DNA of 64,000 nucleotides. Source: Bacteroides gallinarum DSM 18171 = JCM 13658. Lineage in GTDB: Bacteria > Bacteroidota > Bacteroidia > Bacteroidales > Bacteroidaceae. Where the stretch lies: contig NZ_KB894132.1 in assembly GCF_000374365.1 (NCBI RefSeq), positions 1 to 64,000 on the forward strand. The letters are read 5' to 3'. The position numbers and the translations under genes are program-made. Of the stretch, positions 1-64,000 are shown piece after piece. Each line of letters starts with the position of its first letter. The stretch's first letter is position 1. The notes beneath the pieces are model-generated. The model searched no databases. It was not told where the DNA came from and was given only the letters and a program-made list of their open reading frames with translations.

Positions 1-117
1 CCTGTGGATTTTCTTTGGAATACATACGGCAAATGCCGTACTGATGATAGACAAGATCAGGAACAGGACGGTGAAAGCGGCATGATATGATTTTACAGGC
101 AGAGGCAGAAGATGTCT
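1..117 (-). pseudogene. possible C-terminal remnant of a membrane protein, cut by the window edge
   Basis: Reading the minus strand from 117 to 1 gives 39 open codons with one clear hydrophobic helix (FTVLFLILSIISTAFAV) followed by basic residues (CIPKKIHR), the usual look of a last transmembrane helix. No start codon lies in this frame. An ATG in another frame near 159 opens a short stretch (MTLGKKSEDIF) that would join it only through a frameshift. The rest lies left of the window, so this may be the end of a transporter-like gene or a decayed fragment. Low confidence. Confidence 0.25.
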
Positions 118-190
118 TCAGACTTCTTCCCGAGCGTCATGTCTTGTAGGGTAAGATTGTGTGAGAAATTACAGGAATAGGACTATAAAA

Positions 191-233
191 ATGGCATATG
201 AAGTGAGTATGCTCTATCATCTTCATATGCCAT
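191..233. terminator. hairpin, probable bidirectional terminator
   Basis: A perfect 13-bp inverted repeat (ATGGCATATGAAG, 191-203, and its complement, 221-233) with a 17-nt loop. Short A and T runs lie on the outer sides (AAAA before, GATTTTT after). It sits between the left-edge remnant and the convergent end of the GH28 gene. Confidence 0.6.
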
Positions 234-272
234 CTTGATTTTTAGGGACATTTACTGAATATCCCTATAAAA

Positions 273-370
273 ATTCACCACGAATTGCACTGATTAACAC
301 AGATTAGGATGTTTCCGTTACCGGTTATCCGAAAAATAATCTGTGTTAATCAGTGCAATCCGTGGTGAAT
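273..370. repeat. long inverted repeat downstream of the GH28 gene
   Basis: Two 34-nt arms (273-306 and 337-370) are complementary with one mismatch and are separated by 30 nt. The arms contain the phrases ATTCACCACG and GATTAACACAGATTA. A related phrase appears again near 8229-8255 (GTGTGAATTTGTGG, AATCTGTGGTG), so this looks like a dispersed intergenic repeat family. Apart from the hairpin at 191-233 and this repeat, nothing else was recognised in 118-398. Confidence 0.7.
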
Positions 371-398
371 CGTGTGCAATCCGGCAGTGAAAAACCGG

Positions 399-1697
399 TT
401 ATCGGTTCACCTTAACATTCTTCCACTCGAAATTCGATATAATCTCCTTGTCGCATTCGGCATTCTTCGCCTTGATATCCAGGTTTTCGAAAGTGAAGTC
501 CGTCAACTCATACTGGTCGGACTTGCTGACGTTGAAGAATATATCGCAGCTCAAGTCGATATTGCGCAAGGTCACGTTGTTGGCGCGTGAGAGCGGAATA
601 TCCTTGCGGCCTTTGAGGTCGAAGAACTGAGTCCACGGCTTGATAAGCAGCATGCTCTTGGCATCGCCCGTAATATCCTCCACCAGGATATATTCATAAT
701 GCTGCGGAGTGTCGGGACGCATCTTCAACCATAACAGGCGGGTGGCGTTGCTGATTTTGCAACGGCGGAGGATGATGTTGCGGTTGTGTATCGATTCGCT
801 GCCGCACGTCAGTCCGCTGTGGCAGAAACCGTATGTGCAATCTTCTATGATGATGTTTGTGTTGCTGCCGTTGTTGGGGTCTTTATCCGCCCACGGTCCT
901 TTGCCGCCCTTAAGAGCTACGGCATCGTCGTTTACGGACATATAGCAGTTCTTCACCAGTACATTGTTGCATACATCGATGTCGATAGCATCGCTGCTCG
1001 GTGCTTTCACCGGGGCGGCAGGCGCAAAAATGTAGAGGTTCAGCAATTTTACGTTGTTGCAACGGTAAATATGCGTAGTCCAGAACGGAGAGTTCATGAG
1101 GCGCACTCCGGAAATCTGCACATCGTTGCTGTTGGATATGAAAAGCAGGCGGGGACGCAGCTCGTCCATGTTGGTGCATTTGGGGATAACCTTCCGGCGC
1201 AGCCAGAACGATTTCCAGTACCGGTGTCCGTTACCGTTAATCGTACCCTTGCCGGAGATTGTAAATCCGTTAACCTTGTCGGCATTTACCAGGGCGGCGA
1301 AGTATTTCAGACTTTGACCCTCGATGCGGGTATCGACAATGGCGAAGTTGCTGATGTCGTCGCTTCCTTTCAGCACCGCACCCTCTTCCAGATATAAATG
1401 CGTCTTGGGCTTGAAGAAGATAGAACCGCTGAGGAAAGTTCCTTTGGGAACGACGATTACACCGCCGCCATTTTGGGACGCCCGGTCGATTACTGCCTGT
1501 ATTTTCTCTGTTTGCAGGATTGTACTGTCGTTTACCACCCCATAATCGGTAATGGTATATTTCTTTCCCAGCGTTTCGATATTGACGATTTCGTTCTGCC
1601 TGAACCAGTCGGGGATAGGCGTGCCGTCGGGGAATTTCTCCTGCCCGAACACTTGCATGCCGATAAATGCGGTAAATAAAAATGCGATGATTCTCAT
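399..1697 (-). CDS. glycoside hydrolase family 28 (polygalacturonase-like), secreted
   Basis: A 432-residue protein. A signal peptide (about 1-18, hydrophobic run ending FG before QEKF) predicts export. The rest is a right-handed beta-helix typical of GH28, with an early GVIVVPKGTFLSGSIFFK rung. The GH28 signatures are visible in order: NSPFWTTH near residue 205, the aspartate motif SVNDDAVALKGG near 255, GLTCGSES near 295 and RLLWLKM near 320. The DD pair fits the catalytic acids. The last two motifs differ somewhat from classic polygalacturonases, so the substrate may be a rhamnogalacturonan or another uronide rather than plain pectin. Family placement is firm; the substrate is not known. 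The gene stands alone and its 3' end is followed by the inverted repeat at 273-370. Confidence 0.88.
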   Translation of the reverse strand: MRIIAFLFTAFIGMQVFGQEKFPDGTPIPDWFRQNEIVNIETLGKKYTITDYGVVNDSTILQTEKIQAVIDRASQNGGGVIVVPKGTFLSGSIFFKPKTHLYLEEGAVLKGSDDISNFAIVDTRIEGQSLKYFAALVNADKVNGFTISGKGTINGNGHRYWKSFWLRRKVIPKCTNMDELRPRLLFISNSNDVQISGVRLMNSPFWTTHIYRCNNVKLLNLYIFAPAAPVKAPSSDAIDIDVCNNVLVKNCYMSVNDDAVALKGGKGPWADKDPNNGSNTNIIIEDCTYGFCHSGLTCGSESIHNRNIILRRCKISNATRLLWLKMRPDTPQHYEYILVEDITGDAKSMLLIKPWTQFFDLKGRKDIPLSRANNVTLRNIDLSCDIFFNVSKSDQYELTDFTFENLDIKAKNAECDKEIISNFEWKNVKVNR

Positions 1698-1868
1698 GGT
1701 TTACAATAAATTTAAAATCAGCTTGTGAATTATGTCGCAAACATAGGAAACTTAGAGCAATGCCCGGCGAAAGGTGTTGATTTTATTTCTGTGTAAAATG
1801 ACTTTTTCGCTGCCGGGCGCTATGAACTAAAAAGCGTTGCAGGCTGTTATAACGGTAAAACAATGATT

Positions 1869-3179
1869 ATGAAGATTGCAATCAGCGGCGTTTCCGGCTT
1901 CATCGGGAAACATTTGGCAGCGTATCTGGCAGAGCAGGGACACCGGATAATTCCTTTGACGCGCAGCCTCTTTCGGGAAGATGCCTTTACACGGTTGGTA
2001 AATACGCTGGAGGAGTGCGATGTCCTGATTAACCTGGCGGGCGCTCCAATCGGCAGGCGGTGGACTCGGCGGTATAAGCAAGAGATATACCGAAGCCGTG
2101 TAGAAGTCACTTCACGGCTGGTATCTGCACTGAAATCGGCGGGTAGGAAACCCCAGACGATGATTTCCGCCTCGGCAACGGGCTATTACCCGCCGGGGGC
2201 GGAATACGACGAGTATCATACGGTTGCGGCAGACGGCTTTCTGGCATCCTTATGCTGCGATTGGGAAGCGGCTACGGCGGAATGTCCTGCCGACACCAGG
2301 CTGGTGATTGCCAGGCTGGGCGTCGTGCTGTCGCCCGAAGGCGGGGCGTTACGGGCAATGGCGGCTCCCGTGCAGCATACGAAGCTCTCGGTCGTACCCG
2401 GTTCGGGCAAACAAGCCTTTCCGTGGATTGCAATGCAGGACGTGTGCAGGGCATTCGCCTTTTTTATAGAACATCAGGAAACCGCCGGCGTTTATAACCT
2501 CGTTTCACCGCAGCGGATTTCGCTGAAACAGCTTGCCTCCGCTTTGGCGAAGACCTACCGTGCCTGGGCTGTTTTGCCCGTTCCGTCTGTTGCCTTCCGG
2601 GGTATCCTGGGCGAAAGGGCTTCCGCATGGCTGGGCGGGCAGAACGTTTATCCCCTGCGACTGCTCGAGGCAGGCTTCGGCTTCTTCGTGCCTACCGTGG
2701 AACACTTGCTGGGGTTGCCGGATGTCCGTACGGTAACGTCTTTGGACATCGACCGCTATGCGGGGCTTTGGTACGAGATAGCCCGTTACGAGAACTCCTT
2801 CGAATGCGGTATGACCCGCGTAACGGCCACTTATACGCTACGTCCCGACGGCAGGATACGGGTAGAGAATGCCGGCTATAAGAATGGAGTGAAGAAGCAT
2901 GCCGTAGGACGCGCCTACTGTCCGGATACCGGAGAACCCGGCAGGCTGAAAGTCGCTTTCTTCCTATGGTTCTATTCCGATTATTATGTGCTGGAGCTCG
3001 ATAAGGAGAATTACGGCTATGCCCTGGTGGGCAGCAGCTCCGATAAATATCTGTGGATATTGAGCCGCACACCCGTTTTGCCTCCTCGGGTACTGGATGC
3101 ACTGCTTGCCTCAGCCCGGAAACGGGGTTACGATACCAGGCGGATGCTGTTCGCCCCGGGCAATCTGCCTATGCCTTGA
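1869..3179 (+). CDS. TIGR01777 NAD-dependent epimerase fused to a bacterial lipocalin (Blc-like)
   Basis: The first 290 residues or so are an extended short-chain dehydrogenase of the TIGR01777/YfcH type: a Rossmann glycine motif GVSGFIGKH at the N-terminus, NLAGAPI, SASATGYY, and the late PWIAMQDVCRAF. From about residue 293 a lipocalin begins, with the family signature RYAGLWYEIARYENSFE, then strands such as YSDYYVLELDKENYGYALVG and the C-terminal YLWILSRTP. The start at 1869 is preferred over the in-frame ATG at 1863 because family members begin MKIAI. Both halves normally exist as separate proteins, so this is a natural two-domain fusion. No lipobox is visible, so the lipocalin half is probably cytoplasmic. 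The lipocalin likely binds a hydrophobic ligand; the epimerase substrate is unknown. The 3' end overlaps the convergent VOC gene by 11 bp. Confidence 0.88.
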   Translation: MKIAISGVSGFIGKHLAAYLAEQGHRIIPLTRSLFREDAFTRLVNTLEECDVLINLAGAPIGRRWTRRYKQEIYRSRVEVTSRLVSALKSAGRKPQTMISASATGYYPPGAEYDEYHTVAADGFLASLCCDWEAATAECPADTRLVIARLGVVLSPEGGALRAMAAPVQHTKLSVVPGSGKQAFPWIAMQDVCRAFAFFIEHQETAGVYNLVSPQRISLKQLASALAKTYRAWAVLPVPSVAFRGILGERASAWLGGQNVYPLRLLEAGFGFFVPTVEHLLGLPDVRTVTSLDIDRYAGLWYEIARYENSFECGMTRVTATYTLRPDGRIRVENAGYKNGVKKHAVGRAYCPDTGEPGRLKVAFFLWFYSDYYVLELDKENYGYALVGSSSDKYLWILSRTPVLPPRVLDALLASARKRGYDTRRMLFAPGNLPMP

Positions 3180-3558
3180 ACACGCACTCCACCCGGTTAC
3201 CGTCGGGGTCCAGCACGACGCTTTCAAAATAGCCGTCTCCCGAGGTACGCGGCTCTCCGGCAATGACGTATCCGGCGTTACGCAATTGTTCCGTCAGCCC
3301 GAGTACTTCCTCCTTGCTGCCGAGGGCAAACGCGAAGTGCGTCAGCCCCAACCTGTTTTCTTCGATAGGGGTATTCTGTACGTCGGTACGGCTCATCAGT
3401 TCCAGTTCGGCTCCCCCGTCGAAGCGGATAAAGTAGGATTCGAATCCTTTCTTGGGGTTGACGTACTTGTCGTTGCCCGTACCTTTGAAGTAACGGACAT
3501 AGAACTCTTTCATTTCTTCCAGACGGAAAGTCCAGACGGCGATGTGATGTATTCTCAT
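3169..3558 (-). CDS. VOC (glyoxalase/bleomycin-resistance) superfamily protein
   Basis: 129 residues in the two beta-alpha-beta-beta-beta modules of the VOC fold. HHIAVWT at the N-terminus supplies a possible metal-binding His, ELELMSR a Glu, LTHFAFAL a His in the second half, and RVECVFKA a final Glu. The phrase VVLDPDGNRVE is typical of the family. It is probably a metal-dependent lyase or isomerase such as a lactoylglutathione-lyase-like enzyme; the substrate cannot be read from the sequence. It lies 4 nt downstream of the acetyltransferase gene on the same strand, so the two are probably co-transcribed. Confidence 0.8.
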   Translation of the reverse strand: MRIHHIAVWTFRLEEMKEFYVRYFKGTGNDKYVNPKKGFESYFIRFDGGAELELMSRTDVQNTPIEENRLGLTHFAFALGSKEEVLGLTEQLRNAGYVIAGEPRTSGDGYFESVVLDPDGNRVECVFKA

Positions 3559-3562
3559 AAAC

Positions 3563-4537
3563 TTATTGTTTTTGTTTGTACGAATTTAAATCCAAATAGT
3601 AACACAGGTGGTCGTAAACCTCACCGGTATAGGTTTGTTCTGCCTGGTGCAGCGTGCCTTCGCATACGAACCCCAGCTTCTTCAGTATATGCCGCGAACG
3701 CAGGTTAAAGGGGTAGCAATCGGCTGTGATGATGCTCAGGCCGAGCGTCCCGAAACCGTAGTTCAAGACCGCCTGCAAAGCTTCCGTCATTAATCCGTTT
3801 CCCCAGTGGCTTTCTTTCAGCCAGTATCCGGTCATCCTGGCTTGGGCGTTTTCCCGTTTGGGGTCGGGTATCAGGCCGATAGAGCCGATAACCCGGTTAC
3901 TCTCTTTGTCGGCGATTGCCCAGATGTTTTCCCGGTTCATAAATACGGTATGAAGCATCTCTTTCGATTCTTCTATAGTGTTATGCGGCTTCCAGCCCGC
4001 ATTGTTTCCTAAGTTCGGGTTGCGGCAGCATTCAAAAAAGTCCTGCAAGTCGTTTTCTGTAAAAGGGCGGAGCCGCAGGCGCTCCGTCGTGATGTCCGGA
4101 GCGGATGCCCATTGCAGGTGTAGTATGGGGAAAGGCCTTCCGTCGGGGTCGGTTTCATCCCTTCCGACAGGGCGGAAGCCCATATGCAGGTAAAAGCCGC
4201 AGGCTTGCTCGTTCTGCTCGTTGACGTCTACCTTATATATATGCTTTTCGTGGAGGGCGTATTGTATGAGGTGCTTTCCATACCCTTTTCCCTGCTCGTC
4301 GGGATGTACGAAAAGCATCTCGATAAGCTCGTCGTCCAGTCCCATGAACGCTGCGGCTTTTCCTTCCGGATTGCGGATGATATACAGCGCTACCGCCGGG
4401 AAATACCGGTTGCGCACCAGTGGCTTGTAGAACTGTATGTCCTCTTCCGTCAGGAAGTGGTGGGTACTGCGTACGGAGGCTTCCCATACGTTGATAAGCT
4501 CGTCGTAATCTTGCGGGGTAGGGCGGAGGATTGTCAT
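3563..4537 (-). CDS. tandem GNAT N-acetyltransferase fusion
   Basis: 324 residues holding two complete GNAT domains. Residues 1-145 resemble the YjaB type: the acetyl-CoA loop is MLFVHPDEQGKGYGKHLIQ and the domain ends GFYLHMGF. Residues about 150-320 resemble the RimJ/RimL type: ITTERLRLRPF at its start, GYWLKESHWGNGLMTEAL as the CoA loop, and RSRHILKKLGF near the end. Each half is normally a stand-alone enzyme, acting on small amines or on protein N-termini respectively. The fusion would put two acyltransferase activities in one cytoplasmic chain; substrates are unknown. It is upstream of, and probably in an operon with, the VOC gene. Confidence 0.88.
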   Translation of the reverse strand: MTILRPTPQDYDELINVWEASVRSTHHFLTEEDIQFYKPLVRNRYFPAVALYIIRNPEGKAAAFMGLDDELIEMLFVHPDEQGKGYGKHLIQYALHEKHIYKVDVNEQNEQACGFYLHMGFRPVGRDETDPDGRPFPILHLQWASAPDITTERLRLRPFTENDLQDFFECCRNPNLGNNAGWKPHNTIEESKEMLHTVFMNRENIWAIADKESNRVIGSIGLIPDPKRENAQARMTGYWLKESHWGNGLMTEALQAVLNYGFGTLGLSIITADCYPFNLRSRHILKKLGFVCEGTLHQAEQTYTGEVYDHLCYYLDLNSYKQKQ

Positions 4538-4586
4538 CGGATATCGGTTGTTTTGGTTATCTGTTCATTGTTTACTGGTTGTCGGA

Positions 4587-6245
4587 TTAAAAGTCCGGCG
4601 CTTGGGTAATGCTTATCTTCTCTCCGGTCACCGGGTGGATAAACTCCAGCGTTTCGGCGTGCAGGTACAGGCGGCCGGCTTTCTTTCCGTAAAGCCCGTC
4701 GCCGATAATGGGGCAGTGCAACCCGAGCGGGTGAGCGGCGTGTACCCTGAGCTGATGCGTGCGTCCGGTACGGGGATAAAAGGCGATGCGGGTACGGTTG
4801 TCCTTACGTTCCAGTACCTCGAAATCCGTTATGGCGGGCTTGCCGTAACCGGTATGCACCATTTGCCGGGGGCGGTCGAGCGGGTTAGGGCATAGCGGTA
4901 GCTCGATTCTCCCTTTATCCGGAACTACCGTGCCTTCGAGCAACGCTATGTAACGCTTTCGGATACTGCGGTTTTTGAATTGTGCCTGCAAGTGTTGGTG
5001 TACCTGCTTGGTCTTGGCGATAACCAGCAGCCCCGATGTATCCATGTCCAGGCGGTGTACAATTAGCGGGCTGTCCGCATCCGGATACTGTCGGCGCATC
5101 AGGCTGTACACGGACACCGCATCTTCCTTGCCGGGTACGGACAGCATGCCCGCCGGTTTGCCGACTACTGCCAGGTATTCGTCCTCGTACACGGTTTCCA
5201 GCTTCCTGTCGGTGCGTTGCAACTCTTTCAATATCGGGTTTTCGTCTACCTCGAGCCCTTGCAGCATATGTTTCAGTATCGGTTCGCACTTGCCTTTGCA
5301 GGCGGGATAATAATGCCCGTGATGCCGTATTTCCGTTTTAGGTGATGCTCCCCACCAGAATTCTGCCATGGCTACGGGCTTCCACCCGTGCAGGTAGGCT
5401 TGTTGCAGCAGCTTGGGGGCGGCGCACTCGCCGGCTCCTGCGGGCGGGGTTTTGTGTACTGTTTGCCCGAAAATGTCGCAGAGGGTCTTGACCTCTCCCC
5501 GGTAGTTCAACATCCTGAACTGTTCGAACAGTTTTTGTTGCAGGGCGGCGGAGCGTGCCTTGCGTTCGGCTTTCAATGCCTGTATGCAGGCTTCATGGGC
5601 GGAGACGGCCTGTTGCAGGGGAGCTATCCGTGCTTTCCATGCCCGTTCCATGCGTTTGTATTCCGCCTTTTGGAACTGGCTTTCGCGTATCAGGGCGTTT
5701 TCTTCTTCGGGCGTAATCCGGCAACCGGCGGGTAGGGAGGCTTGCCGTCTCCGCTCCTCCCGTTTCTCCTTGGCGGCTTTCATCTGTTGCCTGGCCTCTT
5801 TCAATGCTTCCCCGGCGGTTTGCTGCAATGCGGTTAGCTGGCAGAGCAGCTTCGTATATTCCGCATCCGTTTCCAACTGCGCGATGCGTGCGTTGATATG
5901 CGATATCTGTTCTTCTTCTGCCTTGAAGAAGCCTTGCGGCTGTTGCAGGTCGTAAACCGGCGGCACGAAGAACGGATGCACGCTCTTTCCTGCCAGAATG
6001 CCGGAAAAGGCTACCAGGTATCCTATCTCGCCCTTTTCCGTTTCCACCACCAATACGCCGAACATCTTGCCTTGTGCCAGCTCCTCTTGCCAGCCGTCCT
6101 GCCGGGCAAGGTAGTCCTGCACCTCCTCCGCTGCCGATACGCAGAGCGGATGAGGCGTGTAGCAAAAGGGGAAAGTGAACTTCTCCGGCAGCGGTATGCC
6201 TGCTACGGGTGTGCGGAAGCTATGCAGCAGGGTGGAGTCAGTCAT
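4587..6245 (-). CDS. RluA-family pseudouridine synthase with long N-terminal extension
   Basis: 552 residues. The C-terminal third is the RluA catalytic domain: EYLAVVGKPAGMLSVPG, the catalytic HRLDMDTSGLLV with the active-site Asp, KRYIALLEG, and GRTHQLRVHAAHPLG. It would isomerise uridine in rRNA or tRNA. The first 330 residues are an extension with a charged coiled-coil stretch (about 120-250, rich in Glu, Lys, Arg and Gln) and a CKGKCEPILKHML phrase just before the catalytic domain. This long form is, to my knowledge, common in Bacteroidales. The start overlaps the stop of the next upstream gene (6238-6438) by 8 bp, so the two are translationally coupled. The RNA position modified is not known. 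Confidence 0.88.
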   Translation of the reverse strand: MTDSTLLHSFRTPVAGIPLPEKFTFPFCYTPHPLCVSAAEEVQDYLARQDGWQEELAQGKMFGVLVVETEKGEIGYLVAFSGILAGKSVHPFFVPPVYDLQQPQGFFKAEEEQISHINARIAQLETDAEYTKLLCQLTALQQTAGEALKEARQQMKAAKEKREERRRQASLPAGCRITPEEENALIRESQFQKAEYKRMERAWKARIAPLQQAVSAHEACIQALKAERKARSAALQQKLFEQFRMLNYRGEVKTLCDIFGQTVHKTPPAGAGECAAPKLLQQAYLHGWKPVAMAEFWWGASPKTEIRHHGHYYPACKGKCEPILKHMLQGLEVDENPILKELQRTDRKLETVYEDEYLAVVGKPAGMLSVPGKEDAVSVYSLMRRQYPDADSPLIVHRLDMDTSGLLVIAKTKQVHQHLQAQFKNRSIRKRYIALLEGTVVPDKGRIELPLCPNPLDRPRQMVHTGYGKPAITDFEVLERKDNRTRIAFYPRTGRTHQLRVHAAHPLGLHCPIIGDGLYGKKAGRLYLHAETLEFIHPVTGEKISITQAPDF

Positions 6246-6438
6246 CGGTCGGGGTATCGTTGCCGGTCGTTATGCAGGGAGTATTGTTACCGTCTTTTTC
6301 AGTGCCGTCCGTATCTTGCGGCGGCAAGGGACGCGGATGTACGGATTTCTTTTTCTTCCCGTATTTGCGTTCTTTTTCCCAGGCGGCTTTCCGTGCCTGG
6401 TATCGTTCGTATTGCTTTTCCAGATAGTTGTCGGCCAT
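6238..6438 (-). CDS. small basic hypothetical protein (66 aa)
   Basis: Starts MADNYLEKQYERYQARKAAWEK and continues through a Lys-rich core (GKKKKSVHPRP) into a polar, probably disordered tail rich in Asp and Thr. The N-terminal half should form an amphipathic helix. It overlaps the downstream pseudouridine synthase start by 8 bp and follows the glycine-zipper lipoprotein gene by 23 nt, so it sits inside an operon. Its neighbour suggests an RNA-related or accessory role, but no function can be read from the sequence. Confidence 0.6.
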   Translation of the reverse strand: MADNYLEKQYERYQARKAAWEKERKYGKKKKSVHPRPLPPQDTDGTEKDGNNTPCITTGNDTPTDD

Positions 6439-6461
6439 AAGTATTGCTGTTGAGGGGTTCT

Positions 6462-7142
6462 TTATCGTTCGGTGGGCAGGGAGAATTCCTGCCAGTCGTA
6501 CTGCTGTCCGTGACCGTCGGCAACGGCTACGCGTATGGTGATGTTTCCCGTTTTTATCCGGCTGCCTGCGTGGATGCTGGCGGTGTATTTTATCCCGTTG
6601 CGCGGGGCAATCTGCTCTATCATTACGGACGGGGAGATGTAGATGCGTTTCGCCCCCGTGGTTTCAGCCACTACGGGGACTACGTTGTATACCGTCTCTT
6701 CGCCCTCGTTCATAATTTCGAAAACCACCTTGCTGCTTTCGTCGGAGCTGATTATGTGGTCGCGGCTGTCGTCTATGAAGCGTATGTTACGTATCCTCAG
6801 CTTGTCGAGGGCGGAGGGGGCGGGAGCGGTTCCGGGTTGAGGTATGTCGGGTTCCGTCCTTTCTATCCGGTAACTGTATTCTTCTTGTTTGGGGGCGGAG
6901 AGGGCGTTGCCGATAGCGGCTCCGGCAATGGTTCCGATAATCGTGCCGATAGCAGAGCCCCGGTAGCCGCCTCGCCAGCCGTGGTTCGCATCGCCTATCA
7001 GTCCGCCGATAGCGCCGCCTATGTTGCTGCCGATAGCGGCGCCGGCAAATATCGCATCGGGGTCGCCCGATACCGTCCGGCTCGTACCGCAACCGCTGCA
7101 CAGCAGGGCTAATGCCAGAAATCCGGTGAGACACTTTTTCAT
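6462..7142 (-). CDS. glycine-zipper lipoprotein
   Basis: 226 residues. A lipoprotein signal peptide (MKKCLTGFLALALLCSGCG, lipobox LCSGC) predicts an envelope-anchored protein. Residues 30-85 form a glycine-zipper membrane segment (AGAAIGSNIGGAIGGLIG, then AIGTIIGTIAGAAIGNAL) like those of OmpA/Rcs-type glycine-zipper proteins. The C-terminal 120 residues look like a compact beta domain (KIRNIRFIDDSRDHIISSDE onward). Its ATG overlaps the stop of the GIY-YIG gene (ATGA), implying coupled translation. The function is structural or stress-related by family analogy only. Confidence 0.78.
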   Translation of the reverse strand: MKKCLTGFLALALLCSGCGTSRTVSGDPDAIFAGAAIGSNIGGAIGGLIGDANHGWRGGYRGSAIGTIIGTIAGAAIGNALSAPKQEEYSYRIERTEPDIPQPGTAPAPSALDKLRIRNIRFIDDSRDHIISSDESSKVVFEIMNEGEETVYNVVPVVAETTGAKRIYISPSVMIEQIAPRNGIKYTASIHAGSRIKTGNITIRVAVADGHGQQYDWQEFSLPTER

Positions 7143-7537
7143 ATCGTTCGGTTTTTATTCCGGGTTGTTTTTATTCTAATTGCTTTCTTCGCTTCTGCTA
7201 TCGCCTTGTATTCGAGGTATTGCACGTCTGTTTTTGTCATGTCGGCGTCTTTCGATACGAAGATAAGCGCTTTTTGCCAGAATGATTTCTTATTGTCGTG
7301 GTCTTTTACCCGTTCCTTGAAGTTTTCCGTTTCGCCGATGTAAGCTTGCGGCTTGGTGGATTCGTCTTCGCCGGTCAGGATGTAGAAGGCGGGCTTTTGC
7401 AGTTTCTCCTGCTCGTTGAGGTAGGAGAGGTTGGAACGCGGCACTACGAACATCTGGCAAATCTTGTTGCTGATGAATGCGTATTGGGTTCCTTTCGGGT
7501 CGCCGTCTATTAGGTATGTGGTTACTGTCTTGCCCAT
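7139..7537 (-). CDS. GIY-YIG nuclease-family protein, apparently short
   Basis: 132 residues. The GIY-YIG core is visible at AFYILTG and AYIGETENFKERVKDH, followed by FWQKALIFVSKD and YLEYKAIAEAKKA. The Tyr, Arg and Glu positions expected of the core are present. In related proteins this core is followed by a longer C-terminal domain, often of DUF4357 type. Here the chain ends soon after the EAKKA helix with RIKTTRNKNRTI, so it may be a short variant or a truncated one. The stop codon overlaps the ATG of the glycine-zipper lipoprotein gene. Cutting activity has to be considered unproven. Confidence 0.72.
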   Translation of the reverse strand: MGKTVTTYLIDGDPKGTQYAFISNKICQMFVVPRSNLSYLNEQEKLQKPAFYILTGEDESTKPQAYIGETENFKERVKDHDNKKSFWQKALIFVSKDADMTKTDVQYLEYKAIAEAKKAIRIKTTRNKNRTI

Positions 7538-7749
7538 GGAGGTCGGATGTTTTTAAAAGTGTTTCTACAAAGATGTCCCGCTGTTTACTGCCGGCGCATG
7601 TTTGTTTCGCAAAGATAAAAAAAGATATTTTATCCTTGTCATCCGGACGGTTTATATGCTGCTTTTTTGCTTTTTTCTCCTGGTGTATCCTTCATTGGCA
7701 TACGGCGGGGTGGCGGTTTGCATGTTGCTGCCCGCTTGTTCCGACGTAT

Positions 7750-8060
7750 GAAACAGAGTGTTTTCCTATGCGGAACACTTTGTTCGGCAGGTTGGAACAC
7801 TTTGTTTCGCCAGTGCGAACATTTTGTTTTATAGCACGCGAACATTTTGTTTTCCTATGGTGAAACAGAGTGTTTTTATGTGGTGAAACAGAGTGTTTTT
7901 ATGTGGTGGAACGGAGTGTTTTTATGTGGTGAAACAAAGTGTTTTTATGTGGTGGAACAAAATGTTCTTATATGGTGAAACAAAGTGTTTTTGTGCGTTG
8001 GAACAAAGTGTTCACTATATATAAAACAAAGTGTTTTGGTGTATTGGAACAAACTGTTCA
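7750..8060. repeat. array of about 14 semi-palindromic 22-24 bp repeats
   Basis: The core follows GAACAnnnTGTTC or GAAACAnnGTGTTT and recurs every 22-24 bp: CGGAACACTTTGTTC, GAACATTTTGTTTT, GAAACAGAGTGTTTTTATG (twice, in tandem), GGAACAAAATGTTC, GGAACAAAGTGTTC and others. Most spacers read TTATGTGGT or similar. Each unit is close to its own reverse complement, so open frames on both strands through it encode repetitive NKVF/TKCS-type peptides that are not real genes. It occupies most of the gap between the GIY-YIG gene and the gene at 8295. Nothing else was recognised between 7538 and 7749. Confidence 0.85.
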
Positions 8061-8149
8061 CTGCTGTGAACTAATGCGTTATCTCGTTATCTCGATGAAA
8101 CGGGCGTGCGTATTTGCTGCCGTACTCTGCACTGTTGAGAGGCGTCGAA

Positions 8150-8258
8150 ACTCTTTTTCACCGCAGGCTGCGCAGGATTACTACGGATTGTGTTTATTGA
8201 TAATCAATGATTTAATTTAAGCCTGTGTGAATTTGTGGTAATCTGTGGTGAGTTCTGG
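8150..8258. repeat. degenerate copy of the CACCACGGATT-type intergenic repeat
   Basis: The stretch contains TTTCACCGCAGGCTGCGCAG and, in opposite orientation, GTGGTAATCTGTGGTGAG, separated by an AT-rich spacer (TTGATAATCAATGATTTAA). The wording resembles the clean inverted repeat at 273-370. It is probably a decayed member of the same dispersed family. No gene is supported in 8061-8294. Confidence 0.4.
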
Positions 8259-8294
8259 TTATTTGGTTTTACGGGATAGGGAGCGGAATCGCTT

Positions 8295-8732
8295 TTACCA
8301 CCAGTTATATTCATCGCTATAAGTGTCAAAAACGGGTTCTTCGCCTATGTTGTGTTGACGGAATGCTTTACGGATGTATGCTTGGTCTTCGGGAGAAAGG
8401 TAGGATTCTTCGCGGTAGAAACGGTAGTATTTGCCCCGGCCGAAGTAGGAGATGAGCTGGTTTTTCAGTGTGTGCAGGTGTTTGTAGGGAACGTTGTCGA
8501 GCAGGTGGCTGATTCCCCATGCCACATGTACTTTTTGTACCGACTGGAAGTAGGGGCATAGGTTGTTGTCCTGGGGGATGCACAACGGGTTGATAGTGGG
8601 GATAGACGGGTATTCGGTAGTGTCGCGTACGGCGGCAAGGCGGTGCAGGCAGGTTTCGGCTTTCGGGCATGGGGCGTTGAAACAGCGTGGGAAACTGTAA
8701 GGCGCCAGCGGCTTTTCTGTGGAATGTTTCAT
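8295..8732 (-). CDS. hypothetical protein of a Bacteroidales-specific family (DUF6078-like)
   Basis: 145 residues with no signal peptide. The N-terminal half carries paired cysteines (RCFNAPCPKAETCLHR, later NPLCIPQ and NNLCPYF) that could bind a metal. The second half is helical, with HLLDNVPYKHLHTLKNQL and ISYFGRGKYYRFYREE, then LSPEDQAYIRKAFRQH. I associate this pattern with a Bacteroidales-only domain family (DUF6078), but this is from memory. No function is known. It is a single gene flanked by repeats on one side and a pyrimidine-rich tract on the other. Confidence 0.68.
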   Translation of the reverse strand: MKHSTEKPLAPYSFPRCFNAPCPKAETCLHRLAAVRDTTEYPSIPTINPLCIPQDNNLCPYFQSVQKVHVAWGISHLLDNVPYKHLHTLKNQLISYFGRGKYYRFYREESYLSPEDQAYIRKAFRQHNIGEEPVFDTYSDEYNWW

Positions 8733-8811
8733 GTTTATCGATATTAGGATGTATCGGGCAAAGGTAAGGTCTTTTTCCGGGGAGGGGAAAGGAAATAGTG
8801 AAAAGTTTCCC

Positions 8812-8950
8812 GGTTTTCTTGCTTTTCTCTCGTTTCGTTCTTCTCTTCCTTTCTTTCTTCCTTCCTTCCTTTGCCTTCTTCTTTCCTTTTCTTCTTTTCT
8901 GTCCTATACTGTATCGTACTGTACTTTCTGTCCTATCCTTTTTTTCTGTC
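8812..8950. other. polypyrimidine tract in a non-coding gap
   Basis: About 140 nt of almost pure C and T on the plus strand (runs such as CTTCCTTTCTTTCTTCCTTC), grading into TACTGTATCGTACTGTAC. It fills part of the 496-nt gap 8733-9228, which has no supported gene. The composition could form triplex or slippage-prone DNA. It has no recognisable function. Confidence 0.6.
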
Positions 8951-9164
8951 CGGTTGTAGGGGCTGGCGGTTGAGGCTCGAGGCGGTTACGAGGCTTTCTT
9001 GTTTCTCCGGTATGGAATACGGATGACGAGGTGTGTGCTGTTTGTGTGTGCCGTTTGTGCTGGGCGGCGGCTTGTTCCGGAGCGGGAGCCGTCTGCTGCG
9101 GGTTTGCCTGCATGGGATGCCGGGTGTAACGTAAGTGAGCCGAACTTTTTCCGGTTACGGTTCT

Positions 9165-9192
9165 TTTGTCAGGAATGTAATGATTATATTCG
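9165..9192 (+). promoter_or_regulatory. weak candidate promoter for the MDR dehydrogenase
   Basis: TTTG at 9165-9168 and TATATTCG at 9185-9192 resemble the Bacteroides -33 TTTG and -7 TAnnTTTG boxes. The spacing (16 nt) is shorter than usual and the -7 box has one mismatch. It ends 36 nt before the start codon at 9229. Confidence 0.3.
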
Positions 9193-9228
9193 CAGCAAAA
9201 TAGAAACTGACAGTAAAGGAGGAAGATT

Positions 9229-10269
9229 ATGCTTGCATATACATACGTCGAACGCGGGAAGTTCGAATTGTTGGAAAAGCCGGAGCCCGTATTACAGGAT
9301 GCGCGCGATGCCATTGTGCGGATAACGCTCGGCAGTATTTGTACCAGTGACCTGCACATCAAGCACGGCAGTGTGCCGCGTGCCGTTCCCGGAATAACGG
9401 TGGGGCACGAAATGGTGGGTGTCGTGGAGCAGGTGGGGAGTGGAGTGACTTCCGTCGTGCCGGGCGATAGGGTAACTGTGAATGTGGAGACTTTCTGCGG
9501 CGAGTGCTTTTTCTGCCGCCACGGATATGTGAACAACTGTACTGATGCAAACGGTGGCTGGGCTTTGGGATGCCGTATAGACGGCGGTCAGGCGGAGTAT
9601 GTCAGGGTTCCTTATGCCGACCGGGGGCTGAACCGCATTCCCGATACGGTGAGCGATGAGCAGGCGCTTTTTGTGGGCGATATTCTGGCTACGGGTTTCT
9701 GGGCAACCCGTATCTCGGAGATTTCGGAGGAGGATACGGTTCTCGTTATCGGAGCCGGGCCTACCGGAATTTGTACTTTGCTATGTGTGATGCTGAAACG
9801 GCCTAAGCGGATTATCGTCTGTGAAAAGTCTGCTGAGAGGATACGGTTCGTCCGCGAGCATTATCCCGGCGTGCTGGTGACGGAGCCGGAAAACTGTAAG
9901 GAGTTCGTGCTTCGTAACAGCGACCACGGCGGCGCCGATGTGGTGTTGGAGGTAGCCGGAGCCGAAGATACTTTCCGCTTGGCATGGGAGTGTGCCCGTC
10001 CCAATGCAACGGTTACGGTCGTAGCTCTTTATGACAAGCCGCAACTGCTTCCTCTGCCCGATATGTATGGAAAGAACCTGACTTTTAAAACGGGTGGGGT
10101 GGACGGCTGCGACTGTGCGGAGATACTCCGCCTGATTGAGCAGGGGAGGATAGATACTACTCCGCTTATCACGCACCGGTTTTCCTTGAACGAGATTGAG
10201 GAGGCTTACCGGATTTTCGAGAACAGGCTGTACGGGGTGATTAAGGTGGCGGTAGAGGGGAGGCGGTAA
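9229..10269 (+). CDS. zinc-dependent MDR alcohol/threonine dehydrogenase-like enzyme
   Basis: 346 residues, the usual length for the family. The catalytic zinc site is visible as GSICTSDLH (Cys) and GHEMVG (His-Glu). The structural zinc loop CGECFFCRHGYVNNC supplies four cysteines. The nucleotide-binding motif is VIGAGPTGI in a Rossmann half that continues to RIIVCEKS. It should be an NAD(P)-dependent alcohol, polyol or threonine dehydrogenase; the exact substrate is not readable. It stands alone, and its end is convergent with the methyltransferase gene, 30 nt away. Confidence 0.88.
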   Translation: MLAYTYVERGKFELLEKPEPVLQDARDAIVRITLGSICTSDLHIKHGSVPRAVPGITVGHEMVGVVEQVGSGVTSVVPGDRVTVNVETFCGECFFCRHGYVNNCTDANGGWALGCRIDGGQAEYVRVPYADRGLNRIPDTVSDEQALFVGDILATGFWATRISEISEEDTVLVIGAGPTGICTLLCVMLKRPKRIIVCEKSAERIRFVREHYPGVLVTEPENCKEFVLRNSDHGGADVVLEVAGAEDTFRLAWECARPNATVTVVALYDKPQLLPLPDMYGKNLTFKTGGVDGCDCAEILRLIEQGRIDTTPLITHRFSLNEIEEAYRIFENRLYGVIKVAVEGRR

Positions 10270-10299
10270 GCAGTCCGCTGTCTTTTCTGCCGGAGGGTG

Positions 10300-11112
10300 T
10301 TAGTTGCCGGTATCCGGCGCGCGGAGTTGCCAGCAGGCAATGGCGGCTGCGGCGGCTACGTTGAGCGAATCGACTCCGTGTGACATGGGTATGCGGACAA
10401 CATAGTTGGCTTCGGCAATCGTTTCGTGCGGCAGTCCGTCTCCTTCGGTTCCCATTATGATAGCCAGCTTGGGTTCGGTTGCCAGCACGGGGCTGTCGAT
10501 AGGGATAGAGTTGTCGGTAAGTGCCATAGCTGCCGTACGGAACCCCAGTTCGTTGAGCCTGCTAAGGGGAGCTTCCAGCCATGTCCACGGTACGAGGAAC
10601 ACTGACCCCATGGATACTCTTACCGCACGGCGGTTGAGTGGGTCGCAGGAGGTGGGTGTGAGCAGCACGGCGTCTATGCCGAGTGCGGCGGCCGAGCGGA
10701 AAATCGCTCCGATATTGGTGGTGTCTACTACGCCGTCCACTACCACGATGCGGCGGGCTGTCCGGCAGATGTCTTCGAGGCTGCGCAGCCGGGGACGCCG
10801 CATGGCGCAAAGAACGCCGCGGGTAAGGGTGTATCCGGTGAGTGTGGCGAGCAGTTCTCTTTTACCGGTATAGACCGGGATGTCTCCGCAGCGTTCGATA
10901 AGGGGAGCGGCATCGCCCGTGATGTGTTTCTGCTCGCACAAGAGTGCAAGGGGTTCGTAGCCTGCATCTAAGGCTACGGAGATTACTTTGGGGCTTTCTG
11001 CAATGAAGATGCCTTTGACCGGTTCGAGGCGGTTGCGTAGCTGGGCTTCGGTGAGGGTACTGAATATTTCTACTCCGGAGTGGGAGAGGGTGGTTATCTC
11101 GATGATTGCCAT
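10300..11112 (-). CDS. SpoU/TrmH-family RNA 2'-O-methyltransferase
   Basis: 270 residues. The N-terminal 100 residues are a substrate-binding domain (FIAESPKVISVALDAG). The C-terminal part is the trefoil-knot SPOUT domain with its three motifs: TTNIGAIFRSAAALG, IIMGTEGDGLPHETI and IPMSHGVDSLNVAAAAAI. These bind SAM and catalyse ribose methylation of tRNA or rRNA. The target base is unknown. It is a single gene convergent with the dehydrogenase. The start MAIIEITTL is the only reasonable ATG. Confidence 0.88.
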   Translation of the reverse strand: MAIIEITTLSHSGVEIFSTLTEAQLRNRLEPVKGIFIAESPKVISVALDAGYEPLALLCEQKHITGDAAPLIERCGDIPVYTGKRELLATLTGYTLTRGVLCAMRRPRLRSLEDICRTARRIVVVDGVVDTTNIGAIFRSAAALGIDAVLLTPTSCDPLNRRAVRVSMGSVFLVPWTWLEAPLSRLNELGFRTAAMALTDNSIPIDSPVLATEPKLAIIMGTEGDGLPHETIAEANYVVRIPMSHGVDSLNVAAAAAIACWQLRAPDTGN

Positions 11113-12037
11113 ATGGTTGTTCTTTTATGTTTTTAATCTGCGGTGCGTTATTTCCGGTTATCCTTACGTTAATAGGGGTGTTGCAAGGTATTAGTCGCCG
11201 GTTAGGGTGTCGTTCTTTTCCGCTATGTTCGATTTATCATAGTTGTTATCAGTCTCTTTTTCTTTAATCGGTTTACTTTAGTCGGTGTGGGCAGCCGTTT
11301 GGTAAACGGGGGTGAAGGTGCAGGAAATTCAATTTAGCGTTATTTGCGGAGTATCCTGAACGTCCCGCACTGTATTTCTTCTTTTCTTCTTTGTGTTCTT
11401 TTCTTCTTATCTTCTTATGTTCTTTTGTCTTGTGTTCTTTTGCCGGATGTTTTTTGTTAAATGTTCTTTTGTTAGATGTTCTTTTGTCGAAAATCCGGTT
11501 ACAAAAGTAGGTAAAATAGAACAGAAACAGGTAGGGGAGCGATTGATTTTTTATGTAAGCGGTTAGGGGGATGTACTTTTGCATTGTCGGCGGAAGGGGG
11601 AGAGTGGCGGGTTAGAGGTCGGATTAGGGATTATGTTTGTGCGTTACATGTAAAGCCATTCTGCTGTGTAGGTTATAGTCGTAGTTCCAGTACAGTTTCT
11701 TCCACATGGCAATGGTATTATGAATTATGATAAAGACGGAACACGGTTAATGATGAATCGGCTTAGTCATGTAGTTATCATTTATGGGAGGCTCGTCGGG
11801 CTGGCTGGCAATCTTTGTTGTACAATATTTCTTCCGCAGGTAAGCTTATAGGGCTTTACGGGTTTGAGTTTATCGCCATAATGTTTCCTTTGTCTCTTGT
11901 TTCTTGCGTAGCAGCGATGAAGGCTTACTTTATGAGTTTGCTGTATAAGGTAGCGGTATATCAGGTAGTTTGGCATACCTTTTGTACGCATTCTATATCA
12001 AAATCAGATAATTATGGATATACTGAATCTCAAGCAA
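11113..12037. other. long non-coding gap with low-complexity TTCTTTTG repeats
   Basis: No gene is supported here. From 11385 to 11500 the plus strand repeats the phrase TGTTCTTTTG(T/C) about five times (TTCTTTGTGTTCTTTTC, TATGTTCTTTTGTCTTG, TGTTCTTTTGCCGG, ATGTTCTTTTGTTAG, ATGTTCTTTTGTCG). The minus strand therefore has a Lys-rich open frame (KEHKTKEHKK) that looks like a by-product of the repeat. The remainder (11510-12037) is ordinary mixed sequence with no RNA gene I can recognise. Confidence 0.6.
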
Positions 12038-12079
12038 ATCGTCTCATTGTTCATACTAACTTTAAAACAAAGAGACGAT
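12038..12079 (+). promoter_or_regulatory. hairpin sequestering the start codon of the next gene
   Basis: Arms of 14 nt (12038-12051, ATCGTCTCATTGTT, and 12066-12079, AACAAAGAGACGAT) are complementary with one mismatch around a 14-nt loop. The right arm ends on the first two bases of the ATG at 12078. In the transcript the start codon region would be paired, so initiation could depend on opening this stem. This is an inference from position. Confidence 0.5.
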
Positions 12080-12353
12080 GGACAAAAGAAACAAACTTTG
12101 GAGACGTAAACAACAGAATCGGTTATTCAAGGCTCGCATGCTTCTTTATGCTGCTTATGGGAGTTGCATTATTCGTGAAGACGGCAGTTGTTATGAACAT
12201 CCTCACTGGTTCGAACTGGCTGGGGAGAAGTGGGCGCAGGTTTACAAAACTACGGGTACTCCGTGTAGTTGCTGTATGTGTAGGGGTGAGGAGTATAATC
12301 GTGGGGAGTATAAACGGGAGACTTTGCGCATTATTAAAGAGGCGGAGGATTGA
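12078..12353 (+). CDS. small conserved basic protein with CxCxxC-type cysteines (91 aa)
   Basis: Starts MDKRNKLWRRKQQNRLFKAR, very basic, then an acidic/aromatic centre (YEHPHWFELAGEKWAQVYKT) and a cysteine cluster TPCSCCMCRGEEYNR, ending RETLRIIKEAED. I recall close relatives in many Bacteroidales genomes. The basic N-terminus and compact cysteine cluster suggest nucleic-acid or ribosome contact and possibly a metal site; no function is established. The stop codon lies 259 nt before the next small gene. The ATG lies within the hairpin at 12038-12079. Confidence 0.72.
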   Translation: MDKRNKLWRRKQQNRLFKARMLLYAAYGSCIIREDGSCYEHPHWFELAGEKWAQVYKTTGTPCSCCMCRGEEYNRGEYKRETLRIIKEAED

Positions 12354-12561
12354 ATGCCCGGTTACGTAGAAAGGGGAAAGTTATGTCGAGAGGTAAACAT
12401 TGCCTGGAGTTTTGTAGGCGTTTGACAGAGCCGTACATCGTTATGGCTTAAAAAGTCTTGCAAGCGTTGGGTAGAGACGGAAGGAAAACTTCGGCGTAGC
12501 TTTGGCTTATTGTAAATCGAGAAAGAAAGGCAGACATGCCTGTAACTGTCTTTTGACATCT

Positions 12562-12591
12562 TCCCCTCTGTGCTTTTGTGTACAGAGGGGA
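12562..12591 (+). promoter_or_regulatory. leader hairpin before a small gene
   Basis: TCCCCTCTGT (12562-12571) pairs perfectly with ACAGAGGGGA (12582-12591) around a 10-nt loop. It is followed by GGAAAAAAACGG and then the ATG at 12613. There is no T tract on this strand, so it is more likely a leader structure or the end of a convergent transcript than a terminator of this one. The rest of 12354-12612 shows nothing I recognise. Confidence 0.4.
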
Positions 12592-12612
12592 GGAAAAAAA
12601 CGGAATGATACC

Positions 12613-12789
12613 ATGAAACAGACGAAAAAGGATAAAATCACCCTCGATGATTACATCAAGGCTGTCAAAAAAGGAAACCGCGAAGCGGAACAGGAACTGC
12701 TTGGCCCCGGATTTCATGCCACGCATCGGATACATAGCTCTAAAAAGACTTATACTCGGAAAAGGAAGCATAAGGGTTGGGAGGAATAG
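12613..12789 (+). CDS. small hypothetical protein (58 aa)
   Basis: MKQTKKDKITLDDYIKAVKK begins a short helical, highly charged protein with EAEQELLGPGFHATHRIHSS in the middle and a basic tail (KRKHKGWEE). The start at 12613 is chosen because the in-frame upstream codons run through the leader hairpin and encode a Cys-rich, unlikely N-terminus. It resembles small conserved Bacteroidales proteins lying near regulators. Function unknown. The stop is 110 nt upstream of mnmE. Confidence 0.6.
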   Translation: MKQTKKDKITLDDYIKAVKKGNREAEQELLGPGFHATHRIHSSKKTYTRKRKHKGWEE

Positions 12790-12866
12790 GATAGCCGGTG
12801 TCGCGGAGTCGGGGAGGAGAAACGGATAACTTGTGTCATCTTATCGTTTTTATGGGAAGAAACCAT

Positions 12867-12874
12867 TATCTTTG
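12867..12874 (+). promoter_or_regulatory. candidate -7 box for mnmE
   Basis: TATCTTTG fits the Bacteroides -7 consensus TAnnTTTG exactly and lies 26 nt upstream of the mnmE start at 12900. A clear -33 TTTG at the right distance is not visible, so the assignment is tentative. Confidence 0.4.
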
Positions 12875-12899
12875 CCTTCCTAAAAACAAGCTGGAAATG

Positions 12900-14285
12900 A
12901 TGAATCAAGATACTATCTGCGCCATAGCTACCGCCCAGGGGGGAGCTATCGGGTGTATTCGTGTCTCCGGACCGGAAGCTATTGAAATCACGTCGCGTAT
13001 CTTTACTCCTGCCGCAGCCGGTAAGAGGTTGGAGGACAGCAAGCCGTATACTCTCACTTTCGGACGGATTTATGAAGATGCCGAGGTGGTAGATGAGGTG
13101 CTTGTCGGTTTGTTTCGTGCCCCTCATTCTTATACCGGCGAAAACAGTACGGAGATTACTTGTCACGGGTCTGTCTATATTCTGCAGAAGGTGTTGCAGT
13201 TGCTTATCAAAAACGGTTGCCGTATGGCCGGACCGGGCGAATATACCCAGCGTGCGTTTCTTAACGGTAAAATGGACTTGAGCCAGGCAGAGGCCGTTGC
13301 CGACCTTATCGCTTCATCGTCTGCCGCCACTCACCGCCTTGCCATGAGCCAGATGCGTGGCGGGTTCAGCAAAGAGCTGGCTTCTCTGCGCGACCGGTTG
13401 CTTCATTTTACTTCGCTCATCGAACTCGAACTGGATTTCAGTGACCATGAGGAGCTGGAGTTTGCCGACCGTTCCGAGCTTTGCCGGTTGGCAGATGATA
13501 TCGAAAAGGTTATTTTTCGGCTCGTTAACTCCTTCAGTGTAGGAAATGCCATTAAGAATGGCGTTCCGGTAGCTATCATCGGCGAAACGAATGCGGGAAA
13601 GTCTACATTGCTCAATGTGCTGCTCAACGAGGAGAGAGCCATTGTCAGCGATATTCATGGTACTACGCGCGATGTGATAGAGGATACGGTTAACATCGGC
13701 GGTATCATTTTCCGTTTTATCGATACGGCGGGTATCCGCCAAACTGATGATGTCATCGAAAGTCTCGGCATCGAACGTACTTTTCAAAAACTGGAGCAAG
13801 CGGAAATTGTCCTTTGGATGATTGATGCTACGGATGCGGATACTCAAATTTCACAGTTGTCCGCCCAGCTCTTGCCTCATTGTGCAGGAAAACAGCTTAT
13901 TCTTGTCTACAACAAATCGGATTTGGTAACGAATATGCAAAATTCCGTTCCTACCGCCTTTCCTGACAGTGTAAAGTCAATCGCCATATCTGCCAAGAGG
14001 CGTGAGCATATCGAAGAACTTCAACAGCTACTGATTGCTTCCGCCCACCTCCCCGCAATTACTCAAAACGATACCATCGTAACTAATGTCCGCCATTATG
14101 AAGCTTTAACCAATGCCTTGGAAGCCATTTATCGTGTCCAGGAAGGTTTGGCAAATAACCTTTCCGGCGATTTTATATCACAAGATATTCGGGAATGTAT
14201 ATTTCATCTGAATGATATCGCAGGAGAAGTAACGAATGATATGGTGTTGCAGAATATATTTCGGAACTTTTGTATCGGTAAGTAG
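12900..14285 (+). CDS. mnmE: tRNA modification GTPase MnmE (TrmE)
   Basis: 461 residues. With MnmG it installs cmnm5-type modifications on wobble uridine of tRNAs. The N-terminal folate-binding domain (MNQDTICAIATAQGGAIG, NGKMDLSQAEAVADLI) is followed by a helical domain and the inserted G domain: P-loop GETNAGKST, GTTRDVIED, DTAGIRQTDD and NKSD. The chain ends with the invariant FCIGK, whose Cys is part of the family hallmark. The start MNQDT at 12900 matches the family; upstream in-frame codons are not conserved-looking. It is complete and appears functional. Its last codons are the well-known integration site of SGI1-type islands, and an integrase module begins 315 nt downstream. Confidence 0.95.
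   Translation: MNQDTICAIATAQGGAIGCIRVSGPEAIEITSRIFTPAAAGKRLEDSKPYTLTFGRIYEDAEVVDEVLVGLFRAPHSYTGENSTEITCHGSVYILQKVLQLLIKNGCRMAGPGEYTQRAFLNGKMDLSQAEAVADLIASSSAATHRLAMSQMRGGFSKELASLRDRLLHFTSLIELELDFSDHEELEFADRSELCRLADDIEKVIFRLVNSFSVGNAIKNGVPVAIIGETNAGKSTLLNVLLNEERAIVSDIHGTTRDVIEDTVNIGGIIFRFIDTAGIRQTDDVIESLGIERTFQKLEQAEIVLWMIDATDADTQISQLSAQLLPHCAGKQLILVYNKSDLVTNMQNSVPTAFPDSVKSIAISAKRREHIEELQQLLIASAHLPAITQNDTIVTNVRHYEALTNALEAIYRVQEGLANNLSGDFISQDIRECIFHLNDIAGEVTNDMVLQNIFRNFCIGK
14268..14285 (+). other. candidate attachment-site core at the mnmE 3' end
   Basis: TTTTGTATCGGTAAGTAG encodes FCIGK-stop. The same codons form the attB used by SGI1-family elements in enterobacteria (established knowledge of trmE/thdF islands). 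Here an integrative element begins directly downstream, so this may be its attL core. The partner copy would lie right of the window, so this is unproven. Confidence 0.35.
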
Positions 14286-14326
14286 CTGATTATCAACAAT
14301 ATTACAATATATCGCTAACTGTCTGA

Positions 14327-14352
14327 AAGCCACCGTTTTGGTGGCTTTTTTC
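14327..14352 (+). terminator. rho-independent terminator of mnmE
   Basis: GCCACC-GTTTT-GGTGGC followed by TTTTTT, 41 nt after the mnmE stop codon. AAA precedes the stem, so the hairpin could also work in reverse. Confidence 0.85.
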
Positions 14353-14487
14353 ATTTTAACACTTTCCATTTGAAACTTGTTACAACCAGTTTTTAAGGGT
14401 AAATTTGGCTCAAATATCGTTCCTATCCCTAAATTTTGCGACCAAATGGCAATGAGAAAATGACATATATGGCACCTTATGCAAAAA

Positions 14488-14569
14488 CTGCAAAAGTGAT
14501 AAATGTGCGCCCGTTGACATGTTGGACACCTCGTGAAAATTCCTGCAAATACCTGAAAATTGCTGCAAA
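14488..14569. repeat. direct repeats near the element end, candidate integrase/regulator arm sites
   Basis: GAAAATTCCTGCAAA (14535-14549) and GAAAATTGCTGCAAA (14555-14569) repeat with a 20-bp period, and a shorter CTGCAAAA sits at 14488-14495. They lie between the mnmE terminator and the HTH gene, where arm-type binding sites of a tyrosine integrase or its HTH partner would be expected. Role inferred. Nothing else was recognised in the 314-nt gap 14286-14599. Confidence 0.45.
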
Positions 14570-14599
14570 GGAAATGGACGATTTTAACATGCCAAAAAG

Positions 14600-16108
14600 A
14601 TGAAGATATTAAAGAAATGTTTAACATGTGGAGCAGAGTTTATTGCATCCAAGATGTCAAATAAATACTGCTGTAGAGAGTGCGAACGTGACGCATCTCG
14701 CAAACGTGAAGCAAAACGTAAAAAAAGTGTCCGGGAAAGTGAAAAAGAAGCAGCTCTTGATAAAGAAAGAGATGCAGTTGCTTCACGACCATTTTTGACA
14801 CCCTCAGATGTTGCCTTATTACTTGATATGAGTGTTAGCACTGTTTATAGATGTTTCTATTCCGGAATCATCAAGGCAGTGAGAATACGTAGAAAAACCC
14901 TTGTCCGTCGTGAGGATCTTGACAAATACTTTGAGGATGCAGGACCTTATAGAAAAAGAAGTTACAAGCGTAAGCAAGAACAAGAATACTATACCCTACA
15001 AGAGATTATGGATAAGTATAAAATTGGACGTAAAGCTGTATGGGGACGTTGTGACAGATTAGGCATCCCTAAAGTTTACGAAGGGCGTAATACTTTCTAC
15101 AGTAAAAAGCTTATTGACGCAAATTTCTCTGAGCTTCTTGATGTCATAGACATTGATAACTATTACACATTGAGTCAAATCATGGAAATGTACAATATGA
15201 CTCAGGGTGCGGCTCTTTGTTTTGTAAAATACCATGCGGTTCCCAGGGTAAAGAGAAATGGCAGGTCTTATTATTCTAAGGTTCATATAGATTGTATAAA
15301 ACACAAGACCGATGAAATTGATCCTGACTGGTACTCTTATGAAGAAGCTATGCAAAAGTATGGCATAACTAAAGATCAGGTAAGTTATACTCTAAAGACC
15401 TATAGCATTAAGACTGAAAAGCGTGGAAAATTCACCATGATTTATCGGACGGATTTTGATAATATCATGCATCAACGTCTTCAAAATTCAACTCCACTAA
15501 TAAAGTCAAATGGTGAAGAAAAGGTTGTTTTCACGGCAAAGCAACAGGAAAAAATCTGTCCAGCAACTCCTGAAGGATACTATTCTACTGATGAGGTAGC
15601 AGAGATGTTTAAAATATCAATAAAGCATGCTGGAGTTATAACAAGAGAGAACAACATACCTAAGATAGCACTGAAAGGATTTAATTTCTATGAGAAGGGA
15701 TCCATTGACCTGTTATACAACAAAAAGAATAAGTATGCAGAAATCACAGACTGGATAACGCCAGAGGAAATGCGTACAACATTTAAAATGACAGCAGATG
15801 GTGTACGCTCTTTTATTCATAGACATAAGATTCCAGCAAAGGTTGAGTATGGTAGTACCTATTATTCCAAACAACACATAGAGGAAATAAAGAATGGATA
15901 TTTTGTTGGTAGAGACAGGTATTATTCCGTAGAAGAAGCTACAAAGAAATATAATCTTACAAATTCACTTGTCTTCTATTACGTCAATCACTATAAGCTC
16001 ACCAGAGTAAAGAAGCAGAAATTCATCTTTTTTAGAAAAGAAGAATTTGACCGGTTAATGGAAAAACGGTTCTCAGAAGATGATTTTATAGCAAATATTG
16101 ATATATAG
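14600..16108 (+). CDS. zinc-ribbon protein with seven tandem helix-turn-helix modules
   Basis: 502 residues. Residues 7-28 form a small zinc finger (CLTCGAEF then YCCREC), followed by a basic linker. Then come seven repeats of a MerR/excisionase-like HTH unit, at about 65-113, 130-175, 188-235, 243-293, 327-373, 385-432 and 440-491. Each begins with a phrase such as YYTLQEIMDKYKI, WYSYEEAMQKYGI or YYSTDEVAEMFKI and ends with a YYSK/FYEK-type strand. Such a chain could read a long DNA site in steps of one module. It lies directly upstream of the integrase, so it is probably the integration/excision cofactor or regulator. The nested element has a shorter, three-module relative before its own integrase (25920-26741). 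Confidence 0.75.
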   Translation: MKILKKCLTCGAEFIASKMSNKYCCRECERDASRKREAKRKKSVRESEKEAALDKERDAVASRPFLTPSDVALLLDMSVSTVYRCFYSGIIKAVRIRRKTLVRREDLDKYFEDAGPYRKRSYKRKQEQEYYTLQEIMDKYKIGRKAVWGRCDRLGIPKVYEGRNTFYSKKLIDANFSELLDVIDIDNYYTLSQIMEMYNMTQGAALCFVKYHAVPRVKRNGRSYYSKVHIDCIKHKTDEIDPDWYSYEEAMQKYGITKDQVSYTLKTYSIKTEKRGKFTMIYRTDFDNIMHQRLQNSTPLIKSNGEEKVVFTAKQQEKICPATPEGYYSTDEVAEMFKISIKHAGVITRENNIPKIALKGFNFYEKGSIDLLYNKKNKYAEITDWITPEEMRTTFKMTADGVRSFIHRHKIPAKVEYGSTYYSKQHIEEIKNGYFVGRDRYYSVEEATKKYNLTNSLVFYYVNHYKLTRVKKQKFIFFRKEEFDRLMEKRFSEDDFIANIDI

Positions 16109-16188
16109 TGATATTTACTTTCAATTTACCGATGTCAGCAATATATCATTCGAGAATTTTGAGACATAAAACTATAAAAACAAATAAT

Positions 16189-17394
16189 ATGCAGTATTGT
16201 AAATCAGTAACTCTCCGTATGCGAGATAGACGAAATGGTACTAAATCATTATTTCTGGACTTTTGGCCAGGCTATAGAAATCCTGAAACAATGGAACTGA
16301 TTCGTCGTCGTTCGCTTGGCATGTATATATATGCCAACCCCATTTCTACACAACAGAAAAAGTATAATGAAGCTATTCTGGCAAAAGCTGAAGCTATTCG
16401 GTGTAAGGTATTCATAGAGGTAATTAATGAGAAATATGACTTCTTTAACCAGGACCGTCTAAAGGAGGACTTTCTTGCATACTTCAAGAATATTGTCAAC
16501 AGAAACTTTGCGAAGTGTGATGCAGCCTATAAACATTTCAGCAGGTTCTGCCACAACAAATGTACATTTGAAATGCTTGATACCGTATTCTGTAACAAGT
16601 ATAAAGAATATCTCTTAGACACGAAAGTATCAGCAAGAGGCAAAGTCATGGTTAACAAGCCTATATCACGAAATACAGCTTCAGCATATTGGAATATCTT
16701 CAAACAAGTTTTAACTAAAGCCTATAGGGAAAGAAGACTTGTAGATAACATAGCATCCCTTTTGGATAATATTCCATGCACAATACCAGTCAAGCAAAGC
16801 CTTTCACTGGAGGAAGTCAGAAAACTATACAACTCAGAATGTTCAGTTCCAGTAGTAAGAAAAGCCGCTATATTTTCCTGTTTGAGTGGATTACGTATAA
16901 GTGATATACTCAATTTAAAATGGGAAAATATCCAAACATATGCAGATGGCGGACATTATCTTGATTTTAAATGTGTAAAGACTCAGCGTCAGACACAGGT
17001 TCCAATCGGTGATGATGCTTATGAACTAATTCAGCCACAAACAACAGATAAATATATTTTTTCAGGATTTAATCGTACTATGACATATAGAGTCATGCAA
17101 GATTGGATTAAGGAATGTGGAATAAAAAAACATATTACCTTTCACTGTTTCAGACATACTTACGCATCCTTACAGCTTGAACTTGGAACTGATATTTACA
17201 CAGTACAACATCTCCTTAATCACAAGAATGTAAGTACCACTCAAATCTATGCTTCACATGCTGATCCGAAAACACGAGAAGCAGCTGATAGAATTAGGTT
17301 AACAAATGTAAAAATGGAAATGCAAGAAAATGAAAACATAAATGTTAATGCAGAAACCAAGAGAAAGAAAGAGAAAGGAAAATCAAAAAAGTGA
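16189..17394 (+). CDS. tyrosine recombinase (integrase) of the outer element
   Basis: 401 residues from the ATG at 16189; the in-frame upstream extension lacks family features. The N-terminal arm and SAM-like core-binding domain are followed by the catalytic domain: SGLRISDILNLKWENI (first Arg), HCFRHTYASLQL (His-x-x-Arg), LLNHKNVSTTQIYASH (His and the nucleophile Tyr). It should carry out site-specific integration and excision of the ICE. The sequence is clearly homologous to the integrase of the nested element (shared LGxYIYANP, AYKHF, LRISDI and HCFRHTYA). The Lys-rich tail (KRKKEKGKSKK) may bind DNA. Confidence 0.9.
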   Translation: MQYCKSVTLRMRDRRNGTKSLFLDFWPGYRNPETMELIRRRSLGMYIYANPISTQQKKYNEAILAKAEAIRCKVFIEVINEKYDFFNQDRLKEDFLAYFKNIVNRNFAKCDAAYKHFSRFCHNKCTFEMLDTVFCNKYKEYLLDTKVSARGKVMVNKPISRNTASAYWNIFKQVLTKAYRERRLVDNIASLLDNIPCTIPVKQSLSLEEVRKLYNSECSVPVVRKAAIFSCLSGLRISDILNLKWENIQTYADGGHYLDFKCVKTQRQTQVPIGDDAYELIQPQTTDKYIFSGFNRTMTYRVMQDWIKECGIKKHITFHCFRHTYASLQLELGTDIYTVQHLLNHKNVSTTQIYASHADPKTREAADRIRLTNVKMEMQENENINVNAETKRKKEKGKSKK

Positions 17395-17534
17395 CAATAA
17401 ATAGTAGCGTAAATCATTGAAACACTGAAACATAAATAATGTTTTCTAGAGAGATTTTATTAGTAACAACTAGTATCAATTAGTAAGTTTATCTATAAAT
17501 TTGCAATAAAGTAATACGATAAAAACCAATTGCA

Positions 17535-18227
17535 ATGACAAAAAAGATAAGAGAGAATTTACTGATACTTCTCATTTCAAACATTATTACCATTATTCTG
17601 TTTGTGACCGCTCCATATATTATCAGGGTGGTCACAAGCACTAATGCAACAGAAAATAATAACCTAATGTTATCCCCATTGCCGATTTTGTTATACCTCA
17701 TTTTATTATCTTTATTAGTTTGTATAATAACTGTCCTGTACAGGTTACATACTGAGAAGCGCATAATCATTAATAATAGCATCACTTCTCTACAACCTGC
17801 TACTTCAGAAAAGAATAAAGCAGAGATTATGCGTGAGATTTATAAAAATAAACAGGACCATTTGGAGGTTAACAGATATGAGGCAATCAAGGAGTATACA
17901 TATACTGTTTTTTCACCATACATGACAGATGATTGTCTGGAAACCCTATGCCAGAACATTAAACTTTACGAGATTCCAGAATCGTGTATCAATTCTGTAT
18001 TAACAAATGGTCAGTTAAACACACTCGACATCAGACATTATGCCTGGAATATAGGAGAACGGCTTGGTTGGAGTGGACAAACCAGAGCTACCTTCATCAA
18101 GCTCTGTTTTCCTAAAGAACTTAATGACGTTGAAATTGAAAGCATCAGGCGTACACTCAGACAAAAAGGGAAATGTAAAATAGAAATTGACATTCCTGAT
18201 AAAGATAGTTACGAGTTTCATTATTAA
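17535..18227 (+). CDS. two-helix membrane protein of unknown function
   Basis: 230 residues. Two transmembrane helices lie at about 8-30 (LLILLISNIITIILFVTAPY) and 48-70 (ILLYLILLSLLVCIITVLY). The remaining 160 residues are a soluble, probably cytoplasmic domain (MREIYKNKQDHLEVNRYEA, TDDCLETLCQNIKLYEIP, NIGERLGWSGQTRATFIKLC). No catalytic motif is recognisable. It lies between the integrase and an HTH gene on the same strand, 11 nt before the latter. Its place suggests a role in ICE maintenance or regulation, but this is only positional. Confidence 0.65.
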   Translation: MTKKIRENLLILLISNIITIILFVTAPYIIRVVTSTNATENNNLMLSPLPILLYLILLSLLVCIITVLYRLHTEKRIIINNSITSLQPATSEKNKAEIMREIYKNKQDHLEVNRYEAIKEYTYTVFSPYMTDDCLETLCQNIKLYEIPESCINSVLTNGQLNTLDIRHYAWNIGERLGWSGQTRATFIKLCFPKELNDVEIESIRRTLRQKGKCKIEIDIPDKDSYEFHY

Positions 18228-18238
18228 AAGAATTATAT

Positions 18239-18619
18239 ATGCAAGAATACGTAGAAGATAATCCGATAACCTTTAATGACATACCAAGAGTTATGTCAGA
18301 TATACTTAAAAAATGTGATCTACTTGAACAGTCCATAGAAATACTTCATGAAGAGATTCGTCAATCTAATCAAAAGTCTCCATCTGAACACATTCCAATG
18401 GATGTAAAAGAAGCCTGTGAATTTCTCAAAATAAAAAAATCGACAATGTACTGTTATATACAGAACGGACAAATTCCAGTCAACAAGAAAGGTAAGAAAT
18501 ACACATTTTTCAGGGATGATCTCATCAAATGGGTTGAGTCTGGTTGTAAAACTGAAAAGCCAATCAGTACAGCAGAAATCAATCAAATACTCAGCAAAAG
18601 ATCAAGTCGAAGGAAATAG
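18239..18619 (+). CDS. excisionase-like helix-turn-helix protein
   Basis: 126 residues. The N-terminus (about 1-55) is a coiled-coil-like region (MSDILKKCDLLEQSIEILHEE). The C-terminal half is an HTH_17/MerR-like domain: MDVKEACEFLKIKKSTMYCY, then GQIPVNKKGKKYTFFRDDLIKW. Such proteins in Bacteroides elements act as excision or transfer regulators. It follows the membrane protein gene by 11 nt and ends just before a terminator-like hairpin at 18640. A similar protein recurs at 19728 and, in the nested element, at 27912. Confidence 0.8.
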   Translation: MQEYVEDNPITFNDIPRVMSDILKKCDLLEQSIEILHEEIRQSNQKSPSEHIPMDVKEACEFLKIKKSTMYCYIQNGQIPVNKKGKKYTFFRDDLIKWVESGCKTEKPISTAEINQILSKRSSRRK

Positions 18620-18639
18620 TAGAGAAATGCGAATTCATA

Positions 18640-18684
18640 AATAGCCCGCATTAAGGATTATCTAATGTAGGCTATTTTTTTTGC
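18640..18684 (+). terminator. rho-independent terminator after the HTH gene
   Basis: AATAGCC pairs with GGCTATT, with an inner CATTA/TAATG pairing, followed by a run of eight T. It ends the integrase-to-HTH transcription unit. Confidence 0.75.
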
Positions 18685-18796
18685 ATATATCACTTAAAAG
18701 CACTTAGCAAAGTGATCAGTGATAATTACAATATAGTATATAAACAAATGATCATAGAAATAGAATTAAATATTTATACACAAAAAAAATTAATTT

Positions 18797-19559
18797 ATGA
18801 GTAAAAAGAATCAACACTCTTTGCTCTCTCTTTTTGTATTTACAATGTAACAATCATTTCACAAACCAAGAGATTGAGCTGTCCAAAGATGAGCTTTGGG
18901 ACTTATTTAAAGTCAGTTACAAGCATTATCAAACTGAAGTAATTAATGATAGAAAAATTTACAATCGCTATGTAAATGACTTAATCAGTTATCATCTTCC
19001 TGTTTTCACATCTGATGAGGAAGCAATACGAAAACATTTCCAAAATCTTTTCTGTGTTTATGAATTACTGACCGACAGAAAAGATCTTGTTGAGAAGTAC
19101 TTCACTAAATCTACATTCGAAAAGACAGACTTCTCTAAAATGCTTAATGAGTTTAACCATGTGGAAGTTATATTAAAGGACTCCAATGGACTTGCATCCT
19201 TTAACAGAAAGCAAATTAAACTTATCACAGATTTTGCCAATAGAAAGAATTTCTTCACTACCCCTGTTGACGAGAATACTATTGAAAAGTTCTTTAACTG
19301 TACATTAAAAAAGACTCTTATAGCCACAAACTTGCGCTATATACTTCAGCTGTTATATTCTCTTTCCCAACAAAAAATGATTCCATATAATTGGGTATCA
19401 CTTGTAGTAAGAAATAAAATGTTAGCCCCACAGAAAAGTATGATACCATCAACTCGTGGAGCAATCAGTTCACGTCTTACAGAACTAAAGAATACTACTG
19501 CTACATTTCCTGAAGAAGAATATGTGAATATAGTAAAACAACTGAAAGAAATGTATTGA
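18797..19559 (+). CDS. hypothetical ICE protein, start probably frameshifted
   Basis: The clear open frame runs from a TTG at 18834 and has no nearby in-frame ATG. An ATG at 18797 in another frame reads MSKKNQHSLLSLF and then stops. Removing one T from the T5 run at 18831-18835 would join the two and give a 253-residue protein beginning MSKKNQHSLLSLLYLQCNN. I therefore place the gene from 18797 and note a possible one-base insertion or sequencing error. The body is helical and charged (SKDELWDLFKVSYKHYQ, FTSDEEAIRKHFQNLFCVYE, LRYILQLLYSLSQQKM) without a recognisable domain. Function unknown. Confidence 0.5.
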
Positions 19560-19649
19560 AGTGAAACAATGTAAAGCAATTGAAAGAAAAATCCCTGACA
19601 CTCTCCCTGACATTTTAAACTGACAGGAGACATTCAAATTGCGAAAATA

Positions 19650-19706
19650 ACAATAGGAGTATATTTACCCCAGAATCGATTCAGCTTTTGGGGTACTCCC
19701 TATTGT
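19650..19706. promoter_or_regulatory. long structured element upstream of the replication/regulation genes
   Basis: ACAATAGGAGTA (19650-19661) pairs with TACTCCCTATTGT (19694-19706) with one bulged base. Inside, TACCCCA (19666-19672) can pair with TGGGGTA (19689-19695), partly competing for the same bases. No T run follows. It lies 22 nt before the HTH gene at 19728. An operator, a leader structure or an oriT-type hairpin are all possible. Confidence 0.45.
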
Positions 19707-19727
19707 ATAACATTAAATCATTAGAAA

Positions 19728-20057
19728 ATGGGAACCAGTAACATTGAAATCAGCATCTTAAAAAAGAGATTAGAACTCTTGGAAATGAAAATTGGAGAAC
19801 TTAATAGTATTAATCCAGAAATACTCAATGAACGTCTTGCAAAGATTGAGGAAAGATTATATGTGGTTAAAGAAATGTTGACCACTGAAGAAGCTTCAAA
19901 GTATTTGGGAATATCACAATCCCAGATATATAAACTCACTATGAATATGCAGATTCCACATTTTAAGCCCAAAGGGAAAACCATCTATTTCAATAGACAA
20001 GAACTCCTGAGATGGATGCGTAAGAATCATGTAGTGCCAGCAAAACAAAAAAAATGA
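19728..20057 (+). CDS. excisionase-like helix-turn-helix protein (second copy type)
   Basis: 109 residues. Residues 1-45 are a leucine-rich coiled coil (ISILKKRLELLEMKIGELN). The C-terminal half is an HTH_17 domain: LTTEEASKYLGISQSQIYKL, then HFKPKGKTIYFNRQELLRWM. It resembles 18239-18619 in layout. It heads a run of genes ending in a RepA-like ATPase and primase, and stands just after the structured element at 19650-19706, which may be its operator. Confidence 0.8.
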   Translation: MGTSNIEISILKKRLELLEMKIGELNSINPEILNERLAKIEERLYVVKEMLTTEEASKYLGISQSQIYKLTMNMQIPHFKPKGKTIYFNRQELLRWMRKNHVVPAKQKK

Positions 20058-20073
20058 TAAATAGAATATTACA

Positions 20074-20217
20074 ATGAAAAAGAAGAAACATAATAAAAAG
20101 GAGGTTTATACAGATGCTCAACTGACTGCTTTACTGAAAAAGTCAGAAGTTGTCATAAGTTCCTCAAAAAATGATAATAAAAAAGAACTATGTCATGATA
20201 AGAAGGAAAAACAGTAA
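20074..20217 (+). CDS. very small lysine-rich protein (47 aa)
   Basis: MKKKKHNKKEVYTDAQLTAL is followed by a second charged stretch with many Lys and Glu and a stop at 20215-20217. It lies 16 nt after the HTH gene and overlaps the start of the ATPase gene (ATG 20195) by 23 nt, as expected for a tightly packed operon. Unknown function; it may only provide translational coupling. Moderate support, from position and ATG spacing rather than from homology. Confidence 0.45.
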   Translation: MKKKKHNKKEVYTDAQLTALLKKSEVVISSSKNDNKKELCHDKKEKQ

Positions 20218-21310
20218 TGATAAGGAATGTTCAGTGGAAAGCTCTCTTGAAGTCGGAATGCTAAGCAAGAGTACATTCAACGACCAGGAATTAGACAACT
20301 ACCTGAGACAAGGAGAAATAAAGGCATGTGAAAAGCCTCCTGTTCCACCACAGATTTTATGGGTTGGAGATTGTACCATAGCAACCTTTGGTAATTTCAG
20401 CGCATCCACCGGTAAAGCAAAGAGCAAGAAAACTTTTAATATTACAGCAATGGTTGCAGCAGCGGTAAACAATTCAACGGTTCTTAAATACCGGGCCAGT
20501 CTTCCTGATGGTAAACGCAAAATCCTCTATTTCGATACAGAACAAAGTAGGTTTCACTGCCACAATGTGATAGAACGCATCTACCGCCTTGCAGGATTGA
20601 GTCTGACAAAGGAAGATAAACGCATCAAGTTCTATGGGCTAAGGGAGTTCACTCCTACTCTCCGTATTGCCCTCATAGATTATGCCCTAAGAACATTTGA
20701 GGGTGTAGGATTGGTCATTATCGACGGCTTACGAGATCTCATGTATGACATTAACAATGCCAAAGAATCAACCGATGTGATGACTATGCTCATGGCCTGG
20801 ACAAGCAAGTACAATCTTCACATCCATTGCGTGCTGCATCTTAACAAGAATGACAATAACACCAGAGGTCATATTGGTACCGAACTTGAAAACAAGGCTG
20901 AGACAGTTCTGATAATCAGCAAGAACAAACAGGATTCCAACATCAGTGAAGTCAGGCCTATGCACATGCGAGACAAGGAGTTTTCTTCATGGGCATTTCA
21001 CATTGACGACAATTCTCTCCCCGTCTTGGATGACGGCTATCATATTACAGTAGTCAAACCCAAAGATAAGCCCTTGACATCTCTGCCAGATGACTTACAT
21101 GCCAAAGTACTTCGCACTGTTTTTGAAGGTGAGAGTCCACAGAGGTATCTTGAACTGGTGAAAGCAATCAGTCAGGCTTACGCACAAGAAGGCTACAAGC
21201 GTGGGGACAATGCAGTTAAGGATATGCTTAAAATCTTCTGTGAGCGCAAACTGATTACCAAAGACAAAGACGGTTATCATTATCATCCTGCACTCCTGCC
21301 GTTAAAGTAA
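20195..21310 (+). CDS. RepA-like AAA/RecA-fold ATPase
   Basis: 371 residues from the ATG at 20195. The Walker A region reads TGKAKSKKTFN, the form found in RepA/RecA-like helicase-loaders of Bacteroides elements rather than a classic GxxxxGKS. Walker B is VGLVIIDGLRDLMYD. LHIHCVLHLNKND and GTELENKAETVLII follow, as in RepA-type hexameric ATPases. The C-terminal 80 residues are a winged-helix-like tail. It is expected to support element replication or processing together with the primase downstream. The gene is 77 nt upstream of the primase. Confidence 0.8.
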   Translation: MIRRKNSNDKECSVESSLEVGMLSKSTFNDQELDNYLRQGEIKACEKPPVPPQILWVGDCTIATFGNFSASTGKAKSKKTFNITAMVAAAVNNSTVLKYRASLPDGKRKILYFDTEQSRFHCHNVIERIYRLAGLSLTKEDKRIKFYGLREFTPTLRIALIDYALRTFEGVGLVIIDGLRDLMYDINNAKESTDVMTMLMAWTSKYNLHIHCVLHLNKNDNNTRGHIGTELENKAETVLIISKNKQDSNISEVRPMHMRDKEFSSWAFHIDDNSLPVLDDGYHITVVKPKDKPLTSLPDDLHAKVLRTVFEGESPQRYLELVKAISQAYAQEGYKRGDNAVKDMLKIFCERKLITKDKDGYHYHPALLPLK

Positions 21311-21387
21311 GTTTATGAGTTTAAGTTTAACAGGGTATATATATATACTAAACTTATATAAGCCCAATTAGACATTATTGATATGCC

Positions 21388-22326
21388 ATGACCATAGATG
21401 AAATAAAATCAGTCAGTATTGTACAGTTCCTTGAAACGGAAGGTTATCAGTATGCCTATATCCATCGAGGTAATTACTGGTATCTATCTCCTTTTAGAGC
21501 AGAATCGTCTCCATCTTTCAATGTCAGTCCTACAAAAAATCTTTGGAATGACTTTGGGGCCAGCTCAGGAGGAAACATTATAAATCTTGTTCAGAAGATG
21601 CACCCTTCATGGAATAATCATCAAGTACTTACTTATCTTGAACAACAGATTAAGAACCATAATCTCAAATATGCTGAAGATTATGAAGCGATGACCAAAG
21701 AACAACAAAGAAGAAATGCGTGGAATGAGAGCCATATAGCAGAAAAGGGTAATGAAAGAAAAAGTATTACTTTCATTGATCGTATTAGCAAGCTCAGTCA
21801 TCCCAATTTGAAAAGATATATTTTACAAAGACGTGTTGACTTCGAGGTTGCTCAGGAGTTCTGTAAGGAAATACATTATCATATCAATGATAAACATTAT
21901 TATGCCATAGCCTTTGAAAATGTAGATGGTGGTATGGAAATCAGAAACAAATACTGCAAACGCAGTATCGGAAAGAAAACAATATCCGTAATAAAGCCCA
22001 ACGGTGAATCACATTCAGAATGCTGCATATTTGAAGGTTTCTTTGATATGCTCACGTATGCAAGTATCAGAAAATGGATGATGGATATACAACTTTGTGT
22101 TGAAAACGACTGTGATTATATTGTTCTTAATTCAATCAGTAATATTAAAACTGCACTTCCATATCTCCAGGTATATGATGTAGTACACTGTTATCTTGAC
22201 AACGATGCTGCCGGTATAGCTACAACAAAGAAAATCAAAGACGAATATTCAAACAAGGTAATTGATGAATCTGTCAGATACCCAAATTTCAAAGATCTAA
22301 ACGATGTCATCAATGGAATAGTATAG
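21388..22326 (+). CDS. Toprim-containing primase-like protein
   Basis: 312 residues. The N-terminal part resembles the CHC2 region of DnaG-type primases without the full cysteine set: YWYLSPFRAESSPSFNVSP and NLWNDFGASSGGNIINLV. The Toprim domain is in the last third: CCIFEGFFDMLTYAS (Glu), YIVLNSISN, and HCYLDNDAAGIATTKKI (the DxD-like pair). It should make primers for the transferred strand. It pairs with the RepA-like ATPase directly upstream and ends before a good terminator at 22362. Confidence 0.85.
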   Translation: MTIDEIKSVSIVQFLETEGYQYAYIHRGNYWYLSPFRAESSPSFNVSPTKNLWNDFGASSGGNIINLVQKMHPSWNNHQVLTYLEQQIKNHNLKYAEDYEAMTKEQQRRNAWNESHIAEKGNERKSITFIDRISKLSHPNLKRYILQRRVDFEVAQEFCKEIHYHINDKHYYAIAFENVDGGMEIRNKYCKRSIGKKTISVIKPNGESHSECCIFEGFFDMLTYASIRKWMMDIQLCVENDCDYIVLNSISNIKTALPYLQVYDVVHCYLDNDAAGIATTKKIKDEYSNKVIDESVRYPNFKDLNDVINGIV

Positions 22327-22361
22327 GAGTAACAAAAATAATAAGTCTGTTCTATTAGTTT

Positions 22362-22396
22362 AAGGAGGTTCCCCACAAGAGAGCCTCCTTTTTTTG
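22362..22396 (+). terminator. rho-independent terminator after the primase gene
   Basis: AAGGAGG (22362-22368) pairs with CCTCCTT (22384-22390) and is followed by TTTTTT. It separates the regulation/replication genes from the transfer operon. 22397-22604 shows nothing else. Confidence 0.85.
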
Positions 22397-22604
22397 TGAT
22401 GTTTTTATTCTAATAGTATGATTTTTACCAGAATATCATACTTCTAAACAAATGTATGTTAATACTGAAATGCAAATCGGCATATTTTTATCGGAATACC
22501 ATAAAACTCATTTCCTTTGTCATGTTACAGGAGCAAATTGGTTTTCAATTTTATCTTCTGAGTATAAAATATATTTATAATAACACATTAAAATCAGATT
22601 GAGA

Positions 22605-23078
22605 ATGCCAGGATTTGTAATATTCGTATTGGTCCTCACCTTTGTTTATGTGGTTTACTTTTCAGTAATGATTACCCTTGACCTTCATAGTAAGAAAGAC
22701 GAAAAGAAAACGGATGAAGAGACCATTGATGTCAGCAGCATGGATAATGAAGAAGTGCCGGTTTCCGTGGAAGAACATAATGATGGTCCTGAAGGTAGTG
22801 ACATGACATACACAGAGCAAGTAACAGACGACGGCCTTCGGGTAGTTATTCCAACAGGCAATAAGCAGAGCAACAGTTCCCCTCCTGAAGAGGAAGAGTC
22901 TAAATCCACTCAACAGACTACTACAAGTGCAGAACTCAATAAAGAAAACGAAGAAAACATGGAAGAGATAGAGGCAGTTCCTCAATACAGTTTCTATCCT
23001 GATGAGTTCATGCAAAATCTCAACGACAAACACAACAAAAGAAAAATAGAGAAAAGGAATGCAATCGATAAACTGTAA
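22605..23078 (+). CDS. small membrane-anchored acidic protein at the head of the tra operon
   Basis: 157 residues from the ATG at 22605. One N-terminal transmembrane helix (FVIFVLVLTFVYVVYFSVM) is followed by a long acidic, Ser/Thr/Glu-rich and probably disordered region, ending in a basic helix (KHNKRKIEKRNAIDKL). It corresponds in position to the small TraA-TraD genes of Bacteroides transfer operons, which precede traE. It overlaps the next gene by 20 bp. No specific function. Confidence 0.65.
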   Translation: MPGFVIFVLVLTFVYVVYFSVMITLDLHSKKDEKKTDEETIDVSSMDNEEVPVSVEEHNDGPEGSDMTYTEQVTDDGLRVVIPTGNKQSNSSPPEEEESKSTQQTTTSAELNKENEENMEEIEAVPQYSFYPDEFMQNLNDKHNKRKIEKRNAIDKL

Positions 23079-23412
23079 AATCAAACAACTGTTTTTTATT
23101 GCCTGTTTCGGCTTCATGTTCCTCCAGCCTCAGTCGGCATTTGCTAAATGCGGTGGTGTTGACTACAGCTGGGGTGCTGACGCATTGAGTAATGCCCATG
23201 ATTTTACGGTCACAATGATGCTCTATGTCGTATATCTTCTTTATGCTATTGCATCCATAGTAGCAATTATAGGAGCTTTACAAATCTATATCAAAATGAA
23301 TACCGGTGAAGGAGATGTGACCAAATCAATAATGATGCTGGTTGGAGCTTGCCTGTTTATGATTGGAGCAACTATCATTTTCCCTGCATTCTTTGGCTAT
23401 AATATTGTATAA
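23059..23412 (+). CDS. DUF4134 (TraE-like) membrane protein, first copy
   Basis: 117 residues. A signal-like N-terminus (FFIACFGFMFLQPQSAFA) is followed by two hydrophobic helices (VVYLLYAIASIVAIIGALQI and SIMMLVGACLFMIGATIIF) linked by a polar KMNTGEGDVTK loop. This is the layout of Bacteroides TraE/DUF4134, the VirB2/VirB3-like small subunit of the transfer apparatus. It is clearly paralogous to the next gene, sharing the VGACxFxxxA and helix pattern. Its start overlaps the preceding gene. Confidence 0.8.
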   Translation: MQSINCKIKQLFFIACFGFMFLQPQSAFAKCGGVDYSWGADALSNAHDFTVTMMLYVVYLLYAIASIVAIIGALQIYIKMNTGEGDVTKSIMMLVGACLFMIGATIIFPAFFGYNIV

Positions 23413-23482
23413 AAGTAAAAAATAAATAACCAAGCAAGTAAGGATAACGTGTCTAATTTTTTAACTGTAAAACAACAAAAAA

Positions 23483-23839
23483 ATGAAGAAAATCAAGAAT
23501 TTAACCAAAAGGATTTTCAATGCTAAACGTATTGGAACACTGGCCATGTTGCTCTTTTGCGGAGTAGCTGCCACTTATGCTCAGAATGCTGCAGGAGACT
23601 ACACTGCCGGAACAAATGCGCTGACTACAGTTACGGAAGAAATAGCAAAGTACGTTCCATACGTGGTGAAGCTTTGTTATGCCATAGCCGGTGTTGTTGC
23701 CGTTGTCGGTGCCATCAGCGTTTACATTGCAATGAACAATGAAGAGCAGGACGTCAAGAAAAAGATTATGATGGTTGTTGGTGCATGTATCTTCCTTGTA
23801 GCTGCTGCACAGGCTTTGCCTTTATTCTTTGGTATCTAA
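23483..23839 (+). CDS. traE: conjugative transfer protein TraE (DUF4134)
   Basis: 118 residues. Signal peptide (about 15-33, AMLLFCGVAATYAQN), then helices at VKLCYAIAGVVAVVGAISVY and IMMVVGACIFLVAAAQALPL, separated by NNEEQDVKKK. This is the classical Bacteroides TraE. It is expected in the inner membrane and may be the pilin-like subunit. It is followed 27 nt later by TraF. The second copy of the family lies just upstream. Confidence 0.85.
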   Translation: MKKIKNLTKRIFNAKRIGTLAMLLFCGVAATYAQNAAGDYTAGTNALTTVTEEIAKYVPYVVKLCYAIAGVVAVVGAISVYIAMNNEEQDVKKKIMMVVGACIFLVAAAQALPLFFGI

Positions 23840-23866
23840 CTATTATCCAAGCGATATGGATTCATC

Positions 23867-24169
23867 ATGACAAAGGAATCGAACAATCATCAATACGTCA
23901 GCTATCCCATGTTTAAGGGGCTTCAGAAACCCCTTGAATTTATGGGATTCCAAGGCAGGTATATCACCTGGGCTGCAGCAACTGTAGGTGGAGGTATTCT
24001 CAGCTTTATCATAGTGTATTGTATCCTCGGATTTGTTGCCGGACTCATCGTCCTTGCTGTCACTCTATGCATCGGTGCTGCACTTATCTTTTTCAAACAA
24101 AGGAGAGGATTGCACACCAAGAAAGAGGAACATGGCATATTCATTTATGCCAATGCACATAAGATTTAA
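23867..24169 (+). CDS. traF: conjugative transfer protein TraF (DUF4133)
   Basis: 100 residues. It begins with a soluble stretch containing YVSYPMFKGLQKPLEFMGFQ, then two helices (AAATVGGGILSFIIVYCIL and VAGLIVLAVTLCIGAALIFF) and a short basic tail (KQRRGLHTKKEEHGIF). This VirB3-like protein normally sits beside the TraG ATPase, as here. Complete. Confidence 0.85.
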   Translation: MTKESNNHQYVSYPMFKGLQKPLEFMGFQGRYITWAAATVGGGILSFIIVYCILGFVAGLIVLAVTLCIGAALIFFKQRRGLHTKKEEHGIFIYANAHKI

Positions 24170-24219
24170 TAGGTCAACATGATAAATGAGCAAGAGAGTT
24201 GGATTTTGAATAGTGTGTG

Positions 24220-24253
24220 GTTAGGCTCACCCTCCCGTTAGGATGAGCCTAAC
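24220..24253. promoter_or_regulatory. perfect inverted repeat in the traF-traG gap
   Basis: GTTAGGCTCA and TGAGCCTAAC form a 10-bp stem with a 14-nt loop. There is no T run after it, and the gap (154 nt) is the longest inside the early tra genes. It could lower read-through into traG or bind a regulator. Confidence 0.45.
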
Positions 24254-24323
24254 ATAATTTATACGACAACTCTCAGATTGTGAACGTAACTGATAAGTAA
24301 TCGAAAAATAAATTCAAAGAACA

Positions 24324-25751
24324 ATGTTTCTATACGTTATCTTAACATTTGTGGCAATCCTTATTGGTATGGCTATCTCAGTCATGGCTTTCGGTACTGG
24401 AGGGAAACGCAAGAAAATCTTCCAGAATATCTACTTCTCTGTGGAAGAGGTCAACGGTATCGGGGTACTTTACACCAAGACCGGTGAATACTCAGCCATT
24501 CTGAAGATGGAAAACCCGGTACAGAAATATTCGGCAGACATTGACAGTTACTACGAGTTCAATCATCTCTTCACTGCCCTTGCACAGACATTAGGTGATG
24601 GATATGCCATCCACAAACAAGATGTATTCATCCGCAAGAAGTTTCATGACGATAGTAATGATAACCATGAATTTCTGTCGGAATCATATTTCAACTATTT
24701 CACAGGTCGTTCCTATACCGACTGTCAGAGCTACATGATTATTACTCAGGAAAACAAGAAGAGCAATCTTTTTTCATTTGACAGCAAGAAATGGCGTGAT
24801 TTCATGGTAAAGATACGCAAGGTCAAAGACCAATTGAAAGACTCTGGTGTGGATGCCCAATTTCTTGACGGCAATAAAGCCCGTGACTACGTAGACCGCT
24901 ATTTCTCTATGAATTTCACGGACAAAAATTTGTCGATGAACAATTTCAAGGTAGATGACGAAGCTATTACCATGGGTGATAGAAGATGCAAAATATATAG
25001 TCTCGTGGATGTGGACTGCATCAACATCCCCTCTCTGGTACGTCCGTTTACGAACATTGAGGTGAACAATGTTTCCATGCCAGTAGACATGGTATCATTG
25101 TTAGACAGCATACCGTCAGCTGAGGTGGTCGTATATAACCAGATGCTCTTCATTCCAAACCAGAAAAAAGAGCTTTCTCTGCTTGAAAAGAAAAAAAACC
25201 GCCATGCAAGTATGCCCAATCCAAGCAACCAGATTGCCGTGGAGGACATTAAAAATGTGCAGGATGTTATCGCAAGAGAAAACAAACAGTTGGTGTATAC
25301 CCATTTCAATCTTATCGTTGGTGTACCCATCGATACGGATATTCAGCGATGTACCAACCATCTGGAGAATCTATTCAGCAAGTTGGGAATCCACATCAGT
25401 AAACAGTCGTACAATCAGTTGGAGCTTTTTGTCAATTCATTCCCTGGAAATTGTTATTCCACCAATCCTGAATACGACCGCTTTCTGACCCTTAGTGATG
25501 CAGCAGCATGTCTTATGTATAAGGAAAGGATTCAGCATAGCGAAGAAACACCGCTGAAAATATACTACACCGACAGACAGGGAGTCCCTGTTGCAATAGA
25601 CATCAGTGGTAAGGAAGGCAAAAACAAGATTACAGATAACTCGAATTTTTTCTGTCTGGGTCCTTCTGGCAGTGGTAAAAGCTTCCACATGGAGAAAAAC
25701 AGGACAAAACGGAAGCAAGCGAAGATAGAATCAACCGTTATAAATACTTGA
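24324..25751 (+). pseudogene. traG: TraG (VirB4-type ATPase), N-terminal part, interrupted by the nested element
   Basis: The true TraG frame runs from 24324 through residue 456. After that the reading frame continues for 19 foreign residues and stops at 25751. The part present includes an N-terminal helix (FLYVILTFVAILIGMAISVM), the TraG_N region (YFSVEEVNGIGVLYTKTGEYS), the long middle domain, and the complete Walker A motif GPSGSGKSFHM. The insertion falls immediately behind this motif. Walker B, and everything needed to hydrolyse ATP, lie at 34624-35817. VirB4 proteins power the transfer channel, so conjugation by this ICE should be off while the nested element is in place. Confidence 0.92.
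25683..25691. repeat. left attachment repeat of the nested element (TTCCACATG)
   Basis: TTCCACATG encodes the residues FHM directly after the GKS of TraG Walker A. An identical 9-mer lies at 34618-34626. Joining 25691 to 34627 gives an uninterrupted traG reading frame, so these are the crossover repeats (attL and attR). Confidence 0.9.
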
Positions 25752-25919
25752 TTTTCAGATAATATGTTTTAACAAACAGGAAATTTGACTATTGGCGTTT
25801 AGTCCTTATTGGAGTAATTTTGTACCACAGTTGTACCTCGTCGGAGGGGTCGCACGGTTCGGCTTCCTTTCAGCAGCGTGCAACAGCTTTCAATAATGTG
25901 CAACTAAATTTCTTCGATA

Positions 25920-26741
25920 ATGGACCGTCAAAAAGAACAGAAATTAACAGGTCTGCCTGACTTCGGTCGGGATATGCCGGACAAGCCGTTCCTCACCATT
26001 GGGGAGGTGGCAGGATTACTGCAAGTGAGCAACCGCACAGTGTATAACCTGATTTACAAAGGTACGCTACGGGCTTGCAGAATAACATACCACACAACAC
26101 TAATCACCAAGGAGGATTTCTTCCTGATGATTAAGGGAACAACCTACTGCAAGCGGAGCGTTTCTGTATTCGCCAAGCAGAGTAAAAAGACAAAAGGGAA
26201 TATGAAAGAAAATATGCAAACGACAGAGGGAACAGCCCTCTCACGACAAGAGGGAAAGAAAAAAACAAAGGGCAGCCCGACCAAACGGCGGCTCATTCCG
26301 GCGGCAAACTACAAACAGTCCGTGCGAGATACCTTTACGGACAAGGACTGCATCGCAGGAGACCTTTATACAATGGCGGAGATATGCCAAAAGTTCAATT
26401 ATACTTACGGGCGTTTCTACAACTTCCGTATGCGTTATTCCATTCCTTGCGTCAAAGCCAACTCAACCAAATGCTTTCCAAAAGCGGAAGTGGACAAGGC
26501 TATGGCGGAGGAAGAGGAACGCTTGGGAAACAACCTTTCAGAACATTGGTATTCGTGCTTCGACATCATGCGCCTGTTCGGGCTTGGCAAGACGCAGGTG
26601 CGCAGGTTCGCCCTTACGCACGGAGTACGGACAAAGCGCATACACGGCAACCGCCTGTACTATCTGAAAGCCGACTGGGATGCGGCGCGAAAAGAAGCCG
26701 AGCGGAAAAGCTCAAGCACGAAAGCCAAGCGGGAACAGTAA
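25920..26741 (+). CDS. three-module helix-turn-helix protein of the nested element
   Basis: 273 residues with three HTH modules at about 24-74 (FLTIGEVAGLLQVSNRTVYN), 149-197 (LYTMAEICQKFNYTYGRFYN) and 209-258 (WYSCFDIMRLFGLGKTQVRR). A long basic linker (residues 80-140) joins the first two. It is a short relative of the seven-module protein of the outer ICE and lies in the same place, directly before the integrase. A role in integration or excision is likely by position. The 175-nt leader (25745-25919) contains two direct repeats (TTGTACC, GTGCAAC). Confidence 0.78.
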   Translation: MDRQKEQKLTGLPDFGRDMPDKPFLTIGEVAGLLQVSNRTVYNLIYKGTLRACRITYHTTLITKEDFFLMIKGTTYCKRSVSVFAKQSKKTKGNMKENMQTTEGTALSRQEGKKKTKGSPTKRRLIPAANYKQSVRDTFTDKDCIAGDLYTMAEICQKFNYTYGRFYNFRMRYSIPCVKANSTKCFPKAEVDKAMAEEEERLGNNLSEHWYSCFDIMRLFGLGKTQVRRFALTHGVRTKRIHGNRLYYLKADWDAARKEAERKSSSTKAKREQ

Positions 26742-26772
26742 AATATTTTCAAACATTCAAATACACATTTAT

Positions 26773-27879
26773 ATGACGAACATTTGTACAAAAGTGACGG
26801 TCAGGAAACGACCTATCAAGAACGGGCAGTTATCACTCTATCTTGACTTTTATCCACCTGTCAGACACCCGAAGACCGGAAAGCTGACAAGACGGGAGTA
26901 TCTGGGCATCTACATCTATGCCAACCCGACAGAGAAGTTTGAAACGGAGTTCAACAAGACCATGCTGCGCAATGCGGAACTTATCAAGTGCAGGAGGACC
27001 GAAGCTATCATCAATGAGGAGTTCGGCTTCCTTGACCGCAACAGAGGCAAGGAAAGCTTCTTGGAATACTTCCGCTCGAAAATGGCGGACGATGACAATT
27101 TCAGGAACTGGAATGTCGCCTACAAGCACTTTGAGAAGTATTGCGGCGGAAGCTGCACCTTTGACGACCTGACGGTGGAATACTGCCAGGGCTTCCTTAC
27201 CTATATGCTTTCTCTCAATACGCACAACGGCGGTAAGATGATGGCTTCCACTGCCAACAACAACCTGAACAAGCTGAAATGCGTCCTGCGTCAAGCCTAT
27301 GAGGAAAGGCGGATAAAGGAAAACATCGCACCACGCCTGAAGCACGCAAAGGAAGCCAGCACAAGACGTGAGTTCCTGACACTTGACGAGGTGAAAATGC
27401 TTGCGGACACACCTTGCGAGAAGCCTGTTGTAAAGTCAGCCGCACTGTTCTCCTGTCTTACCGGACTGCGCATCAGCGACATCATACGCCTGCAGTGGGA
27501 GAATATCATCAAAGCTGCGGACGGCGGCTGGTGTATGCACATCGTTACGAAAAAGACAAGGACGGAAGCCATACTGCCGCTGTCCGATGAAGCCCTTGCA
27601 CTATGCGGCGGACGTTCCGCCGGGCAGGTGTTCAAGGGGCTTACCCAAGCTCTGCTTCCCTTATATCTCAAAGACTGGATTAGGTCTGCCGGGATTACGA
27701 AGCACATCACGTTCCATTGCTTCCGGCATACCTACGCTACCCTGCAGCTTGCCGCCGGTACAGACCTTTACACCATCTCGAAAATGCTTACTCACAGCAA
27801 CGTGGCGACAACGCAGGTCTATGCGGACGTGGTGAACGATTTGAAGCGTAAGGCTTCCGAACAGATAACACTTAAATAA
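26773..27879 (+). CDS. tyrosine recombinase (integrase) of the nested element
   Basis: 368 residues from the ATG at 26773. It has the N-terminal domain with LSLYLDFYPPVRHPKTGKL and LGIYIYANP, a core-binding domain, and the catalytic residues: TGLRISDIIRLQWENI (Arg), HCFRHTYATLQL (His-x-x-Arg) and MLTHSNVATTQVYADV (His and Tyr). It is expected to join the 9-bp TTCCACATG sites in and out of traG. The upstream in-frame extension overlaps the HTH gene and is not part of the family. It is homologous to the outer ICE integrase at 16189. Confidence 0.9.
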   Translation: MTNICTKVTVRKRPIKNGQLSLYLDFYPPVRHPKTGKLTRREYLGIYIYANPTEKFETEFNKTMLRNAELIKCRRTEAIINEEFGFLDRNRGKESFLEYFRSKMADDDNFRNWNVAYKHFEKYCGGSCTFDDLTVEYCQGFLTYMLSLNTHNGGKMMASTANNNLNKLKCVLRQAYEERRIKENIAPRLKHAKEASTRREFLTLDEVKMLADTPCEKPVVKSAALFSCLTGLRISDIIRLQWENIIKAADGGWCMHIVTKKTRTEAILPLSDEALALCGGRSAGQVFKGLTQALLPLYLKDWIRSAGITKHITFHCFRHTYATLQLAAGTDLYTISKMLTHSNVATTQVYADVVNDLKRKASEQITLK

Positions 27880-27911
27880 CCCGGACAGAATAACCAAAGT
27901 AAAAGATTGAT

Positions 27912-28298
27912 ATGGGTAATATCACATTTGAGCAACTGCCACAGGCTGTTTCCACCCTGATAGAACGGGTGGAGCAGCTTGCCGGAAAGGTGGACGAGGT
28001 GTTGGGCAAGACAACAGGAAAAGACACGGGCAGGCGCAATCTGCTCACCCTTGAAGAAGTCGCCGCCCTGCTCGGCAAATCGGCTTCCACCATCTATGCC
28101 ATGACTTCCGAAAAACGCATACCGTACCGCAAGCGTGGCAACAAACTCTATTTCTTCGAGGATGAAGTCATGCAGTGGATTGAGCAGGGCGGAACATCGG
28201 GAACAGGCAGCGAGGAAGATTTCAACAGACGGCTTGAAGCCTTGCGCAGCGGCAAGAAGCGCAAGCCGGGCTCTTTACAGACGGATAACAAACAATGA
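27912..28298 (+). CDS. excisionase-like helix-turn-helix protein of the nested element
   Basis: 128 residues. The coiled N-terminus (LPQAVSTLIERVEQLAGKVD) is followed by the HTH_17 domain: LTLEEVAALLGKSASTIYAM, then KRIPYRKRGNKLYFFEDEVM. The tail is basic and Gly/Ser rich. It follows the integrase by 32 nt and is probably the recombination directionality factor or its regulator. The same protein type occurs twice in the outer element (18239 and 19728). Confidence 0.82.
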   Translation: MGNITFEQLPQAVSTLIERVEQLAGKVDEVLGKTTGKDTGRRNLLTLEEVAALLGKSASTIYAMTSEKRIPYRKRGNKLYFFEDEVMQWIEQGGTSGTGSEEDFNRRLEALRSGKKRKPGSLQTDNKQ

Positions 28299-28302
28299 AC
28301 TT

Positions 28303-28650
28303 ATGAAGACAGAAGATTTGACAGCCGCCATCGCACGGCATGACCCTATCTTGGCGGATGCAGTCGGTAAAATGGTCGGCTACATTCAGGACAGGTGGGC
28401 AGCACCGTACCCCTTAAAAGAACAAACGGAAGCGGTCAATGCTTACCTCCGTTCCGTCCATGCGGACGGTGACGGAACTATGAGCGAGACCAACATCGCC
28501 CACCGCAGGATTGCCACGCAAAAGATAACCATCAATGCCATCCGTGTGCTTGACCATGACCAGCTTGACCGCCTGCAGGATGTGCTGAACCACATCGCAG
28601 CGGACAGGGAATACCACATGCCGGAACACGGGTATGGCATGGGCAGATAG
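28303..28650 (+). CDS. small hypothetical protein (115 aa)
   Basis: Begins MKTEDLTAAIARHDPILADA and continues helical, with a WAAPYPLKEQTEAVNAYL phrase and a His/Asp-rich C-terminus (LDHDQLDRLQDVLNHIAADR). The start at 28303 follows the HTH stop by 4 nt, so it is translated in the same operon. No domain is recognisable. Its location between the excisionase and the mobilisation genes suggests a helper of excision or mobilisation, but this is only positional. Confidence 0.6.
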   Translation: MKTEDLTAAIARHDPILADAVGKMVGYIQDRWAAPYPLKEQTEAVNAYLRSVHADGDGTMSETNIAHRRIATQKITINAIRVLDHDQLDRLQDVLNHIAADREYHMPEHGYGMGR

Positions 28651-28682
28651 CTGAGCAGTGTAACATCTAAATTTCATAGACT

Positions 28683-29405
28683 ATGCGCAAAGAAGAACAT
28701 ACCATACTTTACTGCACCATTCTTTCCGCCGGGCAGTGGGATTTCCTTTTGGACTGCAAAGCCGCCATCAACAGGCAGAAGTGCCTGTACAGGCTGATGA
28801 CTGCCGCTGTGCGGACAAAAACCGTCCTCCATATCAAGGGCGTTGAGATTGCCTTGGAGGTGGGACAGGCAGCAGCATCCGATGTGGAACTGGCTGAGTA
28901 TATGGGCTGCAACCGCAAGACAATCGGAAAACTCATCGACAGTTTTAACAGGTTCGGTATGCTGACCACACAAACCAACAACCGCACTTCCATACACACC
29001 CTGCATTTCCTTACGGGGTGGTATGTGGATGGTGTCCTTTTGACCAATCCCCATTATGTCAAGCCTGTGGCTGTTCACAAAGGACAGACTGATGAAGCGC
29101 GGACACCATACTCTAATGATATGCTTTTGGAAAACAGGCAATGTTCCGTGCCGGACGCTTGCAAATACCCAAGGCAGGATGCGGACAGCATGGCAGGCGG
29201 AGCAGCCTCCCTTTCTTCCCTCTGTTCGTCTGTGGCTTCCGAAAGTCCGAAAGACAGACGGGGTGCGGAGGGCAAAACCGACAAAGCTCCTTTAATAGGC
29301 AGCAATGATATGGCACTTGCCGGAAATCGCCCTGAAAGCCCGAAAGAAGCACTGGACGGCACGATTGGCGGCGCAGATAGCCCCGACATAGGCTGCAGGG
29401 ATTGA
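28683..29405 (+). CDS. hypothetical protein with a winged-helix-like centre, possible mobilisation accessory protein
   Basis: 240 residues. The first 140 form an ordered domain: YCTILSAGQWDFLLDCKAAI, then EYMGCNRKTIGKLIDSFNRF (a likely HTH) and IHTLHFLTGWYV. The last 100 residues are Ser/Pro/Ala-rich and probably disordered. It stands before the hairpin array and the relaxase gene. By position it could be the small DNA-binding partner often found with MobV-type relaxases, but no family name can be given with confidence. Confidence 0.55.
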   Translation: MRKEEHTILYCTILSAGQWDFLLDCKAAINRQKCLYRLMTAAVRTKTVLHIKGVEIALEVGQAAASDVELAEYMGCNRKTIGKLIDSFNRFGMLTTQTNNRTSIHTLHFLTGWYVDGVLLTNPHYVKPVAVHKGQTDEARTPYSNDMLLENRQCSVPDACKYPRQDADSMAGGAASLSSLCSSVASESPKDRRGAEGKTDKAPLIGSNDMALAGNRPESPKEALDGTIGGADSPDIGCRD

Positions 29406-29749
29406 CGGGCGCACAGCGCAGGATTTCAGCGGTACTCCGTTGGTGTGGCGTGAACGACCGTGCTTGCATCGGTATAGCCCACTATAACTTCTCCGCTGCA
29501 CTCCGAAGTTGTGGGCTCTCCCGAGGGGCTGGGCGTTGCCCCGTCCCACTCAGGGCGCCGCCCTAAGAACCCGGCAAGGACTTTCAGCCCTGTGCAACCC
29601 GACCAAAGAGTGCCCCCCTCTTTGGAAACTCCACTCAGTGGTTTCCACCCCTGAGAACCCGGAGCAGGAAGTGACCCTCTCCCTGCACCCTCCGATTAAG
29701 GCTTTGCCCTAATAACCCGAAGTAAAACTCAAAAATATAGACAAGCCCT
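29406..29749. other. GC-rich hairpin array upstream of the relaxase, candidate oriT
   Basis: This 344-nt gap holds several consecutive inverted repeats: AACTTC/GAAGTT, GGGGCTGGGCGTTGCCCC, AGGGCGCCGCCCT, CCAAAGAG/CTCTTTGG, GGAAAC/GTTTCC, and AAGGC/GCCTT-type pairing. Four of the units end with AACCCG (within AAGAACCCGG, GCAACCCGA, GAGAACCCGG, ATAACCCGA). MobV-type origins of transfer lie directly upstream of the relaxase gene and carry such repeats, so this is probably the nested element's oriT. The nick site cannot be pinned down. Confidence 0.55.
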
Positions 29750-31282
29750 ATGGCACAGAAGACATCCATCAACATCAAGCCGTGCAACATCGGCAGCAGC
29801 GGAGCGCATAACAGACGGTCTGCGGAATACCTTGCCAATATCCGCAAGGAAAAGTTCTACATCCGTACCGACCTCATGGCGGGAAATGAAGCATGGGTAG
29901 CACCTGAACTGGGTGATACCTCGTTGGCTGAACGCTACAATCAGATAGCCGCAATGGTCAAGGAAAAGACAGGTCGGGCGATGCAGACCAAAGACCGTGA
30001 ACGGATAAACAAGAAAACCGGAAAGGTGACCATCGTCCGTGGCAGCACTCCGCTCAAAGAGGGTGTTGTCGTAATCAAGGATGATACCACAATGGAACAG
30101 TTACAGCGTTTCTGTGAGGTGTGTAACAAGCGTTGGGGCATCACAGCTCTGCAAATCTTCATCCACCGTGACGAGGGGCATTACGGAACACCCGGAAACA
30201 ATGCCACATGGAAGCCCAATCTCCATGCCCACATCGTATGGGACTGGATGAACCACGAAACAGGCAAGTCCTGTAAGCTGAAAGAAGAGGACATGAGTGA
30301 GATGCAGACCGTTTTGGCTGAGTGCTTAGAAATGGAAAGGGGCACCTCAAAGGAGGTGACGGGCAAGGAACATCTGGAGCGCACGGACTTCATCATCGCC
30401 AAGCAGAAGCAGGAAGCGGAACAGGCGAAAGCCGCAAGGCAAGCCGCCATCGCCGCCAAGGAGGAAGCCGAAGCTGAACTTATGTTTGTGGAGAGCGAGA
30501 ACAAGGCAAAAGAGCAGTACCGCATTTCCCTCGACAACGAAATTGCCGAAAAGGAGAAACAGCTAAAAGATGAGCGCAAGGCGAAAGTGGACAGCATACT
30601 GGACAGTGTCGGCAATCTTGTCGGGGTCGGCAAGTCCGCAGCAGTCGAAAAGGAAAACGCCAGGCTGAAAGCCGAGAACGAGCGCATGAAGAAAGCCTTT
30701 GCCAAAGCCGTAAAGGACAAGGCGGAGGAACGGGCAAAGGCATTGACCGCAGAAAAACTGAAAGCCGAAACGGAACGTGACAGGGCTTTGGCGCAGAGCC
30801 GTTCACTCGCAGCGGAAAGGGACCAGGTCATAAACCAGCTTCAGGCGCAAATTGATGGTGAGGAGCATCGTATAGGCTTTGCCGTAAGCCGTGCTATGGA
30901 AAAGCGAGACAAGACCATCCGCCTGCTGCAAAATGCGCTGAAAGTAAGCAGTTACATCCTGAAACAGTTTGCTGATATGCTTTACAAGGCAAGCGAGGTA
31001 TTCAAGCGTGCCGTTGATGCGATAATCCATTTCGGCACGGATAAGTACAAGTCGGTCTTTGCCCCACAAGAAGCTGCAGACATTAAGAGTGTGATGCAGG
31101 AGTATGGGGAAACGACCGAACAGAAGAAAGCGGTCGGCGAGTGGCTATGCTACTATGCTGAAAGCAATAAGCCATTTGACACAATAAAACACCGCCATAC
31201 ACTCAAGGAGGTTGGCGATGTGGCGGAGGGAAAGTATGATTGGAAGATTGATAGACAAATAAATGGAAGCATCAAATTATAG
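29750..31282 (+). CDS. MobV-family (Pre/Mob-like) relaxase
   Basis: 510 residues. The N-terminal relaxase domain (about 1-210) holds the MobV core: an early AQKTSINIKPCNIGSSGAHN, then FIHRDEGHYG with the HxDE of the family and NLHAHIVW supplying the two further His. It should nick oriT and stay on the strand end during mobilisation. Residues 220-400 are a long Ala/Glu/Lys-rich coiled coil. The C-terminus (about 400-510) is unfamiliar, with LKQFADMLYKASEVFKRAVD. It is the only relaxase in the window. It uses another element's coupling protein and pore. Confidence 0.85.
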   Translation: MAQKTSINIKPCNIGSSGAHNRRSAEYLANIRKEKFYIRTDLMAGNEAWVAPELGDTSLAERYNQIAAMVKEKTGRAMQTKDRERINKKTGKVTIVRGSTPLKEGVVVIKDDTTMEQLQRFCEVCNKRWGITALQIFIHRDEGHYGTPGNNATWKPNLHAHIVWDWMNHETGKSCKLKEEDMSEMQTVLAECLEMERGTSKEVTGKEHLERTDFIIAKQKQEAEQAKAARQAAIAAKEEAEAELMFVESENKAKEQYRISLDNEIAEKEKQLKDERKAKVDSILDSVGNLVGVGKSAAVEKENARLKAENERMKKAFAKAVKDKAEERAKALTAEKLKAETERDRALAQSRSLAAERDQVINQLQAQIDGEEHRIGFAVSRAMEKRDKTIRLLQNALKVSSYILKQFADMLYKASEVFKRAVDAIIHFGTDKYKSVFAPQEAADIKSVMQEYGETTEQKKAVGEWLCYYAESNKPFDTIKHRHTLKEVGDVAEGKYDWKIDRQINGSIKL

Positions 31283-31313
31283 TTGTTAATGCTTTTACAC
31301 ATGAATAATGGAT

Positions 31314-32075
31314 CTACCAGAATCTCTTTCGGAACGGAAAACCCCTCAAACGAAACAAAGAACCAAAGGATGTGATATAGGTAGATTGCGGTGTGTTGCG
31401 ACCGTAATATGCGGCAGTGTTTTGTTGAGAAGCAACAATCATTGGGTCATTCCCGTTTTGTACAGCTTTAATGAATAAATCCATTATCTCGTACTTATTA
31501 CCAAAACAGGCATCAGATTGCATCAAAATGTTAGATACTACTTGTCGAATAGAGCGAGGATATATAATAAAAGTATTGTCTGCATTGCAAGTTATGTCCT
31601 TAAACTCACTATTTCCAAAGAAAACGATAACAGAGTAAATTGGAATGCCGGGATTATGTGGTAAATTTTGCCTGATAGCTTGAATATGTCCGGCGTTTTG
31701 TTTTACAGGATTATAAAAACGATGTTTTTCTTTTCCATACGCTAATAATTGCGTCCAATATCTCTGTTGTTCATTGCCAAAAATCCACCCGCTATAATCT
31801 TTTATCTCAAACACAATAATACCTTTTTTTGTGGCAACGACCACATCCACTTGGGTATATTCACCATTTGTTTTCTGGATGTACAAGTCGTGAAATATGG
31901 CTTTGGGATTGATACCAGCTTTCAATAATTCCAACACCACCCTGCGCTCCGACCGTTCCCCACGAGTAATGGGCGTAACTTGTTCTATAAGTTCACGCTC
32001 TTTCCTTTTTATATAGACAAAATATACAATGCCTATCGTCAAACAAATTAAAAGTATGACTGGTACAAGTGGCAT
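31314..32075 (-). CDS. NERD-domain protein, membrane anchored
   Basis: 253 residues. An N-terminal helix (LVPVILLICLTIGIVYFVYI) is followed by a NERD (nuclease-related) domain: TRGERSERRVVLELLKAG, then YTQVDVVVATKKGIIVFEIK, where D, E and K fit the restriction-fold active site. WIFGNEQQRYWTQLLAYGKE and NPVKQNAGHIQAIRQ continue the family pattern. NERD proteins are suspected DNA-processing enzymes. The minus-strand AT-rich context shows that it belongs to the cargo, not to the mobility genes. It is the last gene of the four-gene cargo set. Confidence 0.82.
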   Translation of the reverse strand: MPLVPVILLICLTIGIVYFVYIKRKERELIEQVTPITRGERSERRVVLELLKAGINPKAIFHDLYIQKTNGEYTQVDVVVATKKGIIVFEIKDYSGWIFGNEQQRYWTQLLAYGKEKHRFYNPVKQNAGHIQAIRQNLPHNPGIPIYSVIVFFGNSEFKDITCNADNTFIIYPRSIRQVVSNILMQSDACFGNKYEIMDLFIKAVQNGNDPMIVASQQNTAAYYGRNTPQSTYITSFGSLFRLRGFPFRKRFW

Positions 32076-32121
32076 TATTGATTGTTCTATGTTTTAGAAT
32101 GGGATTAGCAATACAAAATAC

Positions 32122-32829
32122 TTATTTGAAAGCAACTATAGGAATTACCTTTGTATTTCCATATTTTTGATATTTATAGTTACCGACTTGTCTTGCACAT
32201 TTACCCTTTGGAGCTTTGACTATTTGATTGTTATAGAAATTGCTGCCATCTTGAGCTAATATTAAGACTTCTAAATCAGAAGTAAATATATGTCCCCCAA
32301 TAGTTTCTCTAATTTCCAGTGCAATAGCATCACCAGATTCCAAGACTTCCTGTACTTCAAAATTTTTCCGGCTTACGCAATCTCCAGGTTTGTCAAACAA
32401 TGTCTTTCCAGAATTATTTTTAGTCGAAACTGTTTTATTTGATTTCGGTAATTCAACACCGTCAATTATTCTAACAGCCGGAACTGTTTTTTCTATATCC
32501 ATTTTAGTACTATATCTATAAGTTCCCACGTGTTGAGCACATTGGTCACTTTTTAGCACGATTTTTTGGTCGTCATAAAATTGTTGATTTTCATTTGGTA
32601 TAATAAGTACTATTGTTCCAAATGATTCATCGGCATGAGCTAATGCGCATCCTGATGAAACTACTTGGAATACTTCAAATTGTGAGTATTCCATATAATC
32701 TCCGGGTTCTTCAAACATTTCAAGTCCTATAATTCCCGAATTATTAGATAGATTAACGCAAAATGCGAAAGCAAATGTGAGTATAACACCTGTGATTACA
32801 CCAAGCACGTAAATAAGCCATTTTTTCAT
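32122..32829 (-). CDS. membrane-anchored protein with a duplicated domain, function unknown
   Basis: 235 residues. One N-terminal helix (LIYVLGVITGVILTFAFAFC) is followed by two copies of a domain of about 75 residues. They align at YSQFEVFQVVSSGCALAHAD/RKNFEVQEVLESGDAIALEI, at FYDDQKIVLKSDQCAQHVGT/FYNNQIVKAPKGKCARQVGN, and at the ends VPAVRI/VIPIVA. The repeated FYNNQ and C-A-x-x-V-G-x-Y signatures suggest a small beta barrel. The domain should be outside the cytoplasm. I do not recognise the family. It is 18 nt from the gene upstream. Confidence 0.6.
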   Translation of the reverse strand: MKKWLIYVLGVITGVILTFAFAFCVNLSNNSGIIGLEMFEEPGDYMEYSQFEVFQVVSSGCALAHADESFGTIVLIIPNENQQFYDDQKIVLKSDQCAQHVGTYRYSTKMDIEKTVPAVRIIDGVELPKSNKTVSTKNNSGKTLFDKPGDCVSRKNFEVQEVLESGDAIALEIRETIGGHIFTSDLEVLILAQDGSNFYNNQIVKAPKGKCARQVGNYKYQKYGNTKVIPIVAFK

Positions 32830-32847
32830 ATAGTTTGTTTTTATTGA

Positions 32848-33546
32848 TTATATCGTTGTTAATGAATTGAAGTCATCATTGGAGATTTTTCCTATTGAAA
32901 CTAGCCATTTAAGGTAAGAAATATCATCTTTGATTTCACTAAACTTTTTCCCTTTATATTTTCCAAAGCCAATAATTCTTTCGGAAATGGATATATCTGA
33001 GGACTTTTCTACATCTGGATACAATCGTTTAAGCTCTTCAAAGTCAATTTTAAAGAACCTATCTGTTGTTTCTAACCAATAAAGATATTGGTAATCCATT
33101 GTATAAATATCTCCCAAGGATTTTCCTTTATATTTTCCGAACTGTAGAACTTCTTCCGCTTTGTGAATAGGAAATATTTCATCAAGCGATACACCGGGAA
33201 CATCAATCAAAACCCATTCTCCACATCCTGCACAAGGAATTTCCTCATCTTTGATATCTGGATAGCACTCCTGTCTATAACTATCGTCCGGCTTACCATT
33301 CACAAAGCATTTCCCATAAGCCTTGCCGTATTTACCACGTGGTTTTACCGTTTCAACTAAAAAAGTCCTATCTCGATTAGGGTCAATACGTCTATCTTCG
33401 CTTGAAGAACGAGCTAATCCCAACTCACATCTTTTTACTAAGAATGGAGTTCGTTTGCCAATGTTGTAATATATGTTGAAGATATTATCGTGTGGGTACA
33501 TACTTTTATGTTGCTGTAAAATGCTTTTACTATTTGAACAACTCAT
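32848..33546 (-). CDS. protein with two exoX-C-like FGKYKGK repeats
   Basis: 232 residues. Two short repeats end the chain, VLQFGKYKGKSLGDIYTMDY with YLYWLE and IGFGKYKGKKFSEIKDDISY with LKWL. This pattern resembles the C-terminal accessory domain of exodeoxyribonuclease X and of many DNA-acting proteins. The first 120 residues are novel, with a single CAGCGEW zinc-knuckle-like spot, but no nuclease core is evident. The repeats could bind DNA ends. The gene start overlaps the end of the lipoprotein gene by 17 nt. Confidence 0.62.
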   Translation of the reverse strand: MSCSNSKSILQQHKSMYPHDNIFNIYYNIGKRTPFLVKRCELGLARSSSEDRRIDPNRDRTFLVETVKPRGKYGKAYGKCFVNGKPDDSYRQECYPDIKDEEIPCAGCGEWVLIDVPGVSLDEIFPIHKAEEVLQFGKYKGKSLGDIYTMDYQYLYWLETTDRFFKIDFEELKRLYPDVEKSSDISISERIIGFGKYKGKKFSEIKDDISYLKWLVSIGKISNDDFNSLTTI

Positions 33547-33985
33547 TAATTTTTTTCCTTATTGCATTTAAGGCTATACTTTGGTCATGACTTACCGTCA
33601 TCCCAATACCACTACTTTTTATAACGGCTACACTTTGATTAGTGTTATAATCGTAAAAAGTTACTGTTATATATGTATGTCCTCCATCCCACTTTTCAGA
33701 TGTGACGTGGATATTAGGTGAAAGAATACTATCCGAACATTCAAGAATTTTTAATGTGTTAGAGGGCGATAAAACTGTTAGATTGGTTTCTGCTATCTGA
33801 TTTTGAACAGACATAACAACATCATCCAATTCTCTATCTCCAGATGTTTCTTTCCCGAAAATGACATACTTGTATTTACTAATGTTTGCATTATTAGATA
33901 GAACAATCTTTCCTGAAGCACAAGATGTCATTAGTGCTATCATAGCGGCTATAGATATAATATAAATTATAAACTTTTGCTTCAT
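33530..33985 (-). CDS. small lipoprotein, first gene of the cargo block
   Basis: 151 residues. A lipoprotein signal (about 1-22; lipobox LMTSC) places it at the envelope. The mature part is beta-rich: SKYKYVIFGKETSGDRELDD, then TYITVTFYDYNTNQSVAVIK and a C-terminal helix (ALNAIRKKINELFK), somewhat like DUF4136-type lipoproteins. Overlap with the following gene and equal composition mean that 33985-31314 is likely one transcript. No function is known. Confidence 0.62.
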   Translation of the reverse strand: MKQKFIIYIISIAAMIALMTSCASGKIVLSNNANISKYKYVIFGKETSGDRELDDVVMSVQNQIAETNLTVLSPSNTLKILECSDSILSPNIHVTSEKWDGGHTYITVTFYDYNTNQSVAVIKSSGIGMTVSHDQSIALNAIRKKINELFK

Positions 33986-33993
33986 TTCCTGTT

Positions 33994-34280
33994 ATACCAA
34001 TGGCTCTTTTAGTTCCAATTGAACCGTTATTTACGCAGAAGCGTGGAACTGCAAATGCCACGTTCTGAATTGGAGGTCGTAGGAAACCTGTACACACGAA
34101 TGTAGTAATAGCAGCCCACGCTATAGCGTGAGAACCACTATGCCACCCTTGTGTGTAATTGTGAAATTTCCTACGTTTCCAATTCACAAGATAAGCATAA
34201 CGCTTCTTAATTTCTATGTCTCGGATGGGGTTTCCCCAATCCAAATACAAAGGTAATGAAATTCCCATAAAAGCTCTCAT
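33994..34280. other. strongly structured region at the cargo boundary
   Basis: The arms 34066-34086 and 34167-34186 pair almost perfectly (TGAATTGGA with TCCAATTCA, CGTAGGAAA with TTTCCTACG). Inside them ACACACGAA pairs with TTGTGTGT, and near the tip stands the perfect palindrome CACGCTATAGCGTG (34117-34130). A separate hairpin (CGTGG/CCACG) lies at 34042-34062. The whole would fold into a rod of about 120 nt. A minus-strand open frame (33894-34280) crosses it but overlaps the lipoprotein gene and shows no familiar domain. A structured RNA, a recombination site or a gene with odd structure are all possible. Confidence 0.5.
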
Positions 34281-34424
34281 TTATAGATAAAAAACAGCGT
34301 TTCAAGATTTATTTTCCCTCTTTTTGTATCTCTATTGGCTCTCCAAGTGTTTAAGAATCTGTTTTTCAGCGGTAAAATGCAATTCATTGACAAGTCCTTT
34401 GCGGTTTTACCCCTGCTCCGACTA

Positions 34425-34493
34425 ATGTGTGCAAAAAGATAAAAATATCTGCTAATTGTTAAGTTTTTGTTAAATCTTTATCTTCGCACACAT
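34425..34493. repeat. inverted repeat near the right end of the nested element
   Basis: ATGTGTGC-aaa-AAGATAAA (34425-34443) pairs with TTTATCTT-c-GCACACAT (34477-34493). The spacer contains AAGTTTTTGTTAAATC. It lies 125 nt before the right attachment repeat, where integrase or accessory-protein binding sites are expected. Nothing else was recognised in 34281-34617. Confidence 0.5.
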
Positions 34494-34617
34494 ATTCTTC
34501 CTCCAAGTTCACTTCCTCAAAAGACAGCTTTTTTACCTCATTTCTCAAAGAGTAGATTTTTGTACCTTTATTTTCCTATATACCTGATAATCAATAACAA
34601 ATACTCTCTCATATGTA

Positions 34618-34626
34618 TTCCACATG
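34618..34626. repeat. right attachment repeat of the nested element (TTCCACATG)
   Basis: Identical to 25683-25691. Its final ATG is both codon 456 of the undisturbed traG and the first ATG of the remaining C-terminal reading frame. Confidence 0.9.
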
Positions 34627-35817
34627 AACAGCGTTGTACGTCAGATGTGGGAACAGAATACTGATGTGGTTCTGGTTGATACAGGTAATTCATACGAGGG
34701 ACTTTGCGAGTATGTAGGTGGCAAGTATATCAGCTATACCGAGGAGCATCCTATCACGATGAACCCTTTTGCTATCAAACATGAAGAGCTGAACATCGAG
34801 AAAATCGGTTTCTTGAAGAATCTGATTATGCTTATATGGAAAGGCACTCAGGGAGTAGTTACCAAGACGGAAGACCGGCTTATTGAGCAAGTCATCAAAG
34901 AATACTTTGACGAGTATTTTGTGAACCGTCGTATTGAGAATCTCTCGTTCAACACCTTCTACGAGTACAGTATTGTCCGCATACCGCAAATCATTGAAGA
35001 AAATAAACTTTCGGGAATTGACTTGGCGGCCTACAACTATCTGTTGAAGGACTTCTACAAGGGTGGAGGCCATGAAGTGACGCTGAATGAGAACCTGGAC
35101 ACCAAACTGTTTGATGAGACCTTCATCGTATTTGAAATTGACTCTATCAAGGATGACCCTCTTCTATTCCCTCTTGTTACGCTTATCATCATGGATGTAT
35201 TCATCCAGAAGATGAGAATCAAGAAGAACCGTAAGGTACTGGTTATCGAAGAGGCATGGAAGGCTATCGCCTCTCCCATGATGGCCGAATATATCAAGTA
35301 TCTATACAAGACAGCCCGTAAGTTCTGGGCTTCTGTCGGTGTGGTAACGCAGGAAATACAAGATATTGTAGGAAGTCCTATTGTCAAGGAAGCTATCATC
35401 AATAACTCAGACGTGGTAATGCTGCTCGACCAGAGCAAATTCCGTGAGCGATTTGATGAGATTAAAACCACGCTCGGTTTGACGGATGTTGATTGTAAGA
35501 AAATTTTCACTATCAATCGTCTGGAAAATAAGGAAGGGCGAAGTTTCTTCCGTGAGGTCTTTATCCGACGTGGAAGTGTCGGGGCCGTATTTGGAGTTGA
35601 AGAGCCACGTGAATGCTACATGACTTACACTACAGAGCGAGCTGAAAAGGAAGCCTTGAAACTCTATAAAAGAGAGTTAAAGTGTGACCATCAGCATGCC
35701 ATAGAAGCCTATTGCCGGGATTGGAGTCTTTCAGGAATAACCAAGTCTTTGGCCTTTGCACAAAAGGTGAACCAGGCTCAACATGTTCTTAATCTCAAAA
35801 CAAAAACAGAAATGTAA
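34624..35817 (+). pseudogene. traG: TraG (VirB4-type ATPase), C-terminal part
   Basis: 397 residues that begin at codon 456 of the original gene (MNSVVRQMWEQNTDVVLVDT). The Walker B region VLVIEEAWKAI, the GVVTQEIQDI motif and the C-terminal helical part (TYTTERAEKEALKLYKREL) are all present, but no Walker A. Together with 24324-25691 it would give an 852-residue protein, a normal TraG length. The ATG at the junction might allow expression of the fragment from a promoter in the element, though it could not hydrolyse ATP alone. The traG stop is followed 9 nt later by the next tra gene. Confidence 0.92.
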
Positions 35818-35826
35818 GATTTGAAA

Positions 35827-38385
35827 ATGAAACGCTATCTGATAATACAACTTCTATTTCTCTGTGCTATAGTGCCTGCTATGGCACAGTATTACAGTGT
35901 AAATTATGATACTCGCACTGTAGCGGAAATGTCGGCGGCTTTCGGTACAGAAGCTGCTACAGAGGCGTATTATGCTCAACAGATAGCCAAGATCAGGGAA
36001 CATTATCAGGCAGCGGAAGTGGCTGCTGCAGGAATCTTCAGTTCCAAGTTCCTCGATCGCAGAGCTCTCACAAATCTGGGACTTTGGACCAGTGCAACAG
36101 AGAACTACTATTACCGCCGTATATACAGCATGGTGTCTGCCAAAATTATGCCCAAAATATGGACTGTTGCCGGCATGATGCTTAAAAGTTCTCATAACGC
36201 CCTCTATTGGGGTAGCTATCTCTATAAGATCTGTGATGAGGTAAAGACTTTGTGTTATCAGTTTGAGTCTATTGTTACCAATAGTACTTTGTCATTCAAG
36301 GACATCGTATTTCTTGAAATCAACCAGGAACTTGCAGCAATTCTGAAATTGTCAGAACTGGGCAATGTGGATTGGAATGTTCTGCTTGAAAGCTTCTCAA
36401 ATATTGGTACAAACTTCACAAAGGAAAACCTAAAGCAAGACATAGACAACTTCTATGCGATGGGCGTTAGCCTTGCTTCGGCTGGAGCTGGCAATGCTGT
36501 CAGTTCCATTCTTGGGAACAGTTCCTTTAACGGAACCATTATGGACAAGACAAGCAGTGTCATTGAGATAGCCGAGAATGTGTACGACTTATACGGCAAT
36601 CTTTCCAAGAATGCCGGAAATACCTTGTTGCAGTTTATCGGTGGAGAGGAAGGCATCGCCAATCTCTTCTCTTTGTCGAATTACAACACAACGGCATGGA
36701 TTACAGACTATGCCAATGAAGCATTCGGCCAGTACTACACACAAAGGTGGTACATCTACCGTGTGGATGCTGGTTCTATCAAACTTTGTGACTATTATCC
36801 TCCTGAAGACAACAACTCAATTATCAACGGTGACCACTGGTACAGAATCAGCACTACAGATGAAAACTTTTATCCATCCTCCGCACAGCGTGAAGCTGCA
36901 CTCCAGAACTCCGAGAATCATGCAGGATACAGTCGTTCACAGATAGCCAATCTGAATAAAGCCAATGATGGCTATACCTATAGCATCTCATATTATATGC
37001 TCGCATACAAGATTAATTCTTCAAAGAATGGATTGTATGCAAAAGCATACGCTTACGAGATTCATGCTACCAAAAGCTGGAATCGTAAGGAAGTAGCCTA
37101 TGAAGACATATTTGATTCATACACTATGGACCTGAATACCTTTAAGGCCGGTATGAACGCACGTCTGTCTGAACTAAACGATAATGAAGAGGGCTATACC
37201 TATTATCTGGGAAGTGACCCAAAGAAATACTACCAAACTACCAATGCCCAGAAGATCTCAGGATGTGAGACAGCAACCATCAGCGTCACTTGTCATGACG
37301 GTGCCAAATTAGGAGAAGGCTCAACACAATACAAATGTTCCGATTGTGGAAGCAGTGTAAACAACCATACCAAGCAATGTTCTATGGCAACAAGTGTTTC
37401 CGAAGGAAGTATCAATACATCTGAAATAGACTCCAAGATAACGGAATTGAAAGGAAATATTGTCTCAGTACTATCAGAAATAACAGCACTGGAGACAGAG
37501 AACGCTGAGCTCCTGAAAAAAATCCAGTCAGCAAGCGTCGAGGATGCTGCAATATACAGGCAGACCTACAATGCAAACAAAGATAAAATATCAAGCCTAA
37601 AAACTGAAATGAGTTCATATGAGACAGAACTGGATCAGTATGAACAGGCAAAGCAGGAAGCTATCGACGGTGAGAATGCTGCCACGGATGATTACTACCG
37701 TATCCCGGCTATCATGCAGGATTGCAAAACAGCCTATAACCTGTCGTGGAACGGTTCGGGTGCATGGGAAGGCAATACATTCGTTCGTACTGCCTCCATG
37801 CCCAACATCAACGGTACCATAACCTTTAAGGCAACCATTTCCATAGCCAGGAAACCAAAATATTTCCTTTGGATTAAGATACACCGTGCTATCGTACAGA
37901 TTTCATGGACGCTTACTACTGAGTACAGTGACACACAGATTGTTGAAGTAGTCAATCTCGATCCGTCCAAATCGGATGCGGAAAAAGCCAACGAGGTCAA
38001 TTCAAAATTATCAGAAGTGGCCAGAGAATTTCCGGATTGCACTCCTTCTGTGGAATATGCCAAAAGCAGTCCTATTGAAACAGATGATACTGGTGATACC
38101 TATCATCTGCTCTGGTCAAGCGACAGACTTGAAATAGCCCGTCAGATTGACACGAGACTCACCAATATCTATGCCGGCCTTGTATCATTGGAAAAGATGA
38201 TGCACTACAAACATTCCATCATAGATATGTTGAAAAGCGTAGTCCCGTATATCAACGATGACAGTGGCAGAAGATTGACCCTCATTGAACAATGTAGAAA
38301 ACGGTGGTTGCGTCAGGCAGCCTCCAGTGCTCACTCAGATACATACAATGGTAAATACGATGAAGATGAAAACGACCAGGAATAA
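35827..38385 (+). CDS. large exported protein of the transfer operon, function unknown
   Basis: 852 residues from the ATG at 35827. A signal peptide (about 1-20, LLFLCAIVPAMAQY) predicts periplasmic location. The first 300 residues are helical with long hydrophobic stretches (FYAMGVSLASAGAGNAVSSI). Residues about 480-530 hold a zinc-ribbon-like set (TCHDGAKLGEG, then KCSDCGSSVNN and KQC). A coiled coil follows at about 540-615 (ITELKGNIVSVLSEITALET). The C-terminal 200 residues are mixed. It sits between traG and the TraI-like gene where small Tra proteins are usual, so it may be a pore-associated part special to this ICE type. Confidence 0.65.
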   Translation: MKRYLIIQLLFLCAIVPAMAQYYSVNYDTRTVAEMSAAFGTEAATEAYYAQQIAKIREHYQAAEVAAAGIFSSKFLDRRALTNLGLWTSATENYYYRRIYSMVSAKIMPKIWTVAGMMLKSSHNALYWGSYLYKICDEVKTLCYQFESIVTNSTLSFKDIVFLEINQELAAILKLSELGNVDWNVLLESFSNIGTNFTKENLKQDIDNFYAMGVSLASAGAGNAVSSILGNSSFNGTIMDKTSSVIEIAENVYDLYGNLSKNAGNTLLQFIGGEEGIANLFSLSNYNTTAWITDYANEAFGQYYTQRWYIYRVDAGSIKLCDYYPPEDNNSIINGDHWYRISTTDENFYPSSAQREAALQNSENHAGYSRSQIANLNKANDGYTYSISYYMLAYKINSSKNGLYAKAYAYEIHATKSWNRKEVAYEDIFDSYTMDLNTFKAGMNARLSELNDNEEGYTYYLGSDPKKYYQTTNAQKISGCETATISVTCHDGAKLGEGSTQYKCSDCGSSVNNHTKQCSMATSVSEGSINTSEIDSKITELKGNIVSVLSEITALETENAELLKKIQSASVEDAAIYRQTYNANKDKISSLKTEMSSYETELDQYEQAKQEAIDGENAATDDYYRIPAIMQDCKTAYNLSWNGSGAWEGNTFVRTASMPNINGTITFKATISIARKPKYFLWIKIHRAIVQISWTLTTEYSDTQIVEVVNLDPSKSDAEKANEVNSKLSEVAREFPDCTPSVEYAKSSPIETDDTGDTYHLLWSSDRLEIARQIDTRLTNIYAGLVSLEKMMHYKHSIIDMLKSVVPYINDDSGRRLTLIEQCRKRWLRQAASSAHSDTYNGKYDEDENDQE

Positions 38386-39103
38386 CATATTGCCGATTAT
38401 TGTATGCCTTTTGGTATTGTTCCCGTTCACAGCCAAGGCTCAATATGGTTTTGATGTAGCTTCCATAGAAGCTTATATCAACGACCATAAACAACAACGA
38501 AGTCTGCTGCTTGTTCGATCCACACTGGAGGCAAGCAACAAACTTCTGCATGAGTACAGCAGTGATGCCAATATCGGTTTCAAGGACATCAATAAAGAGC
38601 TTGACAGATACACCCGTGCGTTTGATATTATTGATATTATGTATCAGTCTCTTAGGACCAGTCTCAATATCTATAACACCTATGAGAACATCAGTGATCG
38701 TGTGGGTGATTATAAAGACATGCTTGAAGACTTCAGGAGGAAGTGTCTGGACAGAGGAAACATTGTAAGCACGGATACCTTGATAATTACAGTCAATGTC
38801 GGGGCCTTGGCAAAGATTGCCGAAGAAGGAGACAATTTATATCGTTCGGTCAGTGATTTAATCCTGTATGCAACCGGTGCGGCAGCCTGTTCTACATCGG
38901 ATCTCTATCTCATTCTAATAAACATAAACAACTCACTCGACAATATCAGAACGCATCTGAACAGGGCATACTTTGAAACCTGGAGATACATTCAGGTACG
39001 CATTGGATATTGGAAAAGACAGGTTTATCGTGCAAAGACCAAGGAAGAGATTATTAACGATGCTTTTGGCCGGTGGAAAGTTGCGGGCTATTTAGGCTAT
39101 TAA
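38360..39103 (+). CDS. TraI-like (DUF4141) conjugation protein
   Basis: 247 residues from the ATG at 38360, which overlaps the preceding gene by 26 bp. A signal peptide (ILPIIVCLLVLFPFTAKAQ) is followed by a wholly helical periplasmic domain (STLEASNKLLHEYSSDANIG, NIYNTYENISDRVGDYKDML), with a basic tail (RVGYWKR-like). This resembles the DUF4141/VirB5-like proteins before TraJ in Bacteroides operons. It is a probable minor pilus or pore component. Confidence 0.65.
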   Translation: MKMKTTRNNILPIIVCLLVLFPFTAKAQYGFDVASIEAYINDHKQQRSLLLVRSTLEASNKLLHEYSSDANIGFKDINKELDRYTRAFDIIDIMYQSLRTSLNIYNTYENISDRVGDYKDMLEDFRRKCLDRGNIVSTDTLIITVNVGALAKIAEEGDNLYRSVSDLILYATGAAACSTSDLYLILININNSLDNIRTHLNRAYFETWRYIQVRIGYWKRQVYRAKTKEEIINDAFGRWKVAGYLGY

Positions 39104-39127
39104 ATAACAATTTAAAACTCAACAGAT

Positions 39128-39859
39128 ATGGTACATTCTATCAGTTATCGAACAACATTGTGTTTATGTGCAATGCTGCTTTGTTTCAAAGCAGTTGCCC
39201 AGTCTTATGTGACATACAATCACGATGCAACAAAAATGAATCAGATTACAGTTCAGGAAATAGGTGTTGGCGGACTAACTCCTGCTTTCTACTACACCCT
39301 CTTTCATAACAGCTACCAGAAATCGGCAGCGAGTAAAAACAAACTGAGCTTTAGAACACTGGCTGGTGTAGAATCATACCAACAGATTGATTTAGCTGAC
39401 AGCATTCAAGCGTCACTGACTCAGCGGGCAGAAATTGAAGCTCTCAATATTGCCGATAGACAGATTGATATTGCCTGGCTTGCAGAAGGCAGCAAAGTGA
39501 ATAACAAGCTATCAGACTTTGAAAAGAATATCAACCGCATCATCAGTTCTGGAGGTACGGTAAATGATAAAACGCGATGGAACGAATACTACAATATGTT
39601 CAGGACAGTCATTAAAGAAACCCAGGACGCTTATATGCCAAACGCCCAAAGGAAAAGACAATACCTTGCGATATATGCTGATATAGAGCATCAGAATGAA
39701 ATTCTCATAGCGTATCTGATCCAGTTAAGCAACAGGAACAAGACAGCTTCCTTGTTGGCCGCCCGCTTGAACAGACGAACTGATGTTGCTTCTCATGCAA
39801 CCGAAGCATTTAGCCGTTGGCGAGAAGCCGGGCAACTAAATTCAGAAGGGCACAATTAA
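39128..39859 (+). CDS. exported helical conjugation protein (DUF5045-like)
   Basis: 243 residues. Signal peptide about 9-25 (TLCLCAMLLCFKAVAQS), then a helical domain (ADSIQASLTQRAEIEALNIA, NRIISSGGTVNDKTRWNEYY, EHQNEILIAYLIQLSNRNKT). Placement before TraJ and the overall layout match DUF5045-type proteins of Bacteroides ICEs; the label is from memory. It is a probable periplasmic partner of the transfer pore. Confidence 0.6.
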   Translation: MVHSISYRTTLCLCAMLLCFKAVAQSYVTYNHDATKMNQITVQEIGVGGLTPAFYYTLFHNSYQKSAASKNKLSFRTLAGVESYQQIDLADSIQASLTQRAEIEALNIADRQIDIAWLAEGSKVNNKLSDFEKNINRIISSGGTVNDKTRWNEYYNMFRTVIKETQDAYMPNAQRKRQYLAIYADIEHQNEILIAYLIQLSNRNKTASLLAARLNRRTDVASHATEAFSRWREAGQLNSEGHN

Positions 39860-39892
39860 CAGAGAATTATAACATAAAAGGAAACTAAAATC

Positions 39893-41023
39893 ATGGCAGA
39901 TTCAAATATACTCTCAGATTTCGGTATCAATATTCTTGAAGAAGAGATTGATGACGTGATTTTCCAGACGAACGAGTTCCTTACAGATGCCACATTCACA
40001 GGTTCACAAGGACCGTTCTGGTGGATTCTCCAAATGTGCATGGCTCTCGCTGCTCTGTTCTCTATTGTAGTGGCAAGAAATATAGCTTATAAGATGATGG
40101 TGAAGCACGAGCCTCTGGACGTGATGAAACTGTTCCGGCCATTGGCAATATCCGTTATTCTGTGTTGGTGGTATCCACCTGCAGATACGGGAATAACCAA
40201 CAGTGGAAGTAGCTGGTGTTTCCTTGACTTTCTTTCTTACATTCCTAACTGTATCGGTTCATATACTCATGACCTTTATCAGGCAGAATCCTTACAGATA
40301 GAAGATAAGTTTGAGGAAGTCCAGGAACTCATTTATGTCAGGGACACTCTCTATACATCCTTGCAAGCTCAGGCTGACGTAGCACATTCAGGAACGTCCG
40401 ATCCAAATCTTATTGAGTCCACGATGGAACAGACCGGTGTTGAAGAAGTGACTAACATGGAAAAGGACGCATCCAGACTATGGTTCACCTCACTCACAGC
40501 AGGTGCAGTGGTCGGACTAGATAAAATCATTATGCTCATCGCTCTGATAGTTTATCGCATCGGTTGGTGGGCAACCATCTACTGCCAGCAAATCCTGTTG
40601 GGAATGCTGACCATCTTCGGACCGATACAGTGGGCATTCAGTCTTCTGCCCAAATGGGAAGGCGCCTGGGCAAAGTGGCTCATACGTTATCTGACCGTAC
40701 ACTTCTACGGAGCTATGCTGTACTTCGTTGGATTTTATGTTCTACTCCTATTTGATATTGTCCTGTGCATACAGGTGGAGAATCTGACTGCCATTACCGA
40801 AAGTGAACAGACTATGGCGGCCTATCTGCAGAACTCGTTCTTCTCAGCCGGTTATCTCATGGCCGCAAGTATTGTGGCACTGAAATGTCTCAACCTTGTA
40901 CCTGATTTGGCCGCATGGATGATACCGGAAGGTGATACAGCATTCTCAACTCGAAACTTTGGTGAAGGAGTCGCACAGCAAGCCAAAGTATCAACCCAAG
41001 GCATGATTAGCAAAGTAATGTAA
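39893..41023 (+). CDS. traJ: conjugative transfer protein TraJ (VirB6-like)
   Basis: 376 residues, polytopic. The N-terminus is soluble (ILEEEIDDVIFQTNEFLTDA), followed by about six hydrophobic segments (WILQMCMALAALFSIVVARN, KIIMLIALIVYRIGWWATIY, YGAMLYFVGFYVLLLFDIVL and others). An internal loop near residues 110-200 is polar. WAFSLLPKWEGAWAKWLIRY is typical of TraJ. It forms the inner-membrane core of the channel. Confidence 0.88.
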   Translation: MADSNILSDFGINILEEEIDDVIFQTNEFLTDATFTGSQGPFWWILQMCMALAALFSIVVARNIAYKMMVKHEPLDVMKLFRPLAISVILCWWYPPADTGITNSGSSWCFLDFLSYIPNCIGSYTHDLYQAESLQIEDKFEEVQELIYVRDTLYTSLQAQADVAHSGTSDPNLIESTMEQTGVEEVTNMEKDASRLWFTSLTAGAVVGLDKIIMLIALIVYRIGWWATIYCQQILLGMLTIFGPIQWAFSLLPKWEGAWAKWLIRYLTVHFYGAMLYFVGFYVLLLFDIVLCIQVENLTAITESEQTMAAYLQNSFFSAGYLMAASIVALKCLNLVPDLAAWMIPEGDTAFSTRNFGEGVAQQAKVSTQGMISKVM

Positions 41024-41046
41024 GCAATAAATCAATATGGAATATT

Positions 41047-41661
41047 ATGGTAATTAAGAATCTTGAAAACAAAATCAAACTGGTGCTGATTATATGTTCC
41101 CTTTTCCTTGCAGGCTGCATCATCATCTGCATATCCAGCATTTGGACAGCCAGGACAATGGTCTCGGATGCCCATAAGAAAGTCTATGTTTTGGACGGCA
41201 ATGTGCCTATCCTTGTTCATCGGAGCACAATGGACGAAACGCTTGACGTAGAAGCTAAGTCTCACATCGAGATGTTCCACCATCTGTTTTTCACCCTGGC
41301 TCCAGACGACAAATATATCAAGTACACAATGGACAAAGCCATGTATTTAGTGGACGAAACGGGTCTTGCCCAGTATAATACATTGAAGGAAAAAGGATTC
41401 TACTCGAATATTATGGGTACGAGTGCTGTGTTCAGCATATTCTGCGACAGTATAAAATTCGATAAGGAAAAGATGGAGTTCATGTATTATGGCAAACAGC
41501 GTATTGAACGACGGACAAGCATTCTTACCAGAGAACTGGTCACTGCAGGTCAACTGAAACGTGTACCAAGAACTGACAATAACCCTCACGGATTGCTTAT
41601 CACAAACTGGAGGACACTTATGAATAAGGATATTGAACAAAAGAACAAAATGAACTACTAA
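41047..41661 (+). CDS. traK: conjugative transfer protein TraK (VirB8-like)
   Basis: 204 residues. One N-terminal transmembrane helix (LVLIICSLFLAGCIIICISS) and a periplasmic VirB8-type domain (EAKSHIEMFHHLFFTLAPDD, GTSAVFSIFCDSIKFDKEKM, ending GLLITNWRTL). It bridges inner and outer parts of the pore. Its stop is 1 nt before the next gene. Confidence 0.88.
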   Translation: MVIKNLENKIKLVLIICSLFLAGCIIICISSIWTARTMVSDAHKKVYVLDGNVPILVHRSTMDETLDVEAKSHIEMFHHLFFTLAPDDKYIKYTMDKAMYLVDETGLAQYNTLKEKGFYSNIMGTSAVFSIFCDSIKFDKEKMEFMYYGKQRIERRTSILTRELVTAGQLKRVPRTDNNPHGLLITNWRTLMNKDIEQKNKMNY

Positions 41662-41662
41662 T

Positions 41663-42082
41663 ATGGGATGGAAAAAATTATTTGTCGGAGAGAAGATGCC
41701 AGATAAGAATGATCCGAAATATAAGCAAAGATACGAAAGTGAAGTCAATGCCGGTCGCAAGTTCGCACGTATGATGAAACTTGATGTGCTTGCCGGAATG
41801 GTTCAGAACTTTGCCAACAACCACAGGAAACTGTTTCTTGTCATTGTTTTCGGACTTATCATACTCTGTCTATGTCTGAATATCTACAGAATGGCATTTG
41901 TGTTTAACAGGCAGCAATCCGTCCAAAGTGCCACAGAAAGGCAGGAGTTGATATGGCGTAAACATTATAACAAGGGCAATGAAACATCCAACCGTGTTCA
42001 CGAAGTACCTTCTACCGCCTATGACGAATCTAATAATAACAACGTAAACATAAAGAACGATGGACGCACTGAAGAAAATTAA
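41663..42082 (+). CDS. conjugative transfer protein TraL-like (DUF3989)
   Basis: 139 residues with a soluble basic N-terminus, one transmembrane helix (LFLVIVFGLIILCLCLNIYR) and a short polar tail. It lies between traK and traM with small overlaps (23 bp with traM), the place of TraL in Bacteroides operons. The TraL label is from order and layout. Confidence 0.65.
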   Translation: MGWKKLFVGEKMPDKNDPKYKQRYESEVNAGRKFARMMKLDVLAGMVQNFANNHRKLFLVIVFGLIILCLCLNIYRMAFVFNRQQSVQSATERQELIWRKHYNKGNETSNRVHEVPSTAYDESNNNNVNIKNDGRTEEN

Positions 42083-43253
42083 CTGGAAGCAGCCAAAGTA
42101 TATGATTCCAATAATCATCTACTTTCCCCTGTTGTTTGTCGGTTACTTTGTCATAGATCTGTTTCATACGGAGAAGGCAGAGACTCCTAACGGACTCACT
42201 ACGACTGATTATCTGAACCCAGAATTGCCTGATGCCAACATGAAAGGCGATGGAATTGGCAATAAGTATGACAATATGCTTAAATCATATGGGAAAATAG
42301 ATGACTATACTGCTTTAGGAAACATTGACCGTAATGAAGAAGACAACAAAGAAGAGTATGATTCAAAATATTCAGAAGAAGAGCTTAAACAATTGGAATC
42401 TCAGAAACAGGAAGCCGAGAAACTCGCTGAGATGCAAAGACAACTACAGGAGAGCGCACAGAAAGGTCAGGAAGTCGCACAAGGCGACGGTACTTCTGAA
42501 GAAGACCGCTTAGCCCTCAGTAAACAACGTGAGCAAGAAGCCATGGAGGAGCTGAACCGGGCTATTGCCCAAGCCAGATTACAAGGTCTGCAAGCTACAA
42601 ATTTGCCGACTGATACGGATACACTTACAAAGAGGAATGAAAAGAATCTGGAAGTGTCTGATGAAAAAGAAAATAACGATGAACCCCTGGAAGTGGTCAA
42701 GAAAGTCAGAGTAACGTCCGACTATTTCAATACTATCTGTGAGAATGAAAAAGAGCAGAAGTTAATTAAAGCCATCATAGATGAAAACATCAAGGCAGTT
42801 GACGGCTCAAGAGTCCGTCTCCGATTAATAGATGATGTGGAAATCAATGAAGTTGTTGTTCCCAAAGGATCATACCTTTATGCAACTATGAGCGGTTTTG
42901 GCTCACAGCGTGTTAAAGGCAATGTTACAAGCATCATGGTAGATGGTGAGATTATCAAAGTAAACCTTGCCCTCTATGATACAGACGGATTAGAAGGACT
43001 GTATGTTCCAAGCAGCCAGTTCCGTGAAACGACAAAAGACGTGGGTAGCGGTGCGCTAAGCAATACATCTACACTCACCAATACAACCACATCTGGAAAC
43101 AGTCTGGCATCATGGGGAGCGCAAGCTATTTCCAATGCAGTCCAGAAAAGCAGTAATGCCGTCAGCAAGGCAATCAAAAAAAATAAAGCCAAGCTCAAAT
43201 ATGGCACTTTTGTTTACCTAATTAATTCTCATTCAAACAACAAAGAAAAATAA
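42060..43253 (+). CDS. traM: conjugative transfer protein TraM (VirB10-like)
   Basis: 397 residues. The N-terminal helix (YMIPIIIYFPLLFVGYFVID) is followed by a long acidic and Gln-rich coiled-coil stretch (about 90-190) that would cross the periplasm. The C-terminal VirB10-like domain is visible at SRVRLRLIDDVEINEVVVPK and ATMSGFGSQRVKGNVTSIMV. The C-terminus is Ser/Asn-rich with a basic end (KAIKKNKAKLKYGTF). Confidence 0.85.
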   Translation: MDALKKINWKQPKYMIPIIIYFPLLFVGYFVIDLFHTEKAETPNGLTTTDYLNPELPDANMKGDGIGNKYDNMLKSYGKIDDYTALGNIDRNEEDNKEEYDSKYSEEELKQLESQKQEAEKLAEMQRQLQESAQKGQEVAQGDGTSEEDRLALSKQREQEAMEELNRAIAQARLQGLQATNLPTDTDTLTKRNEKNLEVSDEKENNDEPLEVVKKVRVTSDYFNTICENEKEQKLIKAIIDENIKAVDGSRVRLRLIDDVEINEVVVPKGSYLYATMSGFGSQRVKGNVTSIMVDGEIIKVNLALYDTDGLEGLYVPSSQFRETTKDVGSGALSNTSTLTNTTTSGNSLASWGAQAISNAVQKSSNAVSKAIKKNKAKLKYGTFVYLINSHSNNKEK

Positions 43254-43271
43254 TTTAAGCACGTAGATATT

Positions 43272-44129
43272 ATGAAACTGAAGACTTTTAAAAGAATCGG
43301 CGCATTGGCGGTATGTGTTTTGGCACCCCTCCCCTCTATGGCTCAGCAGACGTATCAGGAAATCGAACAGCTCACCGTTAATGAGAATGTGACAACTGTT
43401 ATCACAGCCACAGAACCAGTACGCTTTGTCGACATCTCTACTGATGCCGTTGTTGGAGACCAGCCCATCAACAATACCATCCGTCTCAAACCTAAAGAAG
43501 GAGCTGACATACATGCCGATGGAGATATTCTTGCCATTGTGACGATTGTAACAGAACGCTATCGTACACAATATGCGCTCATCTATACCACACGTATGCA
43601 GGAGGCAGTGTCTGACAAACAAATCCAGCCGGAAGAGAAAATTCCATACCACAACCCGGCAGTCTCAATGAGTACAGAAGAGATGACCAGATATGCCAGA
43701 ACGATATGGAACTCCCCTGCGAGAATACGTAATGTGAGTACCAGACAGCATCGTATGACTATGCGGTTGAATAACATCTACTCAGTTGGTGAATATTTCT
43801 TTTTGGATTTCAGCATAGAGAACCGCACCAACATACGGTTTGACATCGATGAGTTGCGCATCAAGCTAAACGACAAGAAAATATCCAAGGCAACCAACGC
43901 ACAGATGATAGAGCTGACTCCGGTCTTGGCACTCGAAAAGGCCCAAAGTTTCAAGCATGGATACAGAAATGTCATAGTTCTGAAGAAGATGACCTTCCCC
44001 AATGACAAAGTCCTGACTATTGAACTTTCTGAGAAACAAATCAGTGGCCGAACCATCAGCCTTGACATCGATTATGAAGATGTGCTGTATGCGGACTCTT
44101 TCAACTCATGTCTAATGATGGAGGAATAA
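43272..44129 (+). CDS. traN: conjugative transfer protein TraN (VirB9-like, DUF4138)
   Basis: 285 residues. Signal peptide about 10-25 (ALAVCVLAPLPSMAQQ). The mature protein shows the DUF4138/TraN pattern: NENVTTVITATEPVRFVDIS, RLKPKEGADIHADGDILAIV, NNIYSVGEYFFLDFSIENRT, and TFPNDKVLTIELSEKQ near the end. It is an outer-envelope channel component that pairs with TraM. Confidence 0.85.
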   Translation: MKLKTFKRIGALAVCVLAPLPSMAQQTYQEIEQLTVNENVTTVITATEPVRFVDISTDAVVGDQPINNTIRLKPKEGADIHADGDILAIVTIVTERYRTQYALIYTTRMQEAVSDKQIQPEEKIPYHNPAVSMSTEEMTRYARTIWNSPARIRNVSTRQHRMTMRLNNIYSVGEYFFLDFSIENRTNIRFDIDELRIKLNDKKISKATNAQMIELTPVLALEKAQSFKHGYRNVIVLKKMTFPNDKVLTIELSEKQISGRTISLDIDYEDVLYADSFNSCLMMEE

Positions 44130-44132
44130 GCC

Positions 44133-44648
44133 ATGAAGAAAATCATCTTATCATTGATAATGGTACTCAGTTGTACCATTTCTTCATTTGCACAAAGTCA
44201 CAGTGACCGTTTATCCTTGGGAGTTGGTGCACTTTATGAACGTGAGCTGGATGCTACCATCGCATGGGAACATGAAACACGTCACCATAACGCTTGGGAG
44301 TATTTCATCAACGGCTATATTAAATGGGACGAATGTGCTTCATGTGGTCATATCTGTCCTGATTCATTTTGGAACAACTATCGGACATGGGGAATTGGAG
44401 TCGCATACAAACCTTGTTTAGTCAGAGGACGTAACCATTACGGGAATCTGCGCATAGGAGCTTCTGGAGGCAGTGACACAGATAAATTCATTGCCGGTAT
44501 TCATGCCGGTTACGAGCATAATTTATCACTCCGTCATGGCTGGGGACTGTATATTCAGGCCAAATGCGACCTTATCGTCCCTGACCGTAAGGATTTGTTC
44601 CGAACTGGTATAGTAATAGGATTTAAAATACCCACATCAAAAAGATAA
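44133..44648 (+). CDS. traO: conjugative transfer protein TraO
   Basis: 171 residues. A signal peptide (ILSLIMVLSCTISSFAQ) is followed by a small beta-barrel-like domain (DRLSLGVGALYERELDATIA, YRTWGIGVAYKPCLVRGRNH, IAGIHAGYEHNLSLRHGWGL). Cys-rich DECASCGHICPDSFWNNY may form disulfides or a metal site. It follows TraN by 3 nt, as in other Bacteroides operons. Confidence 0.82.
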   Translation: MKKIILSLIMVLSCTISSFAQSHSDRLSLGVGALYERELDATIAWEHETRHHNAWEYFINGYIKWDECASCGHICPDSFWNNYRTWGIGVAYKPCLVRGRNHYGNLRIGASGGSDTDKFIAGIHAGYEHNLSLRHGWGLYIQAKCDLIVPDRKDLFRTGIVIGFKIPTSKR

Positions 44649-44653
44649 AGAAG

Positions 44654-45301
44654 ATGAAGATATTTCACACCATTTGTGCCGCTTTCATGGCGGCAACCAT
44701 AGCATCATGTGATGCACATCAGGACTCTCCGGATACCTCAATGAAGATTGGAGACATCCTGTGTACCGATGGAAAGGTCGTCAGATATGAGGAAATGAAA
44801 GCACAGGAAAAGACACCCATAGCCGTGGTTTTCTATGTCAATCAAAAAGAGGATATTGAAGGTACTGGATATGCAGTCTATCTGAAAGATATAGAGCCTT
44901 GCGCCTACTCTGATAGTATTGGAATAAAGCATGATACTTCCGCAGACCTGGCAGCCTTCGATGGGAACAGCAATACCCATGCCATGTATTCTACCTATAC
45001 TTCGCCTGCAGCCGAAGCTGTTTTTGACATGTGGCAATATGGACAGAGCGCCTACATCCCTTCCGTTGCTCAGCTATACCTGTTGTATGAAGTAAGAAAT
45101 AAGATTAATGAATATATCCGTAAATGTGGTGGAGATGAGATACAGGACAATCCTGATGAATGCTGGTACTGGACATCAACAGAAGTAAAGGAGCAGGAAA
45201 CCGATAAAGCATGGTTGTTCTCACTTGCCTCTGGAGCCATTCAGGAAACGCCGAAAACACAAGCACATAAAATCAGACCAATCATCACATTATACAATTG
45301 A
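44654..45301 (+). CDS. conjugation-operon lipoprotein
   Basis: 215 residues. A lipoprotein signal ends with the lipobox IASC. The mature part resembles the DUF1566/paralogous-domain type of surface lipoproteins: GDILCTDGKVVRYEEMKAQ at the start, IPSVAQLYLLYEVRNKINEY and YWTSTEVKEQETDKAWLFSL at the end. It is in the operon position of TraP/TraQ-like accessory proteins and probably sits in the outer membrane near the pore; no specific role is known. Confidence 0.65.
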   Translation: MKIFHTICAAFMAATIASCDAHQDSPDTSMKIGDILCTDGKVVRYEEMKAQEKTPIAVVFYVNQKEDIEGTGYAVYLKDIEPCAYSDSIGIKHDTSADLAAFDGNSNTHAMYSTYTSPAAEAVFDMWQYGQSAYIPSVAQLYLLYEVRNKINEYIRKCGGDEIQDNPDECWYWTSTEVKEQETDKAWLFSLASGAIQETPKTQAHKIRPIITLYN

Positions 45302-45317
45302 TTAAAGAACCGCTTGA

Positions 45318-47504
45318 ATGGAAGAAACTAAAGAACTACAGACCACGTATAAAATATTCCGCTACTTGATTTATCTGTCACTGATAGTGGAATTTTTCGA
45401 ATATGCCATTAATCCTGAACTACTGGATTATTGGGGTGGCATTCTGTGCGATATTCATGACCGTATAAAACGGTGGTATATTTATCAGGACGGCAACCTT
45501 ATATGGAGTAAAATAGCCACCTTTATACTTATCTGCATTACTTGTATAGGAACACGTAATAAGAAGCATCTGGAATTTGATGCTCGTCATCAGGTTTTTT
45601 ACCCGTTATTTGGTGGACTCGTTATAATAATATTGTCTATTTGGCTTTACGGCCAGAGTATTGGTATGAAATTCTATTCGATCAGTTTGAACTACTGGTT
45701 GTATATGGTTGCGTCAATCATCGGCACTATATGTATACATGTAGCCCTTGACAATATATCCAAGTTCTTAAAGGAAGGGCTTCTTAAAGACCGTTTTAAT
45801 TTCGAGAATGAGTCTTTTGAACAATGCCAGGAGTTGCAGGAAAACAAATACAGTGTCAATATACCCATGCGCTATTATTACAAGGGAAAATTCCGTAAAG
45901 GATGGGTGAACATCGTCAATCCCTTCCGTGGTACGTGGGTTGTCGGTACGCCGGGGTCAGGTAAGACGTTCTCAATTATCGAGCCATTCATACGGCAGCA
46001 TAGTGCAAAAGGTTTTGCCATGGTTGTGTACGATTATAAGTTTCCGACACTCGCTCAGAAATTATACTATCATTATAAGATAAACCAAAAAGCTGGGAAA
46101 GTTCCCAAGGACTGTAAGTTCAATATTATCAACTTTGTGGATGTAGAGTATTCCAGACGTGTCAATCCTATCCAACAGAAGTATATCGGAAACCTTGCTG
46201 CTGCCAGCGAAACTGCCGAGACACTGTTGGAATCACTGCAGAAAGGAAAGAAAGAAGGCGGTGGCGGTAGCGACCAGTTCTTCCAGACTTCTGCCGTAAA
46301 CTTCCTCGCTGCCTGCATCTATTTCTTTGTCAATTATAAGAAAGTACCTTACGACAAGGACGGCCATGCCCTCATAGCAGAGATGACCACAGAGCCGAAG
46401 ACGCACCGACCCAAACCTACAGGCCGAGTATTTGACCAGACAGGCAAGGAAGTGGAACCTGAATATTGGTTAGGGAAATACAGCGACATGCCTCATATCC
46501 TATCCTTCCTGAACCAAGACTATCAGACCATCTTTGAGGTATTGGAGACTGACCCTGAAGTAGCTCCCCTATTGGGACCGTTCCAGACAGCCATGAAGAA
46601 CAAGGCGATGGAACAGTTGGAAGGTATGATAGGTACGCTGCGTGTCTATACATCCCGCCTGGCCACCAAGGAATCCTATTGGATATTTCATAAGGATGGA
46701 GATGACTTTGACTTGAAGGTGTCTGATCCGAAGAATCCGAGCTATCTGCTTATAGCGAATGACCCTGAAATGGAAAGCATCATCGGTGCCTTGAATGCCC
46801 TGATTCTGAACCGTCTTGTAACCCGTGTGAATACCGGTCAAGGTAAGAATATTCCTGTGAGCATCATCGTGGATGAGTTGCCTACACTCTATTTTCACAA
46901 GATTGACCGACTGATTGGTACCGCCCGAAGTAACAAAGTGAGTGTTACACTGGGCTTTCAGGAATTACCGCAGCTCGAATCCGATTATGGGAAAGTAGGT
47001 ATGCAGAAAGTTATCACAACAGTTGGTAACGTAGTCAGTGGCTCAGCAAGAGCAAAAGAGACTTTGGAGTGGCTTTCCAACGACATTTTCGGTAAGATAG
47101 TCCAACTCAAAAAAGGTGTGACTATTGACCGTGACAAGACTTCCATCAATCTCAATGAGAATATGGACAGCCTTGTTCCGGCAAGTAAAATTTCGGATAT
47201 GCCAACAGGATGGATCTGCGGCCAGTCTGCCCGTGATTTTATCAAGACCAAGACAGGACGGGGCGACAGCATGAATATCCAGGAGTCTACCGAGTTCCAA
47301 ACTTCCAAGTTCTATTGCAAGACTGATTTCGACATGAAGAAGATTGCCGAAGAGGAAGCAGACTACAAGAATTATCAGATACCGAAGTTCTACACCTTCC
47401 CTTCAAAGGATGCCAAGGAACGTATTCTGTACCAGAACTTCGTAAGTGTCAATCTTGATGTCAAGAACATGATTGACGAGATAACCAAATTTAAAGTAAA
47501 ATGA
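45318..47504 (+). CDS. type IV coupling protein (VirD4-like)
   Basis: 728 residues. Several N-terminal transmembrane helices (about 12-150; LVIIILSIWLYGQSIGM and YWLYMVASIIGTICIHV among them) are followed by the cytoplasmic ATPase: Walker A VGTPGSGKTFSI and the late Walker B VSIIVDELPTLYF, then SVTLGFQELPQL and GNVVSGSA. The protein would connect the relaxed DNA to the channel. It is in frame and complete. Its stop overlaps the lysozyme start (ATGA). In Bacteroides ICEs the relaxase gene usually lies nearby, but none is seen here. Confidence 0.88.
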   Translation: MEETKELQTTYKIFRYLIYLSLIVEFFEYAINPELLDYWGGILCDIHDRIKRWYIYQDGNLIWSKIATFILICITCIGTRNKKHLEFDARHQVFYPLFGGLVIIILSIWLYGQSIGMKFYSISLNYWLYMVASIIGTICIHVALDNISKFLKEGLLKDRFNFENESFEQCQELQENKYSVNIPMRYYYKGKFRKGWVNIVNPFRGTWVVGTPGSGKTFSIIEPFIRQHSAKGFAMVVYDYKFPTLAQKLYYHYKINQKAGKVPKDCKFNIINFVDVEYSRRVNPIQQKYIGNLAAASETAETLLESLQKGKKEGGGGSDQFFQTSAVNFLAACIYFFVNYKKVPYDKDGHALIAEMTTEPKTHRPKPTGRVFDQTGKEVEPEYWLGKYSDMPHILSFLNQDYQTIFEVLETDPEVAPLLGPFQTAMKNKAMEQLEGMIGTLRVYTSRLATKESYWIFHKDGDDFDLKVSDPKNPSYLLIANDPEMESIIGALNALILNRLVTRVNTGQGKNIPVSIIVDELPTLYFHKIDRLIGTARSNKVSVTLGFQELPQLESDYGKVGMQKVITTVGNVVSGSARAKETLEWLSNDIFGKIVQLKKGVTIDRDKTSINLNENMDSLVPASKISDMPTGWICGQSARDFIKTKTGRGDSMNIQESTEFQTSKFYCKTDFDMKKIAEEEADYKNYQIPKFYTFPSKDAKERILYQNFVSVNLDVKNMIDEITKFKVK

Positions 47505-48031
47505 ATTTCAGGATAATAGCAACTTTTGTCATATTCTTATTTAGTATGAGAGTTAACGCCCAGACGGTAATGCCGTCTGAGCCACTCTCTAAAGCCCTAA
47601 CTATTTTTGAGCTTCCACCTTTTGAAAGAGCAGTCTGTTGTATCAGGTACTATGAGGGACTACATCGAAAAAAAGATTATCCTTACGTTGGATATGGCCA
47701 TAAACTGCGACCCGGAGAAAGGTATTCATCCGAGATGACTGCCTCTGAAGCAGAAGCCCTTCTCCGTAAAGACCTTAAGGAGCTATGTTCCTTGTTTCGT
47801 CCCTATGGTAAAGATTCACTTTTGCTCGCAGCGTTAGCTTATAATATTGGAGCTTTCAAGCTTTTAGGATTAGACGGTAAATACCCAAAGAGTATAATCC
47901 TGAAAAAACTCGATTCAGGAGACAGAAATATAAAAAATGACTATGTGAAGTATTGCCACTGGCGTGGCAAGAAGATTGCTTCCATCGAGCGACGACGATA
48001 TGCTGAATTTTTGTTGTTATTCGATTCATGA
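47501..48031 (+). CDS. GH24-type lysozyme of the transfer system
   Basis: 176 residues. A signal peptide (ATFVIFLFSMRVNAQ) is followed by a phage-lysozyme-like domain: RYYEGLH with the catalytic Glu, YPYVGYGHKL, MTASEAEALLRKDLKEL, AALAYNIGAF and RRRYAEFLLLF. It would open the peptidoglycan for the pore. It ends the tra operon, overlapping the coupling protein gene by 4 bp. Confidence 0.85.
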   Translation: MNFRIIATFVIFLFSMRVNAQTVMPSEPLSKALTIFELPPFERAVCCIRYYEGLHRKKDYPYVGYGHKLRPGERYSSEMTASEAEALLRKDLKELCSLFRPYGKDSLLLAALAYNIGAFKLLGLDGKYPKSIILKKLDSGDRNIKNDYVKYCHWRGKKIASIERRRYAEFLLLFDS

Positions 48032-48037
48032 ATATGT

Positions 48038-48079
48038 AATTCCACTGGTAAAATGCATCTGTATCTTACCAGTGAAATT
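48038..48079. terminator. bidirectional terminator-like hairpin after the tra operon
   Basis: AATTCCACTGGTAA (48038-48051) pairs with TTACCAGTGAAATT (48066-48079), one mismatch, 14-nt loop. It stands between the lysozyme gene and a convergent gene whose stop is at 48108. Confidence 0.65.
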
Positions 48080-48107
48080 TATATTTAACAATAAGACAAT
48101 TTTAGGG

Positions 48108-48608
48108 CTATTTGGCATTGCTATATTCATGTATAACAGCCTTCTGAGCCTCATTCAATGCATCCCACTGTGTTCCTCCAGGAGTTAATACCATACCTAT
48201 TATCGCCTTTCTGGTCTCTTTCGGCAAAGACTTCCATTGTTCTTTTTCCTTATCAGAAAATGCTCCAGGTACAAACATATTCAGAACATCCAACGCTGTA
48301 AGTTCGTTATTTGTTGCTTCTGACAAAGACTTCTTCACCTCTCTTTTGGTTGCACAGGTATCAACGGATAAAGCAAAACCGGTAGTGTCATTTGAAACTG
48401 AGACTCCACAAAATCCAAACATTTTAGCAAGCAAGTCTTTGGGGATAGTGAAATTACCATTTGCCCTTTTGTTTGCCCTGCTTTTGGATAGAGAATTGTG
48501 AACCATCGTCTGTGTTTTAGGTAAAGCCATTCGAACTTGTGACTGAGCACAAATTCGAGGGATGGCCACAAACATTGCCAATACTGATATGATTAAATAC
48601 CTACTCAT
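48108..48608 (-). CDS. secreted hypothetical protein (166 aa)
   Basis: A signal peptide (about 5-21, LIISVLAMFVAIPRICAQS) is followed by a polar, mainly helical chain with FTIPKDLLAKMFGFCGVSVS and FVPGAFSDKEKEQWKSLPKE. No domain is recognisable. It points away from the deiminase gene's upstream region and is probably a cargo gene. Two cysteines may pair. Confidence 0.6.
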   Translation of the reverse strand: MSRYLIISVLAMFVAIPRICAQSQVRMALPKTQTMVHNSLSKSRANKRANGNFTIPKDLLAKMFGFCGVSVSNDTTGFALSVDTCATKREVKKSLSEATNNELTALDVLNMFVPGAFSDKEKEQWKSLPKETRKAIIGMVLTPGGTQWDALNEAQKAVIHEYSNAK

Positions 48609-48706
48609 ATAAATTCCTTAATTTAATCTACAAATTTACAAAGAATTAGCTTAAATAAATTACATAAGTCAATATAAATGCAGCTTCCTCTCTAAGCTAA
48701 ATTCCA

Positions 48707-50020
48707 TTATCTCCTAATGTTCCAGCTGATACAATGTAAAGCACCACCTTCCTCTGCTACTTCAGCCATTTCAATTTGATGAATCTCGCAATTAGGAAAT
48801 GCTTCATGTATATATTGCCAAGCAATAGCATCCTCTTTAATATTGAATATTGGCATGATAATCTTGTTACCGACTTGCACGAAATTTATGTAAGCCCAAT
48901 TTAAGTCAGTTCGTGGCGAACCAACCTTGTCCGCAAATCGCATCTCAGTGACTTCAAAGCCATATTCTTCAAAAATGTGTCGGATAGCAGCAGCTTCTTC
49001 CGGGTATTGATCTCCATGATTGCCCATCAGAATACTGTTGCCACCACACCATTTGACAAACCCATCCGAATGACCATACTTGTCTGTATCACGAGCATTA
49101 AAGTCACCATGCATTTTCCATGGAATTATAATCACAGGATGTCCAAGTTCTGACTCTAATTCTGCTTTGAACATTTCATCACCTTTTTCTTTACCATTCT
49201 CAGTAAACACCTTATCTGTCATGACAACATAAGGACCACATGGGACCATATTTCCGCCGTCAATTATTAGCTTTGTTGAACGACAACTTATCCCCATTCC
49301 ACGTAGTACGTTAGCACATTCGGTCCTTGTTTCAGCATCCTCTGGATTCTTGCTCTTCATCAGATAGTCCGGATAATATTGGTACTTCAAGAACTCGTTC
49401 TCATTCAACTGAATTGGCATGTAGTCGCGTGCCCAATAATCTCTGGTGCATTTCAACTCTTTGGGTTCTATTCCGCAATTCTTCAGAAGATCAGTCAGAC
49501 GCTGATAAAATTCCGGATGTCCATCCTTCTTATCCTTCAGCCAGGGTGACAAATAGACTTCATTTGTTTCACTGTCATGTAGCAACTGGTCACACCGCAC
49601 ATATCTGTATCGCTTATCCTTAAAAGAGGAAAACGCTTCGTGTAACTCTGTTCGGTCTGGATGTGATAGATATTCTCCAAGTATATAATCCACTTTACTT
49701 TCAATAGTCTGCTTACCGGTTAGAAGATTCAATCTGGGTTTACAGATATATCCAATCATACCGTTATTTCGCTCTACAAGAAAAGGGAAATTATTGTCCT
49801 GTTCTAAGGCATGATGAAGTCTGAACAGCTCTGCACAAGCCCAGGGTCCTTCTAAAATATCGCTTTTATCCTCGCTGACTAACTGACGGATCAGAATGCC
49901 CCCAAAGTAAGAGCTATCATCCAATATATACTTATCTACTTTTTTCCCAGTGCTGTCAATCCCATCCTTTTTACAAATCTCACTTGGGAAGTTCAAATCA
50001 ATACCTCCAAAGTCATTCAC
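48707..50020 (-). CDS. PAD/agmatine-deiminase-family protein, main part
   Basis: 437 residues as written (GTG at 50018-50020). The C-terminal 300 residues have the PAD_porph/agmatine-deiminase pattern: YWARDYMPIQL (Asp), IDGGNMV, HSDGFVKWCGG with the His/Asp pair, and the nucleophile Cys in GGALHCISWN. These enzymes remove the imino group from a guanidine (arginine, agmatine or protein arginine). The first 150 residues (GGIDLNFPSEICKK, YFGGILIRQLVSED) belong to another domain whose beginning is in the next upstream frame (50024-50242), in the same phase but cut off by one TGA. The deiminase part looks intact. It lies divergent from the defence genes. Confidence 0.72.
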   Translation of the reverse strand: MNDFGGIDLNFPSEICKKDGIDSTGKKVDKYILDDSSYFGGILIRQLVSEDKSDILEGPWACAELFRLHHALEQDNNFPFLVERNNGMIGYICKPRLNLLTGKQTIESKVDYILGEYLSHPDRTELHEAFSSFKDKRYRYVRCDQLLHDSETNEVYLSPWLKDKKDGHPEFYQRLTDLLKNCGIEPKELKCTRDYWARDYMPIQLNENEFLKYQYYPDYLMKSKNPEDAETRTECANVLRGMGISCRSTKLIIDGGNMVPCGPYVVMTDKVFTENGKEKGDEMFKAELESELGHPVIIIPWKMHGDFNARDTDKYGHSDGFVKWCGGNSILMGNHGDQYPEEAAAIRHIFEEYGFEVTEMRFADKVGSPRTDLNWAYINFVQVGNKIIMPIFNIKEDAIAWQYIHEAFPNCEIHQIEMAEVAEEGGALHCISWNIRR

Positions 50021-50023
50021 GTA

Positions 50024-50242
50024 TCAGTATAATGAATCGGAGAAACGGGGATGAGTGATAATGTCACGATGATGCTTATTGTAGAAGTAAAACTCAATCT
50101 CTTTAAAAAGATAGATTTTTTCTCCCTTTTGTATCGCAAAATCTTCAAACAGCAATTTGGCTATTTGAGTAAATCGTGACTCTATCTCTGCTGCATTCAT
50201 TTCACCATTCAGAGACATTAGCTCTTTGAGTTTTGTTATCAT
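50024..50242 (-). pseudogene. N-terminal piece of the deiminase gene, ending in an in-frame TGA
   Basis: 72 residues, MITKLKELMSLNGEMNAAEI at the start and KIYLFKEIEFYFYNKHHRDI near the end, then TGA (50024-50026). The frame continues with TAC and GTG into 48707-50020 without any shift, so the two parts would form one protein of about 510 residues if the TGA were, for example, TGG (Trp). The EIEFYFYNKHH and GGIDLNF phrases look like halves of one domain. It may be a nonsense mutation, a read-through codon or a base-call error. Confidence 0.6.
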
Positions 50243-50290
50243 TTTTATGTACTTTTTCTTTCATCAAAAATCCGATTCAAACATCATTCT

Positions 50291-50355
50291 CAGTACTTCT
50301 ATGTAAGTACTTGAGTACGTTTCCATCGGTACTGCAGTACTTTGTCCAAAGTACT
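50291..50355. promoter_or_regulatory. cluster of AGTACT sites, candidate operator between divergent genes
   Basis: AGTACT occurs at 50292, 50306, 50336 and 50350, with GAGTAC and GGTACT between. The last two make the palindrome AGTACTTTG-TC-CAAAGTACT (50336-50355). The cluster is 49 nt from the deiminase gene start and about 315 nt before the Xre gene, so it could be the operator of that regulator. The rest of the 428-nt gap is AT-rich with no gene. Confidence 0.5.
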
Positions 50356-50536
50356 CACTAAACTTGCCCAATGTCTGAAAACGAAAAGAATAGTATTCTC
50401 TAACGCTAATTTACAAAAAAAACGACTATTTCAGAACAGTTTTACCATTAAAAATGCAAGAAATACAATGCTTTTTAATATCTAGTACAAGATAATTGGA
50501 TTAATTCGCAAATCCATTTGCATATTACTCGTAGAT

Positions 50537-50571
50537 TTTGGACGTTATCTCGACAAATTTTATTAGATTTG
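50537..50571 (+). promoter_or_regulatory. candidate promoter of the defence operon
   Basis: TTTG (50537-50540) and TAGATTTG (50564-50571, perfect TAnnTTTG) with a 23-nt spacer, slightly longer than usual. About 100 nt upstream of the Xre gene. Confidence 0.45.
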
Positions 50572-50670
50572 CATTATTGAAGAAATAAAAACATAAACAT
50601 ACGGAAAAACACATAGAAAACAGCGTTGTAAACTGTTGCCAATGTATTTTCCTCATAGAAATGATTTAAG

Positions 50671-50880
50671 ATGGAACAGAATAAAGAACTGAATCGGCTA
50701 AAAGTAGTTCTTGTAGAAAAGAAAAGAACCGCTAAGTGGTTAGCTCAAGAATTAGGTAAAGATGCTGCTACAATTTCCAAATGGAATAGTAACACTTCTC
50801 AACCTTCACTTGAGACACTTCGTAAAATTGCTGACCTACTTGAAGTAGATGTCAGAGAATTATTAATCCCATCAAGATAG
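50671..50880 (+). CDS. Xre-family transcriptional regulator
   Basis: 69 residues, one HTH_3 domain: [20 protein letters not shown] then [20 protein letters not shown] and [14 protein letters not shown]. Small Xre proteins of this sort act as controller proteins of restriction-modification operons. It is 10 nt upstream of the helicase gene, so is co-transcribed with it. The AGTACT cluster upstream may be its binding site. Confidence 0.85.
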
Positions 50881-50890
50881 AAATAGCGAT

Positions 50891-53686
50891 ATGATAAATT
50901 ATTCTCCTGGACAGCGCATTACAGTGCGTGGTGAGGATTTCCTGATAATCAATGTAGACCGCAATTATAATGGCGGTCATTTGTTGCATGTGAAAGGTCT
51001 TAGCGAATTAGTACGAAATCATAGTTTCATATTCGATACTGATTTAGACGACAACATCGAGATTGTTAATCCCGCCAATGCCCAAATTGTAAGTGATAAT
51101 GACCCACGTTGGCGAAAAACCCGTTTATTGATAGAATCAGCTTTACGTAGTAATGCTTACTTCTCAAAGAAAATAACCATTGCACAAGGAGGTGCCTTTG
51201 ATATTGCAGATTATCAGATGACACCTACTCTTAAAGCTTTTGAATTACCTCGTCCACGTCTTTTGATTGCAGATGGTGTAGGTTTAGGTAAAACTATAGA
51301 AGTTGGTATATTCTTGGCAGAAATGATCCGTCGTGGTCGTGGTAAAAGGATTCTGGTCTGTGCATTGAAAAGTATATTGGCACAATTCCAGGAAGAAATT
51401 TGGAATCGCTTTGCTATACCTTTAGTACGTCTTGACAGTATTGGCGTCGCAAAAATTCAGAATGAAATTCCTCTTAATAAAAATCCGTTTGACTACTACG
51501 ATAAGACCATCATCTCCATTGATACACTTAAAAACAATGGTCGTTTCCGCGCATGGTTAGAGAAGACCCATTGGGATATCATTGTGATTGATGAATGCCA
51601 TAAAGTGGCAAACGACAGTAGTCTTCGTGGAGACCTTGCTCAGTTCCTGGCACAGAAATGCGATTCAATGATACTTACTTCAGCTACGCCTCACAATGGA
51701 AGTGCCGAGTCATTTGCCAACCTGATGCGTATGCTTGAACCTATATCCATACCGAGGAACGGAGAATACACCAAGGAAGACATACAACCTTATTATGTTC
51801 GTCGCTTCAAGCATGATATATCCGATGAACGTATCCGTAGTCAGTTTCAAACCCGTGAAGTAAAGAGTATTCCCGTACAACTCACCTCAGAGGAAGAAGA
51901 CATTTTAAGCTTCCAGCATACACGTTTCCGTTCACTGCATGACGAGCAGAAGAATGATGCATTGTTTGCCTTAACCGTGTTTAAGAGTTATCTATCCTCT
52001 CCTGTCGCTGCACTCAGAACCTTGGAGGAACGTTTAAAAAAAAATGACAGCAACGAACTCATGCAATTGACTGAGCAGGTAAGGTCATTGGTGGATAGAA
52101 AAGAAGATAGCCGGTACGATGCTTTTAAAGCTAAGTTAGCAGAATTGTGGAAAGCAAACCCCAAGGAACGAATTGTTATTTTCACAGAACGTATTGCAAC
52201 TATGGAATACCTGCAAAAACGCATTTGCAGTGAGTTTAAATTGACTGCCGAACAAGTAGTACGTTTCGATGGTTCACTTTCAGATACCGAACAAGAGGAA
52301 ATGGTGAGCGACTTTGCAAAAGAAGACAGCAAGGTAAAAGTCTTTATCTCGAGCGACAGCGGCTCACAAGGTGTCAACCTCCACTATTTCTGTCATATCA
52401 TGTTCAACTATGACATTCCTTGGAGCTTAATAACATTGGAGCAGCGTAATGGCCGTATTGACAGATATGGCCAGAAACAAACACCTGTCATCTATTATAT
52501 GGTTGCCCAAAGTGATAATACAGATTTACGTTCTGATTTCACGATTATAGACAAACTCAGAGCGAAAGAACAAGAAGTTCACGATACATTGGGGGATGCT
52601 ATGAGTGTAATGGAACTTTATAATGTTCAGAAGGAAGAAGAAGAAATTAAGAAAGCTATCATGACGGGTGATACAGAGGTTCTTGAACCTTCTGCAACTC
52701 GTCGCCGTGCCCGTGGCGGTTTTAAGAAAGCCGATGCTGTAGTTACGACTCCTGCAACAGAACGTTTGTTAAGTAATATTTACGAAAGAAGATTCTCATT
52801 ATATTCTGATGATTTAAGCTACTATAAAGACTTATTTGCAGAACTTGAGGCTGTTGGTAGCATTCAGCACGGCGATGTTGTGCTTCATGAGGATGCAACA
52901 GTTCCTTATGTAGAAGTGAAAAACAACGAGGAGCTTAGAGATGTTCTTTACGACATACCTAAAGAAGCTTTTCCTCGTGATAATATATTCCGTTTAACAA
53001 TGGATAAAGCATGGCTGAATAAAAGTATTGCTGAGTCACGAAAGAGCACCACAAGTGAGTGGAGTAAATTCTTGCCGCTGTATGACATTCATCCTATTAT
53101 CAATTATTTGCTGACAAAATTTACAGCATCGCTCCCGAAGACACAGGCCATGTGTGTGCACAGTACAACTCTGCCACAAGGGATGAGTTATTATCTGTTC
53201 TATGGAAGTCATGGAAACGGATTGGGACAGAATTTAGTGAGCAAATTCTTTATTGTTCCGTTAGATAAAGAAGGAGCTTTGCGTGAACGTCCCTTATCAC
53301 TCTATGACTTTACTCAAAAGTATCCTATACTGACACAATTCATGCAGGGCTCGACTGATGAAAACATAAAAGTAATTGAGTCAAATCTAGAGAATGCAAT
53401 AGATGAAGGATTAGTGAAGTATATGTACGATGCTCAAGCCAAAGTTGGTGATGAGATGGAGAAACAACTCAATGCATATAAAGAGAAACTAAAACTTTGG
53501 GCTGATACCGCTAACACACTTTTCCCGGATGAAGATGTCACCCTGACACGTCAGAATTTATACAAAAAAGAGCAAGAAGAGATTCAGAAGATTACCGACC
53601 AATCAAGTCAATTTTATCAGGACCTCTTCTCTCTTGATAATGCAGAACCCTATATGCGCCTTTTGGCCGTATTTCATAATCTTTGA
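50891..53686 (+). CDS. SNF2/RapA-type helicase of a defence locus (DISARM DrmD-like)
   Basis: 931 residues. SF2 motifs: Walker [12 protein letters not shown] (about 127-137), Walker B IDECHK (about 233-238), motif [12 protein letters not shown] (262-270), C-terminal RecA lobe with [23 protein letters not shown] and motif [17 protein letters not shown]. The N-terminal part (about 1-100) and the C-terminal 400 residues are less familiar. The layout is that of RapA/HepA-like ATPases used in R-M-like and DISARM class 1 systems. It is followed directly by the methyltransferase (the ATG at 53692 is 5 nt past the stop), so they form one unit. The translocase role is inferred. Confidence 0.83.
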
Positions 53687-53691
53687 TAGTT

Positions 53692-56316
53692 ATGGCAGAT
53701 AATATAACATACAGGTTTATACAGAACGTGGGAGACTACTTCCCCTCAGGTTATTTCACTGATGATTTTATAAACAAAGTACAAAGTTGTGCAGGATACA
53801 GTGCGGATAATATGAAAGCGCTGTGCAGTCCTTATGTACAAATTCGTGGAGAGTACGAAGAATATAAAAATTTCATTATCAATGCGCACGCCCGTAAAGA
53901 AGATGAAATTAAGCATACACATGACTGGCATACCACGCTCCTGAAAAAACTGGGTTACGATGCAGAAAACGCCTACCAGGAGCCTTACGTCGTGAAGGAC
54001 GGAGGTCCTGACGCACCTACAGAGATTATCCCTGTGCGCCACATCATTCGAAGTGGTGACCACATTTCCATGCTTATCATGGAAATGCAAAACCTGATAA
54101 CAGTCAACGATACAGAGCCGGACGGTCTGTTCAAACAACAATATGAAGATGAACGTGCTTCTAACGAGCAACGGTATTATGCAGGACAATGGAGACAAGT
54201 AATTCCGTCCCGATTCCTTGATCGTGAGAAGTATCGTTTTTCTCCAGCTATTATCAACAAGGCAATCACACAGATTTTCCTAATGCCGGAAGAGCGACGT
54301 CCTCACTATATTCTGATGTTGGCAGGTAATACGGTTTTCCTTTTCGAGCAGGACAAATGGGCCAGAGGTGCATATCTTCAGCTTTCTCTTGACGAGCTAT
54401 ATTTCCAAGGTCTGATAAAGAACTACCGACTTTACTTTGCCCTCTTTCATCTACTGTGCTGCAAAGATACACTTGCGGCGGATGGTCAGACGGTTTTGAT
54501 GGATACACTTATTGAAGAAAGCTATAAGAATGCCTACGAGGTAACTAAGGATTTAAAGGAAGGAGTAATCTTTGCCGTTGAGACCTTAGCAAACGAAGCA
54601 CTCTACTATATGCATCATGTGGCAAACAAACCTTTCGGTAAATATATTCAGGAAACAGATTCTTATGATGAAACCGACGATGATTTTGAGGCAGAAGTTA
54701 AAGACGATTGTCTGACCATTGTCTATCGTTTGCTTTTCCTTTTCTATGCAGAAAGTCGTGAAGAACTGGAAATTCTGCCTACTGGAGATGAGGTGTATAA
54801 GCAGGGATATTCTCTTGAATCATTGAGGGATCTCGAAATGATGCGTCTTAACTCTCAGTCCAGTCGCGATGGTTATTTCTTTGATGATAGTATACATCAT
54901 CTGTTCTCTCTGCTTGCAAAAGGTCATCATGTTGATCTGTCACCATCGAACAATAAAAGTTTCCGGGTACGTCCCATTGATTCTCCTCTATTTAACGATA
55001 AAAATCTACACCATTTGGGAGATGTAAAAATCAGAAATATCAAATGGCAGGAGATAATCCGTGCGCTCTCCCTGTCAAAGAAAAAGAATTATTGTGGCCG
55101 AATCAGTTATGCAAACTTAGGTGTAAACCAATTAGGTAGTGTGTATGAGAGCCTGCTTGCTTATCGTGGTTTCTATGCAGAAGAAGATTATATTGAAGTA
55201 CACAAAGCCAATGAACCACAGGATGGAACATTCCTTGTCCCTTATAGCCGGATGAGCGATTTTGATATCTCAGAGGTTCTTTGTAATCAAGAGGGCGAAC
55301 CGGTTATTTTACCCAAGGGTACTTTTGTCTATCGTTTGAATGGACGTGACCGCCAAAAGTCAGCTAGTTACTATACACCAGAAGTGCTTACCCGCAGTAC
55401 GGTAAAATACACACTGAAGTCCATTATCGATGAGGTTCGTGAGAACAAGCGCCATGCTACTGAATTACTGGAGCTGAAGATTCTAGAACCTGCTATGGGT
55501 GCTGCAGCTTTTCAGAACGAAGTAATCAATCAATTGTCTGAAGCCTATCTGCTTCATCAGCAGCGTCAGCTACGGGAAAAGGGAATCCACAACTGGCGTA
55601 TTGCTCCAGACCATTATCGTGATGAATTGCAAAAGGTAAAGGCTTACATTGCAACGCATAATGTTTATGGAGTGGATTTAAATCCGACTGCAATTGAGTT
55701 GGGTAAACTCTCACTTTGGCTTAACGTCATACATAAAGATATGGAAACGCCATTCTTTGCCAATCGGCTTACGGTGGGTAACGCTGTGATTGGTGCCTGG
55801 CTGAAAGTATATAGCAAGAACCAGTTCTATGGCATATCCGATCGTTACGGTTCCAAATTAAAACCAAACAAGTGGTGGGAATGTGCTCCACATAAAGTGA
55901 AATTTTTCAAAAACAGTGTTAATCGTTCGGTGAACGAAGTGTATCATTTTCTTTTACCTGATGCCAATATGCTGGGCGTACGCAGCATCAAGGAACAAAA
56001 AAAACTATACCCTAATGAAGACCGACGCATGACAACTATTCTGAAAGACTGGACAGCTCCTATTAGTGCACATGAGTTTCAGATACTACAGCGTATTTCA
56101 GCAAAGATTGACATCTTACTGAAAGAATATTTTATAGACCAGCTTACTATTGAGAAGTATACCAACAACCGTAAGGAGGTGTGGGATGGTATTGACCATT
56201 CAGCGCAAGAATCGTTATTTAAAATGAAGAACAAGCTGATAGCTATGCTCAGAAACAAAAACTGTTTGACACCCGCTATGGTCACAACAATGCTTATCGC
56301 AAGCTCAAACTTGTGA
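53692..56316 (+). CDS. Eco57I/PglX-like adenine methyltransferase, N-terminal part (frameshifted)
   Basis: 874 residues from the ATG at 53692. Motif I (SAM binding) is ILEPAMGAAAFQNEV at about 600, followed by YGVDLNPTAIELGKLSLWL and the linker to the target domain. The frame ends at 56314-56316 after the residues VTTMLIASSNL, which do not look like the family. The frame that continues is -1 relative to it: from 56223 it reads NEEQADSYAQKQKLFDTRYG and runs without a stop into the next gene. An A5 run at 56221 in place of A4 would join them to a protein of about 1,661 residues. Motif IV (NPPW) lies in the second part. Reported as coding, but probably inactive unless the frame is restored. Confidence 0.78.
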   Translation: MADNITYRFIQNVGDYFPSGYFTDDFINKVQSCAGYSADNMKALCSPYVQIRGEYEEYKNFIINAHARKEDEIKHTHDWHTTLLKKLGYDAENAYQEPYVVKDGGPDAPTEIIPVRHIIRSGDHISMLIMEMQNLITVNDTEPDGLFKQQYEDERASNEQRYYAGQWRQVIPSRFLDREKYRFSPAIINKAITQIFLMPEERRPHYILMLAGNTVFLFEQDKWARGAYLQLSLDELYFQGLIKNYRLYFALFHLLCCKDTLAADGQTVLMDTLIEESYKNAYEVTKDLKEGVIFAVETLANEALYYMHHVANKPFGKYIQETDSYDETDDDFEAEVKDDCLTIVYRLLFLFYAESREELEILPTGDEVYKQGYSLESLRDLEMMRLNSQSSRDGYFFDDSIHHLFSLLAKGHHVDLSPSNNKSFRVRPIDSPLFNDKNLHHLGDVKIRNIKWQEIIRALSLSKKKNYCGRISYANLGVNQLGSVYESLLAYRGFYAEEDYIEVHKANEPQDGTFLVPYSRMSDFDISEVLCNQEGEPVILPKGTFVYRLNGRDRQKSASYYTPEVLTRSTVKYTLKSIIDEVRENKRHATELLELKILEPAMGAAAFQNEVINQLSEAYLLHQQRQLREKGIHNWRIAPDHYRDELQKVKAYIATHNVYGVDLNPTAIELGKLSLWLNVIHKDMETPFFANRLTVGNAVIGAWLKVYSKNQFYGISDRYGSKLKPNKWWECAPHKVKFFKNSVNRSVNEVYHFLLPDANMLGVRSIKEQKKLYPNEDRRMTTILKDWTAPISAHEFQILQRISAKIDILLKEYFIDQLTIEKYTNNRKEVWDGIDHSAQESLFKMKNKLIAMLRNKNCLTPAMVTTMLIASSNL

Positions 56317-58676
56317 TGGACTATTGGTGTGCTCTTTGGTTTTGGAGTTATGACGATACTATATCACTGCCTACCCGTGAAGAATATTGGAAAGATATCG
56401 AAGCTCTTTTGGCTGTTGATAATGACCGACTAGATCGCCGTACACGTTTGGCCTTGGAGCGTACAGGAAAAGGTATGTTAGCTGAAGATGATACAGAGTT
56501 TAATCGAATTACAGACGAAGAAGCTCAGATTGTGGCTCGTACCCAAGAAGAACTTCTCACTGAGGCTCGTGGAAGCCGTTCTCTTTTTGCTGACGATGAC
56601 CCTATGCGATTCAAAATAGTAGCTCGTCTGTCAGAACGTTATCATTTCTTCCACCCGATGCTGGAGTTCCTTGAAGTATTCTGGCTACGCGATGGATTTG
56701 ACATTATTTGTGGTAACCCACCATGGCTGAAGTTGGAATTTGATGAACAAGGCATTATCTCAGAAAAATATCCAGAAATAGCTATCCGTAAGATTTCTGC
56801 ACCTCAAGCCAGAACTATGCGAGAAAATTTCTTTACCGCATCACCTCAACTCAAAAAACTCTATAATGATGAAGAACTAGAAAATGCCGGTTCTGCAGCA
56901 TTTACGAATGCATATTGCAACTATCCGTTATTGGAAGGTCAACAGACCAATCTTTATAAATGCGTTCTGGAGAATGGCTTTACAATGTTGTCTGATAAAG
57001 GTTACATGGGATTACTACACCCTGAAGGAGTGTACGATGACCCGAATGGTCAGCCCTTACGTAAAGATTTATACAGACGTTTAAGATATCATTTTCAATA
57101 TCAAAATGCTTTTAATTTATTTCCAATAGGTCATCGAGAAAAATATGGAACAAGTATTTATGGTGGATATCAAGATATTAGTTTTTATAGTATTAATAAT
57201 CTTTTTACCCCACAGACTATCGATTCTTGTTTCGCACACAATGGATATGGTATTTGCGGAGGAATAAAAATTAATGGAGAGTGGAACACAGCTGGTCATC
57301 ATGATCGTATTGTTCACATTACAGAAAAAGAATTGAAGGTCATGGCTGATACATTTGAACAGGGAGCAGAGGCACAGTCTGCCAAACTTGTTTCTATTCA
57401 TACCACCCAAACAATGGAGATTTTAAAAGCTTTTGCCGCATTTCCTAAACACGTTGGAGAATTTAAGCCTAACATACAAGAATGCTATCACGAAACAGGC
57501 GCAGTAGATTCTGGCATTATTAAACGTGAAACATTCTATCCTAATGTAGATAATTATGAGATGGTGTACAATGGGCCACAAATATATGTAAGTAATCCTA
57601 GTTATAAAACACCAAAATCTATCTGCAATACAAAAGCCGATTATGATACCATTGACTTAACATCTGTTTCTGCGGAATATATAGCTAGATCCAATTATAG
57701 ACCTATTATGCCGTTAGCTGAATACAAGAAGCAAGTACAAGGGTTTTATATTGGCCAAGATAGTATGGGTAATGCAACGTATGATAACTGGATTGATTAT
57801 TATAAAGTAGGATTTCGTAAAATGATTAACCTTTCGGGTGAAAGGTCGTTGATATGTGCTGTCCTGCCACGCAGGACAGCACATATCCACGGTGTTATCT
57901 CTGCTACTTTCAGTAGCAGAGATAACACCGTGGATATGGCTGCGCTTTGTGCATCATTACCACTAGATTTCTTTATGAAAACTATTGCCGCACAAAATCT
58001 GACTTCAGTTCGTATGCAGGGATTTCCTCTTGGAGTTGATAAGAAATACAATTCTGCACTTCGTTCAAGATGCCTCCGTCTAAATTGCGTTACCAACCAT
58101 TATGCCGAGCTTTGGCAGGAAGTATGGAATCCCGCATATAGAGAAGAGACCTGGAGTATAAATGACCCACGTCTCGCACCATGGGATACTCTTACAGAGC
58201 AATGGAATCACGACATTCCATTGCGTAATTACTTCGCGCGTCGTCAGGCACTTGTAGAGATTGACGTGGTTGCAGCAATGGCTCTTGGGCTTACTCTTGA
58301 TGAACTAATCATGATGTACAAAATTCAGTTCCCAGTATTGCAACAAAATGAACAGGACACATGGTATGATGTTAACGGACAAATTGTTTTTACATGCTCA
58401 AAAGGACTGACTGGTGTAGGTCTTGATCGTAAAGGAACGCCAAGATCAGGTATTTTAGGCTGGGAAGATATTCGAGGAGAAGCTATTTCCGATGAACATG
58501 GTAATTTCATCGGCTATCAAGGCACAACTCCAACTTATACTCATACTATCGATTCTGACAAAAGCGAACTCTACGGTGGACAGAAACAAACTTTCGTTGC
58601 ACCATATACCAAGTGCGATCGTATTGCTGACTATCGTACAGCATGGGCACATTTTGAAAAGATATTTAACAAGTAA
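56313..58676 (+). CDS. Eco57I/PglX-like adenine methyltransferase, C-terminal part
   Basis: 787 residues as started here; the protein reads MDYWCALWFW at 56316. The catalytic motif IV is DIICGNPPWLKLEF near residue 130. TRD-like and C-terminal regions follow: GLLHPEGVYDDPNGQPLRKD, PLDFFMKTIAAQNLTSVRMQ, WDTLTEQWNHDIPLRNYFAR. The TGATG at the junction would allow re-initiation, so a split protein with SAM and NPPW parts on two chains cannot be ruled out. A very strong double hairpin lies within this gene at 57851-57938. The SIR2 gene begins 3 nt after the stop. Confidence 0.8.
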   Translation: MMDYWCALWFWSYDDTISLPTREEYWKDIEALLAVDNDRLDRRTRLALERTGKGMLAEDDTEFNRITDEEAQIVARTQEELLTEARGSRSLFADDDPMRFKIVARLSERYHFFHPMLEFLEVFWLRDGFDIICGNPPWLKLEFDEQGIISEKYPEIAIRKISAPQARTMRENFFTASPQLKKLYNDEELENAGSAAFTNAYCNYPLLEGQQTNLYKCVLENGFTMLSDKGYMGLLHPEGVYDDPNGQPLRKDLYRRLRYHFQYQNAFNLFPIGHREKYGTSIYGGYQDISFYSINNLFTPQTIDSCFAHNGYGICGGIKINGEWNTAGHHDRIVHITEKELKVMADTFEQGAEAQSAKLVSIHTTQTMEILKAFAAFPKHVGEFKPNIQECYHETGAVDSGIIKRETFYPNVDNYEMVYNGPQIYVSNPSYKTPKSICNTKADYDTIDLTSVSAEYIARSNYRPIMPLAEYKKQVQGFYIGQDSMGNATYDNWIDYYKVGFRKMINLSGERSLICAVLPRRTAHIHGVISATFSSRDNTVDMAALCASLPLDFFMKTIAAQNLTSVRMQGFPLGVDKKYNSALRSRCLRLNCVTNHYAELWQEVWNPAYREETWSINDPRLAPWDTLTEQWNHDIPLRNYFARRQALVEIDVVAAMALGLTLDELIMMYKIQFPVLQQNEQDTWYDVNGQIVFTCSKGLTGVGLDRKGTPRSGILGWEDIRGEAISDEHGNFIGYQGTTPTYTHTIDSDKSELYGGQKQTFVAPYTKCDRIADYRTAWAHFEKIFNK
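57851..57938. repeat. two overlapping perfect inverted repeats inside the methyltransferase gene
   Basis: The first has 17-nt arms (57851-57867 and 57871-57887) with loop CAC. The second has 27-nt arms (57882-57908 and 57912-57938) with loop TTC. They share 57882-57887, so only one can fold fully at a time. Arms read GATATGTGCTGTCCTGC and, for the second, CCACGGTGTTATCTCTGC in part. The encoded peptide (ICAVLPRRTAHIHGVISA) still looks like the family pattern. Confidence 0.9.
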
Positions 58677-58679
58677 AAT

Positions 58680-60593
58680 ATGGCAGATTTTAAAGAACTG
58701 ATAGATAGTATAAGAAAAGAACAAGTAACATTGTTTTTGGGGTCTGGCTTTTCTCGTAAAGCTGGAGCCCCAATGGCTAATGCTATTGTGACATCCTTGA
58801 AAGAGTCTATGCCTGTTGACATAAAAGATGATTTTCGAGATGAGACCCATTTAGACTTGATTTCTGAAGAGTATGAACAGATTTATGGTCGAGAATCATT
58901 GATAAACAAGTTAGAGGAAATCTTCAAATTTATGCCGACTGATACTTCGGATCACACATGTTTAACTAAAATACCACATATACGACATATTATAACCACA
59001 AACTATGACACATTAATTGAAGACGCTTTTGGCCCAGATAATTGTTATGTGGTTAGGACAACTGATGATTGTGTTAATTTGCCAAAAGACAAGACAATCA
59101 TATATAAGATACATGGTGATTTTACGAAAAAAGACAATATAATACTAACTAAACAAGATTACACTAACTTCTTTAGCAGTAACAACGAACCTCTTCTTTG
59201 GAAGTATATACAGAGTCATATACTAACAAATGATATGTTGTTTATAGGTTATAGCCTTGAAGATAGTAATATCTTTACGCTAATTCAAGAGATACGCAAG
59301 CAGGTTAAAGTTGATACAAGAAAATATTTTCTCATTGCTCCAGGACTTTACCATCATAAGATTGAAAGACTAGCAAAAACGAAAATTAAATACTTTAATG
59401 CTAAAGCAGAGGACTTATTTTCTGTCTTATTTGAAACATTAAACAAGAAGATAAAATCGGATTATCAAAGAAAGTATATATGCTTGGATACTTTTAGACG
59501 ATATAGTAATCAGCACTTTTTGCAGCCAATAGTAGAAGAAGGTCAAAAAGAAAATAAGATTATTAGATTTGACTCTACTGGAAAAACAGATGTGAAGATT
59601 AATGTTTCCGGACTATCAAAGGAAGTAGCAGAAACCATAATGAGTCAAGATACCACATTATACAATTCATTTTTACCAAGAACACATATCCCTGCATATA
59701 TGATAACTCAGGATATGATGAAGGAGTTAAATATAAGCATTAACGGCCTTACTATTGCTGATTATGATGATTGTAAAAATCTATTCATCTCTCCTACCGT
59801 GGAGACAATAAAGACAATCATTACAATACCTAGCATAAAGTTCAAGGAGAAGATAAAATTACAAAGATATAATCCTAACAAGGAGCAAGTATGTCTTTTA
59901 CTGGAAACTGAACCATATACCTTCAAGTTAGTTTTCTCCTTCTTGCCGAATAAGGTTCTGAATTGCACTTGCAATGTCAATTTAAAGGAGAATTGTAAAA
60001 ACCTCCAAGAAGCTATTAAATGGATGGATTTCGTCATTGCTCTATGGAGCCAGGAGGAATTTATCATAAAAGCATTTGACAAGGTTCCTATCCGATTTCC
60101 GAAAACGAGTCTTCATGAACTAAAACAGTTCAAAAAAATAAAGAAATACTACGAAAACACAAGTGACATAGAGGACTTGTATAACGTTGAATTTGAAACC
60201 ATCGAAACTTACTCTGAGGATAATTTTCAAATAAGTGAATTGTTAATTCATTCACATCATGAGCATAACCTTAGAGAGAATATGCTTGGTCAAGAATGTA
60301 CAGTGGAAGTGGGACAAGAACAAGAAGGCGTATGGGATGAAATTAAAGTTGGAGAAACGAAATATAGCCTTGCTTTAACTCAATCCTCATTGGAACAAAT
60401 AGTTTTTAATGGTCAAAAATTCAATATAAAGAATAAAAACACCATAATACCACAATGCCAAATACTTGAGATTCAAAAAGAAAATGGCAAGGTGAGACAA
60501 ATTACATTCAAGATTCTATCAGAATATGTATTTATAAAATATACGAACCGAGCATTAACTGAATTTGAGGAGTTTAGCAATTTGAAAAAATAA
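58680..60593 (+). CDS. SIR2-domain protein, probable NAD-consuming effector
   Basis: 637 residues. The SIR2-like Rossmann domain is in the first 260: VTLFLGSGFSRKAGAP (18-31 area), HIITTNYDTLIEDAF, IIYKIHGDF, and LFIGYSLEDSNIF. In defence systems (Thoeris, DSR, SIR2-HerA, short prokaryotic Argonautes) such domains degrade NAD+ when phage is sensed. The C-terminal 370 residues are unfamiliar, with many beta strands (KTIITIPSIKFKEKIKLQRY, SKVNLKEN-like), probably the sensing part. It starts 3 nt after the methyltransferase stop and is 7 nt before the next gene, so it is within the operon. No catalytic lesion is visible. Confidence 0.85.
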   Translation: MADFKELIDSIRKEQVTLFLGSGFSRKAGAPMANAIVTSLKESMPVDIKDDFRDETHLDLISEEYEQIYGRESLINKLEEIFKFMPTDTSDHTCLTKIPHIRHIITTNYDTLIEDAFGPDNCYVVRTTDDCVNLPKDKTIIYKIHGDFTKKDNIILTKQDYTNFFSSNNEPLLWKYIQSHILTNDMLFIGYSLEDSNIFTLIQEIRKQVKVDTRKYFLIAPGLYHHKIERLAKTKIKYFNAKAEDLFSVLFETLNKKIKSDYQRKYICLDTFRRYSNQHFLQPIVEEGQKENKIIRFDSTGKTDVKINVSGLSKEVAETIMSQDTTLYNSFLPRTHIPAYMITQDMMKELNISINGLTIADYDDCKNLFISPTVETIKTIITIPSIKFKEKIKLQRYNPNKEQVCLLLETEPYTFKLVFSFLPNKVLNCTCNVNLKENCKNLQEAIKWMDFVIALWSQEEFIIKAFDKVPIRFPKTSLHELKQFKKIKKYYENTSDIEDLYNVEFETIETYSEDNFQISELLIHSHHEHNLRENMLGQECTVEVGQEQEGVWDEIKVGETKYSLALTQSSLEQIVFNGQKFNIKNKNTIIPQCQILEIQKENGKVRQITFKILSEYVFIKYTNRALTEFEEFSNLKK

Positions 60594-60600
60594 GTTAGTA

Positions 60601-61341
60601 ATGGAAGCAGCATACTATAATCTATTATACGACGTTTTAAAAGGATACGACCATTGCACCCCTAGTAAAATTGTTAGTCTTAGAAACAACCAAATATTTG
60701 TTTTTGGGACGAATAAATATGGTTCGCAAAAACATGGCGCTGCAGGACTAGCTGCAAAAAGTTTTGGAGCTCAGGTTGGCATTACAAATGGTCCAACAGG
60801 AATGTGTTATGCGCTACCAACAATGGGGGTCGATATTCACATACTTGGAAAAGCTATATTACAATTTGAACAATTCGCACGTAATAATAGAGATAAAACA
60901 TTTCTTGTTACACCTATTGGATGTGGCCATGCTGGTTTCAATGTAGAAGATGTCGCTCCTTTCTTTAAAGGATGTATTGCGTTGAAAAATGTCATGTTGC
61001 CTGAGCAATTCCTTTGTTTCTTCAGAAAAGAATGTATTGAAAAGTTACACATCAAAGAAACCAACAGTGCTAACAATAATCAAGAGGTAGATTACTATCT
61101 CCTCTATGACGAATCGGTACATCCTGTACTAAAATATCTCGAAGCACACTCAATTCCATTCTCAAAAGACGGTGGATTCTCACTTGTAGATGAGAATGAC
61201 AATGTCATAGCAGAAGCAGAATTGTGCATCGAATCAGAAAAGATTGTATTTTACCCTAACGATCAAAATAGTGAAAAGGCTTTAGTTGCAGCGGGTTATA
61301 CAATAATGTCTGTTAACGAATACCTCACTTCTAAATTTTAA
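60601..61341 (+). CDS. macro-domain-like (A1S_2505/Tk.4-type) protein with C-terminal extension
   Basis: 246 residues. Residues about 27-140 match the A1S_2505/PHA02595-type pattern: IFVFGTNKYGSQKHGAAGLA, GPTGMCYALPTMG and VTPIGCGHAGFNVEDVAPFF. This family is considered macro-domain related, and phage T4 has a member; the link to ADP-ribose is by analogy. The last 90 residues form another small domain (YYLLYDESVHPVLKYLEAHS, LCIESEKIVFYPNDQNSEKA). Pairing with a SIR2 protein makes handling of an ADP-ribose product or signal possible. It lies 8 nt before the giant gene. Confidence 0.7.
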   Translation: MEAAYYNLLYDVLKGYDHCTPSKIVSLRNNQIFVFGTNKYGSQKHGAAGLAAKSFGAQVGITNGPTGMCYALPTMGVDIHILGKAILQFEQFARNNRDKTFLVTPIGCGHAGFNVEDVAPFFKGCIALKNVMLPEQFLCFFRKECIEKLHIKETNSANNNQEVDYYLLYDESVHPVLKYLEAHSIPFSKDGGFSLVDENDNVIAEAELCIESEKIVFYPNDQNSEKALVAAGYTIMSVNEYLTSKF

Positions 61342-61349
61342 GTCATAAT

Positions 61350-64000
61350 ATGTCTGTTAGATTAAATAAAGTATGTAGAGAGCTTAATATAGGATTCCAA
61401 ACAATAAGTGAATTCTTATCAAGCAAGGGCTTTGAAATAGAGCTTAACCCTAACTTCAAACTTACTGACGAACAAGCATCTCTTGTTTACAGGCATTTTA
61501 GCGACAAGGAATATATACCTCGTCCTAAACCAATTTTACCAATAAACAACGGTTCATCTTCAGATATCACTAAAATATCCCCACTTGAAGATTTTGATTG
61601 GGAGCAATATGAAGTGTCTTTGACAGAGGAATCATCAGAAGACACTTCATCCTCTTCTTTTTTTCAAAAACATGATATAGTTAGTGCGATAGTTATTGCT
61701 CTTAATAGAAGGGAGATTGTCGTAAATCTAGGTTATAAGATAGACGCAATTATTCCTGCAAGTGAGTTAAGATATAATCCAGACCTAAAGGTTGGTGATC
61801 AAATTGATGTCTATATTGAGGAAAATGGAAATAACCATGGACAGTTTGTGGTCTCACATAGAAAGGCGAGATTAAGCAAAGCATGGGATAAGATAAATGA
61901 AGTATTTAATAGCAACGAGACCATTAAAGTCTATGTAAAAAGCCGCACTAAAGGCGGTCTGATTGTGGAAGCATTGGGTATGGAGGCATTCCTTCCCGGT
62001 TCCCAGATAGATATCGTTAAGGTGTTTGACTATGATAGCTATATCGGGAAGACTCTCGATGTAAAAGTTATCAAAATCAATACTGAATACAAGAACGTAG
62101 TTGTCAGTCATAAAGAGGTTGTTTCTGAGAATCTGCAGAAAAGGTCAACGGACAAGACTTTGCTAAAAGATATTTGGCAGAAGCACACAGAAGTTCAAGA
62201 ACACATATTACGTCAAAGAACTGAACCTATCAGTATTGTCCCTTCATTGACAACCATCGTCAACGAAAAACTTCATGTCAGAATAGACACTTCGGACAAT
62301 ACAGATTTCCTGAAGTCGAGAATTATGGATTCTCTTGGCATCTCTGATCAGGATTGCCATTTTGATGATGGCTATGTTTTTGCTCCGTATAAAAACTGGA
62401 GCAAATTAGATGAGCGCGAGAAATCCAGAATCAGCACACAGGCAAACAAGGAATATATTTCTTTCTCTTATTATCCAGTAATTGACGGCAAGATAACTGA
62501 TAGCAAAGCTCAGTTTACCGGTGTCAGAGAATTACTTGATAAACTGGAAATCGAATACGATTTTGATAAGAAGCGACGTTTGCAAATTTCAATCAACGAA
62601 CTTCAACGTCTTAAAGACAATGAAGATTTCCAGAATTTACAGGTTTCACTTCCTGATGAAGCATCTGCTATTATACAGACATATCCAAGTATATTGTACT
62701 ACTTGGAAAGAGTGTGTCCAAATCATAATTTCAAGAATATCGAAGTATTTAAAGATACCTCTCAACTATTAGGCGGAGTTTCAATAAACAAGCAGCTTGT
62801 TGTCGAAGGAGGCTTCTTTAACAAGGATACGCTCACTCAGTTGGAAGAATTGTTCGAGCTTAGAATGTGCAAACTGGAATATGAGTTTAAGATAGACAAA
62901 TCCGCCATTGGTCAATATGACTGGAAGAAGAACAAGTTTGGACTTCCTATATCTGAACAAGGTACGATTCTATTCCGGAAGAATGTGAAGCTTTCGGTTA
63001 CCGACATCTTTGAAGATGATGATATCGACGTTTTAGATGAAAGTCAGGAGGAGCCCCCAATATATACCGACTCCTTAGCTTTTAACAGTCAAGATACTAC
63101 AGATATACACTTCGAGTACACTTTGGACTGCCAAATCATAAACCGGATATTTGGAAAGGGGAATTATAGAGTTATCCCTCGTTTCTTCTATAAGTACAAA
63201 GAAAACAGAAACTGGGCAACTACAGAGGAATTAGACCGTTTCAATGATCAGATACATACCGAACTTAAAGGGAAAGTCGGTATTGAGAAGAATGGCTCTT
63301 CAATTGGTATTGACTTCAAGTGGAAAGAAAATAGCTTGCCAGAGATTCTTACCCAACTCAGTAGAGAATACGGATTCATAGACTTTGGTCTATTCAAGAA
63401 GGGTCATAAATGCAACTTTGATATTAAGTACAAAAAAGCGGAGCTTACAAACATCATGGAAGAACTGCATGATTCATTTGATAAGCTTAATGTGGAACTA
63501 GTAAAGAAAGGTACCGAACTTTCGTTCTTTAGGGAATTTGACAATCTTGAAGAACTTATAGCATTCAGACCACAACTTCAAAATAAGCTCAATTCATTTG
63601 ACGCAAACCGCTACAAGTGTATAATCAACGACATACCTGCAGGCTACGTCAAGTTATTATACTATTACGACAAGAAGAGCCATGATGAGGAAAGAGTCGA
63701 TGCTATAAGGGAATTGAAAGGCGCAGATTTCTCTATTGGTGATTTACCAATCGGTAAGCTGATTCGAATTTCCAACTATCCTGAAATCGTTATTGATATA
63801 TCGGGTGATAATTATGAGGTCACAAAACAGTTGATAGAAGAAACCCAGGTGTCTTCTATTACACCTGATTTGTCTGGTGATCTTGAAAAGCTTGCCCGTC
63901 TTAAAGAATCATTGAATAGAATCGTCCAAGGACGAGATGTTGAAAATGTTTCTTTAGGTGATTTTATCTTTGATGCCTCAAAAGCAGGAGGAATCAAAGA
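61350..64000 (+). CDS. giant protein with IF2-N-like and ribosomal-S1-like domains, open at window edge
   Basis: At least 883 residues, no stop before 64000. Residues 1-55 (MSVRLNKVCRELNIGFQTIS) closely follow the N-terminal domain of Bacteroides IF-2-like proteins. Residues 108-172 (YKIDAIIPASELRYNPDLKV) and 185-256 (KSRTKGGLIVEALGMEAFLP) are two S1 domains that resemble consecutive repeats of Bacteroides ribosomal protein S1 (SRTKGG, GxEAFLPGSQID, VVSHK). The next 600 residues are unfamiliar, beta/alpha mixed, with an acidic stretch near 560 (FEDDDIDVLDESQEEPP). No ATPase motif is visible so far. It begins 8 nt after the macro-like gene and is part of the operon. Its effector part should lie to the right. 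Confidence 0.72.
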   Translation, partial: MSVRLNKVCRELNIGFQTISEFLSSKGFEIELNPNFKLTDEQASLVYRHFSDKEYIPRPKPILPINNGSSSDITKISPLEDFDWEQYEVSLTEESSEDTSSSSFFQKHDIVSAIVIALNRREIVVNLGYKIDAIIPASELRYNPDLKVGDQIDVYIEENGNNHGQFVVSHRKARLSKAWDKINEVFNSNETIKVYVKSRTKGGLIVEALGMEAFLPGSQIDIVKVFDYDSYIGKTLDVKVIKINTEYKNVVVSHKEVVSENLQKRSTDKTLLKDIWQKHTEVQEHILRQRTEPISIVPSLTTIVNEKLHVRIDTSDNTDFLKSRIMDSLGISDQDCHFDDGYVFAPYKNWSKLDEREKSRISTQANKEYISFSYYPVIDGKITDSKAQFTGVRELLDKLEIEYDFDKKRRLQISINELQRLKDNEDFQNLQVSLPDEASAIIQTYPSILYYLERVCPNHNFKNIEVFKDTSQLLGGVSINKQLVVEGGFFNKDTLTQLEELFELRMCKLEYEFKIDKSAIGQYDWKKNKFGLPISEQGTILFRKNVKLSVTDIFEDDDIDVLDESQEEPPIYTDSLAFNSQDTTDIHFEYTLDCQIINRIFGKGNYRVIPRFFYKYKENRNWATTEELDRFNDQIHTELKGKVGIEKNGSSIGIDFKWKENSLPEILTQLSREYGFIDFGLFKKGHKCNFDIKYKKAELTNIMEELHDSFDKLNVELVKKGTELSFFREFDNLEELIAFRPQLQNKLNSFDANRYKCIINDIPAGYVKLLYYYDKKSHDEERVDAIRELKGADFSIGDLPIGKLIRISNYPEIVIDISGDNYEVTKQLIEETQVSSITPDLSGDLEKLARLKESLNRIVQGRDVENVSLGDFIFDASKAGGIK

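Follow-up and report, generated by a model that had tools for sequence, protein, structure and literature searches.

A mobilizable element of gut Bacteroidota addressed to the Phe-His-Met codons that follow the Walker A motif in a conjugation ATPase gene, with a plausible excision switch

The window analysed here is a whole stretch of 64,000 nucleotides from Bacteroides gallinarum DSM 18171 = JCM 13658 (contig NZ_KB894132.1, positions 1 to 64,000), and it contains an ICE whose traG gene is split by a mobilizable element (IME). The genes and features are as follows, with coordinates in the window.

16108..17394, + strand: host ICE tyrosine recombinase, 428 aa
24324..25691, + strand: N part of traG (VirB4-type conjugation ATPase, by profile matches), 456 codons to GPSGSGKSFHM
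25683..25691, + strand: left copy of the repeat TTCCACATG, attL core, Phe-His-Met (FHM) codons
25692..34617, + strand: body of the mobilizable element, 8935 bp counting one repeat copy
25792..25822, + strand: promoter-like TTGG-N19-TAATTTTG, co-oriented with traG and reading into the genes for the excisionase-like protein and the integrase
25920..26741, + strand: excisionase-like helix-turn-helix protein, 273 aa (TIGR01764, HTH_17, phrog_66)
26680..27879, + strand: tyrosine recombinase (integrase), 399 aa (Arm-DNA-bind_5, Phage_int_SAM_5, Phage_integrase)
27912..28298, + strand: second helix-turn-helix protein, 128 aa (TIGR01764)
28683..29405, + strand: 240-aa protein, weakly DnaD-like (helicase loader)
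29750..31282, + strand: putative relaxase, 510 aa (PF03432 score of 18.5 bits, under the cut-off of 24.6)
31314..32075, - strand: cargo, NERD-domain protein, 253 aa
32122..32829, - strand: cargo, 235-aa protein with no Pfam match
32848..33546, - strand: cargo, 232-aa protein with ExoX-like_C repeats
33530..33985, - strand: cargo, 151-aa protein, lipoprotein-like N-terminus by eye
34609..34615, + strand: alternative core TCATATG within the right end, 11 bp upstream of CCACATG
34618..34626, + strand: right copy of the repeat TTCCACATG, attR core
34618..35817, + strand: C part of traG, 399 codons including FHM, beginning FHMNSVVRQ
45318..47504, + strand: host ICE coupling protein (VirD4/MobC type)

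The translation of the N part (24324-25691) closes on LGPSGSGKSFHM, and its frame stays open into the element up to 25751, adding a short tail before a stop. At the other end, the attR repeat provides an ATG at 34624 as an in-frame start for the C part, which is open downstream. The PF19044 (P-loop_TraG) profile is matched by the N part up to position 45 and by the C part from position 44, and TIGR03783, by which the target is assigned to the VirB4 type, is matched up to position 455 and from position 453, respectively; these breakpoints place the insert three codons past the Walker A Ser, within the NTPase domain. A sequence search matched no solved structure to the N part. The initial annotation had described TTCCACATG as a repeat encoding FHM after GPSGSGKS on both sides of a mobilizable element and had given 852 codons for the element-free gene. 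Both statements are borne out by the copies at 25683 and 34618 and by arithmetic on the coordinates of the two parts (456 + 399 - 3), according to which the reading frame is whole again without the insert, at 852 aa. The repeat occurs four times in the window (25683-25691, +; 34618-34626, +; 11700, +; 19158, -), the latter two copies lying away from the element ends. In shuffled windows its mean count was 0.74, and four copies were reached in none of 100 shuffles. A chance repeat is ruled out by these shuffles together with the recurrence of the same junction at 28 integrase-bearing loci in 26 genomes, the window included.

Of the traits of an IME, an own integrase, flanking direct repeats with natural empty alleles, and the lack of an own T4SS are present; no pore (T4SS) gene was found among the ORFs at 25692-34617 by Pfam or, for the 151-aa ORF, by eye. 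Seven homologues of the putative relaxase were scanned, of which five match PF03432 weakly, below the cut-off, and two do not match it; sequence searches with the protein itself gave no PDB or PHROG match. The TTGG-N19 site, which we take to be promoter-like from the Bacteroidota promoter consensus, recurs in 20 of 27 scanned left ends, at a distance of 101 or 112-113 bp from the end. A scan for E. coli-type promoters found none, no terminator-like site was found ahead of the excisionase-like gene, and joined element ends (a circle) were absent from the window's own assembly. For the host ICE, no relaxase matching PF03432 or PF01076 above the cut-off was found on the window's contig, and no direct repeat of 12 bp or longer at the mnmE 3' end when about 14200-14330 was compared with contig positions 20000-84000.

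The window's integrase falls in a supported clade of 46 rows (SH-aLRT 100) of the integrase tree, in which the short L077 row was kept. The exact FHM triplet of traG is the site in 28 of these rows, 16 lie elsewhere and 2 are undecided; one 12-row subclade has just 1 row at the FHM site. In the outgroup, 29 rows have 2.8 kb or more of upstream sequence and none of them lies at this site; 7 further rows have too short a flank for a decision. A database search for the same insertion in other VirB4/TraG genes, proposed with the initial annotation, is answered by the 28 loci at the identical triplet. The split traG genes are diverse: their N parts go down to 43% identity and form 18 clusters at 90%, and the 29 split copies show 23 different 36-mers that end in the core. 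The right junction, with right ends located by blastn, picks up at the core in all 15 copies with both parts in hand; the junction comparison omitted L001-L034, L125-L148, L150-L152 and L155-L157, which are short pieces or repeats of other loci.

The element fills a GKS-FHM site in 24 of the 26 decided carrier genomes that have one, and 26 of 32 FHM sites are filled in the 24 traG carriers queried. A pattern search of 399 genomes of the window's family, with part of the sites read, found at least 11 of 63 GKS-FHM sites filled, a notable frequency. Relatives at unrelated sites, which the initial annotation had counted against its proposal, do exist (16 of 46 rows), yet 14 of these 16 genomes have no FHM site found by pattern, so that the copies elsewhere look like use of secondary sites; L064 and L068 have the element elsewhere despite a free FHM site in the genome. 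The further idea that the P-loop codons offer a site in many ICEs holds for many different ICEs, with nucleotide precision, and narrows, in the loci seen, to the GKS-FHM class of traG. That any conjugation ATPase serves as the target was not borne out, the four CTnDOT-type traGs that were read carrying GKS-FFM or GKS-FFT. A plasmid search gave no relative above 60% identity, viral contigs gave 10 relatives, all at 56% identity or less, and no hit for the double-core word, and an order-wide pattern search of 149 genomes, a thin sample, had the own genome as its sole match. We are nearly certain that the element is an IME of a gut-Bacteroidota family that uses a tyrosine recombinase and has the FHM codons behind Walker A as its primary attachment site.

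Both parts of the split L060 copy are the same in sequence as the empty traG of L169, and the split L041 copy differs from L169 at 1 position; the L060 and L041 elements lie on different branches of the integrase tree. Premature stops in the C part are found in 2 of 13 split and 4 of 41 intact copies. The dN/dS is low in both parts of split copies, which indicates absence of decay, not use; the value is mostly inherited from before the insertion. The insertion splits traG cleanly and probably reversibly.

Many elements have both of the common target spellings as cores, TCATATG and CCACATG, 11 bp apart, and single-core elements exist (L041, L044, L051-L053). In 27 split copies with TTCCACATG the element is joined at CACATG, and in 2 with TTTCATATG it is joined at CATATG (L036 at both ends; L050 at the left end only); the core used at the TTTCATATG target of L036 is of the TCATATG type, the counterpart of 34609..34615. 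The codon states of Phe and His are coupled, with a phi of 0.88, whereas none of 25 control pairs exceeds 0.29 (codon-switch analyses were dereplicated at 97% nt). On the tree, 7 of 9 events switch both codons jointly against at most 26% in the 25 control pairs; L189, which has a very long branch, was left out of this analysis, and a tree count including it gave the same changes. Among 109 close pairs, 26 double switches stand against 9 single ones, whereas singles exceed doubles in all 25 controls. An unusual codon preference at the site by itself was rejected as a signal, the C-ending fractions of 0.83 and 0.80 lying within the 0.16-0.95 of conserved columns; the exceptional feature is only the coupling of the two codons. 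Over the last 612 nt, L036 and L195 differ only at -306 and at both core codons; the L195 C part (attR) was not found in its 86%-complete genome by a search that had no positive control.

From these statistics, integration and excision would exchange a 7-bp overlap between element and target, by which TTC-CAC and TTT-CAT in the host would be swapped as a block with the protein unchanged. Whether passing elements silently replace the core spelling of traG in this manner is, as judged from the sequences, evenly balanced; such codon rewriting is possibly a new effect. Almost every copy, whichever its state, has AAC as the codon after the core, which therefore says little about where a swapped block would end. 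The joint switching may instead come from codon-pair bias, homologous gene conversion or shared descent, an explanation that we find rather doubtful. It draws on the facts that traG alleles may recombine and that TTT-CAT copies are few (9 of the 58 scored), but Phe-His pairs in other long ORFs have no bias (phi 0.10, n = 492), and on the tree the TTT-CAT state requires 7 changes, of which at least 6 fall on starred branches. A long conversion tract is unlikely: none of the N part's other conserved twofold codons is linked to the core state (absolute phi 0.35 at most), and the Ser codon directly ahead of the core varies.

While integrated, the element would knock out traG and cut the downstream tra genes off from their promoter. 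Since the excisionase-like and integrase genes lie just past the junction in the direction of traG, tra transcription could enter them. Excision would restore traG, the ICE could then build its pore, and the IME would travel through this pore and insert again, in an ICE of the recipient, at these same codons. That excision acts as an on-switch for the host ICE, as the initial annotation proposed, is plausible, and we hold it at even odds. For the explanation as a working whole, an FHM-addressed IME with an excision switch and overlap exchange, we estimate a probability of roughly three in four. The combination of an attachment region fitted to the protein motif, two cores that rewrite the codons in a block and an excision that switches on the helper ICE could equally turn out either way.

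A pure parasite, for which the codons are a safe address, would kill the host ICE and be mobilized in trans by other ICEs without any switch, and this is a distinct possibility, though short of an even one. In 15 of 24 carriers a further full-length TraG-family ATPase is encoded and could act in trans, so that the helper is not necessarily the host ICE; the window's genome also has one, with three intact FHM traGs and further TraGs. Copies at secondary sites (16 of 46) also manage without the traG address. Against a mere parasite stand the 9 of 24 carriers without such a second ATPase (in assemblies that are possibly incomplete), the empty traG allele identical to a split one, and split halves with no clear excess of decay over intact genes by the early stops given above. 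Alternatively, the split gene might still be functional, with the C part restarting at the repeat ATG to form a two-piece ATPase; the in-frame ATG at 34624 followed by an open C part and the low dN/dS in both parts fit this. Such an ATPase is very improbable, as the cut lies inside the NTPase domain directly past Walker A, the tail of the N part varies between elements, and recent insertion or frequent excision is a simpler reason for the intact halves. The lack of conservation in this tail likewise speaks against the truncated N part, with Walker A and without the rest, being made on purpose as a dominant negative that poisons the pores of co-resident ICEs. The short tail with its stop inside the element and the other TraGs of the same genome would suit such a role, which we hold to be more improbable still.

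The preferred reading, with its excision switch, resembles the skin element and active lysogeny in comK, prophage-like switches with documented regulated excision, in that excision would restore a split gene. Such prophages are also cited in PMC5357655. According to PMC5704250 and PMC5357655, IME_Sco1050_traG_site1/2, Tn6104 and IMESp2907 (streptococcal/clostridial, in Tn5252-type ICEs) likewise disrupt a conserved ICE gene at a specific internal site, and the hypothesis that IME excision re-enables the host ICE is already published there for streptococcal IMEs. These Firmicutes elements have serine integrases and target traG (the VirD4 coupling protein), maff2 or snf2, whereas here the integrase is a tyrosine recombinase, the target lies next to Walker A of a VirB4-type ATPase, the hosts are Bacteroidota and there are two synonymous cores. 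Site-specific insertion in a conserved conjugation gene of ICEs (28 of 46 rows, one triplet) is thus shared with the Firmicutes IME-in-ICE arrangement, and the serine integrase with a VirD4, maff2 or snf2 target is not. IME_oriT of Streptococcus agalactiae also combines a tyrosine integrase with a conserved site in very different ICEs, but its target is the nic site of oriT (PMC5704250), and here it is coding DNA of an ATPase. NBU1/NBU2, Tn4555 and MTnPi1-3 are Bacteroidota IMEs with tyrosine recombinases and mobilized by ICEs; PMC5704250 reports as their targets the 3' end of a tRNA-Ser, a 589-bp locus or AT-rich sites, with no ICE gene among them. That source also states that NBU1 turns to secondary sites if the preferred one is absent and that Tn4555 depends for target choice on tnpA, which lies upstream of its integrase gene. 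The helix-turn-helix gene ahead of the integrase gene in the window may be a parallel case. P-loop inteins, according to PMC5050341, are selfish insertions beside the invariant Walker A Lys with a site in many ATPases; they are removed by protein splicing, whereas the window's element must excise as DNA. In the open-access literature, we found no description of a tyrosine-recombinase IME at the TraG/VirB4 P-loop.

The present results extend IME-in-ICE parasitism to Bacteroidota, to tyrosine recombinases aimed at coding DNA and to highly conserved codons of a conjugation motor. Gene spread among gut Bacteroidota relies heavily on such ICEs, so that an element able to lock and unlock them would shape the flow of genes among these bacteria. 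Should the overlap exchange prove real, it would be a clean case of synonymous change in a conserved gene being driven by site-specific recombination instead of point mutation, and how an integrase tracks a protein motif through synonymous drift would become directly testable. If the reading as a whole is true, the conserved catalytic codons of a rival's motor would be a reusable and self-refreshing address.

In the window, traG of the ICE, a VirB4-type ATPase gene of Bacteroidota ICEs (TIGR03783, PF19044), is split by 8.9 kb of an integrative and mobilizable element (IME). A copy of the 9-bp core TTCCACATG, encoding Phe-His-Met (FHM) behind the Walker A GKS, is present at both ends. It is distinct from the VirD4-type "TraG" of other systems; the VirD4-type protein is encoded separately at 45318-47504. 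The frame of the N part extends 19 codons into the element, and an in-frame ATG inside the repeat is available to the C part. The element encodes an excisionase-like protein, a tyrosine recombinase, a second small helix-turn-helix protein, a weakly DnaD-like protein and a putative relaxase (Pfam match below cut-off), and its cargo genes are on the opposite strand. The ICE adjoins mnmE and apparently starts directly behind it (12798-14600), where its first genes encode a helix-turn-helix protein of 502 aa and the tyrosine recombinase of the ICE. A search for ICE direct repeats of at least 12 bp, from the mnmE-side region up to contig position 84000, found none. The two traG parts and other features of the ICE are as follows.

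24324-25691, traG N part
34618-35817, traG C part
48707-50020, minus strand, Porphyromonas-type peptidyl-arginine deiminase family gene (PAD_porph), between the ICE transfer genes and the defence cargo
50891-61341, probable defence cargo carried by the ICE, including a DrmD-like helicase, a ThsA-like SIR2 protein and a small protein with weak similarity to ZorE
53683-56316 and 56313-58676, part of the same probable defence cargo, a type IIG restriction-modification protein divided between two frames

Peptide patterns of the IME integrase matched 428 relatives in bacterial and archaeal genomes, and a tree was constructed from the best 80 of these loci, the window and L149, a locus from a separate search. 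Forty-six rows of this tree formed a single clade (SH-aLRT 100), mostly from several families of Bacteroidota; L050 and L054 bear Bacillota names and come from metagenome-assembled genomes, where misbinning is possible. Within the clade, 28 integrases (26 genomes) are directly behind GKS-FHM of a traG, 16 are elsewhere and 2 are undecided. No outgroup row was seen at this site (0/29, a fair count because 7 of the 36 rows outside the clade have less than 1.6 kb upstream). We compared 29 split traG copies, including L195, whose contig stops before the integrase. Their N parts show identities down to 43% (18 clusters at 90%) and the P-loop codons ahead of the core vary (23 different 36-mers); the core is nearly invariant (27 TTCCACATG and 2 TTTCATATG), and the right junction picks up at the core in all 15 copies having both parts. 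On these sequence comparisons, insertion at this traG site is the rule and no accident.

The exact GKS-FHM pattern was searched for in 42 carrier genomes, apart from those of the window and L149; the element is in traG in 24 of them and elsewhere in 16, and 2 are undecided. In the traG carriers, 32 sites were found (26 filled, 6 read as free), and among the 16 others, 14 have no GKS-FHM site in the assembly and 2 (L064 and L068) have a free one; the element thus occupies the site in 24 of the 26 decided carriers possessing it. In 399 genomes sampled from the family of the window, the pattern matched at 65 places in 44 genomes. Two of these places have a different P-loop motif (GRGKT) and the sequence of the other 63 is GKS-FHM; at least 11 of these sites are filled. 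In one integrase subclade, 1 of the 12 rows is at the site, pointing to weaker or different specificity there. Four CTnDOT-type traGs read at the equivalent place have FFM or FFT. At secondary sites the short repeats differ: L043 has AAATCAATT, and L077 has TATG inside a gene that by eye resembles a Sel1-repeat gene. The position of crossover in the element junction is therefore not fixed.

The right end of the window element is CTCTCATATG-TA-TTCCACATG, with the 7-mers TCATATG and CCACATG 11 bp apart. This pair is also found at the right ends of L035, L037, L038, L039 and L047, and the same core pair at the left ends of L036, L050 and L061; in L056, L057, L058, L059, L060, L062 and L149 the order is reversed, the left-end CATATG being 11 bp behind CACATG, and L041, L044 and L051-L053 have a single core only. 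The commonest target spellings are TTCCACATG and TTTCATATG (56 and 5 of 63 GKS-FHM sites, with one each of two mixed forms). Both TTTCATATG insertions used the CATATG core (L036 at both ends, L050 at the left end), and the 27 TTCCACATG insertions join at CACATG, where the core now at attL, the left junction, is possibly element-derived.

The Phe and His codons of the core switch jointly. Among 58 scored of 59 dereplicated N parts, they are TTC-CAC in 47, TTT-CAT in 9 and mixed in 2 (phi 0.88), compared with phi up to 0.29 for 25 control pairs of conserved twofold codons no more than 3 apart, and 0.10 for Phe-His pairs elsewhere (n=492, mechanical ORFs of at least 900 nt in the fetched DNA). 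When changes were counted on a tree from which the core had been excluded, there were 8 for each codon and 9 for the pair; 7 of these 9 events were joint, against a share of up to 26% in control pairs. Linkage of the core to other conserved twofold N-part codons is low (absolute phi at most 0.35). The Ser codon directly ahead of the core in TTT-CAT copies is TCG in 5, AGT in 2, TCC in 1 and AGC in 1; the codon behind the core gives little information because almost every copy has AAC there. The switch is seen most clearly between L036 (TTTCATATG, inserted via the CATATG core) and L195 (TTCCACATG, via CACATG), which differ at 23 of 1281 nt and, in the last 612 nt, at one position beyond the two in the core; their empty outgroup L203 has TTTCATATG. 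Tyrosine recombinases tolerating heterologous overlaps include those of Tn916 and CTnDOT. If the overlap between element and target were exchanged on entry or exit, the core codons would be switched together, and this would simply account for both the L036/L195 pair and the joint switching (probability about 0.5).

The insertion is probably reversible, and split genes show little decay. Both parts of L060 are identical to the empty gene L169, from which L041, with an element of a different branch, differs at 1 position; L037 and L039 show no amino-acid change from empty L153/L163. The dN/dS of split parts is at most 0.21 where computable, except for the L149 C part (0.32, also with an early stop), and reaches 0.20 in intact controls; because most divergence is older than the insertion, the low values indicate that decay is absent rather than that the parts are used. 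Premature stops were seen in the C part of 2/13 split versus 4/41 intact copies. Joined element ends (an excision circle) were not found in the window's own assembly. Another full-length TraG-family ATPase was seen in 15 of 24 carriers and none in 9, whose assemblies are possibly incomplete.

Several copies have unusual arrangements. The IME integrase gene itself is cut at its FHCFRH-motif codons in L049 (8230-9279) with L214 (8721-8891) on the same contig (G807:C28), and at the same codons in L048 (10001-11050). The insert of L049/L214 spans about 18 kb. Towards its far end it carries two integrase-like stretches (about 25% identity), and about 8 codons are repeated at the cut; the L048 insert starts similarly by eye. 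This adds a third nesting level, again in conserved codons. A second copy of the element right end lies inside the L038 element (15981), as if two tandem insertions had been followed by partial decay. In the genomes of L071 (G825) and L075 (G827), the distance from the N part to the nearest same-strand C part is about 43 and 33 kb, respectively, which implies a much larger insert there or one that contains further elements. The N part and core-starting C part in the L056 genome (G819) are on different contigs (C2:326402 and C3:398519), which may reflect a contig break or rearrangement between element copies.

The asymmetric target imposes a single orientation on the element, with the excisionase-like gene and then the integrase gene from its left end, co-directional with traG. 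Of the 27 left ends scanned, 20 have a promoter-like TTGG/TTTG/TTGC-N19-TAnnTTTG ahead of these genes, 101 or 112-113 bp into the element, and the remaining 7 do not fit the pattern. Since the genes are co-directional and no terminator-like site was found between the left junction and them, tra transcription could read through into the excisionase-like and integrase genes.

PMC5704250 and PMC5357655 already describe, for Firmicutes, IMEs inserted in conserved ICE genes and the idea that IME excision restores the ICE, and inteins likewise favour P-loops according to PMC5050341. Searches of the open-access literature found no account of this element family, of its target in VirB4 or of the rewriting of codons, and we keep the rewriting of host codons, at even odds, as a candidate novel case.
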